The notes under the pieces were generated by a model. That model was not told where the DNA came from. It ran no database searches and saw only the letters and a program-made list of their open reading frames with translations. A stretch of 64,000 nucleotides of DNA from NCBI GenBank assembly GCA_910575005.1, contig CAJTCL010000009.1:1-64000 (forward strand), in the 5' to 3' direction. Of the stretch, positions 1 through 64,000 are shown one piece after another. The position numbers and the translations under genes are program-made. The stretch comes from Lachnospiraceae bacterium. Its GTDB lineage: Bacteria > Bacillota > Clostridia > Lachnospirales > Lachnospiraceae. Position 1 is the first letter of the stretch; every line of letters begins with the position of its first letter.

Positions 1-2
1 GG

Positions 3-56
3 TATGCAATCGGTACGAATCCAGAAAAACATCTGGAGCAGATTATAAATTTATAA
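3..56 (+). CDS. C-terminal end of an unidentified gene
   Basis: An open frame enters from the left edge and stops at TAA 54-56. The 17 residues read YAIGTNPEKHLEQIINL, which looks protein-like, but this is too little to name a family. It is followed by an AT-rich gap and the tRNA promoter. The other frames also stop soon, so the frame choice rests on composition only. Confidence 0.35.
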   Translation, partial: YAIGTNPEKHLEQIINL

Positions 57-70
57 AAATTTATTAGTTG

Positions 71-110
71 TATGGATTTGGTCGTGAAACACATTCGTGC
101 GTTTGTCGTG
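71..110 (+). repeat. Dispersed repeat, copy 1
   Basis: About 40 bp containing GTGAAACACATTCGTGCG and then a G/T-rich tail. A near copy lies on the minus strand at 6095-6137 (ATGAAACACATTCATGCG), just downstream of the leucine-rich surface protein. Both sit after a gene end in non-coding DNA. The role is unknown; a conserved 3'-end element or a mobile-element scar are both possible. Confidence 0.4.
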
Positions 111-129
111 TAAATAAAACAAAAAAACC

Positions 130-158
130 TTGCAATCAAAAAATTTATATGTTATAAT
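130..158 (+). promoter_or_regulatory. Promoter of tRNA-Tyr
   Basis: A -35 TTGCAA (130-135) and a perfect -10 TATAAT (153-158) are separated by 17 bp. The predicted start is near 165, about 26 bp before the tRNA. Confidence 0.7.
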
Positions 159-190
159 ATACTAGTGTTAAGGCAAATAAATTTTTATAT

Positions 191-272
191 GGATGGATTC
201 CCGAGTGGCCAAAGGGGGCAGACTGTAAATCTGTTGGCACCGCCTTCGAAGGTTCGAATCCTTCTCCATCCA
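191..272 (+). tRNA. tRNA-Tyr (GTA)
   Basis: An 82-nt class II tRNA. The acceptor GGATGGA (191-197) pairs with TCCATCC (265-271), with discriminator A at 272. The anticodon loop CTGTAAA gives anticodon GTA. There is a long variable arm, and the T-arm is AAGG-TTCGAAT-CCTT. CCA is not encoded. Its own promoter lies upstream and a terminator downstream. Confidence 0.93.
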
Positions 273-325
273 TTAATAATAAGTAGGAAAACAACCAAAA
301 CGGTTCGAATCCTTCTCCATCCATT
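251..325 (+). repeat. Duplicated 3' end of tRNA-Tyr (possible att scar)
   Basis: The last 22 bases of the tRNA plus two flanking bases (251-274) are repeated exactly at 302-325, with 27 bp between them. The second copy lacks the rest of a tRNA. Tyrosine recombinases often use tRNA 3' ends as attB and leave such direct repeats. No integrase lies nearby, so this is either a scar of a lost element or a slippage duplication. Confidence 0.6.
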
Positions 326-333
326 GACTAGTA

Positions 334-368
334 AAAGATTGTTGGAATATTTCAGCAATCTTTTTTGT
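334..368 (+). terminator. Intrinsic terminator after tRNA-Tyr
   Basis: AAAGATTGTTG (334-344) pairs with CAGCAATCTTT (353-363), with one G-U pair and an 8-nt loop, followed directly by a T tract. Confidence 0.75.
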
Positions 369-542
369 TTTGTGCAATAATATATCTGCCTCATGTACAT
401 CGCTCCAGTGTCGTTATGAAAGATTGTTTTAAAACACAACAGTGTATACTATCTAATATTTCGTGTGGTAATTTTGCACAAAATAACAGGTACTGATGTT
501 TAGACTCTTTTCACAAACTTAATTTTTTTGAACCTACCAGAA

Positions 543-571
543 TTGATTTTTACTTTTTAATCTGCTATAAT
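543..571 (+). promoter_or_regulatory. Promoter for the MATE gene remnant
   Basis: -35 TTGATT (543-548), 17-bp spacer, -10 TATAAT (566-571). Transcription would start near 578 and give a 160-nt leader before the MATE start codon. Confidence 0.6.
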
Positions 572-602
572 TTATAATGTTGTAGGTAGCTATCGAAACG
601 AG

Positions 603-634
603 AGCCGCACTCCTCATGGAGTGTGGCTTTTTTA
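603..634 (+). terminator. Leader terminator / possible attenuator before MATE gene
   Basis: AGCCGCACTCC (603-613) and GGAGTGTGGCT (618-628) form an 11-bp stem with a 4-nt loop, followed by T7. It lies inside the leader between the promoter at 543-571 and the gene start at 739. That is the layout of attenuated resistance genes, but no leader peptide is clear. It could instead end a transcript from further left. Confidence 0.6.
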
Positions 635-738
635 CTTCTGCTACACAGTTATTTATGCTGCAATATAGGCAGAAGTATTTGATGACAAGATTTAAGCCGG
701 AGGAACTTCCTGCGGTATGTAAAGGAGGAATATCTAAC

Positions 739-2003
739 ATGGATAATACTTTAGCAAAAAATTTATCTTTCGTTCTTTGGTATTGTTTTCAATACCCAAC
801 ATTATAACAATGGTCTTCATGTCCCTGTACAGCATTGTAGACGGTATCTGTGTTTCACATTTTGTAGGGACAGACGGGCTTTCAGCCGTAAACATCGTTT
901 ATCCAATGATAAGCATTGAACTTGCAGTCAGTATCATGCTGGCGGCCGGCGGCAGCTCGCTGATTGCAGTATTATCACTTGTATTTATGCGTCCGCTTTT
1001 AGGAATTTTGGGAGCAGGAAACGGCAGTCTATATGAATTATGTTATGAATACTTTTGTATTCTAATTGCCTTTGCCCCCGCTTTTCTTCTTCAGACAATT
1101 TTCCAGTATGGGCTAATTGACGCGGGCAAACCTGCTTTGGGTATGGTGATGATGATTTTAGCGGGTGTTGCGAATATCGTTTTGGATATTGTGTTCATGG
1201 GTTCTTTTCATATGGGTATCCGCGGCGCAGCGATCGCTACTGTAATTGGGTACTGTATCCCTACATTATTTGGCTTTATTTACTTTTTCGTGAGAAAATC
1301 TGGCACACTGTGTTTTGTAAAACCGCTTTGGAATGTAAAAACAATTGTGCAGACCTGTTCTAATGGCGCGGCGCAGATGGTATCAAACCTGTCAACAGCA
1401 GTTACTACATTTCTATTTAATATTACGGTTCTGCGTCTGATTGGTGAGGATGGTGTAGCAGCTATCTCTATCCTTTTGTATGCACAGTATATTTTCACTG
1501 CGGTTTATCTTGGCTATTCGTCTGGGGTGGCGCCAATTTTTAGTTACAATTTCGGCAACGGCGATAAATTGCAGTTAAAGGGACTTCTAAAAAATAGTTT
1601 GATATTTATTATTCTTTGTTCCATAGTATCTTTTGCAATCTCTATCTTAGGAGCTGGCGGTATTACCTCCATATTTGCGCCCGCCGGAAGTTCCGTTTAC
1701 AATATTGCAGTAGGGGGATTTACCTATTTTTCCGTAGGCTTTTTATTTATGGGAATCAACCTCTTTACCTCTGCGTTTTTCACCGCTTTGTCCGATGGGA
1801 AAACAGCGTCGCTCCTGTCAATGCTTCGGACGCTAGTTTTCTTAACTGCGGGTATTCTGTTACTGCCGCAAATTGCAGGAGTTACCGGAATCTGGCTTGC
1901 GCTACCTTGCGCAGAACTGCTTGCGCTTGTATTATCGGCTGCCTGTCTGCAAAAAAACAAATCCATATATGGATTTGGGAACATTGAAAATGCACTTGAT
2001 TAG
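739..2003 (+). pseudogene. MATE-family multidrug efflux transporter, frameshifted and internally deleted
   Basis: MATE proteins are 12-helix sodium- or proton-driven drug exporters. A normal start with RBS AAAGGAGGA lies at 739 (MDNTLAKNLSF...) but this frame stops at 807. The family sequence continues in another frame from about 780 (FSIPNIITMVFMSLYSIVDG), so a frameshift lies near 775-785. A second lesion is an apparent in-frame deletion of roughly 40 residues after 'AAGGSSLIA', where the family has a cytoplasmic loop and half a helix. The remaining 400 residues keep the MATE signature and many hydrophobic helices. An internal start at 777 would give 408 residues but lacks an RBS. The promoter and leader hairpin upstream look intact. 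I judge it non-functional. Confidence 0.75.
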
Positions 2004-2041
2004 GTAGGAAAGAGATTTGCGGTCTGCCTTGCATTTTGTAA

Positions 2042-2941
2042 CTGATTGTTCTTATTCGGGAGGAATGGGAACTTGAGAAATATTTTCAGACGCAACGCGA
2101 ACGGTGCGGAGTAGATTATTTTGATTACTACCTTATCCATGATATGGCAGGAGAACGCCGAAAAACAGCAGAAAAAACGCATGTTTTTAAGTTTCTTGCA
2201 GAGAAAAAAGCCGCCGGCCTTGTCAGGCATATCGGATTTTCTTTCCACGATACAGCCGATATTCTAGAACAGATTTTATCAGAACACCCAGAAGTCGACT
2301 TTGTTCAGTTACAGCTTAACTATCTGGATTGGGAAAATGAAATTATTCAATCGCATAAATGCTATGAAACTGCAAAGCGACATGGAAAACCCGTTATTGT
2401 CATGGAACCTGTCAAGGGTGGGACGCTTGCAAAAATTCCCACAGAAGCAGAAAAACTATTGAAAGATGCCGCGCCGGATATGTCGGCAGCTTCCTGGGCA
2501 ATCCGTTTTGCGGCAAGCCATGATAATGTAATGTTGGTACTTAGTGGCATGAGCAACATGGAACAGCTTTGTGATAATCTTTCCTACATGGAAGACTTCA
2601 AGCCATTCACAGAAGCGGAATTTACATTAGTGCAGAAAGCTGCAGAGATTATCAATAAGAGCGTCACCATCCCCTGCACGGGCTGTTCCTACTGTACTCA
2701 TAACTGCCCTGTGAACATTGCCATTCCAAAATATTTTTCTCTCTATAATGCGAATATGCAGGAACTTGAGACAAAGGCATGGACAGCGCAGACCATGCTG
2801 TACGGACATTTTGCAGAACAGTTTGGAAAAGCAAGTGCTTGTGTCGGTTGTGGACAGTGTGAAAAAATGTGTCCCCAACATTTGCCTGTCAGGAAGTGGC
2901 TGAAACAGGTTGCAGAAAGATTTGAGGGAAACATATCCTAA
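2042..2941 (+). pseudogene. Aldo/keto reductase with two 4Fe-4S motifs, N-terminus missing
   Basis: The frame is open from 2042 and already encodes family sequence (CGVDYFDYYLIHD) before the first ATG at 2144. Full members of this COG1453-type family have about 375 residues, so about 75-110 N-terminal residues with the NADPH-barrel start and catalytic Asp/Tyr region are gone. The C-terminus is intact, with two ferredoxin-like clusters: CTGCSYCTHNCP and CVGCGQCEKMCP. It begins 38 bp after the broken MATE gene, so one deletion may have joined the two. Translation from 2144 (265 residues) is possible but would lack the active site. Confidence 0.7.
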
Positions 2942-2985
2942 AAGCTAATTATTTCATTCCTTTTCGGATGCCTTATTGTAATATG

Positions 2986-3012
2986 AGATGCCGCCAGAAA
3001 CTGGCGGCATCT
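2986..3012. terminator. Bidirectional hairpin between convergent genes
   Basis: A perfect 12-bp stem AGATGCCGCCAG / CTGGCGGCATCT with a 3-nt loop lies between the reductase remnant (+) and the ROK kinase (-). The T tracts are weak on both sides, but its position fits a shared terminator. Confidence 0.6.
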
Positions 3013-3028
3013 ATCTAGTGTACTAGTA

Positions 3029-3967
3029 TTATTCTAAAATCAATTTCACACAACCATAGATTCCAGCATCATTTCCCAGAGAAGCAAGTGCAAATCTGGT
3101 ATCTTTACAGGAGGAAAAAGCTGCTTTTCGATAATATTTCTCAACAGCATCCAGCAACGGCTTTCCTGCTTTGGAGACTCCACCGCCAATTACAAAAACT
3201 TCTGGATCTGCAACACAGGCAATATTACTCAGTGCATTGCCCAAAATCCGTGCAAATTTCTCCACAATCTCTTCTGCTGCTGCATCTTTCTGTTTATAGG
3301 CATCAAACACTGACTTTGCAGAAACCTCCCCCTCATCCAGCAAAGATTTCTGATGCTCCTTCGCCAAATATTCATTCGCCAGACGAGTAATGCCCGTTGC
3401 GGACGCATACTGCTCCAGGCAGCCCTTTCTGCCACAATTACAAGAAATGGCCTCATGAGGATTCACTGTAATATGGCCAATCTCTCCGCCGGCGCCGTTG
3501 CTTCCTGATACAATCTTCTCATCAATAATAATTCCGCCTCCAACACCTGTGCCAAGCGTCACCATCACCACATTTTTACAGCCTTTGCCGCCGCCCTGCC
3601 ACATCTCACCCAGAGCTGCTACATTGGCGTCATTTCCGGCTTCTGTCCGTATACCTTCCATCAACTTTTGCATTTCCTGTGACACATTGATCTCTTTCCA
3701 TCCCAAATTTACACATACGGGCACCACTCCATCCGCGCGCACTGGTCCAGGCAAGCCAATTCCTATCCCCTCTATTTCTTCCCTATTAATACTGTTCTGT
3801 GATAACTTCTGATTTAGGGACGCCGCAATATCTGTAAGAATATTTTTTCCCTGTTCTTGGGTATTTGTAGGAATTTCCCATTTTTCCACGATCTCACCAG
3901 TCGTATGGAACAGTCCAATCTTGCAGGTTGTCCCACCGATATCCACACCAAACCCATATTTTTTCAT
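3029..3967 (-). CDS. glcK: ROK-family glucokinase
   Basis: Predicted to phosphorylate glucose to glucose-6-phosphate with ATP in the cytoplasm. The 312 residues match the length of clostridial and bacillar ROK glucokinases. The phosphate loop is DIGGTTCKIG near residue 9, ATP- and sugar-binding signatures follow (TLGTGVGGGI near 140), and the ROK zinc motif CNCGRKGCLEQYAS is present near 180. The upstream sequence carries only a weak GAGG ribosome site, but no other in-frame start fits better. It stands alone, convergent with the reductase remnant. Other ROK sugar kinases (fructo- or mannokinase) cannot be excluded by eye. Confidence 0.85.
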   Translation of the reverse strand: MKKYGFGVDIGGTTCKIGLFHTTGEIVEKWEIPTNTQEQGKNILTDIAASLNQKLSQNSINREEIEGIGIGLPGPVRADGVVPVCVNLGWKEINVSQEMQKLMEGIRTEAGNDANVAALGEMWQGGGKGCKNVVMVTLGTGVGGGIIIDEKIVSGSNGAGGEIGHITVNPHEAISCNCGRKGCLEQYASATGITRLANEYLAKEHQKSLLDEGEVSAKSVFDAYKQKDAAAEEIVEKFARILGNALSNIACVADPEVFVIGGGVSKAGKPLLDAVEKYYRKAAFSSCKDTRFALASLGNDAGIYGCVKLILE

Positions 3968-4236
3968 TTTTTATACCAAGCCTCAAACAAAAATACTTTC
4001 ATTTTCATTTGAGGCGCAAACACAAAGGGTGAAAGATGTGTGTTTAACTTTATCCTTTCTTCTTTTTTTCTTTCACCATTTTCTCCTTTCTGTGCGTTTC
4101 CAGCTCAAACAAGCAATGAGTAAAATACTGACGCTCTGCACAGCTAAGGCTAGGGTATTACAACACATTAGTTCATGAATGCCACCTGCTTTTTGTGCTG
4201 CTTCTCATTCATTTCTAAAATGTCTTGGTAACAATA

Positions 4237-4785
4237 TTATTTCTTGGGCAGCAACACGCCATATTTCATTTCCTGATCTCTTGGCAATGTTGCGCCAATT
4301 GTGCTCTCTATAAAATCAAAATACCCATTGGAACCCATGCGCTTGCCCCAAGACTGAACCGAATCCCGCATCCGAAGCAGACAGATAACTGCTTCTTTAT
4401 AAAATGCTCTTAACTCCTCTCTGTTACTCAGATCAATCACATCTCTCTGTTCCAGTTGCTTTCGGAGTTCTTCATTTGTAAATGGATCAAAGGCCATCAA
4501 AAGCGCATGTACCAGCCTTTGATTATCCTCAGATTGAAATACATCCAGCTCATATGTTTCTCTTGTGAGATAACTCTTAATCTGAAACAAGGCAAGTGGA
4601 ATTGCTTCTGAAAGCCTGCGGCTGTTGGAGGCTGGGTATTGCCAATAGACTTTCAGCAGATTTCCCTCCATTGGAAAAAGCATCCCTGTATGCTTCTCCT
4701 CTTCCCCTTTTTTGATTTTACCAAACTCTCTTTCCATCTGCTGACAAATCTTATCAAACTGATATTGTGAGATCTTAATTCCCAT
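4237..4785 (-). CDS. Conserved hypothetical protein, 182 aa
   Basis: I do not recognise this family. The protein is soluble and mixed-charge, has no signal peptide or membrane segment, and is rich in Glu, Lys and Arg with probable helices. Notable segments are 'GMLFPMEGNLLKVYWQYP' near residue 35 and 'RDSVQSWGKRMGSNGYF' near 145. A clear RBS (AGGAGGA, 6 bp before ATG) supports the start. It sits between the glucokinase and a decayed insertion sequence. About 270 bp of AT-rich DNA separate it from glcK, in which I see nothing definite. Confidence 0.6.
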   Translation of the reverse strand: MGIKISQYQFDKICQQMEREFGKIKKGEEEKHTGMLFPMEGNLLKVYWQYPASNSRRLSEAIPLALFQIKSYLTRETYELDVFQSEDNQRLVHALLMAFDPFTNEELRKQLEQRDVIDLSNREELRAFYKEAVICLLRMRDSVQSWGKRMGSNGYFDFIESTIGATLPRDQEMKYGVLLPKK

Positions 4786-4829
4786 TTTCTTCCTCCTGTA
4801 TCTAACAATTACTCTCTGCCTACTGTAAT

Positions 4830-5356
4830 TCTTCTATGGAAAAATGCGTGAACTACCCCACATTTTGGACATATCCATCTCCTCACTGACATTTCTTTTG
4901 TTTCTGCATTCGGATAACCACAGTCCGAGCATAACTGGCTGCTGACATAAAATGTATCTATCTTGATATAGTTTCTTCCATTCCACTTTTCCTTATACTC
5001 AAACTACCTTGTTAGCTCATACCATGACACATCATTTATAGATTTTGACAAATGATGGTTTTTTACCATATTTTTTATCTGTAAGTTTTCTGAAACTATC
5101 ACTTGGTTTTCGCTGATAATCTCATGGGAAACTTTATGCAGACCATCTTTTCTGGTATTTATAATTCTTTTTTTAATTCCCTATTACAGTAATTATTACA
5201 GTCTGTTTTACTGATAGATTTCTTTTCATTTTCATAAGTTTTTTTGCGATATGCCAATGTCTGATTATAAACGAAACGGCAACAGCCGAATGTTTTTGCA
5301 ATCTGTATGTTTTGTTCATTATTTGGATATATTCTATATTTATACGCCTTTAACAT
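4830..5356 (-). pseudogene. IS200/IS605-family tnpB remnant
   Basis: TnpB is the RNA-guided nuclease of IS605-type elements. Residues 1-65 are a typical N-terminus (AYKYRIYPNNEQ, then FGCCRFVYNQTL) ending at a stop at 5159. Beyond that stop the minus strand still encodes the C-terminal zinc-ribbon region (SSQLCSDCGYPN, then WICPKCG at about 4860-4920), preceded by family-like sequence with an internal TAG. About 220 central residues, including the RuvC Asp and Glu region, are missing. It follows the tnpA remnant in the usual tnpA-tnpB order. Not functional. Confidence 0.75.
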
Positions 5357-5362
5357 TTACTG

Positions 5363-5698
5363 TCACCGCCTTTCTATCCTTGATTCTTTATATAGTTGTG
5401 CAGCATTATGACTTTTCATCCGATTTACGATTTTACTGACAGACATTCTTGGTTCTGTCTCTATCATGTCATGGATATGCTCTTTATCCGTTTTCATATA
5501 TCTAATGATTACAGGATGTTTCTGACATATCTCATATGAAAATTGTTTTATATCGTCTGATATAGATTTGTTTACCAGCAACTTCTTTCTATACCTGCAT
5601 ATGAAAATAATATGGTACTGTAACAAATACTTGTACCCATAGGGTATGATATGTCTGTTTTTTGATTTCCACGTTCCCATAACGCAAGTATAACACAA
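5363..5698 (-). pseudogene. IS200-type Y1 transposase (tnpA) remnant
   Basis: The 111 residues start like IS200/IS605 TnpA (YKYLLQYHIIFICRYRKKLL, then IRYMKTDKEHIHDMI). The HUH metal motif reads HIH followed by a degenerate 'DMI', where the family has HIHLLI. The protein stops just after the 'SVSKIVNRMKSH' helix, so the segment with the nucleophilic tyrosine is absent (full length is about 150 residues). It lies between the hairpin end at 5711-5755 and the tnpB remnant. Confidence 0.7.
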
Positions 5699-5710
5699 AC
5701 CACTACTTTT

Positions 5711-5755
5711 GGCTACCTTAACCCACCGTCTAAAGCCAGTGGGATTGTGGTAGCC
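5711..5755 (-). mobile_element. Terminal hairpin of the IS200/IS605 element
   Basis: GGCTACC (5711-5717) and GGTAGCC (5749-5755) close an imperfect hairpin that includes CCCAC...GTGGG. IS605-type elements have subterminal hairpins upstream of tnpA, and this one lies 13 bp upstream of the tnpA remnant. It marks one end of the element. Confidence 0.55.
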
Positions 5756-5942
5756 TTATTTTCAAAAAGGATTTTATCCAAATATAAATCTCCTCTTTTT
5801 GTCCGCATAACTTGAAATCTTTCAGCACTTCTATTATTTTTTCTTCAGTTATCCACCAATCAATATGAGTTGGATCTATATACTCTGAATCACGATCTAT
5901 CGTCCTCTGTATAAGCCCATGTGATGTACTTGTACATATAAT
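5756..5942 (-). pseudogene. Unidentified gene fragment cut by the IS element
   Basis: An open frame without a start codon runs from a TAG at 5943-5945 into the IS hairpin. It encodes about 62 protein-like residues (for example DPTHIDWWITEEKIIEVLKD). I do not recognise the family. The frame passes into the IS end and stops at 5730, which suggests an older gene truncated by insertion. From here to 6192 I see only a sequence resembling an IS end (CGTTAAAGCGACAGCCCC, 6047-6064) and the repeat at 6095-6137. Confidence 0.3.
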
Positions 5943-6094
5943 CTATTCATACGATCACTCTTTAGCCCTTACAATTTTAAGAAAATTATATTTGATTCCA
6001 TTTTTCCTGTCAAGGTAATTCCCCGCCTTATCAGAATTTTTATTCGTTAAAGCGACAGCCCCATATTACTTTTTACAAGAATTTACTACTCACT

Positions 6095-6137
6095 CTTGCA
6101 ACAAACGCATGAATGTGTTTCATAACTACATCCATGC
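6095..6137 (-). repeat. Dispersed repeat, copy 2, with hairpin
   Basis: A minus-strand near copy of the 71-110 element. Here CGCATGGATGT and ACATTCATGCG can pair (one mismatch) and are followed by TTTGTT, so it may serve as the terminator of the surface-protein gene that ends at 6193. Confidence 0.4.
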
Positions 6138-6192
6138 GTCTGATGAACAAGGTGGACAAGCCCACATCAACTTTGCAGAGATTTTTGCTGCA

Positions 6193-8436
6193 TTACTTAA
6201 TGGTGATCTTAAATGTTCCTTTCTTACCGCTTCCGTCCGTGGCCTTTGCAGTAATCGTTACTTTTTTACCTTTTCCTGCCTTTTTCGCTGTCACTTTTCC
6301 TTTGTCAGAAACAGTGGCATACTTCTTGTTGCTGCTGCTCCAGGACAGTGTCTTATTCGCTTTGGATGATGCCGTCACCTTCGCACTAAGCTGGGTGCTC
6401 TTTCCGGCTTTCAGAGAATTTTTCCCTGAAAGTTTCACTTTCTTTACGATACCCTTCATGGACTGCAATTTGAACTCTGCCTTTTTGCCGCTTCCACCCT
6501 TCGTTTTTACAGTGATGGTCACAGATTTGCCTCCAGTATTCTTCTTGAACGTTACCATACCCTTCTTTGATACTGTCGCCACATTTCGATTACTAGAAGA
6601 CCAGGACAGCGACGGATTTTTGGAATCCGCTGGTATCATCTCTGCTGTCAACTCAATCTTCTTCCCTGCGGCAATCTTATGTGACATACCAGTAATCCTC
6701 ATCCAATGCGCCGTAAACGTATAATCACGAAAATAGCTTCCGCGCTCTGTCGTATTTTTATAATCAGCAGTATCCTTACTGTCATTTCTGGTCCAGCCAA
6801 GGAATGTATACCCTGGGCGGGATGGATTTTTCAGTGTAATTGTTTCTCCTGCTGTGTAAGAAGATGGATTTGCATTGTTCTTCCCACCATACAGCTTATA
6901 TTTGATTTTGAAAGTGCTTCCTTTGTAATATTCCACTCTGTCTTCTGGTACATACATGTCTTTCCTTGCTATATCGGGTGAACTGTTTTTCACCATGCGA
7001 AATTTCGCACTGCAGAAATCTGCCAGTTCTCCATAATTTCCTTCCGAATACGGTTCCAATAAAACCGAATCCCACTCATAATAAGGATGCATATTTTCTG
7101 GGAATGTTATGGTAGAAAATTTGCAGCCATCCAGTGCATAAGCATAAATACAGCTTACATCTAATGGTATATCAAGATTTCCTGATGTGCTCTTTGCAGC
7201 TGGATAGGCAAACATATGATTTCCGATTATTTTCATGCCATCTGGCGCTGTCCCTGTGGCCTTCCAATAGAGCACTCCGTCTTTGGAAAAGAAATTTGAT
7301 GCTTTACCCTCTACCACAATCGCTTGCAAATTCGATGCCCCCCGGAAAGTCTGCTTATTTATTCCCTGGACAATACGCCTACTGTCGATATGGATTTCCT
7401 GCACCTGGCTACCCGCATAAGGCGTATTTCCACACTTTGGCGCATATCCCCCAAAACTGCTTGACGTACCAAAATCTTCCCCATATTTCACATACACAAC
7501 CGGAATGGAAAGTTTCGGGCAATTATATACTGTTTCTATTGAGATATTCTCTTGCGCTTTCTCTGATTCCAATGTTGACAACTCTGTGCAGTCTAACAGC
7601 CGCATTCTCTTCAAGCTGCCAGGAAGCGAAAGTTTTGTAAGGACGGAACAACCCGTCAGTTCAAGATTCTTCAAGCTACTGGGAAGTGAAAATTCTGTTA
7701 GAGAGGGACAATCATACAGGGTAAGGCTCTTTATATCCGGTGGCAGCGTCAGGGATGTTACCGGCAGGCTGCCGACTCTCAAATCCTTTTCCTCATCCAC
7801 TGCCTCCTGGATTGTCAGAGTTTTCAGATTCGGAAAATATTCACTGTCAATGTCAACGGAGCTGCAGCCGCTGGGCATTAAAGTCGCATAATGCAGCGAA
7901 AGCGTCTCCAGGCTAGATCTCCATGACGACTGTATGCACCCCTCAGACTTGCAGGTTAATTCTTCCACATCTGCACTGTTATACCGAAATAAATTCTTTG
8001 CATCATCCTCATCAAAACTTTCATTGTCTGGCAAAACCACTTTCTTCAATCCGGTATACCCACTAAAAACACTTACATTATCATCCCCTTGATATCCATC
8101 CACATGCTCTATTGAGTCCGGTATAATCAGAGTCTCAATAAAACTAGTATTGTCAAAAATATAGAATTGGTAATCTTCATTATAAATACCAAGCCTGGTA
8201 ACTTTCTTTCCTCCCACCTCTGAGGGAATCGTAAGTGTCTTTGTATTGATATATTGTGCGATATTACGGCATCCGGTAATGGTCAGTGTCCCATCCTCGT
8301 TTTCGTAGCCGCACCAATCTCCATCTCCATAATTGATATCGATCCGTTTTGCCTCTGCTGTCGCAGCGGGTAGTGCAGCAGACAGCAGAAAAGCAAACGT
8401 AAATAAGATCATTTTCAGATATTTCCGTAAGTACAT
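6193..8436 (-). CDS. Secreted BspA-type leucine-rich-repeat protein with InlB repeat and two Ig-like domains
   Basis: The 747-residue protein has a signal peptide (YLRKYLKMILFTFAFLLSAA, cleavage near ATAEA). Residues 60-290 and 320-420 are irregular LRR_5 repeats (L-T-LP, SLKNLELTGCSVLTKLSLP). Around 500-590 is an InlB/Flg_new B-repeat (GYTFLGWTRND, FTAHW). Two Big_2-like Ig domains follow (LSWSSSNRNVATVSKKG and LSWSSSNKKYATVSDKG). No LPXTG or other anchor is visible, so it is probably released or charge-bound to the wall. The start chosen is the second ATG (MYLRKYL), 5 bp after AGGAGG; the upstream ATG at 8454 overlaps the preceding gene. It is probably co-transcribed with the gene at 8445-9518. 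Likely adhesive; the ligand is unknown. Confidence 0.85.
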   Translation of the reverse strand: MYLRKYLKMILFTFAFLLSAALPAATAEAKRIDINYGDGDWCGYENEDGTLTITGCRNIAQYINTKTLTIPSEVGGKKVTRLGIYNEDYQFYIFDNTSFIETLIIPDSIEHVDGYQGDDNVSVFSGYTGLKKVVLPDNESFDEDDAKNLFRYNSADVEELTCKSEGCIQSSWRSSLETLSLHYATLMPSGCSSVDIDSEYFPNLKTLTIQEAVDEEKDLRVGSLPVTSLTLPPDIKSLTLYDCPSLTEFSLPSSLKNLELTGCSVLTKLSLPGSLKRMRLLDCTELSTLESEKAQENISIETVYNCPKLSIPVVYVKYGEDFGTSSSFGGYAPKCGNTPYAGSQVQEIHIDSRRIVQGINKQTFRGASNLQAIVVEGKASNFFSKDGVLYWKATGTAPDGMKIIGNHMFAYPAAKSTSGNLDIPLDVSCIYAYALDGCKFSTITFPENMHPYYEWDSVLLEPYSEGNYGELADFCSAKFRMVKNSSPDIARKDMYVPEDRVEYYKGSTFKIKYKLYGGKNNANPSSYTAGETITLKNPSRPGYTFLGWTRNDSKDTADYKNTTERGSYFRDYTFTAHWMRITGMSHKIAAGKKIELTAEMIPADSKNPSLSWSSSNRNVATVSKKGMVTFKKNTGGKSVTITVKTKGGSGKKAEFKLQSMKGIVKKVKLSGKNSLKAGKSTQLSAKVTASSKANKTLSWSSSNKKYATVSDKGKVTAKKAGKGKKVTITAKATDGSGKKGTFKITIK

Positions 8437-8444
8437 TTTTCCTC

Positions 8445-9518
8445 CTAATTCCACTTAATCGAAAAGCTTCCTGATGAATCTGGTGGGGAAATCTCTAAAT
8501 AGTAAGTGCCCGCTTTCAGTTTTTTCTTAAACTGCTTTTTGCCGCTGCCGGTTAAATTATTATAGTCTATCCCTTTCCCTTTGCTGTCAGTGATTTCATA
8601 GGAAAATCCATATTCATCCGTGTTGGCACTGACTGTCAGTTTAACAGTCTGTGTTTTTTTCAGGGTCAGCTTATACCAGCGGCTCTTTTTATCTTTACAG
8701 AAGAAAAATCCTTTTTCTGTTTTTTTCTGCTTCAGACTGACTGCCTTTTTCTTTGTTATATTTTTCTTATCCTTAATGTTTTCAAAGGTGTAGCGAATTT
8801 TATAGGCATTGTCTGTGTCAACTTTGACATAATATGTCCCCTTATTTACCCCGTAATAGTAAACGCCAGGATCCATCTGATCTATCATAATTTTTTTCTT
8901 ACTGTTTGTAAATGCAGTGTCAATATATTCGCTGAGCCCGCCTAACTTCTTGATCTCCAACTTAACACAGCCCGAAGAAGGCGCCTTAATTTTAAAATAT
9001 GCAGGTTTCCCACCAAAAATGCTGCTTATACCGCTTGTAGTTACCCATTTTCCGTTGGAAAGCGTTCCTGCATTTCCAACAGCGGCTGTGGTTGCGTATG
9101 CCTTTATCTTTAAGGTTGCCTTCTCCGCTCCGTCGCCGATCAGTGCATACATGTAATAAGTTCCTGCCTTAGCAGCATAACCGTCTATTATCTCCTTTTC
9201 ACTTGAAACTTGTCCTACACTAATGAAATCTTCCTGTGACTTCAAATCTGGTTTGTCTGAAAAAGCCACGATAACGCCCGCATTGGCAGTCGCCTCAAAA
9301 CATACTTTACCTGCCTTGGAGACAGACACAGGAACTCTAATTCTCTCATCACCTGTGAGTTCAAATTGATATGATTTTGCTCCCTTTGTACTGCCAGCCT
9401 TCAGCATTGGCGGGGTAATGGTCGTCTGTGCATACACCATCCTTCCAGCTCCCATACACAGCATGAGAAACATTACCATTCCTGCCAGTTTCAACATTAT
9501 TTTCTTTGTTCTTTTCAT
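8445..9518 (-). CDS. Secreted protein with pre-peptidase-C-like beta-sandwich domains
   Basis: 357 residues. There is a signal peptide at 1-30 (LAGMVMFLMLCMGAG, cleavage after VYA). The rest is a series of about three beta-sandwich units resembling bacterial PPC domains, each ending in an aromatic motif: AGTYYMYALIG near 125, KGTYYVKVDTD near 215 and AGTYYLEISPP near 345. No catalytic domain is present. RBS AAAGGAAAAAAG precedes ATG. It is the first gene of a two-gene unit with the leucine-rich protein (8-bp gap) behind the promoter at 9576-9604. Probably a surface or matrix-binding protein; the precise role is unknown. Confidence 0.75.
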   Translation of the reverse strand: MKRTKKIMLKLAGMVMFLMLCMGAGRMVYAQTTITPPMLKAGSTKGAKSYQFELTGDERIRVPVSVSKAGKVCFEATANAGVIVAFSDKPDLKSQEDFISVGQVSSEKEIIDGYAAKAGTYYMYALIGDGAEKATLKIKAYATTAAVGNAGTLSNGKWVTTSGISSIFGGKPAYFKIKAPSSGCVKLEIKKLGGLSEYIDTAFTNSKKKIMIDQMDPGVYYYGVNKGTYYVKVDTDNAYKIRYTFENIKDKKNITKKKAVSLKQKKTEKGFFFCKDKKSRWYKLTLKKTQTVKLTVSANTDEYGFSYEITDSKGKGIDYNNLTGSGKKQFKKKLKAGTYYLEISPPDSSGSFSIKWN

Positions 9519-9575
9519 ACTTTTTTCCTTTCATTTTACTATTATTTCTTTACCTTTGCTATTGTTACATGTTTT

Positions 9576-9604
9576 ATTATATCATCTTATAGCAGTTTAT
9601 TCAA
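9576..9604 (-). promoter_or_regulatory. Promoter for the surface-protein pair
   Basis: On the minus strand: -35 TTGAAT (9604-9599), 17 bp, -10 TATAAT (9581-9576). The start would be near 9569, giving a 50-nt leader. Confidence 0.6.
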
Positions 9605-9628
9605 TGCTTTAAGCATATTTTATTCCAT

Positions 9629-9666
9629 AAAAATCGTCCCTGTGTGTCAAACAGGGACAATTTTCT
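9629..9666 (-). terminator. Terminator of the glycan/glycosidase operon
   Basis: Minus strand AAATTGTCCCTGT and ACAGGGACGATTTTT form a stem of about 10 bp with T-rich tails on both strands. It lies 30 bp after the stop of the gene at 9696 and insulates it from the promoter at 9576. Confidence 0.75.
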
Positions 9667-9695
9667 TTTATAGAACCTTCTGGTTTCATTTAAGA

Positions 9696-12662
9696 TTATT
9701 GTTTCCGATACATTTTCCACAATCTATTTTCCTTGTACCCTGGTACAATCTGCGACCAGGACGGCGCCCCTATCACCCCTAAATATCGGTTTGTATAAGT
9801 AAAGGTCTGTTTGGAATCCATATATTTAAACACATCAAAGGCTTCCTTTCCCAAAATTCCCATCCTAAGCCCCATATCTACTTCCACCGGATCATCTGTA
9901 TAACTTCGGATGATAAAGGCATCTATCATTGGGTTGCAGGCTGCAATATAATAGCTATAGGCAATCGCTGCCGCCTGAACCTCCTGTCCTGGAATAGAGG
10001 AAAATCCCTGCTCAGATAAAATAACACGCACAGACGGACCATAAGTATCTCTAATAAAATCAGTCAATACATTTATATTATCCATCGTAATAGCAGGTGT
10101 CGTCCATACATCCCCCGTGGTTCCCCATCCATTCCAGAATCTTGTGTCTGTCAAAGGACACGAATAGGCGTGGTATGCCAGATTCCAATTAAGTCCCTTC
10201 TGAATCCGGTTTAAATACCGTGTAAAATTCGTCACTACCTGTCTGGCCGAATAACGTCTTCTGCCAGCAGCATTCCAATAATTGTCTGTACAGATAAAAA
10301 TATGGGCGTTGGCATACTGACTCTTAATGCCATAATAAAGAGAACGGAATGTATAGGCATAAGTCTCAAAGTACTCTTCATCTGTCATACTTCCTGCACA
10401 GTTCCAATCACCAGGATTATTGACTTCATTTCCCAAAATCCAGTTGGACACATAACAATCTTTCTGACTAAATACCTTGCCCAAATAGCAGAACATCGCC
10501 TCCATCCTCTCTCTGGCCTGCTTCTCATAAATATTCCAACTATAGAAAGCTGCTCCCTGGAATCGGGCTTTGGGATTAATTAGTTCAAGCTGACCATCTT
10601 GCCAGTCTAATAAAATCTGTATTGTCACACTGACATTATTTCTATTACACTCTCTGACCATATCTTGGTAATATGTCAACGAATTAAAATAATAAGTCTT
10701 TCCATTATATACATATGGAACGTCTCCAACACCACAAATCCAAGAAACCGTGAGATTTAAAAAATATTGTTTGGCGTCACAAGCATGAATCTCATTCACA
10801 TTATAATCAAATTGTATTCCTTTTTTGGTCTTTCCTGGCTTGTATGCACTTTTATTGTTTGCTGCATTTTCTGGATTTTTCACAAAGGAAGGTTTACTCA
10901 TCAGACAATATTTTCCATTCTTCCTCACCGCAATGCCATACATCGTGGTGATAAAACCTTGATTTTCCTTGACATCTACTGTAAAACTTGCTGTTTTTTC
11001 TTTAAAAACCTTGGTAATCCTTCGCCCAGGCCTTTTGCTGATCGGATCCACGTAAATCAAATAATAATAATCATCCTCACTTGCAATTCTCTTTTTAATA
11101 GAAGCCTTTACTTTCACTGTATTGGCGGCAGTGGCTTTGCACGAGGTAATCTTGGCTGAATCAGCTCTTGGCTGCCTGGTACATTTTACCCATTTAGCAT
11201 AGACAGTCAAATTACCAACACTTCCATATTTGATATTATCAACACGATGCTTCCATTTCTTCTCCTTGTACCATCCATCAAAGTCATACCCTCTGCGTGT
11301 AGGCTTTGGCAGCATAAATGTTTTCGATTTAAGGTTGTAAGTCTTTTTTATAGATGATAGCAGCTTACCGCCGTTTGTCCGATATGTGATCTTGTAATTA
11401 ACAATCTGCCATTGTGCATATAAAGTAATCACTTGGTTCTTTTTTGTTGTCAATGTCTTAATTTCTGCTTGGTTTTTATAACTCTTTCCTTTCCCATTCT
11501 TTTGGGTGCTCCACTTTACAAATTTATACCCTTTCTTTTTAAACTTATTTGCACTTAACTTACTCTTAGTTCCATATTGATGAGAACTATTCTCCATCTT
11601 ACCGCTGGTCGCACCATTTCCAATATACTTTACTTTGTATGGAACCCCTTTCCATACAGCATATAATTTGACTACACCATTATCTTTGGCAGTAAGATTG
11701 GAAACACTCTGCCTGTTTTTATAAGTTTTCCCTTTTCCATTTTTTTTCGTATTCCAGCCCTCAAAAGTATAGCCTGTCCTAGTAAACTGATTTTTAGAAA
11801 GCTTTTTGCTCTTGTCATATGTGAATGCTTGGGGTTCCATCTCCCCCTTACCGCCATTGGCAAGAAATTGAACTTTATAACTTCCCTGTTTCCAGACTGC
11901 TTTCAGAACCACTACTTCACCTTCTTGGCTTGCCAAATTTTTTACTGTTTCACCTTCTTGATAAGTGATGCTATCTTTTTTCCAACCCGAAAAAACATAA
12001 CCTGTTCTGGTAAATTGGTTTTTGGACAATTCTTTCTCTTCTTCATAAGTAAAGTTTTGATCTAACATTTCTCCAGTTCCGCCATTGCTGTCAAATCTCA
12101 CCAAATAGGAAATTGGCTGCCAACAGGCAGTCAGTGTGAGATCTTCCAAAATTGGCTGTTCAAACGTGTATAAAGTACCATCCTTATCGTTCCATCCTTG
12201 AAAAGTATACCCCTCCTTTACAGGAATAATGGCGGCAACTGCCTCTTGGTCGGGCAATGCTCCTTCTAATACTTGCTGTGTAATCATTTTATCTCCAGCA
12301 GCCGTCATCCCTCCAGCTAAATCAAACGTGATTATATAATATCTCTCCTCTCCAGGCTCTTCTAACTCATCACCCACAGATTCTCTTTCCTCTTTTGGGT
12401 TTTCAGTATCATCTTCTGGATTTTCACTCTCCTCCTCTGTGTGCTCTGGATTTTGCTGATCATGTAAATCTAGTTTTCCATTTTCTTCTGTGTTTTCTAA
12501 TCCTTCCCTGTTTTCCTCTGGATTTTCCAATGCTTCTCCATTGTTCTCTTCCAATCCTTGCTGTGGAAATGGCTCCATTGCTTTTACCGAAAGGCCAGGC
12601 TCCACCCCCATATAAAATATGAAAAGTACAGCAAGCAACAGCGCTATCATTCGTTTTCCCAT
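9696..12662 (-). CDS. Secreted InlB-repeat protein with DUF5722-like (putative glycoside hydrolase) domain
   Basis: 988 residues. Signal peptide 1-30; a Glu/Asn-rich low-complexity linker 33-105; five InlB-type B-repeats from about 107 to 491 (each with GYxFxGW and a final LYAVW/YAKW); an Ig-like spacer to about 610; then a C-terminal domain of about 370 residues resembling DUF5722. Candidate clan GH-A residues are the Glu in WILGNEVNNP (acid/base) and the Glu in VILSEQGFSS (nucleophile), about 135 residues apart. It is the last gene of the glycan operon and overlaps the split GT gene by 16 bp. I infer a secreted, wall-associated enzyme acting on a polysaccharide, possibly the one made by this operon. 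The substrate is unknown. Confidence 0.75.
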   Translation of the reverse strand: MGKRMIALLLAVLFIFYMGVEPGLSVKAMEPFPQQGLEENNGEALENPEENREGLENTEENGKLDLHDQQNPEHTEEESENPEDDTENPKEERESVGDELEEPGEERYYIITFDLAGGMTAAGDKMITQQVLEGALPDQEAVAAIIPVKEGYTFQGWNDKDGTLYTFEQPILEDLTLTACWQPISYLVRFDSNGGTGEMLDQNFTYEEEKELSKNQFTRTGYVFSGWKKDSITYQEGETVKNLASQEGEVVVLKAVWKQGSYKVQFLANGGKGEMEPQAFTYDKSKKLSKNQFTRTGYTFEGWNTKKNGKGKTYKNRQSVSNLTAKDNGVVKLYAVWKGVPYKVKYIGNGATSGKMENSSHQYGTKSKLSANKFKKKGYKFVKWSTQKNGKGKSYKNQAEIKTLTTKKNQVITLYAQWQIVNYKITYRTNGGKLLSSIKKTYNLKSKTFMLPKPTRRGYDFDGWYKEKKWKHRVDNIKYGSVGNLTVYAKWVKCTRQPRADSAKITSCKATAANTVKVKASIKKRIASEDDYYYLIYVDPISKRPGRRITKVFKEKTASFTVDVKENQGFITTMYGIAVRKNGKYCLMSKPSFVKNPENAANNKSAYKPGKTKKGIQFDYNVNEIHACDAKQYFLNLTVSWICGVGDVPYVYNGKTYYFNSLTYYQDMVRECNRNNVSVTIQILLDWQDGQLELINPKARFQGAAFYSWNIYEKQARERMEAMFCYLGKVFSQKDCYVSNWILGNEVNNPGDWNCAGSMTDEEYFETYAYTFRSLYYGIKSQYANAHIFICTDNYWNAAGRRRYSARQVVTNFTRYLNRIQKGLNWNLAYHAYSCPLTDTRFWNGWGTTGDVWTTPAITMDNINVLTDFIRDTYGPSVRVILSEQGFSSIPGQEVQAAAIAYSYYIAACNPMIDAFIIRSYTDDPVEVDMGLRMGILGKEAFDVFKYMDSKQTFTYTNRYLGVIGAPSWSQIVPGYKENRLWKMYRKQ

Positions 12663-13156
12663 AATTTAAAGATTCCTTTCTCTATTTTTCTTATCATTTT
12701 ATAAAAATAGTATGCTCCTACTATTTCCAATGCCTCCATCAGCGGAATCACCGCGCACAAATAATCATAAATCTTTCGGTCTGACAAGAAGTTACAAAAC
12801 CATGTCACTGCAAGAATCAAGATTACAAAACTGCATCCCATTCCCAAGGTTACGAACAAGATTCCTGTTTCTGAATACTTTCTTTTGACGATTTGTATAC
12901 ATACAGATACCAACATTCCTGCTATTCCAAGTACTCCCACCAAAAAAGCTGTACCACCGATCTTTTGATAAAAGTGTACAATGTGATTTTCAATGGATAC
13001 AATGATCTCATCCATCCTGTAATAAGTACTGCTTGTCTCGCTCCATCGAAAATGTACCCCTGTTATATTTGACATCAATGCAAGATTTTCATATGTACCC
13101 CTTGCCTCTTGGCAAGTCGTGCTATTTTCTTGATATGTCATCATCAACTTCACCAC
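12647..13156 (-). pseudogene. C-terminal part of the GtrA/membrane-glycosyltransferase gene, cut off by an in-frame TAG
   Basis: 169 residues from a GTG at 13156, with three membrane helices after residue 60. It lies in exactly the same frame as the gene ending at 13166: only TAG, TTT, CCC and AAA separate the two. Read through, the sequence gives LEYYRE-(stop)-FPKVVKLMMTYQEN, a natural continuation of an extracytoplasmic loop. I therefore read it as the 3' part of one about 720-residue gene. Separate translation is possible, since AGGGAG lies about 12 bp before the GTG, so the two halves might assemble. Alternatives are a sequencing error or stop-codon read-through. Confidence 0.6.
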
Positions 13157-13165
13157 TTTGGGAAA

Positions 13166-14803
13166 CTACTCCCTATAATATTCTAACATTTCTTGGACCG
13201 TAAATCCATGAACAGTAGAAGAAATATAAATTTTTCCCTTTTTTTCTTTTAAATTTCCACTTTCATATGCCTTTTGCAAGTCTTTATGGATTTCCTGATA
13301 ATAAGAATTTACATATGCGCCTCCCTTCTCATAGACTCCCGACAATTGAACAGCATCTCGAAAAGCCCAAATATAAAAATCTCCGCTTGCCTCATTCCCT
13401 TCTCCAAACCATTGATTCCAGCTTTGTTCCACATAAGGGAGTAATTCCATAAGATCCTCGCTGTGTTTTGCTGCCGTTTGAATCATATTCCGCGTTACCC
13501 ATACACTTGGCTTTTTATCCTCCCTACCATCATCCACCCTTAACAAATCTGATAGGAGTTCTTTGCAGTATGTACCTCCCCTGTCAGTAATTGTATACTC
13601 ACCATAATAATGGTAGTTTAACATCTTATAGCCAATTGTTACACATGCCAACGTCAGCAAAGGAAGCATAACAACAGCAATCCTCCATTGTTTCAGCGTA
13701 TGTTTAACCCTCCATAAATCAACGATTGTAATTGCCAATCCTCCACAAACAAAAGGCAAAATCCATACGGAATCCTCTTTTAGATAATAAAAAATTGGCA
13801 GTGAGACACAGGAGAGAGCAATCCACAGAGAAAATTCTCGTTTCTGTTCATTTTTCCTTGCCGTATATTGTCCAATCACAGCCGCAAACACCAGTAAGGT
13901 GAAAATAATAATGTACCCTCCCCTGTAAACCTTCTGTACATTCTCTTCATGGAACATTCCTGGAGAATACAATAAAAAAATATATAATGCCATAGCAAAT
14001 TTTTCGCTGTTTACCAGACGTTGCATTGCCAATGAAAACAGGAAAACCGCAATGATATAGCTAATTACTAAAGATACTGGATAAGAAATTCCCAATACAT
14101 AATTGATCGCCAAAAGAAAAGCTGGGGATGCTGTTTTTAACAAGACTAAAGTAGAAAAATCCCCTAACCATTTTCCATGCAGCATATTTATAGAATATTG
14201 GATATAAAGAAAATCATCATAGCCCGCATCAGCCTGCAGAAAAACTGGGGTCTTAATTCCCAAATAAATTCGAAACAATGTTAAACATACAATGATTGCA
14301 AAGAAAATCTTTTTTATAATTTTTTTCTTATGTTCTTGTTTTTCCATATCTCTAAATGTTTTTTTCAACCATTTTTTGGCAGGTTTCAGAAAATGTTCTT
14401 TTGATTCTCCAAACACGACCCATTTACTGATCACATAATTCGAGAGAATCACAATAATCTGTGCTGCCACTTTCACCTGTATACTATCAAAATTTAAAAA
14501 CTTGACAAACAATAACAATATTCCCTCTTCCAAAATCAGGGTAGCCATCCGTCCTGCGAAAAATACACCTAATTGGATAAAAAATTGTCCATGCGTCTCT
14601 GTGGGGGCTTGAAATACCCAGATGCGATTTGTAAAAAATACGAACAATACGGTTAGCACCCATGAAAATCCATTTGCCGTCAGTTCATCCATTCCCATCC
14701 CTTTATTGAAACATATAAATGTAACAATATTTACCAAGAATGAAAGCCCCCCAAAAACGAAATACAACAATAGTTCTCTATATTTTTGAAACCACTTAAA
14801 CAC
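13166..14803 (-). CDS. GtrA domain fused to multi-helix membrane glycosyltransferase-like region (N-terminal part)
   Basis: 545 residues. Residues 1-130 are a GtrA domain with four helices (YFVFGGLSFLVNIVTF; NRIWVF), as found in proteins that flip or transfer polyprenyl-linked sugars. Then comes a linker and about ten hydrophobic segments with an early acidic loop (QADAGYDDFLYIQYS), resembling GT-C membrane glycosyltransferases. The start chosen is GTG 14803 with RBS GAGGGAG; it overlaps the upstream GT2 stop by 8 bp, which suggests coupling. The longer frame to 14878 would overlap that gene by 83 bp. A TAG at 13168-13166 ends it within what appears to be a periplasmic loop; the remainder follows in frame at 12647-13156. 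Confidence 0.75.
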   Translation of the reverse strand: MFKWFQKYRELLLYFVFGGLSFLVNIVTFICFNKGMGMDELTANGFSWVLTVLFVFFTNRIWVFQAPTETHGQFFIQLGVFFAGRMATLILEEGILLLFVKFLNFDSIQVKVAAQIIVILSNYVISKWVVFGESKEHFLKPAKKWLKKTFRDMEKQEHKKKIIKKIFFAIIVCLTLFRIYLGIKTPVFLQADAGYDDFLYIQYSINMLHGKWLGDFSTLVLLKTASPAFLLAINYVLGISYPVSLVISYIIAVFLFSLAMQRLVNSEKFAMALYIFLLYSPGMFHEENVQKVYRGGYIIIFTLLVFAAVIGQYTARKNEQKREFSLWIALSCVSLPIFYYLKEDSVWILPFVCGGLAITIVDLWRVKHTLKQWRIAVVMLPLLTLACVTIGYKMLNYHYYGEYTITDRGGTYCKELLSDLLRVDDGREDKKPSVWVTRNMIQTAAKHSEDLMELLPYVEQSWNQWFGEGNEASGDFYIWAFRDAVQLSGVYEKGGAYVNSYYQEIHKDLQKAYESGNLKEKKGKIYISSTVHGFTVQEMLEYYRE

Positions 14804-15740
14804 CGTTTGCTCCCTCTCTCTTTTCTTCTGTAACCCTCTGCAGTTCCATTTCAAAATCCTGGCGGTTTTTTTGTACAATTGTCTGCAGAGTCAAGCCGGA
14901 AAAGAACGATTGAATGGCTGCCAACATAGTAAAACCACACATAATCAGTGTAGGAAAATTCGGTACAAGCCCAGTCTTAATATAGGTATCTACAATCGGA
15001 ACAAAAAAACACATTGATATCAATGCCAATGCCAGCGCCATAACTCCAAAAAAACCCATAGGCTTATAAGTGCGAAATAAACGGACAATGGTCTGTATCA
15101 CTTTAAATCCATCCGAATATGTATTGAGTTTCGATTCACTTCCTTGCGGCCTGTCCCTGTATCTTATTACTACATTTTCCACAAACATATTTTTTTCAAC
15201 AGCATGAATGCTCATTTCTGTCTCAATTTCGAAGCCCTGGGATAATACAGGGAAAGTTTTCACAAATTCATAGCTAAAGGCACGATAACCTGTCATAATA
15301 TCCTTAATATCGTTGTGAAATAATATATTAATACTTTTTCGCACAAACAAGTTGCCAAAATTGTGGAATGGCCTTTTATTTTCTGTAAAATAGTCAGAAG
15401 ATAGCCTATCCCCTACCACCATATCTACTTTTTTCTCCAACACCATATTTACCATCTCTCTAGCATCTTCAGCTGGATAAGTGTCATCCCCATCTGTCAT
15501 AATATAACATTCTGCATCAATCTCACGAAACATTCTGCGTATTACGTTCCCTTTTCCCTGACGGAATTCATGGCATACTACGGCGCCAGTCTTCTCGGCA
15601 ATTTTATCTGTACCATCCGTGGAATTATTGTCATATACATATACTGTGGCTTCGGGAAGTACCCGCCTGAAATCCTCTACCACTTTCTGGATTGTCCTGC
15701 TCTCATTGTAACATGGAATCAAAACTGCTATTCTATCCAT
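14796..15740 (-). CDS. GT2-family glycosyltransferase (dolichyl-phosphate-mannose-synthase-like)
   Basis: 314 residues. An N-terminal GT-A domain (AVLIPCYNE at 5-13; YDNNSTDGT near 37; DGDDTYPAED with the metal-binding DxD near 82) precedes two C-terminal membrane helices (about 235-290). Such enzymes move a sugar from a nucleotide donor to undecaprenyl phosphate at the inner face of the membrane. It is 16 bp after a DUF2142 gene and overlaps the GtrA fusion, the classic DPM/GtrA pairing for making and flipping a polyprenyl-linked sugar. The specific sugar cannot be told. Confidence 0.85.
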   Translation of the reverse strand: MDRIAVLIPCYNESRTIQKVVEDFRRVLPEATVYVYDNNSTDGTDKIAEKTGAVVCHEFRQGKGNVIRRMFREIDAECYIMTDGDDTYPAEDAREMVNMVLEKKVDMVVGDRLSSDYFTENKRPFHNFGNLFVRKSINILFHNDIKDIMTGYRAFSYEFVKTFPVLSQGFEIETEMSIHAVEKNMFVENVVIRYRDRPQGSESKLNTYSDGFKVIQTIVRLFRTYKPMGFFGVMALALALISMCFFVPIVDTYIKTGLVPNFPTLIMCGFTMLAAIQSFFSGLTLQTIVQKNRQDFEMELQRVTEEKREGANGV

Positions 15741-15756
15741 CGTAATTTCCTCACAT

Positions 15757-17649
15757 TCATATATAATAATGAATCACATCCAATATCGTTATCCCGTGCA
15801 GCATTAGAAGAAGCATATAAAAATAACTTTTATGACTCTGGCAAATCCGAATCTCTCCTCGTTTTCTGTCCTGGATATGGGATGCACATATCATAGCAAA
15901 GGCAAGGCATGGAAGCAACGGAATAAAATAGCGTCCCTGCACTCCAGATAGTATTGGGTTTGCCATTGCCGTCCACTGCACATAAAGGCTGGTAAAGATC
16001 AACATACTGCCGCTCAAGAAAATAAATGCCAATATCACACAGTCAGCCCCACGTACTTCCCACTTGATATCCCTGCTGTTACATAACTCATAAACAAACA
16101 TAATTAAAATTGTAATCCACACAATCTCAGAAATTCCAATATTCAAAGCGCCAAGAGGATTTCCAATCATCTCCATCAGCCAATTTTTTCCCTCAGCCTG
16201 GATCGTCCGCATAATTACCATGCAGTAACTAGGCAGATGCGTCAGCACATATCTTACCTGTTCCCCTGAGGAAACTCCTGGTGTAAACTCAATTAAATAC
16301 CCCGCTGAAATCTTCAGCCAAATTAAATTTACTGCAAAGGATAAACCAGGCACACCAAATTTAAAAATAAATTCCTGCTTCTTATCTGTAAATTTATCCT
16401 TTGCAATCAGGAATACCAGCAGTAGCAAAACCACATAAACAATCTTGCACAAGGAAAGTACAAATCCCATTATACCAATTATAATATAATCCTTTTTTTC
16501 CAATTTTTCTTTGTTGGTACAAACCCGCAGGATATATGCCAAAAAAGCAAAGGATAATGCGATCGTAAAACCGTCCGGTGCCAAAGACACCATTTCCTGC
16601 AGACTCATAGGAAACATAAGCATCAAAAACAAAATTCTCTTTCCAAAAGGCGTATTACGAATTGCCCATAGACTCAGCAACATACTGGCTAGGAAATTTC
16701 CAAATCTGCCAGCATAAAAGATCTTGGAAACGTTATCTGTGAAAAATCTGGCAATCCGAATTCCAATGGCCTGTGGAAGATAACTGACTGGGGCATACAA
16801 AGATGTTGTTCCATACCGCAGTTCTGCTATGTTATTCCAATCAATCTCTGCACTTGAGTCTTGAAAGGCTGGCAATGCGGCTGGCAGATAATTGCCACCT
16901 TCGCCATCTTCCCCCATATGCTGGGAAGTCCATTCGCCACAGGATATCTCAAATGCACGGAAAAAATGATTGGCTTCATCTGGCATCATACCTAGTGGGC
17001 ATATCCCAAAATAGACAACCCCTAAAATAATTAGAATTCCTGACATAATAACTTTTTCATTAATTTTCCATAGAACCGCTATCCCAATAACTATAAAAAG
17101 GAAAGCTGCAAGAAACCTTACCCACATTTTTAAGACAGGATTCTCATATGTAATCTGACAGCACAAAGCCTGATTCTCCATCAATTCCCCATTTATATAA
17201 CAGCCGCTTTCTTTTTCCTTTGTCATCCAGACTGCTGTCCCACTCTCTCCCTCATAATTTCCCATAATAGAAACTTGATAGGATAAGTCTTGATTCATTT
17301 CCTTTGGGCTACCTAATGGGAAACTATAATATGCATCGTTATCTAATTCTGAATCTTTTACCTTCCATTCCTGCAACAATTCACCACTCTCATATAAGCG
17401 GACATATATATTCCCCTTGTTGTTATCATCATTAATCTTAAAACGAATCAATACCCCTATTAATTGAACATCCTTTACAGGCAATTCCTGTCTTATTTCC
17501 ACTCCATTTTTTAATTGTAATTCTTTTGCAGGCTCTTTTTCTCCAGTTATCCCAGTAAATGCATTATCTGAATGGACATAAAAAAATATGAGCATCAGAA
17601 AACAAACTACAATAAACAATACAACCCCATATTTTTCTTTATTTTCCAT
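15757..17649 (-). CDS. DUF2142-family membrane protein
   Basis: 630 residues. A first helix (VVLFIVVCFLMLIFFYV) is followed by an extracellular region to about 180, then about ten more helices. Family marks are MMPDEANHFFRAFEIS near 235, the SLAPDG segment, and the terminal GVQGRYFIPLLP. DUF2142 proteins are predicted GT-C-like enzymes or polymer handlers in surface-polysaccharide loci; the exact reaction is unknown. The start is ATG 17649 because AAAGGAGGAATTT directly precedes it; the ATG seven codons upstream has no RBS. It shares motifs with the DUF2142 protein at 20092-21486. Confidence 0.8.
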   Translation of the reverse strand: MENKEKYGVVLFIVVCFLMLIFFYVHSDNAFTGITGEKEPAKELQLKNGVEIRQELPVKDVQLIGVLIRFKINDDNNKGNIYVRLYESGELLQEWKVKDSELDNDAYYSFPLGSPKEMNQDLSYQVSIMGNYEGESGTAVWMTKEKESGCYINGELMENQALCCQITYENPVLKMWVRFLAAFLFIVIGIAVLWKINEKVIMSGILIILGVVYFGICPLGMMPDEANHFFRAFEISCGEWTSQHMGEDGEGGNYLPAALPAFQDSSAEIDWNNIAELRYGTTSLYAPVSYLPQAIGIRIARFFTDNVSKIFYAGRFGNFLASMLLSLWAIRNTPFGKRILFLMLMFPMSLQEMVSLAPDGFTIALSFAFLAYILRVCTNKEKLEKKDYIIIGIMGFVLSLCKIVYVVLLLLVFLIAKDKFTDKKQEFIFKFGVPGLSFAVNLIWLKISAGYLIEFTPGVSSGEQVRYVLTHLPSYCMVIMRTIQAEGKNWLMEMIGNPLGALNIGISEIVWITILIMFVYELCNSRDIKWEVRGADCVILAFIFLSGSMLIFTSLYVQWTAMANPILSGVQGRYFIPLLPCLAFAMICASHIQDRKRGEIRICQSHKSYFYMLLLMLHGITILDVIHYYI

Positions 17650-17740
17650 AAATTCCTCCTTTATTCTCAATTTTTTTCTTCTTTTACTTTTTATTCTTTA
17701 CTCCATTTTTGCTACTTTGATAACTTTTTCCTGATACTTA

Positions 17741-18691
17741 TTATCCAACTTTTTTTATCTTTCCATCACTGCATTCACTGACAATATAATGTGGTCTCTT
17801 TTTGGATTCCACATATGTTTTTCCAATATATTGTCCAATCACACCAAGACAAAAAAGCTGCACACCGCCAATAAATACCATCACACACATATTCGATGCC
17901 CAGCCTTGCACCTCTTCTCCAAAAACCATTTTCTTGACAATAATAAACAAAATCGCCAACAAAGAAACACCAGTACATCCCATTCCCATCCAGGAAGCAA
18001 TACTGAGCGGCATTTGCGAAAAACTGATAATTCCATCCATAGAATATTTCAAAAGTTTCCAAAAACTCCACTTTGTCTCTCCAGCAGTCCGCTCCACATT
18101 TTCAAAAGAATACCAATAAGTACGAAATCCAATCCAGCCAAAAATACCCTTAGAAAAACGATTTTGTTCCCCCATCTCTACGATGGCCTCCACCATTTCT
18201 CTCTTCATCAAACGGTAATCTCTGGCTCCATCTACAATATCTGCATCTGATATTTTGTTGATTAATCTATAAAATATTTTTGCAAATAAAGAACGAATCG
18301 GCGGCTCTCCTTCTCTATCCACTCGCCGTGTAGCAACACTGTCATACTCTCCTGACTCCAATACTTTAATCATTTCTGGTAAAATGGCTGGTGGATCTTG
18401 CAAATCTGCATCCATCACCGCCACATAATCTCCAGTCGCATTACAAAATCCTGCATACATCGCTGCCTCCTTCCCAAAATTCCTGGAAAAAGAAAGATAA
18501 TGTGCATAAGATCTTCTTTTAGAAATTTGGCGTATTACATTCAATGTATCATCTTTTGAACCATCATTGATATACAGAATCTCAAATTCATAGTTCTTCA
18601 TTTGCTCTACAATCTTTGCCATCTCAACATCAAAGAGCCGTAAACATGCCTCTTCATTATAACATGGAATAATCAAACTAATTTTCTTCAT
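17741..18691 (-). CDS. GT2-family glycosyltransferase of the GtrB/YfdH type
   Basis: 316 residues. Catalytic domain: SLIIPCYNEE at 4-13, YINDGSKDDT near 40, VMDADLQDPP near 92 with the metal-binding D-x-D. Two C-terminal helices (about 230-300) and the QYIGKTYVESKKRP ending are typical of bactoprenol glucosyltransferases. It would charge undecaprenyl phosphate with a hexose for the GtrA-type flippase downstream. RBS GAGGGATAAGG abuts the ATG. It lies 46 bp after the DUF6056 gene and 91 bp before the DUF2142 gene, in one direction. Confidence 0.85.
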   Translation of the reverse strand: MKKISLIIPCYNEEACLRLFDVEMAKIVEQMKNYEFEILYINDGSKDDTLNVIRQISKRRSYAHYLSFSRNFGKEAAMYAGFCNATGDYVAVMDADLQDPPAILPEMIKVLESGEYDSVATRRVDREGEPPIRSLFAKIFYRLINKISDADIVDGARDYRLMKREMVEAIVEMGEQNRFSKGIFGWIGFRTYWYSFENVERTAGETKWSFWKLLKYSMDGIISFSQMPLSIASWMGMGCTGVSLLAILFIIVKKMVFGEEVQGWASNMCVMVFIGGVQLFCLGVIGQYIGKTYVESKKRPHYIVSECSDGKIKKVG

Positions 18692-18737
18692 CCTTATCCC
18701 TCACCATCTGTATCTTCATTACTCTCAATACTTTAAG

Positions 18738-20075
18738 CTAAACAATTCTTTGAAACAAACTGCCTGTATTCAAAGCAAAGGATAGCCCCGAAAGTATTAC
18801 AATTGGAATCAATAATTTCTTCTTTTCCTTTTCGCTTAGACATCTTCTCCAAAGATAACCCGAACAGACAAGCAATGCCATCTGCCAGAAGAAAAAAGTA
18901 CGGCTGCCTGATACCCATACCGATGGCGCAAATCCCATAATAACTCTAGTAGCAAAACCAATTCCCAGTACCGCCAACAAAACAAATCCATCTTGTTTAT
19001 TATCACAGAAAATTAAAAATACATCCCATAACACAAACAACATAATTCCGATATAAAAAATAATAGTCAATACTGACCATTCCTTGCCTGGCAGATACGT
19101 TCCCTTTTGTTGCAGAGAGTCTTTCATATAAACAACCTCTGGAACAAGCCTTGCAACCTCTCCTAAAAGATAGCCCATTACAACAGTTCCTACAAATGGA
19201 ATCACAGCCATATATTTTTTCCAAATCGCAATTGGTTTTCTCCAAATCACCACACAAAGCAACATCAAAAAAATTACAAACAGATAATTGCTCTCAAAAA
19301 TACTCATATGACAAATAGAAGTAACACCGATATCCAACTTATTCCATACCGTGAGTTCGGAAAACTCCTTAAAATATGTAGATATCTCCACTGTCTTACG
19401 CGATCCATTTCCTGGACAAGTCAAAATAAAAATTAATGACAATATCGTTGTAAACATATATCCCCAAATCCATCTACTGATCTGCATTTTTTCGCATAAC
19501 ATATAGAGAATACAACAGATACATACACCTGCCACAGCCAATGCTGCTTGCTCTTGATTACAGGCAAATACAGCTAACACAATTCCTGCTACTCCCAGAT
19601 ACCATCTCACCTCTTGGCCTTGAAATAATTTTTTCATAATCAAAAACAGTCCGCAAAAACATGCAAATGGCCACACATAGTTCATAATAACAGCAATCCA
19701 TCCTGCAGTATCTAAAGCTCTTATATCATAGCAGGAAAATAAAAGGCATAAAAATATTGCAAAATTAGGGGTATAATATTCATCCAACAACTTTACTACC
19801 CCATAGACAACAAATGTCCAAATTATAGTGTCCAGAATTTTCCACAGCATCACATGTCTTGTAAAAAACAGCAACCCCGTCTCGATCAACAAGCGGGAAC
19901 TCCACGTGCGATATCGATTTACAATATATTCACCATAAGACATTTGATCTAATTGTTCTGAAAACCAAATACCATCACCATCCACCGGCATTCGTGTATG
20001 CCATATAGCTACTATTAGAAATACCAAAAAAAATATGTAATTTTTCTTTATAAAATCCATAATTTTTATCTTCAT
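18738..20075 (-). CDS. Polytopic membrane protein, DUF6056-like
   Basis: 445 residues with about ten membrane helices and a first extracellular loop carrying MPVDGDGIWFSEQL and a WSSRLLIE motif, as in DUF6056 and related GT-C-like proteins. The start is ATG 20075 because AAGGAGTGTACGA precedes it; the longer frame to 20117 overlaps the upstream gene. It sits between the DUF2142 and GT2 genes in the glycan operon. I infer a polyprenyl-linked sugar transferase or polymerase; no catalytic residues can be assigned with confidence. Confidence 0.7.
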   Translation of the reverse strand: MKIKIMDFIKKNYIFFLVFLIVAIWHTRMPVDGDGIWFSEQLDQMSYGEYIVNRYRTWSSRLLIETGLLFFTRHVMLWKILDTIIWTFVVYGVVKLLDEYYTPNFAIFLCLLFSCYDIRALDTAGWIAVIMNYVWPFACFCGLFLIMKKLFQGQEVRWYLGVAGIVLAVFACNQEQAALAVAGVCICCILYMLCEKMQISRWIWGYMFTTILSLIFILTCPGNGSRKTVEISTYFKEFSELTVWNKLDIGVTSICHMSIFESNYLFVIFLMLLCVVIWRKPIAIWKKYMAVIPFVGTVVMGYLLGEVARLVPEVVYMKDSLQQKGTYLPGKEWSVLTIIFYIGIMLFVLWDVFLIFCDNKQDGFVLLAVLGIGFATRVIMGFAPSVWVSGSRTFFFWQMALLVCSGYLWRRCLSEKEKKKLLIPIVILSGLSFALNTGSLFQRIV

Positions 20076-20091
20076 TCGTACACTCCTTATG

Positions 20092-21486
20092 CTACCAACA
20101 ATAAAAATACAAGGCATACACTGCCACTATCAAAAACATTCCCATACCACCAATCGTTTTTTCTGTAAAATGTTTTACTTTGTTTTGTACTCCATGTTGA
20201 TTTACTAATACACAAAAAACGGGAATCGCTGGAATAAAATAGCGTCCCTGTACCCCTGCAGCAATCTCCGCGCCTACCTCATTCTCTCTCCCATAGCCAA
20301 TATACATAGCCATTACAATCCCTGCACAGACAATCAGGAACGTAATCAAACACAAAATTCTGTCTTTCAAACTTATTTTATTGCAGGCCTCATTAGCGTC
20401 CAGACAACTCACAAATATCAAAAACATAGGTACTATAAATTGCAGAGGTCCTAAAGAATAAGTTAGACTTCCTAATATATTCAATGACAGCATATATTCG
20501 CTGAATCTATATACAAATGTTTTTACTAAGACTTCTACAATAAAATAGGGATGCTCCACTAGATATTGTGTCTGTGTGATCTCTCCCTCTCCCATTGCTG
20601 CTTGTCCTGCATTGACTGCTGAAGCAGCATCTCCGATTCCCATATATCCGCTGATCAACAGTGGAAGCAATGCTAGTACGAAACATTTCCAATACTGCTT
20701 CTTTATACCAAATTTTTTCATAGGAATTAAAAATACCAGCAATCCCAGCAATATATATACATACTTATACAAAAAAACCATACTTAAAAGTACCCCTAAT
20801 TTACATGTATCTTTCCATATTAGTATTTGCTTTTCTCCATATGCATAATAAAAACATGCTGCCACAAATAATAGACAAAAGCCATTAAGCATAGCATCAG
20901 GAGAATCTGAAGCTGCCTGAAAAACAGTCATTGGAAGCATAGCAATCGTTGCCATAGTATTTTTTAATATGGGAGTAATTCTCACTGATACATAGGCCAT
21001 CACTAAAAATACCAACAAATTAAAAATTCTGGACAATACAACAGACCAATAAACGCTCATTTGAAACATTCTTCCCAAAAACAGTCCTAAAGCCTGGGGA
21101 TAGTAAAACAATGACACAAGTCTTCCTGGCATTGACAAATAACCTTTATTTTTTGAAAACTTTACAGTATTTAAATATTGACTATACACTTTTCCTTCTC
21201 CGCTTTCAGATTTTGTAATATGATAATCAACTTCCGCTATATTTTCCGGCACTGTAACCATACCTGCTTTATGGGATGATAAATTTAACATCGGGCTAAG
21301 TAAATTCCCATAAGATACATCAGTTGCCCATATATAATGTGTCCATCCATCACACTCATGAAACGGCGGATTAATGCAAGCTATAATAATTCCAGTACAC
21401 AGTGCAACCAATAAAAATAAATTTGCTGCCTTATCTTTGGCTAATATAGTCTGGAATACGGCTGCCCTCTCCTTTATTCCTTGCAA
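20092..21486 (-). CDS. DUF2142-family membrane protein (first gene of the glycan operon)
   Basis: 464 residues, shorter than the operon's second DUF2142 protein. The first helix is LFLLVALCTGIIIACI, then the extracellular motif PPFHECDGWTHYIWA (the family's PDE-x-x-H position), SDSPDAML near 190, and the terminal GVQGRYFIPAIP. The start is TTG 21486: AAGGAGGTG lies at ideal spacing and no ATG is near. It heads at least six genes read from the promoter at 21576-21604. Predicted role is in building or exporting a surface polysaccharide. Confidence 0.8.
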   Translation of the reverse strand: MQGIKERAAVFQTILAKDKAANLFLLVALCTGIIIACINPPFHECDGWTHYIWATDVSYGNLLSPMLNLSSHKAGMVTVPENIAEVDYHITKSESGEGKVYSQYLNTVKFSKNKGYLSMPGRLVSLFYYPQALGLFLGRMFQMSVYWSVVLSRIFNLLVFLVMAYVSVRITPILKNTMATIAMLPMTVFQAASDSPDAMLNGFCLLFVAACFYYAYGEKQILIWKDTCKLGVLLSMVFLYKYVYILLGLLVFLIPMKKFGIKKQYWKCFVLALLPLLISGYMGIGDAASAVNAGQAAMGEGEITQTQYLVEHPYFIVEVLVKTFVYRFSEYMLSLNILGSLTYSLGPLQFIVPMFLIFVSCLDANEACNKISLKDRILCLITFLIVCAGIVMAMYIGYGRENEVGAEIAAGVQGRYFIPAIPVFCVLVNQHGVQNKVKHFTEKTIGGMGMFLIVAVYALYFYCW

Positions 21487-21550
21487 TTTTTTGCACCTCC
21501 TTATTTTCCTGTCATTTAAATAAAATTACTCTGTATAATTTCCCTATTTC

Positions 21551-21564
21551 GTCGATAATTCGAC
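21551..21564. promoter_or_regulatory. Perfect palindrome at the start of the glycan operon transcript
   Basis: GTCGATAATTCGAC is a perfect 14-bp palindrome. It lies about 5-18 bp downstream of the predicted transcription start of the minus-strand operon, a repressor position. The divergent XRE gene at 21698 is the nearest candidate regulator; this link is inference. Confidence 0.45.
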
Positions 21565-21575
21565 ATTACGTTAAA

Positions 21576-21604
21576 ATTATACGATATAAAACATTATTTT
21601 GCAA
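21576..21604 (-). promoter_or_regulatory. Promoter of the glycan operon
   Basis: Minus strand -35 TTGCAA (21604-21599), 17-bp spacer, perfect -10 TATAAT (21581-21576). The start is near 21569, about 80 bp before the TTG start codon. Confidence 0.7.
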
Positions 21605-21697
21605 CGAAAAATCGAATATTATTAACGATGTTACTTTTTTGAAGATTTGAGAACTAAAAGGATATTTACATTTAAAATTCTATAAGGCGGTGAATTT

Positions 21698-22003
21698 ATG
21701 ATTGATGTCTTAGAACAAATTGTATATTACAGAAAACAAAAAGACTGGTCAGAATACCAGCTTGCCGAAGAATCCGGTTTAACCCAATCTACAATTTCCT
21801 CCTGGTACCGGAAAAATATAATTCCCTCCATCCCCTCTCTGGAAAAAGTCTGCAATGCCTTTGGCATCACCCTTTCCCAATTCTTCTCTACAGAGAATGA
21901 TGATTTTTCTTTGACGCCAAAGCAGAAAGAACTACTGCAAGAGGCAGGACATCTGACTGAGGAACAACTGGCCGCTTTAATCGCATTTTTTAAAACACTT
22001 TGA
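21698..22003 (+). CDS. XRE-family transcriptional regulator, 101 aa
   Basis: One helix-turn-helix domain at residues 5-62 (YQLAEESGLTQSTISSWYRK as the HTH core), then a short helical tail (LTPKQKELLQEAGHLTEEQL). This compact form is common in Lachnospiraceae; targets are unknown. RBS AAGGCGG lies 8 bp before ATG. It is divergent from the glycan operon, with the promoter and palindrome of that operon in the 211 bp between, so local control of surface-polysaccharide expression is a reasonable guess. A terminator follows at 22031. Confidence 0.8.
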   Translation: MIDVLEQIVYYRKQKDWSEYQLAEESGLTQSTISSWYRKNIIPSIPSLEKVCNAFGITLSQFFSTENDDFSLTPKQKELLQEAGHLTEEQLAALIAFFKTL

Positions 22004-22030
22004 ACATATTGATCCAGCAGTTATAATATG

Positions 22031-22063
22031 AGGGCTGCCACATATCATAAATGTGGCAGCCCT
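22031..22063. terminator. Terminator between convergent genes
   Basis: AGGGCTGCCACAT / ATGTGGCAGCCCT forms a perfect 13-bp stem with a 7-nt loop and a short T run. It serves the XRE gene (+) and possibly the 82-aa gene (-). Confidence 0.75.
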
Positions 22064-22089
22064 TTGACTCTAAATTATCATACTAATAT

Positions 22090-22338
22090 TCAATCCCGAA
22101 AACATTCCACAAACAGCCGAAATGCATATTTAAATCCTCTCTCAAATCCATTTTCCTCTGCAGCTGAGGCCACCAAGAACGCCTTATCACGATAACGCTC
22201 ATATTCCTGACGACCCAGGCTTGCTTCTTCCTCTTTTAAAAGAATGAGAATCTCCTCTTTTATCCTTCTGCTGCCAGCATCCGCCGCATCCATATCCTGT
22301 ATGATTTGCCTATACCATTCTTTTATCATTTTGCCCAC
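22090..22338 (-). CDS. Small hypothetical protein, 82 aa
   Basis: I do not recognise it with certainty. The protein is entirely helical and charged (SRRIKEEILILLKEEEASLG; FERGFKYAFRLF), without signal or membrane segment. It resembles small Lachnospiraceae helical proteins often found beside XRE regulators. RBS AAAGGGTGG lies before ATG. It lies between two XRE genes and is divergent from the second; their shared 184-bp gap contains paired repeats at 22400-22434. Confidence 0.55.
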   Translation of the reverse strand: MGKMIKEWYRQIIQDMDAADAGSRRIKEEILILLKEEEASLGRQEYERYRDKAFLVASAAEENGFERGFKYAFRLFVECFRD

Positions 22339-22399
22339 CCTTTCTTGTACTTTTTGGTATTTCCTTTATCAATTTCTCGTTTTCCCCCGTCATATGTAT

Positions 22400-22434
22400 C
22401 TTATGTAAATATTTTAGTTGCTTATGTAAATATT
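22400..22434. promoter_or_regulatory. Paired operator-like direct repeats
   Basis: CTTATGTAAATATT occurs twice, at 22400-22413 and 22421-22434, exactly 21 bp apart (two helical turns). They lie in the divergent region between the 82-aa gene and the XRE gene starting at 22523. Cooperative binding and autoregulation by that repressor is inferred. Confidence 0.5.
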
Positions 22435-22522
22435 GTCAATACTTTGCGGTTTCTTTCGTAAACCTCTTTGCTTGACTTTCTTTTTTTTCCTTGCTACCAT
22501 GAAAACAGAAAGAGGTGAGCTT

Positions 22523-23074
22523 ATGACACAAGGTGAGCGCATAAGAATATTGAGAAAAACACTTGGTTTGTCCGGTGAAAAATTCGGCAACAAATTAGGA
22601 GTAACAAAAACAGCGATTAGCCGTATTGAAAATGGCAGTAACCATGTTACCGATCAAATGTTTAAATCTATCTGCCGTGAATTTCAGGTAAATGAAATTT
22701 GGCTGCAAACCGGAGAGGGCAGCATGTTTCAGGAAATTCCTCTCAAAGATGCGTATATGCAGGCAGCCACTGAACTTTGCAGACGCAATGACACAGCAGC
22801 CATGCAAGCTTTAATTAATTATTGGAAAATGGATCCTGACAGGCAAAAAGTATTTTGGGATCAATTGTTAGAAATTGCAGAGTTATACAAAATGACAAGC
22901 AGCATCCATAAAGTACAGACATCCTCGCCTGCTGCCCCAATTCCGACAGACAAAAACCATCTAACATCCGAAAAAATTGATGCCGAAGTGGAGGAATACC
23001 GCCGCGAACTTGAACTTGAAGCAAGAGTAACGGCAAAATCCGAAGTTTCCGAAGATATAAAAAAGAACGCCTGA
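22523..23074 (+). CDS. XRE-family repressor, 183 aa
   Basis: The start is the ATG with RBS AGAGGTGAGCTT; the longer frame from 22433 begins inside the operator repeats and reads Phe-rich non-family sequence. The HTH occupies residues 4-60 (RIRILRKTLGLSGEKFGNKL, then AISRIENG), followed by EIWLQTGEG, a pattern of phage-type and ICE-type repressors. The C-terminal half is helical and ends in charged sequence (EYRRELELEARV), probably for dimerisation. No phage genes surround it. Targets probably include its own promoter. Confidence 0.8.
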   Translation: MTQGERIRILRKTLGLSGEKFGNKLGVTKTAISRIENGSNHVTDQMFKSICREFQVNEIWLQTGEGSMFQEIPLKDAYMQAATELCRRNDTAAMQALINYWKMDPDRQKVFWDQLLEIAELYKMTSSIHKVQTSSPAAPIPTDKNHLTSEKIDAEVEEYRRELELEARVTAKSEVSEDIKKNA

Positions 23075-23304
23075 ACAAAACAAAATAATTTCTTAAGATT
23101 TTCTTCTCTTGAAAGAGCTGTCAGCAAATGATAAGATAAACCTACTTTAATTGAAAACTTTACATTTAGGTAATTGCAAAACTGCAGAGTTACACTGTAT
23201 ACAATAGCAGCTTTGCAATTATCCAATGTGTCAAAAACCCCTTGCTTTAACTATGGAGAATTTCAACTAAATATCGTGTAACCATTTAGTAGAAGGAGTA
23301 TATC

Positions 23305-23982
23305 ATGGCCCACATATTACTGGTAGAAGATGACAAGAGTATTGTCACAAATTTAAGTGAATTTCTGCAAAAAGAAGGCTATTCCATCACTGCCGTTGAC
23401 GGACAGCGCAAATGTCTGGCACTACTGGAAGAAAACGCCTGTGAATATGATCTAATCTTGCTGGATGTCTCTCTCGCGGATGGAAATGGATTCTCTATCT
23501 GCCGTGCTGCTAAGGCTATGACCAATCTTCCTGTGATCTTTCTCACTGCTTCAGGAGATGAATACAGTGTGGTCACAGGCTTAGATTTGGGCGCAGATGA
23601 CTATATATCCAAACCTTTTCGGCCACGGGAACTGGTGTCCCGCATCAACAATATTCTACGACGCTATGGCAAAGCAACGGCACTTTTGGAATACAAAAAT
23701 ATCAGTGTAGACGCCGTAAAGGGTACTGTCCAAAAGGATGGTCAAGAAATCTTTCTATCCGCACTGGAATACCGCTTGCTTTTGTACTTTCTTAATAATC
23801 AAGGAATTGTCCTCTCTCGTTCCAAGCTTTTGGAAGCTCTCTGGGATATCGCAGGAGAATTTGTCAATGATAACACTTTAACAGTATATATCAAACGCCT
23901 TCGAGAAAAAATTGAAGAAAATCCGCAAAATCCGCTTCTAATTAAAACCGTTCGCGGACTGGGTTATAAAATGGGGGACTAA
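23305..23982 (+). CDS. OmpR/PhoB-family response regulator
   Basis: 225 residues. Receiver domain 1-118 with acidic pair D9-D10, phosphoacceptor D54, T81 and K103 all present. Winged-helix DNA-binding domain about 130-225 (NQGIVLSRSKLLEALWD; IKTVRGLGYKMG). RBS AGAAGGAGTATATC lies before ATG. The histidine kinase follows after 3 bp and an ABC exporter after that, the BceRS-BceAB-like layout in which the regulator turns on the transporter in response to peptide antibiotics. Its likely binding site is the triple repeat at 25183-25210. Confidence 0.9.
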   Translation: MAHILLVEDDKSIVTNLSEFLQKEGYSITAVDGQRKCLALLEENACEYDLILLDVSLADGNGFSICRAAKAMTNLPVIFLTASGDEYSVVTGLDLGADDYISKPFRPRELVSRINNILRRYGKATALLEYKNISVDAVKGTVQKDGQEIFLSALEYRLLLYFLNNQGIVLSRSKLLEALWDIAGEFVNDNTLTVYIKRLREKIEENPQNPLLIKTVRGLGYKMGD

Positions 23983-23985
23983 ACA

Positions 23986-24993
23986 ATGAAATTTTTAAGA
24001 AATCCAGAAATTCAAAAAAGCCTGCTCTGGCATCTTTTTCTAGCTGTGCTGGCAGGATGTATTGGCTTTTTGCACAGCTTTATCACTGGACTTTATCTGC
24101 TGATATTTGGTACACTCTATACACTTTCCTATTACTTGATCACTTGGCAGCGCTATCGACGCCTGCAGCAGTTAAGTTTGGAATTAGATACCATGCTCCA
24201 CAACAATACTCCTGTACAATTTGAGAAATATCGTGAAGGAGAATTATCTATTTTAGAAAGTGAGCTCTCCAAAATGACGCTGCGTCTCAGTGAGCAAACC
24301 TTGGCACTTGCCAATGATAAAAAACTTCTTGCTGATTCTATGGCTGATATCTCCCATCAAATCCGTTCCCCGCTGACTGCCTCCAATTTAATTCTCTCTC
24401 TGCTTCGGGAACCAGCATTGCCATCACCTCGCAGACAACAACTTCTTCAGGAACTCTCACAGCTCTTGTCCCGCATTGAATGGCTGGTGGAAGCACTTCT
24501 AAAAATCTCCAAAATGGATGCTGGAACTGTGCAGATGCAGCATATTCCTGTCTCTGTGGATGATGTGATTACCGCTGCTGCTGAACCACTCTTAATTCCA
24601 ATGGAGTTGCGCGAACAGACACTGACCATTCATAAGGAAACGTCAAGTCAGGCAAAGTTTACAGGGGATCTTGCCTGGACCACAGAAGCAGTTCTAAACA
24701 TCCTCAAAAACTGTATGGAGCATACGCCCGCTGGCGGAACCATCGAGGTTACTTTCTCTGAAAATACCATCTATACGCAAATCATCATTGAGGACAATGG
24801 ACCTGGGTTTACCAAAGAAGATCTGCCCCATCTCTTTGAACGCTTCTATAAAGGAAAAAATGCCTCTGAACACAGCATCGGTATTGGTCTTGCTCTGTCC
24901 CGTATGATTGTCAGCCAGCAAAACGGCACCCTGAAAGCGGAAAATCGTTCTCATGGCGGCGCCCGCTTCATCATTAAGTTTTATAAGAAATGA
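23986..24993 (+). CDS. Sensor histidine kinase, intramembrane-sensing type
   Basis: 335 residues. Two adjacent helices (about 14-52) with hardly any loop outside the membrane, as in BceS-like kinases that sense through their transporter. HisKA follows with H124 in DISHQIRSPL, then HATPase_c: N box NILKNCMEHTP near 240, G1 DNGPGF near 270, G2 GIGIGLAL near 300. It is 3 bp after the regulator gene. An inverted-repeat element begins at its stop codon and separates it from the ABC genes. Partner assignment rests on context. Confidence 0.88.
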   Translation: MKFLRNPEIQKSLLWHLFLAVLAGCIGFLHSFITGLYLLIFGTLYTLSYYLITWQRYRRLQQLSLELDTMLHNNTPVQFEKYREGELSILESELSKMTLRLSEQTLALANDKKLLADSMADISHQIRSPLTASNLILSLLREPALPSPRRQQLLQELSQLLSRIEWLVEALLKISKMDAGTVQMQHIPVSVDDVITAAAEPLLIPMELREQTLTIHKETSSQAKFTGDLAWTTEAVLNILKNCMEHTPAGGTIEVTFSENTIYTQIIIEDNGPGFTKEDLPHLFERFYKGKNASEHSIGIGLALSRMIVSQQNGTLKAENRSHGGARFIIKFYKK

Positions 24994-25169
24994 TAACTAT
25001 TCAGAACCCCAAGCCACAGACATGCCAGCAAAGCTGTCATTCGCCTCTAACGAGGCTTCTGTCTGTGGCTGAGGGGATGATCGCCCTCCTGAAAATAAAT
25101 ATTCATCCCTTCTCAAATGAATTTGAAAGGTCTGAATATCTATTTTCATGGGGTTCTGAATAATTATCA
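24991..25169. repeat. Inverted-repeat element between kinase and ABC genes
   Basis: TGATAACTATTCAGAACCCC (24991-25010) is matched by its inverted copy GGGGTTCTGAATAATTATCA (25150-25169) with one mismatch. Inside, AGCCACAGACA pairs with TGTCTGTGGCT. The 179-bp unit thus folds into a long cruciform and overlaps the kinase stop codon. A partial copy of the arm lies at 28927-28958, beyond the permease gene. MITE-like element or long terminator; no T tract is seen. Confidence 0.6.
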
Positions 25170-25182
25170 CAAATGACAATTT

Positions 25183-25210
25183 TGTCACATTACAGTCACC
25201 GAGATGTCAC
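25183..25210 (+). promoter_or_regulatory. Three tandem TGTCAC/AGTCAC repeats, 11-bp period
   Basis: TGTCAC at 25183-25188, AGTCAC at 25194-25199 and TGTCAC at 25205-25210, spaced exactly 11 bp, sit 48-75 bp upstream of the ABC ATPase start. Tandem hexamers in helical phase are typical OmpR-family sites, so this is the likely operator of the neighbouring regulator. A -10 such as TAAACT (25221-25226) would fit activator-dependent transcription, but is not certain. Confidence 0.55.
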
Positions 25211-25257
25211 TGAATTTGTTTAAACTCTTAAGTAAAAATATAGTAAGGAGCAACGAG

Positions 25258-25941
25258 ATGGAAATTTTAAAAGCAGAACATGTGACAAAAATCTATGGCA
25301 CTGATCAAAATCAGGTAAAAGCGTTGGATGATGTCTCTTTTACCATAAACAAAGGCGAATTTGTGGCAATTATCGGGCCATCCGGTTCTGGAAAATCTAC
25401 CCTGCTGCATATATTGGGCGGCGTAGACACTCCCACTTCCGGCAAAGTATATATGGAAGGCACCGACGTCTATGCACAGAACGAAAGCCAGCTTGCAATC
25501 TTCCGCAGAAGGCAGGTAGGATTGATTTACCAGTTTTATAACTTAATCCCTGTATTAAATGTAACAGAAAATATGACGCTTCCTGTCCTCATGGATGGAA
25601 GACCGATCAACCAAGAACGTCTTGAGGAGCTGCTTCACCTTCTGGCACTTAATGGCAGAGAAGGACATCTGCCCAATCAGCTTTCTGGCGGACAACAGCA
25701 GCGTGTATCCATCGGAAGAGCCCTGATGAACGCTCCCGCTGTAGTACTTGCTGATGAACCTACCGGAAATCTGGATTCCAAAAACAGCCAGGAAATTGTA
25801 GAACTGCTAAAATACTCCAATGAGAAATACAAACAAACTTTGGTGGTAATTACGCATGATGAAAATATTGCACTGCAGGCAAACCGTATTCTGGCTATTG
25901 AAGATGGCAAAATTACGAGAGACGAGGTGATCCGGCCATGA
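25258..25941 (+). CDS. ABC transporter ATPase (BceA/MacB-like)
   Basis: 227 residues. Walker A GPSGSGKST near 41, signature LSGGQQQR near 140, Walker B VVLADEPTGNLD near 162, switch His in VVITHD near 195. The start is ATG 25258 with AAGGAG 7 bp upstream; the ORF start at 25204 lies within the operator repeats. Its stop overlaps the permease start (ATGA), so the two are coupled. It energises export or removal of a substrate, probably a cell-envelope-active peptide, as judged from the two-component neighbours. Confidence 0.9.
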   Translation: MEILKAEHVTKIYGTDQNQVKALDDVSFTINKGEFVAIIGPSGSGKSTLLHILGGVDTPTSGKVYMEGTDVYAQNESQLAIFRRRQVGLIYQFYNLIPVLNVTENMTLPVLMDGRPINQERLEELLHLLALNGREGHLPNQLSGGQQQRVSIGRALMNAPAVVLADEPTGNLDSKNSQEIVELLKYSNEKYKQTLVVITHDENIALQANRILAIEDGKITRDEVIRP

Positions 25942-28793
25942 ATATTTTCCACAAAGTGACCTTAAAAACCTTAAAGGAAAACCGTACCAGAACCCTAGTG
26001 ACTATCATTGGCATTATCCTCTCAACTGCCATGTTTACCGCTGTGACTACCAGTATTTCCTCCCTGCGCCACTGCATGATCGAGTATGCCAAGTTCAACA
26101 CAGGTACCTGGCATGGAGCAGGATATGATTTATCTGCTGATAGCAACGAGAAACTTCGCACAGATCCACAGATCACTGCTTCCACCTCGATGGAATGTCT
26201 GGGTTTTTCTTTGTTGGAAGATTTCGCAAACAAATACAAGCCTTATCTGTGTGTCTATGGCATTAGTGATAACTTCACAGAACTGCTTCCTATTCATCTT
26301 ACGCAAGGGCGGATGCCGCAAAACAATAATGAAATTCTTCTTTCACAGACAGTGCAGACCAATGCCTGTATGGACTGGAAATTAAACGATTCTCTGACCT
26401 TAGAGCTTGGTACCCGAACCGACTGGATGGGAAATTTGCTTTCCAACCAAAATGCATTTATAACAAAGGATGATCTAGACAGTGACAAAACAGATAACAG
26501 CCTGCCAGATACAACTACCGCTCTGGATTCCGATGCCATATCTGTGGGGGCAGAAAATTTTCATCCTGCCGAAACCAGAACTTATACCATTGTGGGATTT
26601 TTTGAACGCCCCTTCTTTGAAGGTTCTGCAAGCTATACCGCATTGACCACCAGTGAAGGAAGCACCGACCATACTTATGATCTGTACATTCAGACAAATG
26701 CCAAGTCTAAAACGGACAGCACCATAAATAATATCTTTGACTCACATGCCGGTACCTGGAGGCTCAACTATAATTTGCTGCGGTTGTATGGCTACTCTGG
26801 GGAGAGTCCTTATAACACAGTGCTCACCAACCTGGGAATTATTTTGGGCATAATTATTACATTGGGCTCAATCTCATTGATCTATAATGCTTTTTCCATT
26901 TCCGTCAGTGAGCGTACCCGCCAATTCGGACTGTTGTCTTCCATCGGCGCCACCAAACGCCAATTAACTGGCAGTATACTATTTGAGGCTTTCTTTTTAT
27001 GTATCATAGCAATCCCATTGGGAATTTTGTCTGGACTTGCGGGCATTGGAATTACCTTCTTGTCTGTCCAGGATATGATGGCTAGTGTTCTCGGTATTAC
27101 AAACAGCAGCAGCTATACAGCAGAAAGAATTGCCATGCTTTTAGGTCCATCGAAGGGTACATCTTTAGGCCTGCACCCTTCTTTGCCAGCGATCGCCACT
27201 GCCGCCGCAATTTCTTTGCTTACGGTGTTGATTTCCGCTTATATCCCTGCCAAACGCGCCACAAAGAAATCTGCCATTGACGCGATCCGGCAGGCAAACG
27301 ATATTTCTATTCGCCCCAGGAAAGTCAAAACCTCCCGTTTGACACAGAAACTCTTTGGTTTTGAAGGGATGATTGCTACTAAAAATTATAAACGAAACCG
27401 CAGAAAATACCGCACTACAGTAATTTCTCTGTTTTTGAGCATTGTTTTATTTATCTCTGCCAGCAGTTTTTGCGCCTATCTGACATTGTCTGTTGGAAGT
27501 GTGCTCGGCAAAAATAATTATGATTTGATATATACCGTAGAGCCAGACACTAATTCTTCCGCAGAAGAACTAATTGCTGAATTATCCAAAGCAGATAGCG
27601 TGACTGCCTCCTCCTATGCAATCAGTGAATATTTTACTACACTGATCAACACTGCCAATGTCAGTCCAGAAATGCAGGCCTACATCCAAAAAGAGGCTGC
27701 ATTTTATGGCGACTATCTTACAGATAATGATAAAACGGAATTTTCTATTCATGTTACGTTCCTTGCAGACCGTGATTTCCGTGCCTATCTGAAACAACTG
27801 AATTTGCCGGAAGAAACCTTTTTCAACCCCGAAGCTCCCACAGCTGTGATTATGGATTCTCTAAAACTCTACTCAGAGACAGAGAAAAAATACCATCGCT
27901 TCCATGCTCTTGCTGATGCTTCTAAGGCTGAAATTACGCTCTATTTGACCCGTATGAGAGAAAATTATAGTTACAATGGTATTTGCACTGATGAAAGTGG
28001 TAATATATGTTCCCGCTTCTACCTGGGAGATTCGGATGAACCTTTGCTGGTTCCCATAGAAGATTCTGGACTCGAAATCCCACTTACTATTGGAGCCGCA
28101 GCAGATCAGGCGCCAGAGTTTTATTCAGACGAATATGGCCAACTGCGGTTATTTTATCCTTATAGTATGATAGACCATGTATTTTCCTCCCTGGAACCAG
28201 ATGTTGAATACTTTGAATCTCCAGAATATCCAGCCAGTGAACACTACTATACAGAATTGTTCTTCCAATGCGAGGATCACAATGCTGCCGCTGCCTCGAT
28301 GACAAAAATACTGACAGAAAAAGGGCTCGCTGTATCACGTCTCATTGACTATGCTGCTTCCTTTGAAACAGAACGCGCCATGATCACTGTGATCAATATA
28401 TTTTCTTTCGGCTTTATCACATTGATCTCTCTGATCGCCGCGGCAAATGTATTTAACACCATTTCCACCAACCTCAATCTGAGGCGGCGCGAATTTGCAA
28501 TGTTAAAATCCATCGGTATGACCCCAAGAGCATTTTCTAAAATGATGAATTTTGAATGCTTGCTCTATGGTTTCAAAGGATTATTATATGGACTACCAGT
28601 TTCCTTTTTTATCACCTGGCTAATCTATCGTGCCATTGGCAATGGTTTAGAAACGGCTTTTTTCATCCCCTGGTACAGCATCGCTATCGCTGTTTTAAGT
28701 GTGTTCTTAGTGGTATTTGCAACCATGCTTTACTCTATGCACAAAATCCACAAAGAAAATACCATTGACGCCTTAAAAAACGAAAACATTTAA
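25938..28793 (+). CDS. FtsX-type ABC transporter permease (951 aa)
   Basis: A first helix near 15-40 is followed by an extracellular domain, then an FtsX block of three helices at about 290-440 (GIIITLGSISLIYNAFSI). Next come a fourth N-terminal-half helix near 485, a large extracellular domain of about 300 residues (515-815), and a last FtsX block at 815-945. This duplicated layout of about eight to ten helices fits MacB/LolC-like exporters of clostridial two-component-linked systems rather than the 650-residue BceB. It works with the ATPase in a 4-bp overlap. The substrate is unknown; lantibiotic, bacitracin or host peptide resistance is inferred from context. Confidence 0.85.
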   Translation: MNIFHKVTLKTLKENRTRTLVTIIGIILSTAMFTAVTTSISSLRHCMIEYAKFNTGTWHGAGYDLSADSNEKLRTDPQITASTSMECLGFSLLEDFANKYKPYLCVYGISDNFTELLPIHLTQGRMPQNNNEILLSQTVQTNACMDWKLNDSLTLELGTRTDWMGNLLSNQNAFITKDDLDSDKTDNSLPDTTTALDSDAISVGAENFHPAETRTYTIVGFFERPFFEGSASYTALTTSEGSTDHTYDLYIQTNAKSKTDSTINNIFDSHAGTWRLNYNLLRLYGYSGESPYNTVLTNLGIILGIIITLGSISLIYNAFSISVSERTRQFGLLSSIGATKRQLTGSILFEAFFLCIIAIPLGILSGLAGIGITFLSVQDMMASVLGITNSSSYTAERIAMLLGPSKGTSLGLHPSLPAIATAAAISLLTVLISAYIPAKRATKKSAIDAIRQANDISIRPRKVKTSRLTQKLFGFEGMIATKNYKRNRRKYRTTVISLFLSIVLFISASSFCAYLTLSVGSVLGKNNYDLIYTVEPDTNSSAEELIAELSKADSVTASSYAISEYFTTLINTANVSPEMQAYIQKEAAFYGDYLTDNDKTEFSIHVTFLADRDFRAYLKQLNLPEETFFNPEAPTAVIMDSLKLYSETEKKYHRFHALADASKAEITLYLTRMRENYSYNGICTDESGNICSRFYLGDSDEPLLVPIEDSGLEIPLTIGAAADQAPEFYSDEYGQLRLFYPYSMIDHVFSSLEPDVEYFESPEYPASEHYYTELFFQCEDHNAAAASMTKILTEKGLAVSRLIDYAASFETERAMITVINIFSFGFITLISLIAAANVFNTISTNLNLRRREFAMLKSIGMTPRAFSKMMNFECLLYGFKGLLYGLPVSFFITWLIYRAIGNGLETAFFIPWYSIAIAVLSVFLVVFATMLYSMHKIHKENTIDALKNENI

Positions 28794-28861
28794 TTATGGT
28801 AAACGACAATAAACTTGCCATTTACTTATTACTTCAAGAAATATTCTCACATCTCTGCCAC

Positions 28862-28898
28862 AGGAAACGTCATAAATCTTTTCTTTATGACGTTTCCT
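28862..28898. terminator. Long hairpin after the ABC operon
   Basis: AGGAAACGTCATAAA / TTTATGACGTTTCCT is a perfect 15-bp stem with a 7-nt loop, 68 bp after the permease stop. It is nested in a weaker outer pair (CTGCCA...TGGCAG). It has no clean T tract, so it could terminate or stabilise the transcript. Confidence 0.5.
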
Positions 28899-28926
28899 AT
28901 AAAAATATCTGGCAGTTTTGCTGACC

Positions 28927-28958
28927 TGTCTGTGGCATAGACTTCTGAATAATTATCA
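28927..28958 (+). repeat. Partial copy of the 24991-25169 element arm
   Basis: TGTCTGTGGC, six differing bases, then TTCTGAATAATTATCA repeats the right half of the element found upstream of the ABC genes. The matching left arm is not visible here. Together the two copies bracket the transporter genes. Confidence 0.45.
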
Positions 28959-29106
28959 TAGTTCTAATATTCTTATTGTACCAAATCTTTGATTACCTTC
29001 TATAAATTTTCCAGATGTAATCTTTACAATCAGACCTTACTTCTTTTTAACAGATCCTTTTAACATATAGTAATTGAAAAATGGGGTACTCAAGCCCCTG
29101 TTTTTC

Positions 29107-29135
29107 TTGCCTTTTAAACACTTTGCTATTATAAT
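29107..29135 (+). promoter_or_regulatory. Promoter for the lipoprotein gene
   Basis: -35 TTGCCT (29107-29112), 17-bp spacer, -10 TATAAT (29130-29135). The start is near 29142 and the gene at 29186. A small GGGG/CCCC hairpin lies just upstream (29082-29100). Confidence 0.6.
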
Positions 29136-29185
29136 TAGAATCAACGCACATCAAAATTAAACCCATAGAAAGGTTTCTTATAATT

Positions 29186-29824
29186 ATGAAAAAAATTTTC
29201 CCCATTCTGTTCTATATTGGGCTATGTCTTCCCTTAATTGCAGCCTGCAATGAACCCAAAACCAACGCCGCTGAATCCATCAAGGCAATCTATGATCTAT
29301 ATATATTAGGAGACACCCAAGGGATTACCTCTCTGGGCATGACGGATGAAGATATCAGCAACGCCAGAAAGATTTACGATGATTCCTTAAAAGAGACAAT
29401 ACGTGCCAATTTTGCCGCCAGCGGCCAGGAAATTGAGGAAACTACACTGAATAAACTTTGTGATGCCAGAAAGGAAGCACTTTCCAAGATGGAGGCCTCC
29501 TCAGAGATTACAGCAGAATCAGAGGGAAAAGCAACTGTTGTGATTCATACCACCTATTTTGATGAATCAACCTTGGATTCTGATGCTTACTATGAAGCGA
29601 GAGAGGAAACTAAAAAAAATGGATTTTCAGATTTGGAAGAACAGCGGGCATTTTTGATGAAACTATACACCAAAAATTTAATTAAAGCCTACCAAAATGT
29701 CACTCCTTCCAAGGACACCACTGACATTACTGTAGATTGTGTCATTCAAAACAAAACCTGGGTTCCCGCCAATATGTCTTCTTTTGGCTCTGACCTCGCT
29801 CAAGCGATTACTGGCCAACACTGA
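29186..29824 (+). CDS. Secreted lipoprotein, DUF5105-like
   Basis: 212 residues. Type II signal peptide with lipobox LIAAC (Cys 21). The mature part resembles DUF5105 lipoproteins of clostridia: ESIKAIYDLYILGDTQGI, then a central helical region and a C-terminal strand pair ending in a VDCVIQNKTWVP segment. RBS AGAAAGG lies 11-17 bp before ATG, rather distant. It has its own promoter. The function is unknown; probably a small surface solute- or stress-related protein. Confidence 0.7.
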   Translation: MKKIFPILFYIGLCLPLIAACNEPKTNAAESIKAIYDLYILGDTQGITSLGMTDEDISNARKIYDDSLKETIRANFAASGQEIEETTLNKLCDARKEALSKMEASSEITAESEGKATVVIHTTYFDESTLDSDAYYEAREETKKNGFSDLEEQRAFLMKLYTKNLIKAYQNVTPSKDTTDITVDCVIQNKTWVPANMSSFGSDLAQAITGQH

Positions 29825-29891
29825 TTTTCCAACAGGCATATTTTTATTGCTACCAACATAAGATATAGAAATCTTTATCGGAGTGTACAAA

Positions 29892-31643
29892 ATGTCTGAA
29901 TTTCGTCGAATGATCACGTACCTTTATCTATATGAACGAGGCGTTAAAAGCAGAAATATTGGCTTTGCCAAGATAGAAAAACGAGACTTGCGCTGTCTCG
30001 TCGAAATACATATGAAAAACACTGGCTGCAGTCTGTCACCTATCCCTGTGTATTTCTTTGTTCAAAAAAAAGAACATTTAGTTGGCATTCCTTTGGGAAA
30101 TTGCACTCTTTCCAGAGGTATTGGGGAATTTAAAACTATGTTGCAGGCAGATAACCTTAAGGACAGCGGCTATGCCCTCGATGCTGTAAAAGGAATTTAT
30201 ATCCCACTCACAGAACGTATCATGTTGGTAAGTCAGTGGGATGATGATGAGTTTCATCAGGAAGCATTTGTACCACTCAAAGAATTGGCAACTTTAGAGA
30301 AATCTGACTCTGGGAGTTCCGATTCTTCTGCCAATCACTCTCAGACAGAACCGGCTGCGGCTAACGCACCCGACTCCAATCTCCAACCTGCTACTGAATT
30401 TTCTTCGGCCACTGCTGTCCTGCCAACTGTGAACACTGAAAATAAGTCTGTTTCCCAGCTCCCTGGAATGTCAACTGGCAGCAGTCCCAATAAACCAGTT
30501 GCTCCACTCTCCCCAAAAACTGCTGGTAACGCCTCTAATCAGACACTCTCACAATCTCCTGGAAAAATGATGGGCAACAGTCCCAATCAGACGGTTTCAC
30601 AATCTCCTGGAAAAATAATGGACAGCAATCCCAGTCAGACGATTTCACAATCTCCTGGAAAAATGATGGGCAACAGTCCCAATCAGACGATTTCACAATC
30701 TCCTGGAAAAATGATGGACAGCAATCCCAATCAGACACTTTTACAGCCTTCTGCAAAACCAATGGGCAAACAACAGCGTCCGTCGATCTCCCAATCTTTT
30801 GGACAACGAACCAACAACCAGCCTGAGTCGGTTGCCTCCCAAGCTTCTGAGAAACCAACAAACAATCAACCTGGTGATGCTCCGTCAACTGTCAATATAC
30901 CAACTGAAACAGAAGCACAAAATAACGCTTCTCCAATCCATGAACAAAATACAGATTCGGATGATTCAAACACTTCACTAAGGTCAGATGTTTCATCGCC
31001 TTTGAGTCAGCCAAAAACAGATAACCGCCTCAACGCAGCGGAAACACCCCCGCCAAAAGCGATGGATGTTCTAAAAGCTTTGGAGGCAATGCCCCGCTCG
31101 GTGCAGAAAATGACAAATTTTCGTGCCATCAACGGAAATAGCCAAGCTACAAAAAATACTTCTGCTATACATAACACACAGAGTTCTGAAAAATCTCAGT
31201 CAGGCAAACAGACACAATCTTCTCCCGAAAAACAGACAGAATCTGTGGAAGACTGGTCTCTGCGATGGCGTTTTATCCTGGAGAATTTTCCAGTAATGAC
31301 ACCATTTTCTGGTGATGATAATACGCTCTGTGTGCGTATGGAATTAAAGGATCTCCGGCAGCTTCCCAGACAATTCTGGTATCTGGGCAACAACAGTTTC
31401 CTATTGCATGGCTTTTTCAACTATCGTTACCTGATTCTGGGCATGACGGAAACCTTGGGAATGAAACGGTGGTTTATCGGCGTTCCGGGTGTATTTCAGA
31501 ACCCAGAACGGGTTATGGCGGCATTGTTCGGCTTCCCAGAATTTCGCAGTGAAAAAACCTCACCCATCAACACTGGTGAGTTTGGTTACTGGTATCGCTA
31601 TCTCAATGAATTGACACAGATGCCAGGGAATAACAACTCTTAA
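29892..31643 (+). CDS. Repeat-containing protein with DUF6128-like C-terminus
   Basis: 583 residues. The N-terminal domain of about 125 residues (RRMITYLYLYERGVKSRNIG) recurs in Lachnospiraceae proteins. The middle, about 130-450, is Ser/Asn/Gln/Pro-rich and includes four to five 16-residue repeats of the form NQT-SQSPGK-MGNSP (48-bp DNA repeats, about 30530-30740). The C-terminal domain of about 130 residues (WRFILENFPVMTPF; FWYLGNNSFLLHGFF; MKRWFIGVPGVF) resembles DUF6128. It has no signal peptide or membrane helix. The start chosen is ATG 29892 with GGAG 8 bp upstream; a GTG at 29883 is also in frame. Possibly involved in spore-coat or envelope structure, but this is a guess. Confidence 0.65.
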   Translation: MSEFRRMITYLYLYERGVKSRNIGFAKIEKRDLRCLVEIHMKNTGCSLSPIPVYFFVQKKEHLVGIPLGNCTLSRGIGEFKTMLQADNLKDSGYALDAVKGIYIPLTERIMLVSQWDDDEFHQEAFVPLKELATLEKSDSGSSDSSANHSQTEPAAANAPDSNLQPATEFSSATAVLPTVNTENKSVSQLPGMSTGSSPNKPVAPLSPKTAGNASNQTLSQSPGKMMGNSPNQTVSQSPGKIMDSNPSQTISQSPGKMMGNSPNQTISQSPGKMMDSNPNQTLLQPSAKPMGKQQRPSISQSFGQRTNNQPESVASQASEKPTNNQPGDAPSTVNIPTETEAQNNASPIHEQNTDSDDSNTSLRSDVSSPLSQPKTDNRLNAAETPPPKAMDVLKALEAMPRSVQKMTNFRAINGNSQATKNTSAIHNTQSSEKSQSGKQTQSSPEKQTESVEDWSLRWRFILENFPVMTPFSGDDNTLCVRMELKDLRQLPRQFWYLGNNSFLLHGFFNYRYLILGMTETLGMKRWFIGVPGVFQNPERVMAALFGFPEFRSEKTSPINTGEFGYWYRYLNELTQMPGNNNS

Positions 31644-32203
31644 GACGGATTCTCCCCCTTTAGCAGAGCGTAAATCTCATGATCCTGCCATACACCATGA
31701 AATTTTACGCTCTGCCGTTTCATACCCTCTGGGACAAATCCAAGCCTCATTAAAAGCCTTTTGGAAGCAATATTATCTGGCAATACCTGTGCTTCTATAC
31801 GATGCAGCTTCATTTCATCAAAGATAATCCTGATACATTTAGAAATACTCTCTCTTGCATATCCCTGCCTCCAAAATCTATGATCAAATTTATACCCCAA
31901 TACACAAGATTGGTAAAAACCTCTGCGAATATCCTGTACAGAGATTGTCCCAATAATCTGTGCAATATTCTCTTTCCGAAATACCCAAAAACGTACTGCT
32001 GACTGCTTTACTGCCAGATTATATTCACATTGGAGCAAGGTTTTCTGATATTTCTCAGTATAAAATTGTTTGGGCCGGTCAGTCTCATATTTTTCAAAGA
32101 TTTTCTGATTGTCCAGATAAAACTGCAGCACCTGCGCTGCAGCGGTATTTGGCAGAACCTTTAATTCCAAACGCTGGGTTTCATAATTCATCTTCATTTG
32201 CAT
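31640..32203 (-). CDS. GNAT-family N-acetyltransferase (RimJ/RimL type)
   Basis: 187 residues in the Acetyltransf_3 pattern: YETQRLELKVLP at the start, IGTISVQDI near 90, a catalytic-core segment GYKFDHRFWRQGYARESISK near 115 (the Q/R-x-x-G-x-A acetyl-CoA loop is GYA), and NIASKRLLMRLGFVPEG near 155. It would acetylate an amino group of a protein or small molecule. It converges on the repeat protein with a 4-bp overlap and is divergent from tadA, 54 bp away. Confidence 0.8.
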   Translation of the reverse strand: MQMKMNYETQRLELKVLPNTAAAQVLQFYLDNQKIFEKYETDRPKQFYTEKYQKTLLQCEYNLAVKQSAVRFWVFRKENIAQIIGTISVQDIRRGFYQSCVLGYKFDHRFWRQGYARESISKCIRIIFDEMKLHRIEAQVLPDNIASKRLLMRLGFVPEGMKRQSVKFHGVWQDHEIYALLKGENPS

Positions 32204-32257
32204 AATCCCCTATTGTGTTTTATACTATATTTTATCACAAAATTTACAGGAGTACAT

Positions 32258-32743
32258 ATGAAACAAAAAGAAAAATATATGAAAGAAGCTATTCGTCAGG
32301 CACGGAAAGCAGAAAAAATTGATGAAGTCCCCATTGGCTGTGTCATTGTGTACAATGATAAGATCATTGCCCGCGGTTATAACCGCAGAAATATAGATAA
32401 AAACACGCTCGCCCATGCTGAATTATCCGCTATCAAAAAAGCCAGCAAAAAATTAGGAGATTGGCGTCTGGAAGGGTGTACCATGTATGTGACCTTAGAG
32501 CCATGCCAGATGTGTGCGGGAGCAATTGTCCAGGCACGTATGGATAAGGTGGTTATTGGAAGTATGAATCCTAAAGCTGGATGCGCTGGCTCTGTATTAA
32601 ATCTATTGCAAATATCTGCTTTTAATCATCAGGTAGAATTGGAAATAGGCGTTTTAGAGTCAGAATGCTCTTCCATGCTCAGCGATTTCTTTAAAAATTT
32701 ACGTGACAAAAAACGCCAAATCAAACGGCACCATACACTATGA
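32258..32743 (+). CDS. tadA: tRNA-specific adenosine deaminase
   Basis: Converts A34 to inosine in tRNA-Arg(ACG), which is needed to read CGN codons. 161 residues, family length. Zinc and catalytic residues are H53-A54-E55 and the PCQMC motif (C83, C86). The start is ATG 32258 with ACAGGAGTACAT upstream; the longer frame from 32198 lacks an RBS. The gene directly before ffs is often tadA in Gram-positive genomes (the tadA-ffs-dnaX neighbourhood of Bacillus), which supports the call. Confidence 0.93.
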   Translation: MKQKEKYMKEAIRQARKAEKIDEVPIGCVIVYNDKIIARGYNRRNIDKNTLAHAELSAIKKASKKLGDWRLEGCTMYVTLEPCQMCAGAIVQARMDKVVIGSMNPKAGCAGSVLNLLQISAFNHQVELEIGVLESECSSMLSDFFKNLRDKKRQIKRHHTL

Positions 32744-32785
32744 GATAAAAAACAAATGATTTTCATAAAAAACACGTTCCACAAG

Positions 32786-32814
32786 TTGACTTTTCCACAA
32801 AAACGCGTTATACT
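32786..32814 (+). promoter_or_regulatory. Promoter of the SRP RNA
   Basis: -35 TTGACT (32786-32791), 17 bp, -10 TATACT (32809-32814), placing the start at about 32821, exactly where the SRP RNA terminal stem begins. Confidence 0.75.
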
Positions 32815-32820
32815 TAAGTC

Positions 32821-33084
32821 TCCGAGCAGCTGGGGCGTTAGCGGTGCCCTGTACCAACAACCCGCTACAGTTGGAGTGATGCTCTGCCCCGGGTTTTTGC
32901 CTGTGAGGCTGCCTTTTATAAGTGGTGATGACGTTTGGGTCTTACGCAATGGAAATCTGTGAACCGTGTCAGGTTGGGAACAAAGCAGCACTAAGCAGAA
33001 CCTTTCATGTGCCGTAAGGGTGCCTGGATCGAGCTAACTGTAAGAGTAACGCTCATGGTCAGGATTCAAAGCAGGGCGCTCGGA
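32821..33084 (+). ncRNA. ffs: Signal recognition particle RNA, long Gram-positive type
   Basis: 264 nt. The terminal stem TCCGAGC (32821-32827) pairs with GCTCGGA (33078-33084). The Alu-domain start shows GGGCGTTAGCGGTGCCCTGTA, a conserved block of Bacillus/Clostridium scRNA. The apical S domain (Ffh site) is near 32968-33000, with GTCAGGTTGGGAAC and AAGCAGCACTAAGC. It scaffolds Ffh for co-translational targeting of membrane proteins. Its own promoter ends just before it; the next promoter begins 39 bp after. Confidence 0.92.
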
Positions 33085-33122
33085 ATTATAATTGCCAAAT
33101 ACTCCCATATATCCCTTTGCAC

Positions 33123-33151
33123 TTGACATTTCTGTGCAGAGGGATTATATT
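33123..33151 (+). promoter_or_regulatory. Promoter of the Fur-family gene
   Basis: Consensus -35 TTGACA (33123-33128), 17 bp, -10 TATATT (33146-33151). The start near 33158 is followed at once by the Fur/PerR-box-like repeat. Confidence 0.7.
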
Positions 33152-33163
33152 TATCTTGTAAAC

Positions 33164-33182
33164 AATAATGATTACTATTATT
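33164..33182. promoter_or_regulatory. Fur/PerR-box-like operator
   Basis: AATAAT-GATTACT-ATTATT, an inverted repeat close to the Fur-family box (TTATAATNATTATAA), lies between the transcription start and the gene. Autoregulation is the usual arrangement in this family. Confidence 0.55.
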
Positions 33183-33199
33183 ATATGGAGGAAAGACAA

Positions 33200-33592
33200 T
33201 TGACCAAGCACAGCCGCCAGAGAGAATGCATCAAAGAATTTCTGGCAACCCGCTATGATCATCCCACTGCGGAGATCATCTATTTAAATGTAAAAGAGAA
33301 ATTTCCGAATTTAAGTCTTGGAACTGTTTATCGGAATCTCTCTCTTTTGACAGAATTGGGGGAAATCCAAAAACTTAGTACTGGTATTGGTCCAGACCGC
33401 TTCGACGGAAATATTGCTCCTCATTACCATGTACTCTGTACAAAATGCGGCAGAGTCCAGGATTTGGAGATTGAGAGCATTGACCATATTGATACACTCG
33501 CCAGCACACAGTTTGATGGTAAGATTGAGGGGCACTTCACCTACTTTTTTGGTAAATGTCGGGATTGCCTGGAAAATAAAAATAACTGTTGA
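33200..33592 (+). CDS. perR: Fur-family peroxide-responsive regulator, PerR-like
   Basis: 130 residues from TTG 33200, which has GGAGGAAAG 7 bp upstream. The ATG at 33185 overlaps that RBS and longer forms run into the promoter, so the TTG is preferred. Winged-helix domain: RQRECIKEFLATRYDHPTAE and LGTVYRNLSLL. Dimer domain: RFDGNIAPHYHVLCTKCGR with the histidine metal ligands, then CRDC; the two CxxC pairs form the structural zinc site. PerR uses bound iron to sense H2O2 and releases its targets. The next gene, rubrerythrin, has a similar operator, as expected for a target. Confidence 0.8.
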   Translation: MTKHSRQRECIKEFLATRYDHPTAEIIYLNVKEKFPNLSLGTVYRNLSLLTELGEIQKLSTGIGPDRFDGNIAPHYHVLCTKCGRVQDLEIESIDHIDTLASTQFDGKIEGHFTYFFGKCRDCLENKNNC

Positions 33593-33636
33593 CAAGCTCA
33601 TACAGTTATGTTATCTTAATATCAGTAACAATTACT
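33589..33636 (+). promoter_or_regulatory. Promoter and PerR-box-like operator of rubrerythrin
   Basis: -35 TTGACA (33589-33594, overlapping the end of perR), 17 bp, -10 TATCTT (33612-33617). AGTAA-CAA-TTACT (33624-33636) is a palindrome in the same position as the box before perR. Repression by the PerR-like protein is inferred. Confidence 0.6.
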
Positions 33637-33689
33637 GTTATTAAAAATTAAAAAATTAAAATTTCATATATAAGAAAGGATGACAAAAA

Positions 33690-34232
33690 ATGAAAAAATT
33701 TGTATGTAATGTATGTGGTTATGTTCATGAAGGAGATGCAGCACCAGAGAAATGTCCACAGTGTAACGCTCCAGCTTCCAAATTCACTGAGCAGTCTGGA
33801 GAGAAGACTTGGGCTGCTGAGCATGTAGTAGGCGTGGCACAGGGTGTATCTGAAGATATTATGGCAGACTTAAGAGCAAACTTTAATGGAGAATGTACCG
33901 AAGTTGGTATGTATCTGGCAATGGCTAGAGTTGCTCACAGAGAAGGTTATCCAGAGATCGGTCTGTACTGGGAGAAAGCTGCTTATGAAGAAGCTGAACA
34001 TGCTGCAAAATTTGCAGAGCTTTTGGGTGAAGTTGTTACTGACAGCACCAAGAAGAATCTGGAAATGCGTGTGGAAGCTGAGAATGGCGCAACCGCTGGA
34101 AAATTTGATCTTGCAAAACGCGCAAAAGCTCAGAATTTAGATGCAATCCATGATACTGTTCATGAAATGGCTCGCGACGAGGCAAGACATGGCAAGGCAT
34201 TTGAGGGCTTATTGAAGAGATACTTTGGCTAA
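33690..34232 (+). CDS. rbr: Rubrerythrin of the reverse (rubredoxin-first) type
   Basis: 180 residues. The rubredoxin-like domain is at the N-terminus (CNVCGY, CPQC), the reverse of classical rubrerythrin, as in the clostridial NADH-peroxidase 'revRbr'. The diiron four-helix domain has ExxH pairs: EEAEHAAKF near 108 and DEARHGKAF near 165, plus [14 protein letters not shown] near 70. It reduces H2O2 to water in the cytoplasm and is a main oxidative-stress enzyme of anaerobes. RBS AGAAAGGATG lies before ATG. It is very likely controlled by the upstream PerR-like regulator. Confidence 0.93.
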
Positions 34233-34261
34233 GAGGAAAACTGCATAATATAAAGTTTTTT

Positions 34262-34299
34262 AAGGGGAATAGGTGCGTTTGCACCTGTTCCTCTTTTAT
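34262..34299 (+). terminator. Terminator of rubrerythrin
   Basis: AGGGGAATAGGTGC and GCACCTGTTCCTCT pair over 14 bp (two G-U) around a GTTT loop, followed by TTTATATTTT. From here to 34504 I see nothing further. Confidence 0.75.
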
Positions 34300-34504
34300 A
34301 TTTTAGGAAATTTTTACTGATTTCTTATATTAAAATTATGCGCAGGGTCTTTCTACATTTCGTCTTGGTCACTGACAAACAAGTACTATTATCACTTGCC
34401 AGCCCCCAGCAAAATGAAGATACTCGCTGAGTGGAAATTACGGCTTTACATTCTATTTGCGCGTTGAATCTTAAAGAGCAATAATTTTACCTGAAACCAA
34501 AAAG

Positions 34505-34783
34505 TTATTTTTTTCTAATAATCCATTCTGTCTCTATACTTTCGCGCTCGGCTGCATATCCATACGGCAGTCTGGCTAACTCTGCAATGGAATGATCAAG
34601 CATAAAAATATAATATAAGGAAACGATTCTTGCTTCACTTTCATCATGTTGTTTTCCACATAAAAACTGCCACATACCATCATCTTCATCATGAGAAACA
34701 TATAAGATAGGTCTATGTTTTTCCACCACATGAGAACAAGTAATAACTGCTGTGTTAGGCGCATCATTAAATGGGAATTCCAT
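34505..34783 (-). CDS. Conserved hypothetical protein, 92 aa
   Basis: A small soluble protein with the core 'ILYVSHDEDDGMWQFLCG' followed by SLYYIFMLDHSI. I believe I have seen this core in small proteins near toxin-immunity or accessory genes, but I cannot name a family with confidence. The start is the second ATG (34783), since CGGAGGTATATGG gives it better spacing than the ATG two codons upstream. It stands alone. The 243 bp to the next gene are AT-rich with no clear signal. Confidence 0.55.
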   Translation of the reverse strand: MEFPFNDAPNTAVITCSHVVEKHRPILYVSHDEDDGMWQFLCGKQHDESEARIVSLYYIFMLDHSIAELARLPYGYAAERESIETEWIIRKK

Positions 34784-35026
34784 AACCATATACCTCCGAA
34801 TTTCTAATTTTATCTATGTAATTTTATCAAATCTTAAACACACTAAGTTTGTTATCTGAAAGCCTTGCTTATCATATATTCAAACTAACACCATTATGCT
34901 ATTTGGCGTCTCATAAAGTATGTCTTATTAACCCTGATAAAAATAAACACAGGAACAATATTACCTAAAATATTATAACACAATTGCGTTTCTGTCAAAA
35001 ATAGCTTATAATTGCAGCATAAAATC

Positions 35027-35467
35027 ATGAAAATAGAGGGTGATGATTTGAAAGAATATCATTGGCCTTATTCTTGCATCAACAAAGCAGATCTTCTTGC
35101 TCAAATAATTTCTGTGGAAAACATTTTGCAAAAATATGGCGCAGTGTATATTGAAGATTTCTGTGAAAAAGGAAAATGGATATTATCTGATGGCTCCTAT
35201 GTTTATGAGACCATCCAAAAACACATTTGGAAAAGGAAAAATGAGTATATCTGTGTGGACAGACTCTACTTTTCCGAAAAACCTTTCCTTGTCTTGGAGT
35301 TTTCGGCGAACAAAGAAGGTCCTTATGAAGATGCTGACCCATTTCCATATGATTTGTCTAATACGGAATTAGAACAGGAAATCCGATATTCGTTGGGAAT
35401 AGAAACAGCATGTTTATCTTTTCGCAAAAAACATTCTGGAGAAATTGACAAATATTACAAAAATTGA
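35027..35467 (+). CDS. Hypothetical protein, about 146 aa
   Basis: Not recognised. The protein is soluble and rich in aromatic and acidic residues (KEYHWPYSCINKADLL; DRLYFSEKPFLVLEFSA; EDADPFPYDLS). Three starts are in frame: TTG 35012, ATG 35027 and TTG 35048. The last has GAGGGTGATGAT in front and may be the real one. It lies between another unknown small gene and a pair of MITE-like repeats, so this may be a small accessory insertion before fbp. Confidence 0.5.
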   Translation: MKIEGDDLKEYHWPYSCINKADLLAQIISVENILQKYGAVYIEDFCEKGKWILSDGSYVYETIQKHIWKRKNEYICVDRLYFSEKPFLVLEFSANKEGPYEDADPFPYDLSNTELEQEIRYSLGIETACLSFRKKHSGEIDKYYKN

Positions 35468-35522
35468 TAGCATTACTATATTATTTACTTTTTATACCTT
35501 GTGATCAATTTTTACTGATCTA

Positions 35523-35682
35523 GTACAACCAATAATAAATTTCTGATACATTCACGCAGGATAATTGTTTCTCATACAAGGCAGAAAAATGACGGCACAG
35601 CGATTGCTATGGCTAGTTTTTCTGACGCAGTAGCTGAGTAATTAGATAAGTGAATATGCCAGTTATTTATTATTTATTGTAC
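35523..35682. mobile_element. MITE-like element, copy A
   Basis: 160 bp bounded by inverted ends GTACAACCAATAATAAAT and ATTTATTATTTATTGTAC. It contains ATACAAGGCAGA, shared with copy B, and no ORF. It lies tail to head with copy B (2 bp apart), together filling the gap before fbp. Confidence 0.55.
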
Positions 35683-35684
35683 TT

Positions 35685-35891
35685 GTGCAACGAATAATAA
35701 TATCTGACTATATCACCGAGAAAAATATTTCCGATACAAGGCAGACTTTTAACAGTGTAGTGGTGGCTCTATGTTTTACTTCGATAGGCGTTTAACAGGT
35801 ACCACTAGGCACACGGACTGGCAATACCATCTAACACTGCAGCTGGAAAATAATATAAGTGATATAGCAGGTTATTTATTATTTGTTGTAC
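35685..35891. mobile_element. MITE-like element, copy B
   Basis: 207 bp with ends GTGCAACGAATAATAA and TTATTTATTATTTGTTGTAC, and the shared internal ATACAAGGCAGA block. It ends 28 bp before the fbp start, so the fbp promoter must lie inside it or further left. Confidence 0.55.
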
Positions 35892-35918
35892 TAGTACTAT
35901 GGGAAAGGAAAACCACGA

Positions 35919-37793
35919 ATGCAGGATGAAAAATATTTAAAGCTCTTATCTGAAAAATATCCCAGCAAAAAAGCGGTCTGCCGCGAAATTATCAATTTAA
36001 ATGCTATTTTAAATCTCCCAAAAGGAACAGAGCATTTTATGAGTGATTTACATGGAGAATATGAGGCATTTTACCATATTTTAAATAATTGTTCCGGCGT
36101 AGTCCGCGAAAAAGTCAATCGGCTGTTTGGTGATATTTTAACAGATATGGAAAGACAAGAAATCTGTACATTAATCTACTACCCACGAGAAAAACTTGAC
36201 ATGCTGCAAAAAAGAGACATTCTCTCTAGAGAATGGTATCGGATGCGTCTGAATCAATTAATTGAAATTGCCAAGCTTTTATCCTCAAAATACACACGCT
36301 CCAAAGTACGTAAAGCCATGCCAGAGGAATTTGCTTATATCATAGATGAGCTGCTTCATGTACAACAAGATGAAGATGACAACCAAGTACTCTATCACAA
36401 AAATATTATAGATACTATTCTTGATCTTGATACTGCTGATGAATTTATTATCGCTCTATCCGCTCTGATCAAACAGCTTGCTGTTGACCATCTTCACATA
36501 GTCGGAGATATTTTTGACCGTGGACCTTATGCTGATAAGATTCTGGATTTACTTTGCCAATACCATTCTCTGGACATTGAATGGGGAAATCATGATATCT
36601 TATGGATGGGCGCTGCGGCTGGAAGTGAAGCCTGTATTGCTAATGTTATCCGCAATAACTTAAAATATCAAAATACAGAGATTTTAGAGAGCGGCTATGG
36701 GATTAGCTTACGTGCCTTGACTTTATTTGCTGTAAATACTTATCCCAATCAAAATCCTATGGATGCGGCCTTAAAAGCAATTTCCGTGATTATGTTTAAA
36801 CTTGAGGGAACGATTATTCAAAATCATCCTGAATATGGTATGACGGATCGAATGCTTTTGGATAACATTGATTTGGAACATGGTACTGTCATGATCTGTG
36901 GTCAAACATATAAAATGAATGATCGCTCATTTCCAACACTGGAAAAAGACAATCCTTATCGCCTTTCAGATGGAGAATTCGAGGTCATAGAGGAACTGAA
37001 AGCTGCTTTTCTCAACAGTGTCCGTCTGCAGAAACATATTCATTTTATGTATGAAAAAGGCAGTATGTATCGCATATTTAATGATAATTTACTGTATCAT
37101 GGCTGCATTCCAATGGATGACATGGGAAATTTTGAAGGTGTTACCCTAGAAGGGCAGACTTACCAGGGGAAATCTTATCTGGACTACGCAGACCAAGTAG
37201 CCAGAAGAGCATTTTTTGTTAAAAAAGATCAATATGCACTTGATTTTATGTGGTATCTGTGGTGTGGACGGAAATCGCCACTATCTGGCAGAAATATTAA
37301 AACCTTTGAGCGAACATTTTTGGATGATCAGAGCACCTGGTCAGAAGAAACAAATCCTTATTATCAATATTATCACGAAGAGAAAACTTGTAATATGATT
37401 TTGCGTGATTTTGGGCTCTATACTTCTATGTCGCATATTATCAACGGACATACACCCGTCAGAACTGGCAAAGGAGAACAGCCCATCCGTGCAAATGGCA
37501 AACTTTTGGTCATTGATGGAGGATTCTGCGAAAATTACCATGAGACCACAGGCATTGCCGGATATACTTTGATTTACAATTCTCACGGTTTACGAATTAA
37601 GGCACACCAGCCATTTGAAAGTATTTATCAGGCATTGCGGGAAAATAAAGATATTGAGTCTGATTCTCAGCTTGTTGAGACAGAAAAATCTCGTGTTATG
37701 GTCAGAGATACCGATATCGGGAAACATATTCAGGAAAATATTGCTGATTTAGAAAAATTATTATATCAAGGATTTCATAAAAAGGATTTATAA
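35919..37793 (+). CDS. fbp: Fructose-1,6-bisphosphatase, class III
   Basis: 624 residues, near the usual 640-670 of the Bacillus/Clostridium class III enzyme, which is unrelated to classes I and II. It hydrolyses fructose-1,6-bisphosphate in gluconeogenesis. Calcineurin-type metal motifs are split as in the family: FMSDLHGEYEAF near 42, VGDIFDRGPYAD near 200, EWGNHDILWMGA near 225, and HIINGHTPVRTGKGE near 512. RBS GGGAAAGG lies before ATG. It is a single gene after two MITE-like elements. Confidence 0.93.
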   Translation: MQDEKYLKLLSEKYPSKKAVCREIINLNAILNLPKGTEHFMSDLHGEYEAFYHILNNCSGVVREKVNRLFGDILTDMERQEICTLIYYPREKLDMLQKRDILSREWYRMRLNQLIEIAKLLSSKYTRSKVRKAMPEEFAYIIDELLHVQQDEDDNQVLYHKNIIDTILDLDTADEFIIALSALIKQLAVDHLHIVGDIFDRGPYADKILDLLCQYHSLDIEWGNHDILWMGAAAGSEACIANVIRNNLKYQNTEILESGYGISLRALTLFAVNTYPNQNPMDAALKAISVIMFKLEGTIIQNHPEYGMTDRMLLDNIDLEHGTVMICGQTYKMNDRSFPTLEKDNPYRLSDGEFEVIEELKAAFLNSVRLQKHIHFMYEKGSMYRIFNDNLLYHGCIPMDDMGNFEGVTLEGQTYQGKSYLDYADQVARRAFFVKKDQYALDFMWYLWCGRKSPLSGRNIKTFERTFLDDQSTWSEETNPYYQYYHEEKTCNMILRDFGLYTSMSHIINGHTPVRTGKGEQPIRANGKLLVIDGGFCENYHETTGIAGYTLIYNSHGLRIKAHQPFESIYQALRENKDIESDSQLVETEKSRVMVRDTDIGKHIQENIADLEKLLYQGFHKKDL

Positions 37794-38370
37794 GTATTTA
37801 ACTTAGATAAATTTCTAATATGATTTATATGTTATCTTTGATGAGAACCACTAAAAGATATTTTAAATATAATTGAAATAGAGCTATTCTCTGGATAATA
37901 TAAGAAAATTGTTTTTAATACCAGCGGATAGCTCTTTCTTTGATCCGATATCATGATTCTGGTTTCAAAAAATATACTGCACCCGATCTATACCATATAT
38001 TGGTATATAAGCTTATTTATAATAACAATATATGATATACGTATTGTTCCAAAGGTGGTTTTGACACTCGATTCATATCATAGAAACAATTTATAAATAC
38101 TTTCAATATTCTTGCTGTGAACTCTTTTGTAATCTCCAATATCCCTTTTTAGCAGACAAAGGTCTGATAATTTGGGGTCTTTTTATTCTTTATTTTTTCA
38201 ACATTTATTTGTTCAACGTTAATATGTTTTACTTATTCCAGATAATTTAGGTTGTCACTTAATATTTTATACATTTTTCTGACTCTTTCAATAATGTAGC
38301 CATAGCCTAGAATTACTCCTGCAAAGGCAGGGATTACTTTTTCATAGATATACTGTCAATGTTAGACACT
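37794..38370. other. Non-coding stretch between fbp and the CRISPR array
   Basis: 577 AT-rich bases. GAGCTAT...CTGG (37881-37894) and CCAG...ATAGCTC (37921-37934), then TTTCTTT, could be the fbp terminator. On the minus strand about 38245-38365 an open 40-codon frame (IPAFAGVILGYGYIIERVRK) looks protein-like but has no start or RBS, perhaps a gene remnant. This is the distal (trailer) side of the array, not its leader. Confidence 0.4.
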
Positions 38371-41300
38371 GGCTCAACCCCGCAGGTGCGGGGAATACTT
38401 GCATTTTACCAATACATAAAAAATACTTTAGGGATCACCCCCGCATATGCGGGGAATACACACCTTCAACACAGATATGATAAGTCACGCGAGGATCACC
38501 CCCGCTCGCGCGGGGAATACTGATCTCCGTCGCCTTCTGCAATCGTCAACTTAGGATCACCCCCGCTCGCGCGGGGAATACTCGTGTCAAAGTTACACAG
38601 CACATATACACCCAGGATCACCCCCGCTCGCGCGGGGAATACTGATCTCCGTCGCCTTCTGCAATCGTCAACTTAGGATCACCCCCGCTCGCGCGGGGAA
38701 TACAACCTTTTTTGGCGTTCCTGATATTCCCAACCAGGATCACCCCCGCTCGCGCGGGGAATACCGCATCTTGCGTCCTTATAAAGCAGGAGAGAAAGGA
38801 TCACCCCCGCTCGCGCGGGGAATACTGTCGTCCAACATTTTTTTTAATTCTTCATTCAGGATCACCCCCGCTCGCGCGGGGAATACTGTGTTTTGTAATA
38901 TCATCAATTTTATGATTAAGGATCACCCCCGCTCGCGCGGGGAATACCTCGAATATTAAGCTCCTCCATCATTTCAGCCAGGATCACCCCCGCTCGCGCG
39001 GGGAATACCCAGCTAGTCTAACACACCTAGCTGGGGAATAAGGATCACCCCCGCTCGCGCGGGGAATACGTCAAAGGATTTTTACAAGGTGTTGGAAACT
39101 GGGGATCACCCCCGCTCGCGCGGGGAATACATATTTGGGTGACAAATGCAGAGACAGCCTTTAGGATCACCCCCGCTCGCGCGGGGAATACTATATCCGT
39201 CCTTATAAGGTTTTGAAACACTCAGGATCACCCCCGCTCGCGCGGGGAATACGTTCCCAAAGTTCCTACAGCTGAAGCAGCTGAAGGATCACCCCCGCTC
39301 GCGCGGGGAATACTGTGTTTTGTAATATCATCAATTTTATGATTAAGGATCACCCCCGCTCGCGCGGGGAATACTCGCTTTCTCTCGTTAGTACTAGTAG
39401 TTGTTGAGGATCACCCCCGCTCGCGCGGGGAATACAGAGACGTGAAGGGTTTGACGTGGGAGAAGTTAGGATCACCCCCGCTCGCGCGGGGAATACAATC
39501 AATGTCAAAGATGATACATTGGAGAATTGGGATCACCCCCGCTCGCGCGGGGAATACTGCAAGCCATGAAAGCCATAACAGACAAATCTAGGATCACCCC
39601 CGCTCGCGCGGGGAATACTTGTTCCACGCCTTATCAAACCCATCTCGGTCAGGATCACCCCCGCTCGCGCGGGGAATACATTCGCAATCTGGTAAATATA
39701 TTTTGCGTATTAGGATCACCCCCGCTCGCGCGGGGAATACTTCAAAAAATGCCGCAGAATGTAAGGAACCTCAGGATCACCCCCGCTCGCGCGGGGAATA
39801 CGTAGCATATCCAGCTGGAAATTATAACAAGGAAGGATCACCCCCGCTCGCGCGGGGAATACAATCAATGTCAAAGATGATACATTGGAGAATTGGGATC
39901 ACCCCCGCTCGCGCGGGGAATACGATCTTATTTTGTTCGTCATAAGGATAGGAAAAGGATCACCCCCGCTCGCGCGGGGAATACAGGTTTTGGACATGGC
40001 AAGACCAAGAGAACCCAGGATCACCCCCGCTCGCGCGGGGAATACTTTATCTCCGGTTTTTTCATCCTCATATGGAAAGGATCACCCCCGCTCGCGCGGG
40101 GAATACTAATACACTATCACCATTATAATTATAACAGTAGGATCACCCCCCCTCGCGCGGGGAATACAAGTGCTATTGAAATATTATTAAAAAGGGGTAA
40201 GGATCACCCCCGCTCGCGCGGGGAATACCTAATCATACTTTCCTCGCCTCCATAACCGCCATGGATCACCCCCGCTCGCGCGGGGAATACTCGGAAATCT
40301 TATGGAGGACAAATGGTTTGATAGGATCACCCCCGCTCGCGCGGGGAATACAAGCAAGAAAAGAGTTAAAGGAAAGAGGCATGAGGATCACCCCCGCTCG
40401 CGCGGGGAATACAACTTGAGCCCATATCAGATGGGTTGGAAAAAAGGATCACCCCCGCTCGCGCGGGGAATACTACAATCAGCTTCTTAGAATTGAGGAA
40501 CAACTTGGATCACCCCCGCTCGCGCGGGGAATACAAGTGCTATTGAAATATTATTAAAAAGGGGTAAGGATCACCCCCGCTCGCGCGGGGAATACCTCCG
40601 TCTGTCACTTAACCACCTCCCAACAGCAGGATCACCCCCGCTCGCGCGGGGAATACAGAGGCTGCCACCAGAGGAGGCAAAGAAAGCGAGGATCACCCCC
40701 GCTCGCGCGGGGAATACAATTTTTCATTGATTCAAATGAAGTTTCAGACAGGATCACCCCCGCTCGCGCGGGGAATACTCAAAATCCGTTCTCCCGCTTT
40801 ACAAGTCTCTCGGATCACCCCCGCTCGCGCGGGGAATACATCCACGCCGCCTATCCCATATCTTGGCTGCAAGGATCACCCCCGCTCGCGCGGGGAATAC
40901 AACGGAAAAGAAAATGACAATGATTTTTTTGCAGGATCACCCCCGCTCGCGCGGGGAATACTTCCGAATCCGATCGGATATGTTTTGGCTCTAGGGATCA
41001 CCCCCGCTCGCGCGGGGAATACGCTTTCTGCGTGGGCATGTTATAGTCTGTGCCAGGATCACCCCCGCTCGCGCGGGGAATACTGTGAATATTGAGCTCC
41101 AACAGCTAAACCCGCAGGATCACCCCCGCTCGCGCGGGGAATACTCTAATTGGTTATCGTATGTTATTGTATCTTTAGGATCACCCCCGCTCGCGCGGGG
41201 AATACTAGCCAATCTCCCACGTATAGTAATGCGCTAGAAGGATCACCCCCGCTCGCGCGGGGAATACTTTTAAATGTAGACTTTGATGTGATCAAGTCTG

Positions 41301-41450
41301 GGATCACCCCCGCTCGCGCGGGGAATACAATTTTTCATTGATTCAAATGAAGTTTCAGACAGGATCACCCCCGCTCGCGCGGGGAATACCTCAAATATAA
41401 GACTTCGTTATCTTCAAAGTTGGGATCACCCCCGCTCGCGCGGGGAATAC
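38371..41450 (-). CRISPR. Type I-E CRISPR array, 51 repeats and 50 spacers
   Basis: Repeats are 28 bp. The plus-strand copy begins GGATCACCCCCG and ends CGGGGAATAC; the minus strand therefore begins GTATTCCCCGCG, the usual I-E orientation, so the array is transcribed leftwards from the cas2 side. Spacers are 33 bp, except two of 34 bp (before repeats starting 40263 and 41240). Repeats 1 (38371) and 2 (38432) are degenerate in the stem-loop, which marks the old trailer end; the repeat at 40140 has one G-to-C change. Five spacers occur twice: numbers 3/5, 9/16, 19/25, 30/36 and 39/49 counted from the left. The stem CCCCGC...GCGGGG is the Cas6e substrate. Confidence 0.97.
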
Positions 41451-41494
41451 ACTAAAAAAATCGCCAAAATAAAACGTTTTATAATTTGGACTTC
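41451..41494 (-). promoter_or_regulatory. CRISPR leader region
   Basis: Only 44 AT-rich bases lie between the first (newest) repeat and the stop of cas2. The leader and any array promoter must therefore extend into the 3' end of cas2, or the array is transcribed as the tail of the cas operon. Minus strand TATAAG and TTATAAAACG are possible -10-like elements, without a clear -35. Confidence 0.5.
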
Positions 41495-42367
41495 TTATAA
41501 TTCATTTAGTTTAGAATAGATCCCATATATCAACATACAACTTGGCAATGCCCTGTGCATCTCGATTAGATCGAATGAAAAATGTGCTGCCACCGTCTCC
41601 AACTCATAATCTGCCAAATCATCCATTTTTCGTCGTGCAATATGCTGCACATCCTTGGTCTTTTTAATTATAATCTCTTCGCCTGTCCGCTCACCTAGCT
41701 TTTCAAGAAACTCCAAGTCAAATCGCAAATGATACCCAACAAGCAAACTACTTCCAATAAACTCCTGTATCTTTTGAACTGCAATGTCATCTTGTAATCC
41801 TTGTTCTGCAAATATTTCTTTTGCAATTCCTGTCAACTCGGTAAAACGATCTGGTGTCATTTCTTTGGATTGAATAAAACATTGGAATTGATCTTCTATC
41901 TCCTTTTCATTTATCTTTAACAAACCAATTTCCATTACTTCATCTCTATTATCATCTACTCCTAAAATTTGAACAGAGATCACAACATAACTGGTAGATC
42001 TTTTATTGTTTCTCTGACGGTTAAGTTTATCATATTTTGATGCTTTACTAAAACCTGGCGGTAAATTGTTACTTTGCTCTATCGTTTCATTTCCTATCAC
42101 TGGTTTCTGCATTAAGGTGATGCCTTCATAATCTACAGGTTTCCATGTCGTATTGTGTGTAAGAAACGAAAATCCTTGCTCATTGTTTGCAGAAAACACC
42201 ATCGTCGCCTGTCCACTTTTAATATTGTCACAAATCCTTTCCCATAATTCTTCACGCACTCTGGCACTCAATTTCCCGACATAGACACCTGTATTAACCT
42301 CACAAAGCCATTTGGATAAATCTCCCCTAAGTGCCGTCGGGCAGTTCATCACACATAAAACGATCAC
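41495..42367 (-). CDS. cas2: Cas2 fused to a degenerate DnaQ-like exonuclease domain
   Basis: 290 residues. 1-95 is the I-E (CasE-neighbour type) Cas2 ferredoxin fold (IVLCVMNCPTALRGDLSKWL), which bridges two Cas1 dimers in spacer capture. Residues 126-290 are a DEDDh exonuclease fold. The usual D-x-E of Exo I is S131-V-Q133, Exo II keeps D217 (HLRFDLEF), and Exo III keeps H271 but has S276 for the last Asp. Two-metal catalysis is thus unlikely. In I-E systems with intact fusions this domain trims prespacer ends. The start is GTG 42367, overlapping the cas1 stop by 4 bp. The array follows 44 bp downstream. Confidence 0.93.
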   Translation of the reverse strand: MIVLCVMNCPTALRGDLSKWLCEVNTGVYVGKLSARVREELWERICDNIKSGQATMVFSANNEQGFSFLTHNTTWKPVDYEGITLMQKPVIGNETIEQSNNLPPGFSKASKYDKLNRQRNNKRSTSYVVISVQILGVDDNRDEVMEIGLLKINEKEIEDQFQCFIQSKEMTPDRFTELTGIAKEIFAEQGLQDDIAVQKIQEFIGSSLLVGYHLRFDLEFLEKLGERTGEEIIIKKTKDVQHIARRKMDDLADYELETVAAHFSFDLIEMHRALPSCMLIYGIYSKLNEL

Positions 42368-43308
42368 TTGTTATCACCATCTGATGTATAGGAAACACCA
42401 TGATCCACCTCACCTTGTATGTTATCCCAAAGATAAAGTGTACTCTTATAATCCTCTTTGCACTCACCTTCTGAAAGCAAAAATTTTATATCGTGAACCA
42501 TACGTTCCAAAATATGTCCTTTCTTCAATTCATCGCGCACTCTCCGTCTTGTTGCACTTCCAATATCTTCGACATTTGCTGACGCCATTTCAAACGCAAT
42601 TGGTATCGTAATCTCTGCCTTATATAAATCAGCCACATCATATACAAAAGAAAGTTCATGGCCCACATGTACAAATCCCAATCCAGGAGAACAGCCCAAA
42701 GCACAGACCACCGCATGAGCCAGTCCATATAAACATGCATTTCCTGCTGATAACGATTGATTCACCGCATCACTGGATTCATAATCCTCTGGCCGATATT
42801 CTCTTCTTTTCCAAGCTACATTCCACTTTTTTGACTGCTCCCGATAAACTGCACGAATCCGGCTCCCTTCACGCCCTCTCAACTGCTGCATGGTAAGTTT
42901 CGATACATCTTCATCTGGAAATCGCAATTGATACATCATCCTGGCAACTTGAATATGCTTTTTCTCATTGCTGACCAACTGTGCCTGCCGAAGCAAAAGT
43001 GTAGCATGGTTTGTTAATGCTCTGCCATATGCATAATATCGAACTCCATGTTCTCCTACCCAGATCACAGTCACTCCCATATCACCAATTAATTCCATTG
43101 CTCTATGTGTAACCTCTGTCCCTGGTCCCAGTAATAAGACAGAAATTGCCGCCCCTGGAATATGTGTAACCCCATTTTGTGTTTTTACGGTAATCGCGCC
43201 ATTATCCCTGCTTATCTTACACCGCTCCAGATAGATAAATGTCATACGATCCTGTGCACGTGGCAGCGCCTGAATCCCTGGCTTCTCCACACCTGATTTG
43301 ATTTCCAT
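42364..43308 (-). CDS. cas1: CRISPR-associated integrase Cas1 (type I-E)
   Basis: 314 residues. Integrates prespacers at the leader-repeat junction in complex with Cas2. The metal ligands match E. coli Cas1 by spacing: E147 (RGREGSRIR), H214 (GFVHVG) and D227 (FVYDVADLYK). N-terminal beta domain about 20-85; helical domain after. ATG directly follows the cas6e stop (TAAATG) with GAGGAGTGAAGG in front. All catalytic residues are present, so adaptation should be possible at least at the Cas1 step. Confidence 0.96.
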   Translation of the reverse strand: MEIKSGVEKPGIQALPRAQDRMTFIYLERCKISRDNGAITVKTQNGVTHIPGAAISVLLLGPGTEVTHRAMELIGDMGVTVIWVGEHGVRYYAYGRALTNHATLLLRQAQLVSNEKKHIQVARMMYQLRFPDEDVSKLTMQQLRGREGSRIRAVYREQSKKWNVAWKRREYRPEDYESSDAVNQSLSAGNACLYGLAHAVVCALGCSPGLGFVHVGHELSFVYDVADLYKAEITIPIAFEMASANVEDIGSATRRRVRDELKKGHILERMVHDIKFLLSEGECKEDYKSTLYLWDNIQGEVDHGVSYTSDGDNK

Positions 43309-43938
43309 TTATCCTTCACTCCTCGCAATGGTAAGCATTCCCATGCCATAGGCTTTCTCACGTCCAATTCCATTAATTAACGCACTTTTGAAACTCTCTA
43401 CATTCTCAACTCTCAATTTGCCTTCAAATGCAACCTCCAAAATATGTACCTTTTGCTTGGCATTTTGTTTCTGGAATATCTTCCAATTAGAACTTCTAAC
43501 ACCCGTAGATTCCGGCAAAAGAGCAAACCCATTTTTCTGGGATTGTTTTTCTAACCATTCCAATTGATACTTCTTTGAAGTATGGGCAACCACTTTACCT
43601 CTTCCCTCAGCATTTGGAATACTATGGGTTGGATTTGCCACCAACCGAAAACGCCAGGTAGAACCTTGCTGAATCTGGTTTAACAACCCTTCATATGCTT
43701 TGGATTCCCCACTGTAATCTGGATAGCCAAATTGTTGTGCAATTTTCTCTAAATCAGGTTTGCAGGAACTGAGTATCATTAAATAGGTTTGATTTTTTAA
43801 AGTATCAATTCTCCACAAATTTCTATTCTGTTTTTCTAAAAAAGCATTTTCCACAGCGCCATGAATTTTATTTGGAGAAACCAAAGCAATCTGTGTTTTT
43901 CTTCTTTGTATATCTAATGGAATTCTTGAAAGATACAT
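43309..43938 (-). CDS. cas6e: Cas6e pre-crRNA endonuclease
   Basis: 209 residues. Cuts the repeat hairpin and stays bound to the crRNA 3' handle in Cascade. Two RRM-like halves. The His in NKIHGAVENAF near residue 24 corresponds to the general-base histidine of E. coli CasE (HGxVE). A glycine-rich loop lies near the end (INGIGREKAYGMGM). The start is ATG 43938 with GAGGTGAG upstream; the GTG three codons earlier is part of that RBS. It lies between cas5 and cas1. Confidence 0.94.
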   Translation of the reverse strand: MYLSRIPLDIQRRKTQIALVSPNKIHGAVENAFLEKQNRNLWRIDTLKNQTYLMILSSCKPDLEKIAQQFGYPDYSGESKAYEGLLNQIQQGSTWRFRLVANPTHSIPNAEGRGKVVAHTSKKYQLEWLEKQSQKNGFALLPESTGVRSSNWKIFQKQNAKQKVHILEVAFEGKLRVENVESFKSALINGIGREKAYGMGMLTIARSEG

Positions 43939-43943
43939 GTTTC

Positions 43944-44639
43944 TCACCTCAATTCCAACATAGGATCATGCTCTGTTAAAGTATCTACCTGTTCCTTATA
44001 CATCATCTTCCCTCGCATTTCCTTCACATAACGATAACCATATTCCCTCCGAAATGGAGAAAATGACAGTGGAACATCCTTTTTCACTGCCCCTTCTTGT
44101 TCATGCTCGATCACAATTCTTAAATGCAAAGTCTCAGAAAACCGAAATAATGATTTCCTTCGCCACTCTGGTACAAGCCAATCCTCATCATAGAGTGCTT
44201 GATATAAGTCATTCTCACGGATTCCCAAAATCAATGGCTGTGTCGGCGGACAGGATCTTCGACCCAAAAAAATCGAAAAACCTGGGTGTTTCAGTGCCTC
44301 GATCAGTTCTTCCAAAAAAATCTTATCTTCATCTGCCAAACCCACTAAAAACATAGCATCACTCAAATATGCCCTGTTTGATACATTTGTATTGAATTTT
44401 TCTCCCATATGGGTAATCTGATAATCATTCAATTTCGTCCCTGGCAGATCCACCCGGACGCCAAACTTCAATTTCTGCAAATCCTCTAATGATTCATCCC
44501 GTTTTCTTCCCAGCGCCGCTGCCAACATCCCCAGTACTCCGCTTTTCGTTGGCATGTAATCTGTCTCACGGCTGTCATACATAGATCCAGAACCCCATGA
44601 CTGCAATGGTGCACTTAATCTAAGTAATAAAGTATACAA
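43944..44639 (-). CDS. cas5e: Cas5e Cascade subunit
   Basis: 231 residues. Binds the 5' handle of the crRNA. Family pattern: LLLRLSAPLQSWGSGSMYDS at the start, TDYMPTKSGVLGMLAAALG, then QITHMGEKFNTNVSNRAYL and FLGRRSCPPTQPL. The best start is TTG 44639 (LYTLLLRLSAP), with AAGGGGAG in front and 4 bp after the cas7 stop; the ATG at 44684 would overlap cas7 by 41 bp and add non-family residues. Confidence 0.93.
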   Translation of the reverse strand: MYTLLLRLSAPLQSWGSGSMYDSRETDYMPTKSGVLGMLAAALGRKRDESLEDLQKLKFGVRVDLPGTKLNDYQITHMGEKFNTNVSNRAYLSDAMFLVGLADEDKIFLEELIEALKHPGFSIFLGRRSCPPTQPLILGIRENDLYQALYDEDWLVPEWRRKSLFRFSETLHLRIVIEHEQEGAVKKDVPLSFSPFRREYGYRYVKEMRGKMMYKEQVDTLTEHDPMLELR

Positions 44640-44643
44640 AGCA

Positions 44644-45744
44644 TCACTCCCCTTCTTCTGAATACTTATCAATCTCACTGGCAATATTTTGCAGAAGTTC
44701 AGTAAAATTCACTTTCTGTGCAAAATCTTCACCGTCACTTCCCACTACCCATGCCTGCTTAGGCTCTGACACATAATTTTGATACACTGTTTTTGCATGA
44801 TTCATCAATGCCTGTTTGGATTCCTTCACAAATCCATTGCTGTTGGCCACAACAGCCCGCTCAAATGCCCCTGCCAGATTGACTGGCTGATCTTTGCGAA
44901 AAGTGACATATACCATATCTGGAAGGGTTCTGTTGGCAAATGTATTCTGTTTTCCAGTTGGCATGGAACGGATAAAAGCCTCCGCAAACCCTTTGACTGC
45001 CATTTTCAATTCCTCTGGCTGCAGATTTTCTGCCAATTCTTTTACATTGACCGTCGCATAGCGATATAAGGTAGATGAATTAAACTCCACGGTGCCAAGA
45101 TGTCCTGCTCCAGCATTGTCCTCCGGCGCACAGTCATCCACGGCCGTAAAATAATCATATTCATTGCTGACTGCGTGTGTGGAAATACTGTGAGCAACTT
45201 GTGCTGCGGCATCATAATTTAAATTTGGATTACTTGCCGCCATACGGCCAAATAAGAGAAGATCAACGCTGGGCGTATCGTTCAGAGCTTTTTCCAATAA
45301 TGGCTTATACTCCTTATCTTTGTCTTTTTCTTTAGCAGAGGATTCCTTATATGCTGCCGCAAGCTTGGCCACATTTTGCACTTGTTTTGCACTGATAAAG
45401 AAAAGTGCATCTTTCTTATCAGAACCTGCCTTCACGCCTGCCAATTCCAAAACTTTTTTTGCCACCTTCTGCGCATCTGTATCTGTAATCTCAGCATTTT
45501 CCTCACAGATTTTATCAGAAACCAGCTTCAATACATCTTTGGTGCGATACCCAATATAATCCGATGTAAATAACTCCTGAAACATCAATCGCATTGCCCT
45601 CTTCCATGACTGTGATGATACCCTGGCTCTCATAGCACCGCCATACATCGCCATCTTCGGGCTTCCTGTATCATCCCTATTTACACAACTTGGTGGAACT
45701 GTCTGCAGCACGTGAAAATCAACATATAAATTCTTATTCATCAT
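44644..45744 (-). CDS. cas7e: Cas7e Cascade backbone subunit
   Basis: 366 residues. Polymerises along the crRNA spacer (six copies in known I-E complexes). It starts with the family motif YVDFHVLQTVPPSCVNRDDT, then KMAMYGGAMRARVSSQSWKR and RMAASNPNLNYDAAAQVAHS. ATG 45744 overlaps the cse2 stop; the next ATG, 3 bp on, has better spacing from AGGAGG and may be used. Confidence 0.95.
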   Translation of the reverse strand: MMNKNLYVDFHVLQTVPPSCVNRDDTGSPKMAMYGGAMRARVSSQSWKRAMRLMFQELFTSDYIGYRTKDVLKLVSDKICEENAEITDTDAQKVAKKVLELAGVKAGSDKKDALFFISAKQVQNVAKLAAAYKESSAKEKDKDKEYKPLLEKALNDTPSVDLLLFGRMAASNPNLNYDAAAQVAHSISTHAVSNEYDYFTAVDDCAPEDNAGAGHLGTVEFNSSTLYRYATVNVKELAENLQPEELKMAVKGFAEAFIRSMPTGKQNTFANRTLPDMVYVTFRKDQPVNLAGAFERAVVANSNGFVKESKQALMNHAKTVYQNYVSEPKQAWVVGSDGEDFAQKVNFTELLQNIASEIDKYSEEGE

Positions 45745-46340
45745 ACATCCTCCTCTTCCTTCTTTTTGTTTTTCTCTCTATAAAAATCTTGTCCCCATTT
45801 GAAACATATTTGTTTTTTGCCCTCTGGCATCTGAATCTCATATAAATCTCCAGCAAAATCCTGATAATTAATCGGTATGCCATTGGATTTCAGGAGCTGT
45901 ATCACTCCTCTGAGATGATAGGACAATTCTTTCATGTCAACAGCAGTAGCCAGCTTCTGTAATCTTTGCAGCATTCTCTGCTCTGCATTCGGGTCATTGA
46001 GCGCGCGAGCCAATCTTGACAGCGCTCTTCCAATGCTAATATGTTCCTCTGTGTGCATGGGCTGACTCTCAAGCGAATGCCCTTGCTGGTGCAGGGCATA
46101 CAAAGTCAGCGCAATATAACATGCCCATTCCTCCCTGGTGGCAATGCCGCTCTCGCTCATAAATTCTTCTGGCATATCAAGTAAAATAACTCCAAAAAGC
46201 TTGGGCATCTCACCTGGTTCATTTCCTACCCCACGGCGCAGATTTGCCAGCATTGCCTTGCCGTCGCCCTTACCAGCTTCCGCCTGGAACATGCTTATTT
46301 TTTTCCCAACAAAACTCTTTATGTCAGCTTTTTTGCTCAT
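45741..46340 (-). CDS. cse2: Cse2 small Cascade subunit
   Basis: 199 residues, all helical, as in the Cse2/CasB family; two copies stabilise the displaced strand in Cascade. Typical segments are RRGVGNEPGEMPKLFGVIL and an Arg-rich helix SIGRALSRLARALNDPNAEQ. The start is ATG 46340 with GGGAGGAG; the frame from 46361 overlaps cse1 and is unlikely. It lies between cse1 and cas7 in the canonical order. Confidence 0.93.
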   Translation of the reverse strand: MSKKADIKSFVGKKISMFQAEAGKGDGKAMLANLRRGVGNEPGEMPKLFGVILLDMPEEFMSESGIATREEWACYIALTLYALHQQGHSLESQPMHTEEHISIGRALSRLARALNDPNAEQRMLQRLQKLATAVDMKELSYHLRGVIQLLKSNGIPINYQDFAGDLYEIQMPEGKKQICFKWGQDFYREKNKKKEEEDV

Positions 46341-46357
46341 TCGTTCTCCTCCCTGGA

Positions 46358-47968
46358 TCATAGTTTATAGATTATGCGCAGTTCTCTTTGATAGTCATTT
46401 TGTATGCCTGGAACTGTCAACAATCCTTTATCTCCTTCCTTATAGATAAAAATATCCATGCCCAAAGTCGCAATATAATCATCTACCACTTTTCTGGCAA
46501 AATAAGAAGATTTCCGCTCCCATTCCACAAGCTTTTCCTCGGGGTTTCCCTGCGTGGGATCAATCCCAACCAGCCATTGCCGAAATGCATGGTCTATGGA
46601 AACATAATAGCGGCTGACCAGCAGATCTTTGATATTACTTTTTACAGAACCAGTTCCATAAAACAATTTGTTGAGTTTGGCAGCCAAACGATTTAACGCT
46701 TCGGCCACCGATTGACATTTCTCCACTTGCTCTGTGATCAGGTCGATCCACTTCCCACCCAATTCCTCCAATATGCCTGCTGACATCACTATATTATCAT
46801 CCACGCAATCTCCAAAGGTATAATTCTGCTTATCTCCATAGACGATTCCCACCATCCGAAAGGTAAGCAGTGTCTGTGATGCAATTATTTTTTTATTTTT
46901 AAGCATCTGCATCCATTGCACAACTCCAGGACTATGGTCTTCCTCGTCCCCCTCAAAAAGTGTGGGAAATTCTCTCCACGCATGAACTGCTGGATCGTGT
47001 AATCTGGGAACATGAATTTCTTTATCTAAATTTTTATCTTTCTTTGTGCGCCATAAGGTCATTGGCTCATTAAAATCTTCTTCCACCGGATAGAAATCTC
47101 CTCCCATAGCACGAAATCCAGTCACATAGCCGTCCTCTCTCTTTAACATAATCCGCCTGGACTGCATGGTATAGAGTTCTGGCAGATTATCTGGCGGAGC
47201 AATCTGATTACTCTGTAATACACAGACCTCTTTTTCCCAAGTTGGTTTTGGTGCGCCCCACGGTTCTTTATCCTCTCTTAACGGACATAAATTTAACATC
47301 AAAGTCTCAAACAAATGGGCTCCATTTACCATCACAACTCCAAGCTGCCCCAATCTCCCTACCTTTACAGGCAGCGTTGTCCCTGGAACACCTACTTTTT
47401 TATCTGCTTTTATATTGACTGCATAGGCATTAAGATGAATCAACCAGCGCAATGCTTCCCCATAGTGCAGCTTGGTAAGCTCCTTGCCATCCACCATACT
47501 AAAGTGATGTTTGGTCGCTTTATTGTTACTTTCCTTTATATTTCCAAACAGACAATCTAAGTTATAATCTGTTCCATACTTTAAGTTACTGACCTGCCAG
47601 AATGGTGTCTCAGGATGAAACAGCCAAAAACGCTCCTCCCATGTCTTTAAGTAATATCTCACTGCCCGCTCTGGAAACTTCCCCAGCGCCCAGTAATTTT
47701 CCCAGCGCTCTAATATATCTTCAGGATCATCATCTTTTAATAATTCATCCGTCTCCCCATTTTCGTTATACCGATAAAAAATGGTTTCCACAAGTGCCAG
47801 CAACACCCGCAGCACTGCCACATCCTGTGTCGGCGTCTCTCCCGACAAACTTGTATATTCATGCGCGTGGAGAATTACATCCAGCAGCGAAACTTCTTTC
47901 TGTTCCAATGATGGGGTAATTACTTTAATCCATGATTCCTCCAAGAGATTAAATTCCTTCTCCTGCAT
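46358..47968 (-). CDS. cse1: Cse1 (Cas8e) large Cascade subunit
   Basis: 536 residues. Reads the PAM and recruits Cas3. It begins FNLLEESWIKVI, the family start, then LSLSGETPTQDVAVLRVLLA, a zinc-less middle region and a C-terminal four-helix bundle from about 370. ATG with AGGGAGGAAG overlaps the cas3 end by 20 bp, so translation is coupled. Confidence 0.94.
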   Translation of the reverse strand: MQEKEFNLLEESWIKVITPSLEQKEVSLLDVILHAHEYTSLSGETPTQDVAVLRVLLALVETIFYRYNENGETDELLKDDDPEDILERWENYWALGKFPERAVRYYLKTWEERFWLFHPETPFWQVSNLKYGTDYNLDCLFGNIKESNNKATKHHFSMVDGKELTKLHYGEALRWLIHLNAYAVNIKADKKVGVPGTTLPVKVGRLGQLGVVMVNGAHLFETLMLNLCPLREDKEPWGAPKPTWEKEVCVLQSNQIAPPDNLPELYTMQSRRIMLKREDGYVTGFRAMGGDFYPVEEDFNEPMTLWRTKKDKNLDKEIHVPRLHDPAVHAWREFPTLFEGDEEDHSPGVVQWMQMLKNKKIIASQTLLTFRMVGIVYGDKQNYTFGDCVDDNIVMSAGILEELGGKWIDLITEQVEKCQSVAEALNRLAAKLNKLFYGTGSVKSNIKDLLVSRYYVSIDHAFRQWLVGIDPTQGNPEEKLVEWERKSSYFARKVVDDYIATLGMDIFIYKEGDKGLLTVPGIQNDYQRELRIIYKL

Positions 47969-50819
47969 CTTCTTCCTCCCTCTTTATGTACTCTAATCCT
48001 CGTTCAAAACTGTATGTCAATTCATAGCCGTTCAATTCTGTCTGATTTTCCTGATTCAACAGCAAGATCAATTCTCCATGCAGCCAGGAAGACTGCTGCC
48101 ACAGAGACAATTCCTTGCGGTTTCTGTCTTCCAGCTCCCGAATGGTATCTTCTCTGTTCCAATATGAACTGAAGATATGCGGCAGCCTTAACCGTTGTCT
48201 GGCAACCATGCAGCCCTCCTTACTGTCAGGAACCCTGATGGCAGACAATACTGGAAATTGATCTGGATTCTGTGTTACAAATAAAATATCCCCCTCTCTA
48301 TTTTTCTTCATCAATAATACTTCGATGGATGATACTCCGTCCCGTACACTGGCCTCAGCCACTTTCTCGCTGGACTGCTCTTGATTCTCAAGAATGCCGC
48401 GGAACCCTTTTTTCATGGGCTTCTGAAGTCGATAATTGCCAGCTTTTGCTTCCTTTTCCCTTAACATACGCTCATAATCTGACAAAGCCTTATCATATTC
48501 TACTCCCTTCAACCCTAAATCATCCTCTTGATTATACACTTTCTGCACTAAATTGGAAATATCTGCCGGAATATTTATTTCATTTCCTAAAACTTTTTCT
48601 GTTCTAAGCAAAAGATAATCTCCATATACCGCTCTGCTGCCCTTATCATAATTGACATGATCCTCTTGTAACTTGCTGCCCTTACCATAATTTACATGAT
48701 TCTCTTGTAACCCGTTGTCATCATCACAAATAGTATTGTCCCTTAAAATAATACATTCTGGATTTTGTAACGATTGAGGCCTGGGGGCTCTGTCTGATTT
48801 TCCATCCCGTTGATGTCTATGCAGACGCCCCACTCTCTGCAATAATAAATCAATCGGACACAGCTGTGTCACCATAATATCTGCATCATAGTCCAAAGAC
48901 TGTTCCAAAACCTGTGTGCCAATTAATATCACTCTGTTTCTATCACTGCTTGTGGAGGTTTTCCCCATTTTTTGCAGCAGCTCTTTTTCTTTTTGGGCAC
49001 GGTCTGGCATGGTAAACTGTGCATGATACAAGATTACCTTGACATTTTGCATGGAAGCACAACACTCTGCATAAATCCTTTGCGCATACTTGACGGTATT
49101 GGCAATGATACATGCACAGCCTCCCTGCTGCAAACGTTGATCGAGCACAGAAATCAGTTCTGATATCTCATTCATATAAGTGATCTTTATCTTTTTTTCT
49201 GGGAGCTGCTGCTCTATCTTTACCTGGTCAACGGTCTCCCCATCACTCCAAGTCAGAAGTGGATAGCCAGGATTATCCTTCCAATCTGGCTGCAGCGCTG
49301 TAATGTTAGGTCTCCTGTTTCCCAGACAATACTTTGCATATGCTTTCACATAACATTCCACCAAAGCGCTGCGGCGGCTGGGAGGAAGTGTTGCGGACAG
49401 TAAAATCACAGGTACGCCATATGCGGCCATCCACTCCAGAGAACGCTCCAAATACTCATTCATATAGGCATCATAGGCATGGCACTCATCAATGATCACC
49501 ACTTTCCCAGCTAGTCCCACATGTCTAAGCATAAAATGCTTGCGTTTTAAGGACGCCATTAAAAATTGGTCTACAGTCCCGATGACAAAATCGGCCAACA
49601 AAGCTCTTTTATTTCCCTGAAACCATCTATGTACCTCTATGCCATCCTGATCATACCCATCATCATCGACATACGCACTGCCATTGATCATGATTTGACG
49701 ATAAGATTCATTTAACTCTGCTGCATTATGGGCCAGACGAATTGCATTTACTGTTTCCTCTGACACCTGCTTGCTCCACTCATATAATCGCTCAAACAAT
49801 CCATTGCTGGTTGCTTGTGTCGGCAGACCAAAGAAGATTCCACCCTCGCGTTTTCGATTTGCCAAAACCTCTGCCGCCGCTAATGCCGCTTCCGTCTTTC
49901 CGACACCCATCTGCGCCTCCAACACAAAGATCCCTGGATTTTTACTATTGTTAATCACCTGCTGTATACAACTCTGCACCTCATTTGGCTCAAACCCAAA
50001 TCTCTCATAAAAAATATCTTTATCCATCCGATTCATTTCAGAACACCAGGTTTCTGGAAATGCCACGCGCTCCCACCCTTGTTTCATTCTTTGCGGGTAT
50101 AACCCTTCCTCTCCAAAATCATCCAATTCTATCAAGGGAAAATAAGTGGTATTGCTGGCAATCCAGTCGGCAATAATAAGCAGCCCTGAAAAAAGTACTT
50201 GTGCCCGCAAGGTCACACTTGGAAGTTCTTCCACCGATTTCATACCAGCCAAATCTACTGCCTGTGCTACAATATCACGCCAAGCATCCTCCCAAATTTT
50301 CCTGGACTCGCCTTCCTGCTCGACGCCAAAAAAATTGATGGGATATTTCTTGATCAAATCAGATTCGCCATTGATTGTTCCTCTATCCATTGGTTTGCCA
50401 TGATGAGCCCCCACGATCATGGCCAGGCTTTCATTGATACCAAATGTCATTGTATCACTCTGCAAGATCCACTGCCCTGCGTATGCATGAGGTGTTTTCC
50501 CTGCTGCTCGATATTCTTTATTGACTAAAAAACCACTGGCAGCAATTTCCTCATACTTTACTGGACAAGCTTTGGTAATGATACTCTGAAAGTAGGAAGT
50601 AGCTTTTCCGATATCATGGACTGCTGCCAAAAATACTGCTGTCTTCTCAAACTGTTTTGCTTCCAGACCGGACGCATCTATCACTGCCTCTGGAAGCCAT
50701 TGTTTGACCAGCTTTTTGATCACTCCAGCCGTATCCTTTAAATGCATCCATAATGGCAGCCATTCTTCCTCTGTCTCACGGCTTGTCTTAGCCATCAATA
50801 TTTGGTATTTCTTTTGCAT
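47949..50819 (-). CDS. cas3: Cas3 helicase-nuclease
   Basis: 956 residues. N-terminal HD nuclease (AAVHDIGKAT, then GAHHGKP), SF2 helicase with Walker A AQMGVGKTEAA, motif II DECH, LLSATLPPSRR, and motif VI QRVGRLHRH, then the C-terminal Cas3 domain. Recruited by Cascade, it unwinds and degrades target DNA. The start is ATG 50819 with GAGGAGGAGAAG; the ATG at 50849 overlaps the phosphatase stop. Odd: a 39-bp tandem duplication (48636-48713) encodes LQE/NHVNY-KGS twice in the helicase C-terminal part. Confidence 0.95.
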   Translation of the reverse strand: MQKKYQILMAKTSRETEEEWLPLWMHLKDTAGVIKKLVKQWLPEAVIDASGLEAKQFEKTAVFLAAVHDIGKATSYFQSIITKACPVKYEEIAASGFLVNKEYRAAGKTPHAYAGQWILQSDTMTFGINESLAMIVGAHHGKPMDRGTINGESDLIKKYPINFFGVEQEGESRKIWEDAWRDIVAQAVDLAGMKSVEELPSVTLRAQVLFSGLLIIADWIASNTTYFPLIELDDFGEEGLYPQRMKQGWERVAFPETWCSEMNRMDKDIFYERFGFEPNEVQSCIQQVINNSKNPGIFVLEAQMGVGKTEAALAAAEVLANRKREGGIFFGLPTQATSNGLFERLYEWSKQVSEETVNAIRLAHNAAELNESYRQIMINGSAYVDDDGYDQDGIEVHRWFQGNKRALLADFVIGTVDQFLMASLKRKHFMLRHVGLAGKVVIIDECHAYDAYMNEYLERSLEWMAAYGVPVILLSATLPPSRRSALVECYVKAYAKYCLGNRRPNITALQPDWKDNPGYPLLTWSDGETVDQVKIEQQLPEKKIKITYMNEISELISVLDQRLQQGGCACIIANTVKYAQRIYAECCASMQNVKVILYHAQFTMPDRAQKEKELLQKMGKTSTSSDRNRVILIGTQVLEQSLDYDADIMVTQLCPIDLLLQRVGRLHRHQRDGKSDRAPRPQSLQNPECIILRDNTICDDDNGLQENHVNYGKGSKLQEDHVNYDKGSRAVYGDYLLLRTEKVLGNEINIPADISNLVQKVYNQEDDLGLKGVEYDKALSDYERMLREKEAKAGNYRLQKPMKKGFRGILENQEQSSEKVAEASVRDGVSSIEVLLMKKNREGDILFVTQNPDQFPVLSAIRVPDSKEGCMVARQRLRLPHIFSSYWNREDTIRELEDRNRKELSLWQQSSWLHGELILLLNQENQTELNGYELTYSFERGLEYIKREEEDAGEGI

Positions 50820-50848
50820 TTTCTTCTCCTCCTCATTAGCTAATTGCA

Positions 50849-51646
50849 TTACACATAAAATACTTTTTCATCTTCCAGCCGAATACAGGCAAGACTTGCC
50901 TGAGGATTTCTGTCACGCAGCACACAACCGCAGTCTATATCATAAAAAATACAATCTTTTTCCTGATTATAATAGCGGAATACCTTTCCATGATGATAGG
51001 AAAACTCTCCCTTAATTACAGTAGGTGTATGCCCTGCAATAATCATTCCATGCGGTTTCCCGCCCATTTGACAGGATTCCTCTCTGGCATATAGGAAAAA
51101 ATCTTTTCTGCTTGAATATAATGCACTGATATCCTTTAGACTTTCTGTATATCCTGCATGAACCACAATACAAGCCCGATCGCCAACCGTCAATTCCCGA
51201 TAATAAGGCATTTGCCGAATCATCTCTGACCATCTGCACAGTTGCCCCAGGGTAACACCAGAATGATCAATCAAATTTCTTACTGTGCCATAGACATCAA
51301 AATAAGAAACAGCTATTCCACTCTGTTTCATAAAATATTGCACAGAACTATATAAGGCCGCTGTCTCACTGTTAGAATTTCGATCAGTTGCCAATTCTTC
51401 TTTCTGATCCAGTTGGAGCATCACATCAACATAAGCCAAAAATTCTTCTTCATGGTTGCCCCGAATTGGCTGGACATTTACCGGACAACCTTCCAGCCAC
51501 TCTAACATTTCCAGGCTGTGTTTCCCTCTGTCAATAAAATCTCCCGCTAAAATCAGGCTGTCCTCATAAGAAAAATTAATTTCTTCCAGCATCCTAAGAA
51601 ATTCTTCATAACAACCGTGAATATCACTGATCACATAAACAGCCAA
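50849..51646 (-). CDS. PP1/PP2A-type metallophosphatase in the cas operon
   Basis: 265 residues. Calcineurin-like motifs in order: DIHGCYEEF near 8, GDFIDRG near 36, RGNHEEEF near 65, VVHAGY near 175, and GHTPT near 218. This is the set found in bacterial Ser/Thr phosphatases and PrpE/ApaH-like Ap4A hydrolases. The start is TTG 51646 with AAAGGAGGAAAAG at good spacing; the ATG at 51670 overlaps the region just after a terminator. Its TAA is 30 bp before the cas3 start, so it is the first gene of the cas transcription unit. A role in CRISPR control or nucleotide-signal removal is inference only. Confidence 0.85.
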   Translation of the reverse strand: MAVYVISDIHGCYEEFLRMLEEINFSYEDSLILAGDFIDRGKHSLEMLEWLEGCPVNVQPIRGNHEEEFLAYVDVMLQLDQKEELATDRNSNSETAALYSSVQYFMKQSGIAVSYFDVYGTVRNLIDHSGVTLGQLCRWSEMIRQMPYYRELTVGDRACIVVHAGYTESLKDISALYSSRKDFFLYAREESCQMGGKPHGMIIAGHTPTVIKGEFSYHHGKVFRYYNQEKDCIFYDIDCGCVLRDRNPQASLACIRLEDEKVFYV

Positions 51647-51684
51647 ATTCTTTTCCTCCTTTAGTATCAATAGATGATTTAACT

Positions 51685-51711
51685 GTAAAAAGCGGGGTAT
51701 TGGAGCCCCGC
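51685..51711 (-). terminator. Terminator between the 166-aa gene and the phosphatase-cas operon
   Basis: Minus strand AGCGGGG - 7-nt loop - CCCCGCT followed by TTTTTA. It lies 11 bp after the stop at 51723 and only 45 bp before the phosphatase start. No convincing promoter fits in those 45 bp, so cas transcription may depend on read-through here. Confidence 0.7.
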
Positions 51712-51722
51712 TGGTAAATACT

Positions 51723-52223
51723 CTATTTTCTTTTCCACTTTCTTTTTAATAAGGCAGACTCCATCTTTCGCAATGCGGTTTTTAAACGCATCTCTATCTG
51801 TTCTGTCTCTCTAAAAAACTGTCCCTGTATACTCATTTTATACATAAAATCATCGTATTGCCGATGGGATGATTGAAATCCATAAACAATCCATTCCTTG
51901 ATCCAATCATCAAAATCACGGTTGATATCCATAAAAATATCTTCTGTCAGATGTTCAATATTATAATTGTCATAGACCAGCAACGACTTATTGTCGTCAA
52001 AACCATCATCAGTCCATATCTTGGTATGGTTATCGTCTGCGATCATTACAATCTCTCTAAATTCAGATTTAAATATAAGTGTCGCCGGCAATTGTTTTTC
52101 CACACCAACTTGGCAGGCTTGCAGCCAATCAAATGGATTGTCATCATCCCAATCGGCGTCTAACACAATATCCACATCGAATAATTGCATATGGCACCAC
52201 CCATCATGAGGTTTTTCCAGCAT
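51723..52223 (-). CDS. Hypothetical protein, 166 aa, beside the cas operon
   Basis: Not recognised. It is very acidic and aromatic in the first two thirds (VDIVLDADWDDDNPFDWL; WTDDGFDDNKSLLVYDNYNI) and basic at the end (RKMESALLKRKWKRK). The last third may form a helix. No membrane segment. RBS AAAGGAGGCAAATAGT lies before ATG. It is 26 bp after the HTH gene and followed by a terminator, so the two probably form their own unit. A DNA mimic or partner of the regulator is conceivable but unsupported. Confidence 0.55.
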   Translation of the reverse strand: MLEKPHDGWCHMQLFDVDIVLDADWDDDNPFDWLQACQVGVEKQLPATLIFKSEFREIVMIADDNHTKIWTDDGFDDNKSLLVYDNYNIEHLTEDIFMDINRDFDDWIKEWIVYGFQSSHRQYDDFMYKMSIQGQFFRETEQIEMRLKTALRKMESALLKRKWKRK

Positions 52224-52249
52224 ACTATTTGCCTCCTTTTATTCAAATG

Positions 52250-52798
52250 TTAGTCAAAATCATAAGCTCTCTGCCATGCCGGAGCCTCAGGGCCTCTGCC
52301 TGGATAATCATAATAATATCCGCCTGGCCCAAATTCATCCTCTGACTCATAGGTAATGTAATAATCGACTTTTCGCAGCAACTCAAAATCCCGTTGACGT
52401 GTGCGGTCTGATAATCTAGGATAATTGCTGTGATACCAGGTTATAGGATCTTCTATCTCACTTCTGATCACTTGCTCCATCACATTACACAGTCGTATAA
52501 TCCTTTCCATATATCTTCTTTGATTCTGGCTCTCAGGAAATTCAGGAGGCGAAAAATCTCCTATACAGAAACCATACATAAAATCACCATCTACAGGTAT
52601 ATATGCCTTTAACTTCTGTGAATAACATACATGCAGAATACCAGCATTTTTTAACAATTGGATATCACGATAAATAGTCTTTTTACACATTTCAAATCCG
52701 TAACATTTCATATGATCATTGATATCACGAAAAGAAATTATTCTACCTGTATAAAATAGATCATACAGACATAAAATACGGCATGTTTTGTTATCCAC
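52250..52798 (-). CDS. HTH transcriptional regulator of the DeoR/WYL-linked type, WYL domain absent
   Basis: 182 residues. A winged helix lies at about 5-65 (CRILCLYDLFYTGRIISFRD; KKTIYRDIQLLKNAGI), the form that in CRISPR loci usually precedes a WYL domain. Here the remainder (about 70-182) has no WYL signature and ends in a Gly/Tyr-rich tail (GPGGYYYDYPGRG). The start is GTG 52798 with TTGGAGGAATTC in front; the ATG at 52834 lacks an RBS. Possible controller of the cas operon or its own unit. No clear operator is visible upstream. Confidence 0.6.
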   Translation of the reverse strand: MDNKTCRILCLYDLFYTGRIISFRDINDHMKCYGFEMCKKTIYRDIQLLKNAGILHVCYSQKLKAYIPVDGDFMYGFCIGDFSPPEFPESQNQRRYMERIIRLCNVMEQVIRSEIEDPITWYHSNYPRLSDRTRQRDFELLRKVDYYITYESEDEFGPGGYYYDYPGRGPEAPAWQRAYDFD

Positions 52799-52915
52799 AC
52801 GAATTCCTCCAATACCTAATGTATTTTGTGTCAATCAATGTCAATTTCACAATAAAAAATGAAATATCTGTTTATATATGGAAATTTTTGATGATGCCAG
52901 TAGTATATCACAAAT

Positions 52916-53884
52916 TTATTCATATTTGTATTTTATTTTCCCCAACCTGCGCAAGCGTTTGATCGTTCCCAACATCATCAAAACAGCCCCTAAAATTTCA
53001 TCTTCTTCCTGTTCTCCCAGTTCCAGTACGAATTCCATTCTTGACAATTCTTTGATCTCAAAAAATCCTTCTCCATATCCGCAGTTGAATATCTTTAAGC
53101 GAGCCTCATTGCTAAGTCCATAGAGACAGCGATTTATCATGTTTTTCCGATTATCTTCCTGCCGTAAAATGGTATCTATGGACTCGTCAGACAAATTCTC
53201 AATCAGCTCTCTCTCCAATTCATGTAGTTTTTCAAGCAGTTTTGGACTGTGAAATATTGGGTAGACCGCATAAAATTTTTGATATATCTGCTTACCTTTC
53301 AACTCTTTTTGCTCTCTTTCCTTTTCCAAAAATTCAAAGTCTAACTTGATTTTCTCTTTCTTTTGCAGAGCAAGCTCAATAAGACTATTTTCCTCATAAT
53401 TAAAAGACAAATAGACGCATCCATTTTCCATCTGGATCTGCTCTGGCAGCAAAGGAATACACCTTTCTACTGTCAATTGAAACCTTTCTTCAAACAAGAT
53501 GGAGATGATACCACGAAAATAAATATAAAAAATCATTGCCTGTATTCCCTGAAAATCCAGTATCCTATATTCCTCTGCTGCAGTTTCTAGTATGTAATCT
53601 AAATTGTCTATCCCGCCTGACAACAGAGGCAGTAAATTTTTGATATATGCTTCCCCTCCTCCAAATGCAGCTCCTTCCAATATCGTTTTCCCATATCTAC
53701 TGGCCATTTTAATCATTTCCAAGGTTCGTGCAGCAGCCTCTCTCAATGACTCTCTGTTTTCATCTTTTGCGGATGAATTAAATTTTCTTATGGCATCCCT
53801 GCGCATCTCATCTAAAATAGCATCCCGCTGCTCATTGCCTAAAATAGTATCGCATTGCTCATTGCCTAAAATTCCTTCCCCCAT
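52916..53884 (-). CDS. Hypothetical helical protein, paralogue 1
   Basis: 322 residues, paralogous to the next gene upstream: both share an R-RDAI-KF start and the ending EEDEILGAVLMMLGTIKRL. The N-terminus has a short internal repeat (ILGNEQ twice). A stretch KTILEGAAFGGGEAYIKNLL followed by a hydrophobic segment near 105-125 faintly recalls the cytoplasmic entry of MotA/TolQ proteins. Otherwise charged helices and coiled coil (LEKEREQKELKGKQ). The function is unknown. It reads towards the HTH gene, with 118 bp between. Confidence 0.55.
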   Translation of the reverse strand: MGEGILGNEQCDTILGNEQRDAILDEMRRDAIRKFNSSAKDENRESLREAAARTLEMIKMASRYGKTILEGAAFGGGEAYIKNLLPLLSGGIDNLDYILETAAEEYRILDFQGIQAMIFYIYFRGIISILFEERFQLTVERCIPLLPEQIQMENGCVYLSFNYEENSLIELALQKKEKIKLDFEFLEKEREQKELKGKQIYQKFYAVYPIFHSPKLLEKLHELERELIENLSDESIDTILRQEDNRKNMINRCLYGLSNEARLKIFNCGYGEGFFEIKELSRMEFVLELGEQEEDEILGAVLMMLGTIKRLRRLGKIKYKYE

Positions 53885-53896
53885 ATTTGACGGTCC

Positions 53897-54757
53897 CTAT
53901 TGTTTTTCTTGTTTATACAGACGTTTGACCGTTCCTGACATCACGAACAGAGAGCCCAATAATTCCTCTTCTTCGTGTTCTTTTATTCCTATCACATAAT
54001 CTACAACATATCGCTCATTTTTCTTCCAAAGAAATATGAAAGAATCATCACTTTCAAGTATTTTTTGGCGTGCTTGGTCGCTGAACACATAGAAACAATC
54101 AGATACTATCTGAAATCCCATCTCATTTATAACTTTCTGTATGAACAAATTTGGCAATTTTCCAATTTCTTCTTCCAACGCCTGAATCATCTCAAATAAT
54201 TCAAAATTTGTAATCACTGGATGGGAATGCAAAATTTTTTCAGCTTCTTTATCTTTTACATCACATTCTAAACGCCATGCTTGCATTTCTTTTTCGCGCT
54301 GTTTCTCTATCTCTTTCTTCTGATCAACTATTTTCCCAACTAGCTTATCAAACTCCACAAGATATTCTTCTGAGAATACTATCACGGTGCGCAGACTCTC
54401 AACGGTTGTCTCCAAACTATATACATAAAGTACGTAATATGCTCCTAAAAGATAGATCAAGAAAACCATTGCCTTGGTTCCCTGAGGCTCCTTAATCCAA
54501 TATTCCTCTGTCATGATCTCAATAATACATTGAAACTCTCTTCCATCCACGATTAAGTAAAGGATTCTTTTCAGATATTGATCATCTGTTTTTTCTTCTG
54601 CATATCCCTCCAAAACCAAAAGCCCTTCCATCCAGCTAATAGTATGACATTCCAGCACAGAAATCACTGCATTCATAAATCGTTTTTTATCTTCCTCTCC
54701 CGCCGGTTTGAATTTTTTTATGGCATCCCTGCGCACATCCTCTAACATTTTATTCAT
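53897..54757 (-). CDS. Hypothetical helical protein, paralogue 2
   Basis: 286 residues. The MotA-like pattern is clearer here: EGLLVLEGYAEEKTDDQYLK then LYLIVDG at about 40-75, followed by a hydrophobic segment (AMVFLIYLLGAYYVLYVYS). The rest is charged helix with a coiled coil (EIEKQREKEMQAWRLE) and a C-terminus like paralogue 1. The proton-channel proline and second helix pair of MotA are not seen, so it is not an ordinary stator. RBS GGAGGAGAAG lies before ATG; 12 bp separate the two genes. The function is unknown. Confidence 0.55.
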   Translation of the reverse strand: MNKMLEDVRRDAIKKFKPAGEEDKKRFMNAVISVLECHTISWMEGLLVLEGYAEEKTDDQYLKRILYLIVDGREFQCIIEIMTEEYWIKEPQGTKAMVFLIYLLGAYYVLYVYSLETTVESLRTVIVFSEEYLVEFDKLVGKIVDQKKEIEKQREKEMQAWRLECDVKDKEAEKILHSHPVITNFELFEMIQALEEEIGKLPNLFIQKVINEMGFQIVSDCFYVFSDQARQKILESDDSFIFLWKKNERYVVDYVIGIKEHEEEELLGSLFVMSGTVKRLYKQEKQ

Positions 54758-54806
54758 GATCTTCTCCTCCGCCGCATATAATAAAAAACCAAAAATTTAA
54801 TATCGT

Positions 54807-55229
54807 TTATCTTCTTTTTCTTTTCTGATAATCACTAATCTTAAAAAGAAGATCCAAAACCAACCCTATATAACAAAGCACTAAGATAGACAAAAGAGGA
54901 GTGAGTGTATAAAATGTCACTACTTTTTTCCGATCCTCCTCTGGCAATGGTGATGAAAAACCCTGCAACGGTTGTTCTTTTAGATTATTGTTTAATCCCA
55001 CGACACAACTAATAAATACGATTACCAGTAAAATACTGATAGATATTCTTATAAATCCTATGTGATTTAACAGGATAAGAATTAAAACCGGCAGACAATA
55101 ACCAAATACAGCGGTTCCAGTCGGCAGACTCTTCCAATAATCCATCTTTTTCAAACCTTTTCTAAGCTCAAATCCATATAAGACAACCACAAAATACAAA
55201 ATAATTAAAATCATATAAATGAAACCCAT
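54807..55229 (-). CDS. Four-helix membrane protein, 140 aa
   Basis: Hydrophobic segments at about 3-20, 40-57, 60-78 and 104-125, with the last segment ending in a basic tail (SDYQKRKRR). No family recognised. AAAAAGGAGGATG lies ahead of ATG. It is 49 bp before the paralogous pair on the same strand, so it may be co-transcribed and form a membrane partner for them. Confidence 0.55.
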   Translation of the reverse strand: MGFIYMILIILYFVVVLYGFELRKGLKKMDYWKSLPTGTAVFGYCLPVLILILLNHIGFIRISISILLVIVFISCVVGLNNNLKEQPLQGFSSPLPEEDRKKVVTFYTLTPLLSILVLCYIGLVLDLLFKISDYQKRKRR

Positions 55230-55509
55230 AAATACATCCTCCTTTTTATTGGTGAGCTAACTATAACATGGCTCTTTTTCATATAAGGACAACGTACTGT
55301 CGTATATTGATCTAACACAAGAAAAGAAGTGAGCATCTCCTCTGATCAGATAAATATTCCAACAAAAAATCCGATAATCTCAATATAAGAATCAGAATCA
55401 ATTTTGGATTTTATGACAATCACGCGAATTTGTAAATACTATAAAAACAACTCGCGTGCTGTCAACACACTGGCAACATTTTGATTCCGAATTGGGAGGT
55501 GAAAGGTAA

Positions 55510-55761
55510 ATGGACATGATCACAGATCTGGCAATGATGCAGGCATTAACTTCAATTGAAGACGCTATGAAACTGCAGATGCAGGCCAAAGCAGAACGAA
55601 GAGCAGAAAAAGCTGCTGAAGAGGAAAAAGAATTTAAGGAAAAGCTGACACGTGCTGCTGTCAGTAAAATGGAGCTTGAGGGCATGGCTTCCGATATTAA
55701 GGGAACACAAGATGCAGTGCGCAGAGATCAACTGATGGCTCTGATGATGGCTGGAATGTAA
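55510..55761 (+). CDS. Small coiled-coil protein, 83 aa
   Basis: The only convincing plus-strand gene in the right part of the window. RBS TTGGGAGGTGAAAGG precedes ATG. It is helical throughout, with an Ala/Glu/Lys-rich coiled coil (QAKAERRAEKAAEEEKEFKE) at about 25-50 and Met-rich ends. No signal or membrane segment. It is divergent from the 140-aa membrane protein with 280 bp between, in which I see no clear promoter. The function is unknown. Confidence 0.5.
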   Translation: MDMITDLAMMQALTSIEDAMKLQMQAKAERRAEKAAEEEKEFKEKLTRAAVSKMELEGMASDIKGTQDAVRRDQLMALMMAGM

Positions 55762-55916
55762 CTTTCTACCCAATGTATTTCAAAATTTGGAGGAGATTTG
55801 CGCTAAATAAAGGAGGCGCAGCAAATTACATCGACCGAATGAGTCATAAATTTTCACAAAATTTGGCATACAGATGGCTGGCATAATTTTTCAAATACAC
55901 TCTAACACAAACAGGA

Positions 55917-56016
55917 AGAGGCTGCTGCAAAATAGGTTTTATATACAAAATATGGTTTTAGAACGCAAGAATCCCATTCATATATTGTATATAAGCTTTA
56001 TTTTGCAATAGCCCCT
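55917..56016. mobile_element. MITE-like inverted-repeat element
   Basis: 100 bp with ends AGAGGCTGCTGCAAAATA and TATTTTGCAATAGCCCCT. The inner parts also pair (TTATATACAA / TTGTATATAA). AGGGGCTxTTGCAAAATA is a common end of transposase-type elements in Clostridia. It lies at the 3' side of the 167-aa gene, where a weak TTG-started frame on the minus strand (ending 55978) runs into it and may be a truncated gene. Confidence 0.6.
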
Positions 56017-56149
56017 TATTCTTTCACTATCTAATTTTGGGTTGACGCTGCTCTTGCTCACACAGATGATTAAAACATAGGATAATACTGAAACTTCTTC
56101 ATATTCCTCCAGCGAGTAAAAACGTAGCTGATTAACCGCTGGGATAATA

Positions 56150-56653
56150 TCAATCTTCTTCGTCAAACTCCTGCCAACCCTTCATCCAAGGGATGCCATT
56201 CCACAATTTTCCGGTGCGGATAAAATACTCAATGGCAGTCATCACAGCGTCCTTATCCGTGGTAGTATATTTCCTTTGAATAATAGACTGACCATCGGAA
56301 CACTGAATATCTGTCTCTTCGTCTGATTCTAAATATTGTGGGTCATAGGCAGAGAACCAAGCAGCTTCCTCCCCCGTCATCCCGCTGTTATCTCTCATGT
56401 ACTGCAAAGCAAACAGGCCGTCCCCGCTCTCTAACTGCATAAGATCTTCCTCCAAATCAAGATTATTTGTGAGATAGATATCTCCCCACTCTTCGTCTCG
56501 GAGATTTTTCATAATTTCCTGGCATTGTTCTTCTGTAATCTCCTCAGGTTCCCCAAGCCAACAGAGATAATATTTCACAGCAATCCCCTCTGGCATTTCC
56601 GCCGGCTTCTCACTTTTGGGGATAAATTCTTGGTGTTCTATCCATTTACTCAT
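56150..56653 (-). CDS. Hypothetical acidic protein, 167 aa
   Basis: A strongly acidic, Trp/Tyr-rich soluble protein (ITEEQCQEIMKNLRDEEWGD; TGEEAAWFSAYDPQYLESDE; WNGIPWMKGWQEFDEED). The composition resembles immunity or anti-restriction proteins, but no family is recognised. RBS ATAGGAGGAAATAAA lies before ATG. Directly after it a TTG frame overlaps the end (MTKKIDIIPAVNQLRFY) and is broken by the MITE. It is 190 bp from the small gene at 56844. Confidence 0.5.
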   Translation of the reverse strand: MSKWIEHQEFIPKSEKPAEMPEGIAVKYYLCWLGEPEEITEEQCQEIMKNLRDEEWGDIYLTNNLDLEEDLMQLESGDGLFALQYMRDNSGMTGEEAAWFSAYDPQYLESDEETDIQCSDGQSIIQRKYTTTDKDAVMTAIEYFIRTGKLWNGIPWMKGWQEFDEED

Positions 56654-56843
56654 TTTATTTCCTCCTATAACTCTTTATAGACCCAAAGAAATATTCATAA
56701 TATATTCCCTTATATCACTGGAAATTGTAATAATGTGCTTAACAAAATCTTTCATTTTAGGCGTATAAAGCCTTAGTTGCAACAAAGTGTCTATGTTTCT
56801 CATGACCAGAATTATAATAATCGAAATAATAATCGTCCATTTT

Positions 56844-57002
56844 TTACTGCATATTCACTATCTCCCTTTTCTTCTCATCCATTTTTTGTAAATCTTCTTG
56901 TGTTATAATTCCCTCTTCCAAAGCTATTTGTGTTAATTGCTGAATTGCAAGATTGGTATTTTCCTCTGTATCAACTAAAATCGAAAATGTAGGTTTTGTC
57001 AT
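56844..57002 (-). CDS. Small protein, 52 aa, downstream of the JAB-like gene
   Basis: Reads MTKPTFSILVDTEENTNLAI and ends in a charged helix (KMDEKKREIVNMQ). A strong RBS, AAGGAGGATTTGA, lies before ATG, 13 bp after the stop of the JAB-like gene, so the two are probably co-transcribed. Helical and acidic; no family recognised. An immunity or adaptor role for its neighbour is possible. From 56654 to 56843 I see nothing else. Confidence 0.5.
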   Translation of the reverse strand: MTKPTFSILVDTEENTNLAIQQLTQIALEEGIITQEDLQKMDEKKREIVNMQ

Positions 57003-57015
57003 ATTCAAATCCTCC

Positions 57016-57651
57016 TTACTCAATTCTTATCCCAAATACATATGCCACCCGTTCAAATTCTTTTGCAGCCTGCACAGATTCTGAACGGTTTAATTTTCCA
57101 TCATTATTGTGGTCACACATTTTTGTGATTTCAATCAATTTCTTTACTGCAGCATTTCTATTAAAATATTCTGTTTTAGTCATATAGTATTGCTCTCCAG
57201 AATTTGTTACGACTACCATTACCTTCAACTTACTATACAGCAAAAATTCCGAATAATCTTCAACAGAAAAAGCAGAATCTGTTGGATGATTATGTACTAA
57301 TACACAAACTTTATCATCTTTTCTGTCTAATAATTCATACGTTTTTGTATCCGATTCCAAATCCGTATTTGTCTGGGTTCCTTTAATCATATTACCTTCT
57401 TCATGGCTGTTTATGGAATAAACAAGAGCTACTTCATTATAGTTATTTTGATTTAATGCATAGTACAGTATACTCTGGCATTTCTGATACAGATAAAAAG
57501 ACTCGTCTTCTCCAATCTCATCAATAATGTATGGTCTAAGCCTCAATAAACTTGCCTCATTTATAAATTGTTTTTTATGCGATGATATCGAATTGACTTT
57601 AAGCATAAAATATGTCCTTTCTTTTCCATACCTCAACGAAATTGATTTCAT
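57016..57651 (-). CDS. JAB/MPN-like metalloprotease-fold protein with C-terminal EF-hand
   Basis: 211 residues. A central segment VCVLVHNHPTDSAFSVEDY near 115 carries H-N-H-P and S-x-x-D as in JAMM/RadC-type zinc proteases, but with six instead of seven residues between the second His and the Ser. Such JAB-like domains occur in polymorphic toxins and in deubiquitinase-like systems. Near 180, DHNNDGKLNRSE matches a calcium-binding EF-hand loop. No signal peptide. ATG 57651 (AAGGA close by) or ATG 57606 (AAAGGACATATTTT) may be the start. Activity is unproved. Confidence 0.6.
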   Translation of the reverse strand: MKSISLRYGKERTYFMLKVNSISSHKKQFINEASLLRLRPYIIDEIGEDESFYLYQKCQSILYYALNQNNYNEVALVYSINSHEEGNMIKGTQTNTDLESDTKTYELLDRKDDKVCVLVHNHPTDSAFSVEDYSEFLLYSKLKVMVVVTNSGEQYYMTKTEYFNRNAAVKKLIEITKMCDHNNDGKLNRSESVQAAKEFERVAYVFGIRIE

Positions 57652-57729
57652 TTTCCTTCATAACGTGTATACGCTCTATTATTAAACCATAAAAATAGCT
57701 CTATTTTATTATACACAGTACAATAATAA

Positions 57730-57788
57730 ATATCAATCAGATTATAAAAAAGCATTTTACAGATGCCTTTTTATAATCTGGTTGATAT
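57730..57788. repeat. Long inverted repeat
   Basis: ATATCAATCAGATTATAAAAA (57730-57750) is mirrored by TTTTTATAATCTGGTTGATAT (57768-57788) with one G-U pair; the loop contains a smaller GCAT...ATGC pair. It could be a bidirectional terminator (A and T runs at the inner ends), a MITE, or part of a structured RNA beside the retron. Confidence 0.55.
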
Positions 57789-57954
57789 CTATCATTTGAA
57801 TTTCTATTGGGTATCGGTAGACTGCCATGTATATGTTGGCTTTAAGCAAAGTAATTACTCTCATATTTGATACCTAATTTCTCAAAAATTAATTTTGCTA
57901 TTTTGCATTTATTGCATCTTTTTGGATCTATTGCATTTAAAAAAATTATAATCC

Positions 57955-58240
57955 GTTCAGAGGTAAATTTAAAGTTAATTGGAATGATTCGGTGGGTAAG
58001 TTTAGACTGACACCCTTACAGCGAGCAAAAAGCCAATAAATTTGACCTTTATGTTCGGCAGAGACTTCCAGAAACAACTATTGTTTGGCTGTATATTAAC
58101 TATTTATGTGAACATTCCGGTCATGGCTTACAAAATGACAATAAGGTGTATGGAGAAAATACGCGAAAGATACGGGGATATCTTGAAATTTATATACCTG
58201 TGGAATGAAAACAAGATTGATAATCCATTCGGATAAAATG
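57955..58240 (+). pseudogene. Unidentified broken coding remnant
   Basis: Plus-strand frames here read protein-like pieces in two frames: GKFKVNWNDSVGKFRLTPL near 57962-58020, then LPETTIVWLYINYLCEHSGH and IRGYLEIYIPVE near 58065-58200, with stops between. The last piece recalls GyrI-like effector domains, but this is too short to claim. It fills part of the 778-bp gap between the JAB-like gene and the reverse transcriptase. Confidence 0.25.
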
Positions 58241-58294
58241 ATAGACGATAATATTTTATCGCCAAAGTAATTAAATATCGCTTGGAAAAACTTG

Positions 58295-58379
58295 GGCTGT
58301 CGCACTAAGAATAAACAAAACAAGATATTGTATCATTTTACTCATATATCTTATTTGAAATTTTCTTAATGCGGCAGCC
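58295..58379. mobile_element. MITE-like hairpin downstream of the reverse transcriptase
   Basis: 85 bp; GGCTGTCGCACTAAGAA (58295-58311) pairs with TTCTTAATGCGGCAGCC (58363-58379) with two wobble or mismatch positions, and AGATAT/ATATCT inside. The GGCTGTCGCA end looks like a transposon end; a related end may be at 6047-6064. Being 51 bp after the reverse transcriptase stop, it could instead serve that transcript. Confidence 0.5.
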
Positions 58380-58429
58380 TAAAATATATATCATCTCATT
58401 ATATGAAGTTTGAAAAACCTTAAAAATAC

Positions 58430-59896
58430 TTAAGTTAATCTTTTTAACAACTCGCTCCCCTGGTTGATTACCTTTTGGTATCTCTTGGCATTTACACTTT
58501 TCAGCCAGGCAATTTTTCCTGAAATCTCGTTTATTGTCTGAGAAGATACCGAACCACCAGACTCATGTAATTTCTGTGCATTATGTATAGAAGCTTTTAA
58601 TATCTTCACCCATTTCTTGGGAACACCAATCTCTTCATTGATTACAATACCAGTGATATACTGTCTGTTATTCTTTCTCAAGATATGTGTTTTTTCTTGT
58701 TTCATGTGAAAGCCTTCGGCTTCAATAATTTGATTGACACTGTTCAAAAAACTTCCGACTGCTAAATTCTCAGTGTCTCCACTATAGCTAAAACTCATAT
58801 CATCTGCATATCTTGTATAAGTAAGCCCCAGCTTTTGGCATAGACCATTGATGCGCTTATCCATATTTCTGCAAATAATATTTGTGATCATAGGGCTTGC
58901 CGGAGAACCTTGTGGCAGTATTCTCTCGGAAGTTTTGATATATTTTACCTCTCCTTTTACCTCAAGCGGCATCCTCTCGCAGTAAGTGCAGATCATCGCC
59001 AGCAGTGACGCGATATAACCTGAGTAGCCAAAAGACTGATATAAGCCCCTGACACGCTCAAATGTAATGGTAGGGAAAAAGTTTTCTAAATCAATATTGA
59101 TCAATAAATCAGGACTGGTATTATGTACTTTTGCACCTGTGAGGATCGATCTTGATTTCATAAATCCATGTGACAGATCCGAAACCTCTATTTTTTGCAG
59201 AATTTTTTCTAATATCTGCCTCTGTGCCGCTTTGAGCTGTGATTTGGGCGCAGCGATATGACGGGTTCCGCCGCTTTTTTTGGGAATATCAAAGCGATAA
59301 TAATTGTCAAAGGTGACAACATCCCTATGGTACACCAGATAACGCAGCGTTTTGTATTCGATTTGCAAGAATTCTGCAAGTTCTCTGTCTGTCTCTATGA
59401 CAGGCATCTGATTCTCTTTCAGTTTCTGCACATCCGTCTCTTTTTTTGCTAACAGTCCAGAATAACCTTTGCCAATAAATACAATATTTTCTGCTTTGCG
59501 CTTGTTCCAAGCCTCTGATTTTAATTGCTTTTGCCGTTCCCGCTCTGCTTTTCTCTCTGCTCGTCTGGCAATCGATTCCTTCATAATTTCCTGGGAAACA
59601 ACAGCACGAATTTTTTCATAATCCCAGGTGTCCTCGTATTGCTTTTTTAAGTGAGAAATCTTTTTCTCAATTTCCGTTTTCTCCTGATAGGCCTCGGAAA
59701 TCTGTTCGGAAAGTTTTTGCAGCTCAGCTAACAGTTTTTTCCTGTTCTCAAAGTCTTCTTCTGTTTCATTTTGCTGGCGCTCATATGGCGTTGGTAAATT
59801 GCTAGGCCAAAACCCATATTCCTGCATTTTAAGAAAGGTAAATTCTTTCTTGCCCATATTTTGTACCAGTGTTCTATATTCGGCTTTTGTATCCAT
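58430..59896 (-). CDS. Retron-family reverse transcriptase with N-terminal extension
   Basis: 488 residues. The RT core is at about 195-440: IPKKSGGTRHIAAP, motif A D269 in NIDLENFF, motif B QGSPASP 329-335, catalytic YADD 363-366. Retron-type marks are HGFMKSRSI and GAKVH 254-258 in place of NAxxH, and ITG 414-416 in place of VTG. Residues 1-190 are an unusual charged extension with coiled coil (EIEKKISHLKKQYED; ARRAERKAERERQKQ). No maturase domain is present, which argues against a group II intron. Start ATG overlaps the previous stop (TAATG). It should make msDNA from an ncRNA not yet located, as part of a three-gene defence unit. Confidence 0.88.
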   Translation of the reverse strand: MDTKAEYRTLVQNMGKKEFTFLKMQEYGFWPSNLPTPYERQQNETEEDFENRKKLLAELQKLSEQISEAYQEKTEIEKKISHLKKQYEDTWDYEKIRAVVSQEIMKESIARRAERKAERERQKQLKSEAWNKRKAENIVFIGKGYSGLLAKKETDVQKLKENQMPVIETDRELAEFLQIEYKTLRYLVYHRDVVTFDNYYRFDIPKKSGGTRHIAAPKSQLKAAQRQILEKILQKIEVSDLSHGFMKSRSILTGAKVHNTSPDLLINIDLENFFPTITFERVRGLYQSFGYSGYIASLLAMICTYCERMPLEVKGEVKYIKTSERILPQGSPASPMITNIICRNMDKRINGLCQKLGLTYTRYADDMSFSYSGDTENLAVGSFLNSVNQIIEAEGFHMKQEKTHILRKNNRQYITGIVINEEIGVPKKWVKILKASIHNAQKLHESGGSVSSQTINEISGKIAWLKSVNAKRYQKVINQGSELLKRLT

Positions 59897-61662
59897 TATA
59901 ACAACATCTCCATTATATCATTGATTTTATATTCTTTCTCGTATTCCAAATTTTTTAACTTTAACAATTTATAGGAGGCCACATAAAGGGCAAGAATATG
60001 TGCGCAAGGATCCGAAAGATTTCGCTCACCTCTTTTAAATTTTGGGCAATTACAATTGATCTTTGTAATTTGTCCATCCTGGTCAATGACCACTTCTGTT
60101 TCCGTAGCAGGCGGCCATCTGTCTTCTTGCTTGTAAGTTGTCGTAAATACAAACTCCTGCTTGTGCGTATATTTTACCTTCATATTATCAAAGACACTTT
60201 TGCTGTATCTTTTTACATCAATTTCAATGTCAGAGATCTCATAGAGTTCTTCTGGAATGGGGGTGTTACACAAATGGCGAAAACGTACTTTGTCATTGAT
60301 TGGATCAAAATAACCCTCGCCGCGCCGTAACAGCATGCCAACACCAGCTTTTATCCGATCACTTTTCTGCTTTGGAAGACTCTCCGAAATTTGCTGTATA
60401 GAGAGACAGCGTTTCTCTTTCAATAACTTATAAATATCTTTATAGCAGCCCTGACCTGTAAATCCTGCCATAATATTAAATGCAGTGCCTTTTACCCAGT
60501 CATTAGAAGACCATGAGGAGAAACCAACTGTCATCTGCATGGTACCCATATCGGCACGGATAAATTGGGGCATTCCAAATCCCAAAAGCCGCACATAAAA
60601 CGCTTTCGACAAGGGAATTAATTTTTCCACAACCAGCCAGCGTCTTCTGCCCCAGATTTTTTCCTCTCTTCTCTGCTTGCCCTCATAGACAGCATTCAGC
60701 GTGAGGACTGTCCCAAAAGGCTCAAATACAATCTGTACTCTTTGCCCTGGTTCTAAAATCCATTTCATATAACGCGGACTCTTCTTCTCTTTGTGTTTTC
60801 TCAAAAATGCACAGATATCATACATATCAGAGGGAGAGAGCTTCAGTTCCATACCAGATAAAACTGCTGCAGATGACACCTGGTTAAATCCTTTGATCCA
60901 GGTTTCAGGCAAATCAATTTTCTTCTCCACATACTCTGGCACAATATCATTGTCTATCGTAAACCCTTCTGGATTGACCGACAATGTGACATCTGTATAG
61001 CTTCTAAATCGCTGCATTTCCTGCTCTAATTTGGCGGAAAAGTCAATATTTGTGGTTCCAAGTTTAGGTGGCTGCATTAAATCAAATTCATTCATCGCTA
61101 CCGACAGACAGCCATAAACAGATTCATCAAGTGAAAATGCCTCAAACGATACCTGATCTTTATGGACCGTAATGACAGGATCTAATACAAACCATAAGCT
61201 GTAATCTCTGTCTTTGATAAACTTCCAAAAATCCCGTTCAATTTTATAATAATCCTTCCACGCATCATACTGGTCAATCTGCTTTTGTAAATTTCTTTGA
61301 ATATTCAATAACTGGTTGATAGCATATTTTTTATGTGACAGCTCAACATCGCAAGCGTCCATCTCTTTCTTTAAAGACTCTCTTACATTTGGCATGTACT
61401 GCTCATGCACCTTTATGCGGCGTTCAATTTCTTCATCCAGCCATGCAAAATAATCGGTTCTCTCTTTTGTCTTTTTTCTCGTATCAGAAACAACAATTTC
61501 TCTTAACATCAGCATGGCATCACGAAACAATAACGGATGCTTTAATTTCCCGCAGAAGGAAACTTTTTCATCGCGGGATAAATCAGGACTTAAGCCCAAA
61601 GTTGTTTGATTGTCAACCTGCGTACAACGAGAAGGGCTTGCGTATTTGTAACCTACTTTCAT
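59896..61662 (-). CDS. SWIM zinc-finger protein of the retron operon (WH-SWIM type)
   Basis: 588 residues. N-terminal helical region with coiled coil (about 80-135), a beta-rich middle, a winged-helix-like segment near 420-480 (CLSIQQISESLPKQKSDRIK), and a C-terminal SWIM motif: C537-x-C539 ... C553-x-H555. SWIM domains bind DNA or protein. RBS AAGGAGGTAGG lies before ATG; 4-bp overlap (ATGA) with the helical-repeat gene and TAATG with the reverse transcriptase. I recall WH-SWIM plus ARM-repeat proteins as the accessory pair of type XIII retrons; its role there (effector or inhibitor) is not known to me. Confidence 0.82.
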   Translation of the reverse strand: MKVGYKYASPSRCTQVDNQTTLGLSPDLSRDEKVSFCGKLKHPLLFRDAMLMLREIVVSDTRKKTKERTDYFAWLDEEIERRIKVHEQYMPNVRESLKKEMDACDVELSHKKYAINQLLNIQRNLQKQIDQYDAWKDYYKIERDFWKFIKDRDYSLWFVLDPVITVHKDQVSFEAFSLDESVYGCLSVAMNEFDLMQPPKLGTTNIDFSAKLEQEMQRFRSYTDVTLSVNPEGFTIDNDIVPEYVEKKIDLPETWIKGFNQVSSAAVLSGMELKLSPSDMYDICAFLRKHKEKKSPRYMKWILEPGQRVQIVFEPFGTVLTLNAVYEGKQRREEKIWGRRRWLVVEKLIPLSKAFYVRLLGFGMPQFIRADMGTMQMTVGFSSWSSNDWVKGTAFNIMAGFTGQGCYKDIYKLLKEKRCLSIQQISESLPKQKSDRIKAGVGMLLRRGEGYFDPINDKVRFRHLCNTPIPEELYEISDIEIDVKRYSKSVFDNMKVKYTHKQEFVFTTTYKQEDRWPPATETEVVIDQDGQITKINCNCPKFKRGERNLSDPCAHILALYVASYKLLKLKNLEYEKEYKINDIMEMLL

Positions 61663-64000
61663 AACGTGCCTACCTCCTTCTGAACCCGAGCAAATGCCAC
61701 AAGCGCTCTCTCAGAATCTATTTTGCTGTTTGTGCTTCCAATATCAAGAAGTATATGCTCTATTTCCTGCTGCTTTTCTGGATAATATTTCAAAAACAGC
61801 GGCAGAGAATGATAAATCTGTTCCTTGCTTTTTGAAACTTTATTGGGCAGATAAAGCAGGGTTTTGACATAATAAATATATAAATCTGGGTTCGCCTCTT
61901 TTATGTCAGAAAAGGCCTGTTCCATTTTATGGGAGAGATAAGCCTTCACCGCAACACAGGGATGCTCCATCATCCGTGGAATAAATTGTGTTGGAATCTT
62001 ATTTCCATACCAGTCATCGAGTTTTTGCAAACCATACTGATAAGTTCTTTCAATTGGAGAATCCAGTAAAATAAGATGCAATTTTTCTCTTTCAGTAACT
62101 TCCATTCCATCAAATACAGACTGCGCAATTTTATTTAGATGATATACGTTGCATTCAAATAACAGCAACATCGTCGTGGTTCTCTTAGAAAGCTTCTCCT
62201 GTTGTCGTTCCACAACCTCAGTAAGTGTTTTTACAAGTCTTTTAGAACCTGTCTCCAAAATTGAAAGAATCAAACTATCTTTTGGCAGACTCTCCTCTTT
62301 GCAGGCCTTCAGTAAAGATACTGTGTTGTATTCCCGTTCTGTCATACCACCATGTTGTGAAATAACGACTAACGTATCTTTTAAGACATCATATGGCACA
62401 GAGAATATAATATTTTCTGTGATATCATAAAGGAAATCCGGCATCTTGGTAAAGCTTAACAACAGAGAGGTAAAATAGCGCAGCAACTCTTGCTGTCCCT
62501 CTTTGGATGCAGTCTCCATTTTACCGACAGATTTAATCAGTAAATCTATAATCTGTTCGGAAAGTTCTATCTGCTGTTCCAAAAATTCTTCCTTCTTCTC
62601 AGCGATAGATTTTAAAAAGGCAGTATACTCGGCGATCGTAAAATGATTGATGTTATCCTCTAAGATACTGTACCATGTTTCTATGGTATCTAAAAAGAGG
62701 AACTCAGCAATATGTTCCGGCTGGAATTTTCCGTTTGTCTGTTTAAAATATTTCTTTGCAGCCTCCCACATATCCTCTGAGGATGCATCCATCAAAGAGA
62801 TCATAATCTCTGCATCAAACTCTTGCATAGCCTCCAATTGGGGCAGCAATATTTCCTTAAATAATTCTGCTGTTTTTTCATAAGGTATTTTTACAAGTGC
62901 AATCAGCTCTTTGATCTCATAAGAGTCAAACTTATGCTGCTCTTTTGCCTTTTTTAATATGGCATAACAGAACTCATGTACCCGTAAAGCCTTTGCGTTC
63001 TTGGCTACAAAAATAATGTCCTCCAGATATCTGTTCCAGATGGAATGCTCTGCCGCCTCATCATTTACAATTACATTGCCGAAATACCTGTCAAAAAAGA
63101 AATTATAACAAATATCCGCATAATACAGATCCATATAATCGTTGTTTTTATAGCTGATCAGCATTTCACGGGCAGCTGTTACAAATTTGACTTCATCCGT
63201 TGCCTTGTATTCGTCAAGTATTCTTCTTAAATAACGTAAATAATAATTGTATGCGCCTGACCTGCCGCTTCCTCTAAAATAATTGGCGGTCCTTGGAATG
63301 TCTAAATAGTATGCTATTTTCCCTAGAGCATCAGCCATCTCATATGCCTTTGCTGTCTGTATAGTATTTTTATAGGCAATATTTTTTACATTTGTGCCGT
63401 CTATGTAAGTATTTTTTTCATAGAGTTCCTGATTGCCAAAACAATAATAAATGTTGTCATAAGCCTTGGGTTTCTCTAAATACTCCTCCAACTCACTACC
63501 TTTTAATTTTACGCCATTCAATGTTAATTTCTTAATCTGAAAATCCATTTCCGGAAGTGTTTTGTAGATAAATTCTTTTTGCTCATTCAGCAGCTTCTCA
63601 TCAAATACGCTTATATATTGCTGAATACAACGATTTAATCCACTGTGATATTCTTTCTTTGCCCACAATACATCGCTTGTATCAATCTGTTTGGCAGTAT
63701 TAAGTAAAATCGGATTCTTCTCGATCGTCAGCTCCTGGAAGATACCACATGCCAATTCTACACTTGCAACTTTTAAGATACGTTCATATTCTTCTACCGA
63801 AGGCTGCATCTTTATAAACTGACTGAGATATTTTCTTCTTGAATATAACCGTTCCTTGGAAAACATATTCACAATGGTCTCCATATATGGGCTGTCAGCC
63901 TCAAAATCAAACAAATCACTGGGGTCCTCAATCAATTCAATATCCTTAAATTCAATTTGGTTTTCCTTTAAATAAGCAATATAATCTGTGTAATTCTTAT
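61659..64000 (-). CDS. ARM/HEAT-like helical-repeat protein of the retron operon (N-terminus beyond window)
   Basis: The frame is open to the right edge: in-frame sequence (AYLKENQIEFKDIE) precedes the first in-window start (TTG 63935), so the true start lies outside. At least 780 residues, nearly all amphipathic helices in pairs (IPYEKTAELFKEILLPQLEA; TLTEVVERQQEKLSKRTTTM; HPCVAVKAYLSHKMEQAFSD), which suggests ARM/HEAT-type repeats. A scaffold or sensor role is expected from the fold. It is the first of three coupled genes (helical-repeat, SWIM, RT). Confidence 0.75.
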   Translation of the reverse strand, partial: KNYTDYIAYLKENQIEFKDIELIEDPSDLFDFEADSPYMETIVNMFSKERLYSRRKYLSQFIKMQPSVEEYERILKVASVELACGIFQELTIEKNPILLNTAKQIDTSDVLWAKKEYHSGLNRCIQQYISVFDEKLLNEQKEFIYKTLPEMDFQIKKLTLNGVKLKGSELEEYLEKPKAYDNIYYCFGNQELYEKNTYIDGTNVKNIAYKNTIQTAKAYEMADALGKIAYYLDIPRTANYFRGSGRSGAYNYYLRYLRRILDEYKATDEVKFVTAAREMLISYKNNDYMDLYYADICYNFFFDRYFGNVIVNDEAAEHSIWNRYLEDIIFVAKNAKALRVHEFCYAILKKAKEQHKFDSYEIKELIALVKIPYEKTAELFKEILLPQLEAMQEFDAEIMISLMDASSEDMWEAAKKYFKQTNGKFQPEHIAEFLFLDTIETWYSILEDNINHFTIAEYTAFLKSIAEKKEEFLEQQIELSEQIIDLLIKSVGKMETASKEGQQELLRYFTSLLLSFTKMPDFLYDITENIIFSVPYDVLKDTLVVISQHGGMTEREYNTVSLLKACKEESLPKDSLILSILETGSKRLVKTLTEVVERQQEKLSKRTTTMLLLFECNVYHLNKIAQSVFDGMEVTEREKLHLILLDSPIERTYQYGLQKLDDWYGNKIPTQFIPRMMEHPCVAVKAYLSHKMEQAFSDIKEANPDLYIYYVKTLLYLPNKVSKSKEQIYHSLPLFLKYYPEKQQEIEHILLDIGSTNSKIDSERALVAFARVQKEVGTL

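Follow-up and report, generated by a model that had tools for sequence, protein, structure and literature searches.

A type XIII retron of a Lachnospiraceae bacterium with a divergent RNA gene and a predicted clamp-like SWIM partner

What might a reverse transcriptase (RT) do when it is encoded behind a zinc-finger protein and a long helical-repeat protein? Three such genes close a stretch of 64,000 nucleotides of Lachnospiraceae DNA (the window), and an earlier note had read them as a retron operon of the type XIII layout. To our knowledge type XIII retrons have no known mechanism, and a literature search for one found none. We therefore asked whether the assignment holds, where the template RNA lies, and how such a system may act.

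The operon and its surroundings

Both the RNA gene and the operon's 5' end fall outside the window and were read from the contig beyond it. The operon consists of the following genes.

61659..64000, continuing to about contig position 64442, minus strand: HEAT/ARM-repeat protein, about 927 aa (open reading frame; start taken from relatives)
59896..61662, minus strand: SWIM protein, 588 aa (PADLOC SWIM_XIII, 592 bits; Pfam SWIM above its cut-off)
58430..59896, minus strand: retron RT, 488 aa (open reading frame; Pfam RVT_1, E = 1.8e-26; PADLOC RT_XIII, 528.5 bits)

The open reading frames of the window thus begin with the helical-repeat protein, followed by the SWIM protein with a 4-nt overlap and by the RT with a 1-nt overlap. 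The earlier note took this overlap to imply fixed stoichiometry and a multi-protein complex; it shows neither. The layout itself is present as described, and a PADLOC run returned matches to both RT_XIII and SWIM_XIII. The operon is confirmed as a type XIII retron, a class that reportedly goes back to Mestre et al. 2020. Among 53 related loci, 50 have an intact RT frame with Y.DD after the SWIM gene (L082 and L083 show RT similarity 3' of a broken SWIM frame, and L043 is ended by a contig edge). A homologous helical-repeat frame stands immediately before the SWIM gene in 50 of the 53 as well (it lies about 2.4 kb away in L064, and L055 and L085 begin at a contig edge). Because each of these frames keeps its place so consistently, the layout is not a product of chance.

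An N-terminal extension of about 160 aa precedes the RT core, and the PADLOC model ranking second for this protein reached 276.6 bits. The motifs VTG and NA..H are typical of retron RTs. The retron-like motifs claimed for the protein hold in part: YADD is found at residue 363, but the exact patterns VTG and NA..H gave no match. By eye, ITG occupies the place where VTG would be expected. The earlier note had held that grouping with group II introns or DRT families would speak against a retron. That objection falls away, since the RT scored 70.4 bits against the group II intron maturase model (cut-off 300) and 41.8 bits against the Drt2 model (cut-off 390), and both a group II intron RT and a DRT2 antiviral RT were rejected on these scores. 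We left L083 out of the RT tree, its frame being the second fragment of a broken SWIM gene; the result is unchanged by this.

The SWIM zinc-finger partner is borne out by the two profile matches listed above, and the finger occupies residues 524-560. The helical-repeat gene proved harder to classify. Its longest ATG frame on the contig begins at 64577, and comparison with relatives places the probable start near contig 64439-64442. The part of the protein encoded in the window has no Pfam or PADLOC match and an NCBIfam match under the cut-off only; a close homologue in L033 likewise has no Pfam or PADLOC match. The model of that homologue is a HEAT/ARM helical solenoid (pLDDT 86.5), and all four more distant relatives scanned match PADLOC WGR_XIII at 62-75 bits. 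In favour of the proposed helical-repeat partner stand the predicted solenoid of the L033 homologue and the matches of the distant relatives, but not a PADLOC match of the window protein itself. Pfam, PADLOC and further family models recognised no toxic enzyme domain in any of the three proteins.

The system is sparsely distributed. The whole SWIM profile matched in 5 of 391 genomes of the class, the RNA was present in 6 of 397 genomes of the family, and 5 of 72,556 plasmid records gave a match. Carriage by viruses or phages was rejected, as none of 99 pattern matches in viral contigs encoded a SWIM relative and phages gave no tblastn match. About 8 kb from the retron, and outside it, lies a type I-E CRISPR-Cas system, which provides a defence context.

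38365 to at least 41022, no strand assigned: CRISPR array with a 61-bp period (TRF; 30 listed of the 48 members in the repeat family)
41495..50849, minus strand: type I-E cas genes (Cas2, Cas1, Cas7, Cas8e and Cas3 scanned; three genes between them read by eye)

The neighbouring Cas2 has a C-terminal DEDDh exonuclease domain.

The msr-msd RNA and its arrays

Neither the RNA gene nor the clamp fold treated below was part of the earlier note. The RNA gene lies upstream of the operon and diverges from it, and the two promoter-like sites are about 30 bp apart.

Contig 64644-64672, minus strand: promoter-like site of the operon (found at 26 of the 28 loci in this lineage)
Contig 64703-64730, plus strand: promoter-like site of the RNA (all 21 testable loci; shuffled flanks, 6%)
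Contig 64740-64941, plus strand: msr-msd RNA (fold, promoter-like site and paired changes)

The RNA has the paired ends and the long hairpin that characterise a type XIII msr-msd RNA: a1 (GGTTAGATTTTCTG..) pairs with a2 (CAGAAAATCTAGCC), the inner msd stem measures 17 bp, and the fold has a z score of -8.99. It scores 187.5 bits to model R1, of whose training set it is a member. The structure is supported by compensatory changes in the sister lineage, in which 97.6% of cells are paired and 26 of 29 pairs have changed on both sides (0 of 500 shuffles). Watson-Crick changes of this kind are valid for either strand, whereas G-U cells turn into A-C on the other one. The operon strand, on which alignments A2 and A5 and models R1 and R2 had placed the RNA, was rejected because of the promoter-like sites and the msr hairpin, which is more stable on the promoter-defined strand (32 of 33 and 21 of 22 copies). 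When the a1-a2 stretch is folded as a whole, that strand is preferred in only 19 of 31 and 18 of 23 copies. The operon-strand model most likely shows the complement of the real RNA. In six sources the RNA had no Rfam match at the gathering score; sub-threshold matches (best E 0.0095, a microRNA family) were eukaryotic and were taken as chance.

Two RNA lineages can be distinguished, one divergent from its operon and the other encoded on the RT's own strand, downstream of it. Upstream copies number 32, in 22 of 53 loci, and downstream copies 23, in 21 of 53. The genome under study has a single copy and no array. In some relatives as many as six template RNAs stand in a row, similar repeated units with shared flanks and unlike hairpins, behind a single promoter-like site. 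That the RNA has a promoter of its own and can be encoded apart from the operon suggests that it can be provided independently, a property of use for DNA-making tools.

Two possible explanations may account for the unlike stems within arrays. First, paired sequence may simply drift neutrally after duplication, with additional copies raising only the RNA dose. Compensatory change is indeed widespread, orthologous stems drift as well, and in three within-array pairs (L056_1/2, L051_1/2 and L051_5/6) the arms are 80-93% alike. Yet at equal flank identity, arms from one array are less alike than arms from different genomes: their identity was 0.47 (n=7) against 0.65 (n=56) at flank identity 0.80-0.85, 0.52 (n=9) against 0.74 (n=48) at 0.85-0.90, 0.62 (n=6) against 0.90 (n=17) at 0.90-0.95, and 0.89 (n=1) against 0.94 (n=2) above 0.95, with 21 of the 23 within-array pairs coming from two related genomes. 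In addition, L051 and L052 (the latter a Clostridium sp. MD294 record with an array) have four stems in common, while the flanks of some neighbouring copies inside one genome are more similar. We regard neutral drift as possible but doubtful. Alternatively, type XIII retrons could be multi-bait sensors, in which one RT/clamp/HEAT complex would serve several RNA genes (tandem arrays on one precursor, or scattered genes). Each msDNA stem would trap a different phage protein acting on DNA, and a released PCNA/9-1-1-like clamp effector would attack or jam replication. We offer this only tentatively; if true, it would amount to a reverse-transcribed counterpart of a spacer repertoire, with a sliding clamp serving as an immune effector. 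Natural arrays differing mainly in the stem make msDNA stem sensing testable inside one system.

Two ideas about the stems drew no support. An enrichment of palindromic sites was rejected: nineteen six-bp palindromes in 31 distinct arms (7.9 expected) were reduced by clustering of related arms to 6 against 3.6 expected (P = 0.16, 13 arms), and the second lineage had 3 against 2.2 (P = 0.39, 8 arms). Nor was a phage origin supported: a 17-mer arm had 10 exact matches against 5 for its reversed control and a 20-mer arm had none, so that these two arms gave no sign of acquired stem sequence.

The predicted clamp fold and a possible mechanism

Residues 35-385 of the SWIM protein are predicted to adopt the two-domain clamp fold of the PCNA family, broken by a predicted helical insertion at about residues 61-157. 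With a pLDDT of 75 and an alignment of 33 sequences, the quality of the model is medium. The single chain that matches it best belongs to a 9-1-1 checkpoint clamp entry, level with PCNA. The class name and predicted helices point to a putative winged helix after the clamp region. Four helices carry conserved Lys/Arg and, by analogy with PCNA, would line a ring. The protein may thus be a PCNA/9-1-1-like clamp subunit with a zinc finger that could bind or encircle DNA. This suggests, as a specific hypothesis that mutants could test, that the protein acts on the clamp or at replication forks.

The best overall explanation, about which we are evenly divided, is a complete chromosomal type XIII anti-phage retron with msDNA as bait and a clamp/HEAT effector. 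The divergent RNA would pair its a1 and a2 ends, and, as in other retrons, the RT would reverse-transcribe the long hairpin to give msDNA, in which a short hairpin of duplex DNA is attached to RNA. RT and msDNA would hold the SWIM and HEAT/ARM proteins in an inactive complex, with the HEAT/ARM protein as scaffold or gate. If a phage protein bound, cut or modified the stem of the msDNA, it could upset this complex and free the clamp-like module; the module might then block DNA replication or make the replication clamp inaccessible, so that the infected cell stops. Where RNAs are arrayed, their diverse stems could offer several baits through one protein set. The bait role is proposed because the msDNA stem acts as sensor elsewhere among retrons: in PMC12548924 a methyltransferase triggers a retron with an msDNA sensor, and in PMC13405049 an HTH protein binds the msDNA of another.

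The roles could also be reversed: the HEAT/ARM protein would be the lethal component, and the clamp-like SWIM protein would be the sensor, a decoy for the clamp, clamp loader or polymerase of a phage. Its clamp fold would imitate the phage's own target in replication, and it is the ARM partner that carries fused domains in three relatives (TerD in 1-2, LRR in 2), while the SWIM protein stays 56-86% identical to the window copy in 32 relatives. However, the ARM protein has no recognised catalytic domain, its predicted fold is a plain solenoid, and stem diversification would need another reason; we consider this reversal unlikely. TerD points to Ter-type stress systems. These fusions, the 9-1-1 match and the existence of SWIM pairs without an RT would also suit a checkpoint for DNA damage or stress, where msDNA would be a damage mimic and a scaffold together with a 9-1-1-like clamp would react to disturbed replication; we judge this distinctly unlikely as the chief function, since the sparse, patchy distribution and the neighbouring CRISPR-Cas fit defence better.

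Sequence comparison gives the predicted fold marginal support. The best hhalign result, for the clamp part alone against PCNA, had P = 0.0019 and a probability of 14.5%; its score of 30.5 was equalled by none of 200 block shuffles (at most 29.2), and the alignment keeps the register of the fold match. The whole SWIM profile reached a probability of 0.2, no PCNA model occurred among the 25 Pfam families listed, of 60, for the 33 SWIM members, and a search of PDB chains with the profile (hmmsearch) returned eight weak matches, nearly all coiled coils and none PCNA. Given this marginal support and a pLDDT of 75 from few sequences, the PCNA match might be a prediction artefact or a generic alpha/beta resemblance, which we nevertheless hold to be improbable.

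Comparison with known systems

The type XIII set of PADLOC (RT_XIII and SWIM_XIII with WGR_XIII or HEAT-ARM_XIII) has the same RT, SWIM protein and helical-repeat partner in one operon. All three models are matched by L159, a Methylobacterium bullatum replicon (584, 706 and 836 bits), whose SWIM protein and RT are about 31-33% identical to those of the clostridial branch. The window differs from this set in that its third protein is not recognised, and the clostridial RNA gene is divergent or downstream, at times arrayed or on another contig. Compared with PCNA and 9-1-1 sliding clamps, the SWIM protein has a long helical insertion and a C-terminal zinc finger, at about 10% identity.

Pairs of a SWIM protein (165-169 bits to SWIM_XIII) and an adjoining large DUF6493 protein occur on Asticcacaulis and Streptomyces plasmids. 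Their SWIM protein lacks the helical insertion, tblastn found no RT in the 12-13 kb around them, and hhalign showed no detectable link between the DUF6493 and ARM profiles (probability 0.1). Retron-Asa1/Squ1 and Retron-Kva2 have a similar hairpin msDNA, for which a bait role would be expected here too; in the available text of PMC12548924 and PMC13405049, their effectors differ from those of type XIII and a natural RNA array is not mentioned. Finally, retron RNA arrays resemble CRISPR arrays in combining similar units and differing inserts with one promoter-like site, but what varies in them is a self-complementary stem, which drifts through paired changes.

Genes and class of the operon

As the earlier note had claimed, three genes with overlapping ends fill positions 58430–64000 of the window, all on the minus strand:

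ORF within 58430–64000, minus strand: reverse transcriptase (RT), 488 aa
ORF within 58430–64000, minus strand: SWIM zinc-finger protein, 588 aa
Extending past the window edge, minus strand: third gene, a long helical protein

The contig that contains the window is 169 kb long and comes from a 4.3-Mb genome. On it, the third gene's longest ATG-initiated frame begins at position 64577; placed by the first residues of its relatives, the start lies near 64439–64442, giving a protein of ~927 aa. About 8 kb from the retron lies a type I-E CRISPR-Cas system (38365–50849) with a repeat family of 48 members; its Cas2 carries a fused DEDDh exonuclease domain. Elsewhere in the window, 52253–52834 encodes a 194-aa protein weakly matching the NDT_II-A retron effector model (18.7 bits), and 32822–33083 holds a large bacterial signal recognition particle RNA (187 bits).

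PADLOC models confirm that this is a type XIII retron, with its RNA gene beyond the window: the RT matched RT_XIII with 528.5 bits (next-best model, 276.6), and the SWIM protein matched SWIM_XIII with 592 bits. A group II intron or Drt2 identity, among the readings named earlier as overturning this assignment, is not borne out, the RT scoring far under the cut-offs of the group II intron and Drt2 models. Of the proposed ARM and WH-SWIM partners, the SWIM protein is recognized by its PADLOC model; the third protein had no match among PADLOC models. The same was true of the third protein of the nearest named relative, a Lachnospiraceae isolate (L033) whose SWIM protein is 98% identical, while those of four other related loci (L060, L066, L074, and L080) match WGR_XIII with 62–75 bits. 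Because a Methylobacterium bullatum replicon, ~31–33% identical to the window in SWIM and RT, matches all three type XIII models (584–836 bits), the window falls within type XIII as part of a clostridial branch. SWIM_XIII was matched in 40 of 391 genomes of the taxonomic class, with whole-profile matches in 5 only (E < 1e-177); the other 35 are partial, 30 of them in frames of >1,000 aa. In the literature searched, which included few subscription papers, the type XIII retron was named only in PMC11953036, which gives a Variovorax system as a PADLOC annotation.

A scan of named genomes yielded 53 loci. Behind the SWIM gene, 50 of them have an uninterrupted RT frame containing Y.DD; in L082 and L083 the SWIM frame is broken and RT similarity comes after it, and L043 stops at a contig edge. 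A homologous helical-repeat frame directly precedes SWIM in 50/53 loci; in L064 a gap of ~2.4 kb (5594–8001) separates the two, and L055 and L085 begin at a contig edge.

Structure, position, and strand of the retron RNA

Upstream of the third gene, we found an RNA element with a long hairpin between paired ends (a1 and a2). It occurs upstream in 22 of the 53 loci (32 copies), downstream of the RT in 21 (23 copies), and is absent from the stretch covered in 10. The window's own genome has one copy, upstream, and its only further match has an E value of 0.47. In L047, ~2.6 kb separates the RNA from the operon (2490–5119). RNAs from six sources, compared with Rfam 15, gave nothing at the gathering score.

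An alignment of 22 copies from the downstream lineage, without the third L068 copy, had 97.6% of cells paired and changes on both sides in 26 of 29 pairs, a value reached in 0 of 500 shuffles; shifting the partner by one column reduced pairing to 21–30%. The window's lineage has both-side changes in 13 of 24 predicted pairs, in an automatic alignment that misplaces the variable stem, and in the copies folded individually, the arms of the variable stem form long stems.

The strand was assigned using near-consensus promoters, scoring ≥10 of 12.5 (TTGACA or TTGACT, 16–18 nt, TG, and a −10 hexamer). All 21 testable loci of the window's lineage (of 23; two have no flank) have such a site on the operon side, directed into the element, compared with 2/21 on the opposite strand at that position, 0/21 ahead of the element's far end, and 6% of flanks after shuffling. 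The signal is weaker in the downstream lineage (12/21, versus 5% of shuffles). The short msr hairpin is stabler on the promoter-supported strand in 32/33 and 21/22 copies, the whole a1–a2 stretch in just 19/31 and 18/23; fold z-scores were −8.99 for the chosen strand and −5.63 for the other, for stretches of different length. The promoter-like sites and msr hairpin stability make an RNA on the opposite strand unlikely. The promoter-supported strand gives the canonical retron order of a1, short msr hairpin, long msd hairpin, and a2, and the RNA is thus divergent from the operon in the window's lineage and downstream on the operon strand in the other. In the former, the −35 boxes of RNA and operon are ~30 bp apart. 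The RT tree, with 22 rows of the upstream and 20 of the downstream type, requires one change of RNA place (support, 99).

RNA arrays and RNA genes apart from the operon

More than one RNA copy is present in 5 of the 43 copy-bearing loci.

RNA copies in array-bearing loci
L049: 2
L051: 6
L052 (record titled complete genome): 4
L056: 2
L068: 3 (third copy: 26.8 and 83.5 bits with RNA search models R1 and R2)

In the L055 genome, one contig carries two further copies, ahead of the third gene. Arrays are probably transcribed as one precursor, since the four arrays from the window's lineage show a promoter-like site at their operon-side copy (11–12 of 12), while the spacers, scored alone, reach 7 of 12 at best and are short (21–43 nt), most of them shorter than a whole promoter.

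Within arrays, mean likeness over 23 pairs was 0.88 for flanks and 0.55 for arms (random arms, 0.43), but 21 of these pairs stem from two related genomes, which counts against a reading of stem diversity, as do the arms of L056_1/2, L051_1/2, and L051_5/6, which are 80–93% alike. At flank likeness of 0.85–0.90, arms were 0.74 alike between genomes (n = 48, single copies) versus 0.52 within arrays (n = 9). Four stems recur at matching positions in L051 and L052 (arms 73–100% alike), while some neighboring copies in one genome have flanks 92–97% identical; from this comparison, some stems seem to predate their flanks. Copies 1 and 2 of L068 make a weaker case (flanks 0.70 and 0.92 alike; arms 0.59 and 0.72).

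Four loci (L036, L046, L048, and L053) have a full upstream flank without the RNA, which in three of the four genomes sits on a separate contig, in one, two, and one copies. Searches with tblastn found none of the three retron proteins in these RNA-bearing stretches, two of which are whole contigs. The separate copies are at least some kilobases from the operon, though not necessarily far in such draft or MAG assemblies. Locus L124 has two RNA genes (6170–6670), each preceded by a promoter-like site, in a stretch with 6 sites versus 3.9 expected; they lie near a tRNA gene, away from the operon.

Domain variants and a proposed mechanism

TerD is attached to the N terminus of the HEAT/ARM third protein in Pseudobacteroides (137 bits; L074, 4646–8008) and to the C terminus of the RT in a Clostridia MAG (103 bits; L059, 9788–11893). 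Type XIII retrons with leucine-rich repeats, ahead of the third protein in L068 and L077, occur in two MAGs labeled Lokiarchaeota (L068, L077, L126, and L127). The L077 bin also holds a shortened RNA copy (R2, 85 bits); the contig that bears it encodes two Ras-family GTPases and a Roadblock protein, in keeping with a genuine Asgard host. Directly past the retron RT of L077, on the opposite strand, a gene with a SIR2-like domain and tetratricopeptide repeats (11340–13676) is a possible second defense gene. Plasmids of Asticcacaulis and Streptomyces encode a shorter SWIM_XIII-like protein (165–169 bits) adjoining a protein named DUF6493:

L160, 5782–10070: RT-less two-gene pair
L163, 5770–10009: RT-less two-gene pair

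No RT was found by tblastn in the stretch around these pairs. Pfam DUF6493 is above cut-off in the Asticcacaulis protein and below it in that of Streptomyces; profile comparison detected no homology between DUF6493 and the ARM protein.

Beyond the operon, the structured RNA with its paired ends, the promoter-like sites, and the arrays, all of which were observed, the SWIM protein is predicted to adopt a PCNA-like clamp fold, and the third protein a solenoid. In the mechanism we propose, the RT would make msDNA and the retron proteins would be held inactive in a complex; a phage trigger that acts on the stem of the msDNA would set free the clamp-like module, and replication would be arrested. 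Retron-Asa1 and Squ1 are reported to be triggered by a phage adenine methyltransferase, the DNA being the sensor (PMC12548924), Retron-Kva2 msDNA is bound by a helix-turn-helix protein (PMC13405049), and the Eco8 trigger is a phage SSB (PMC12887533). Since DNA is the sensor in other retrons, the differing stems could plausibly serve as a set of baits. We found no prior account of the retron RNA, its arrays, or the clamp fold in the literature searched, which covered few subscription papers; one may exist elsewhere. What distinguishes this kind of type XIII system is its predicted clamp-like partner together with, in relatives, arrays of RNAs with differing stems and RNA genes apart from the operon.
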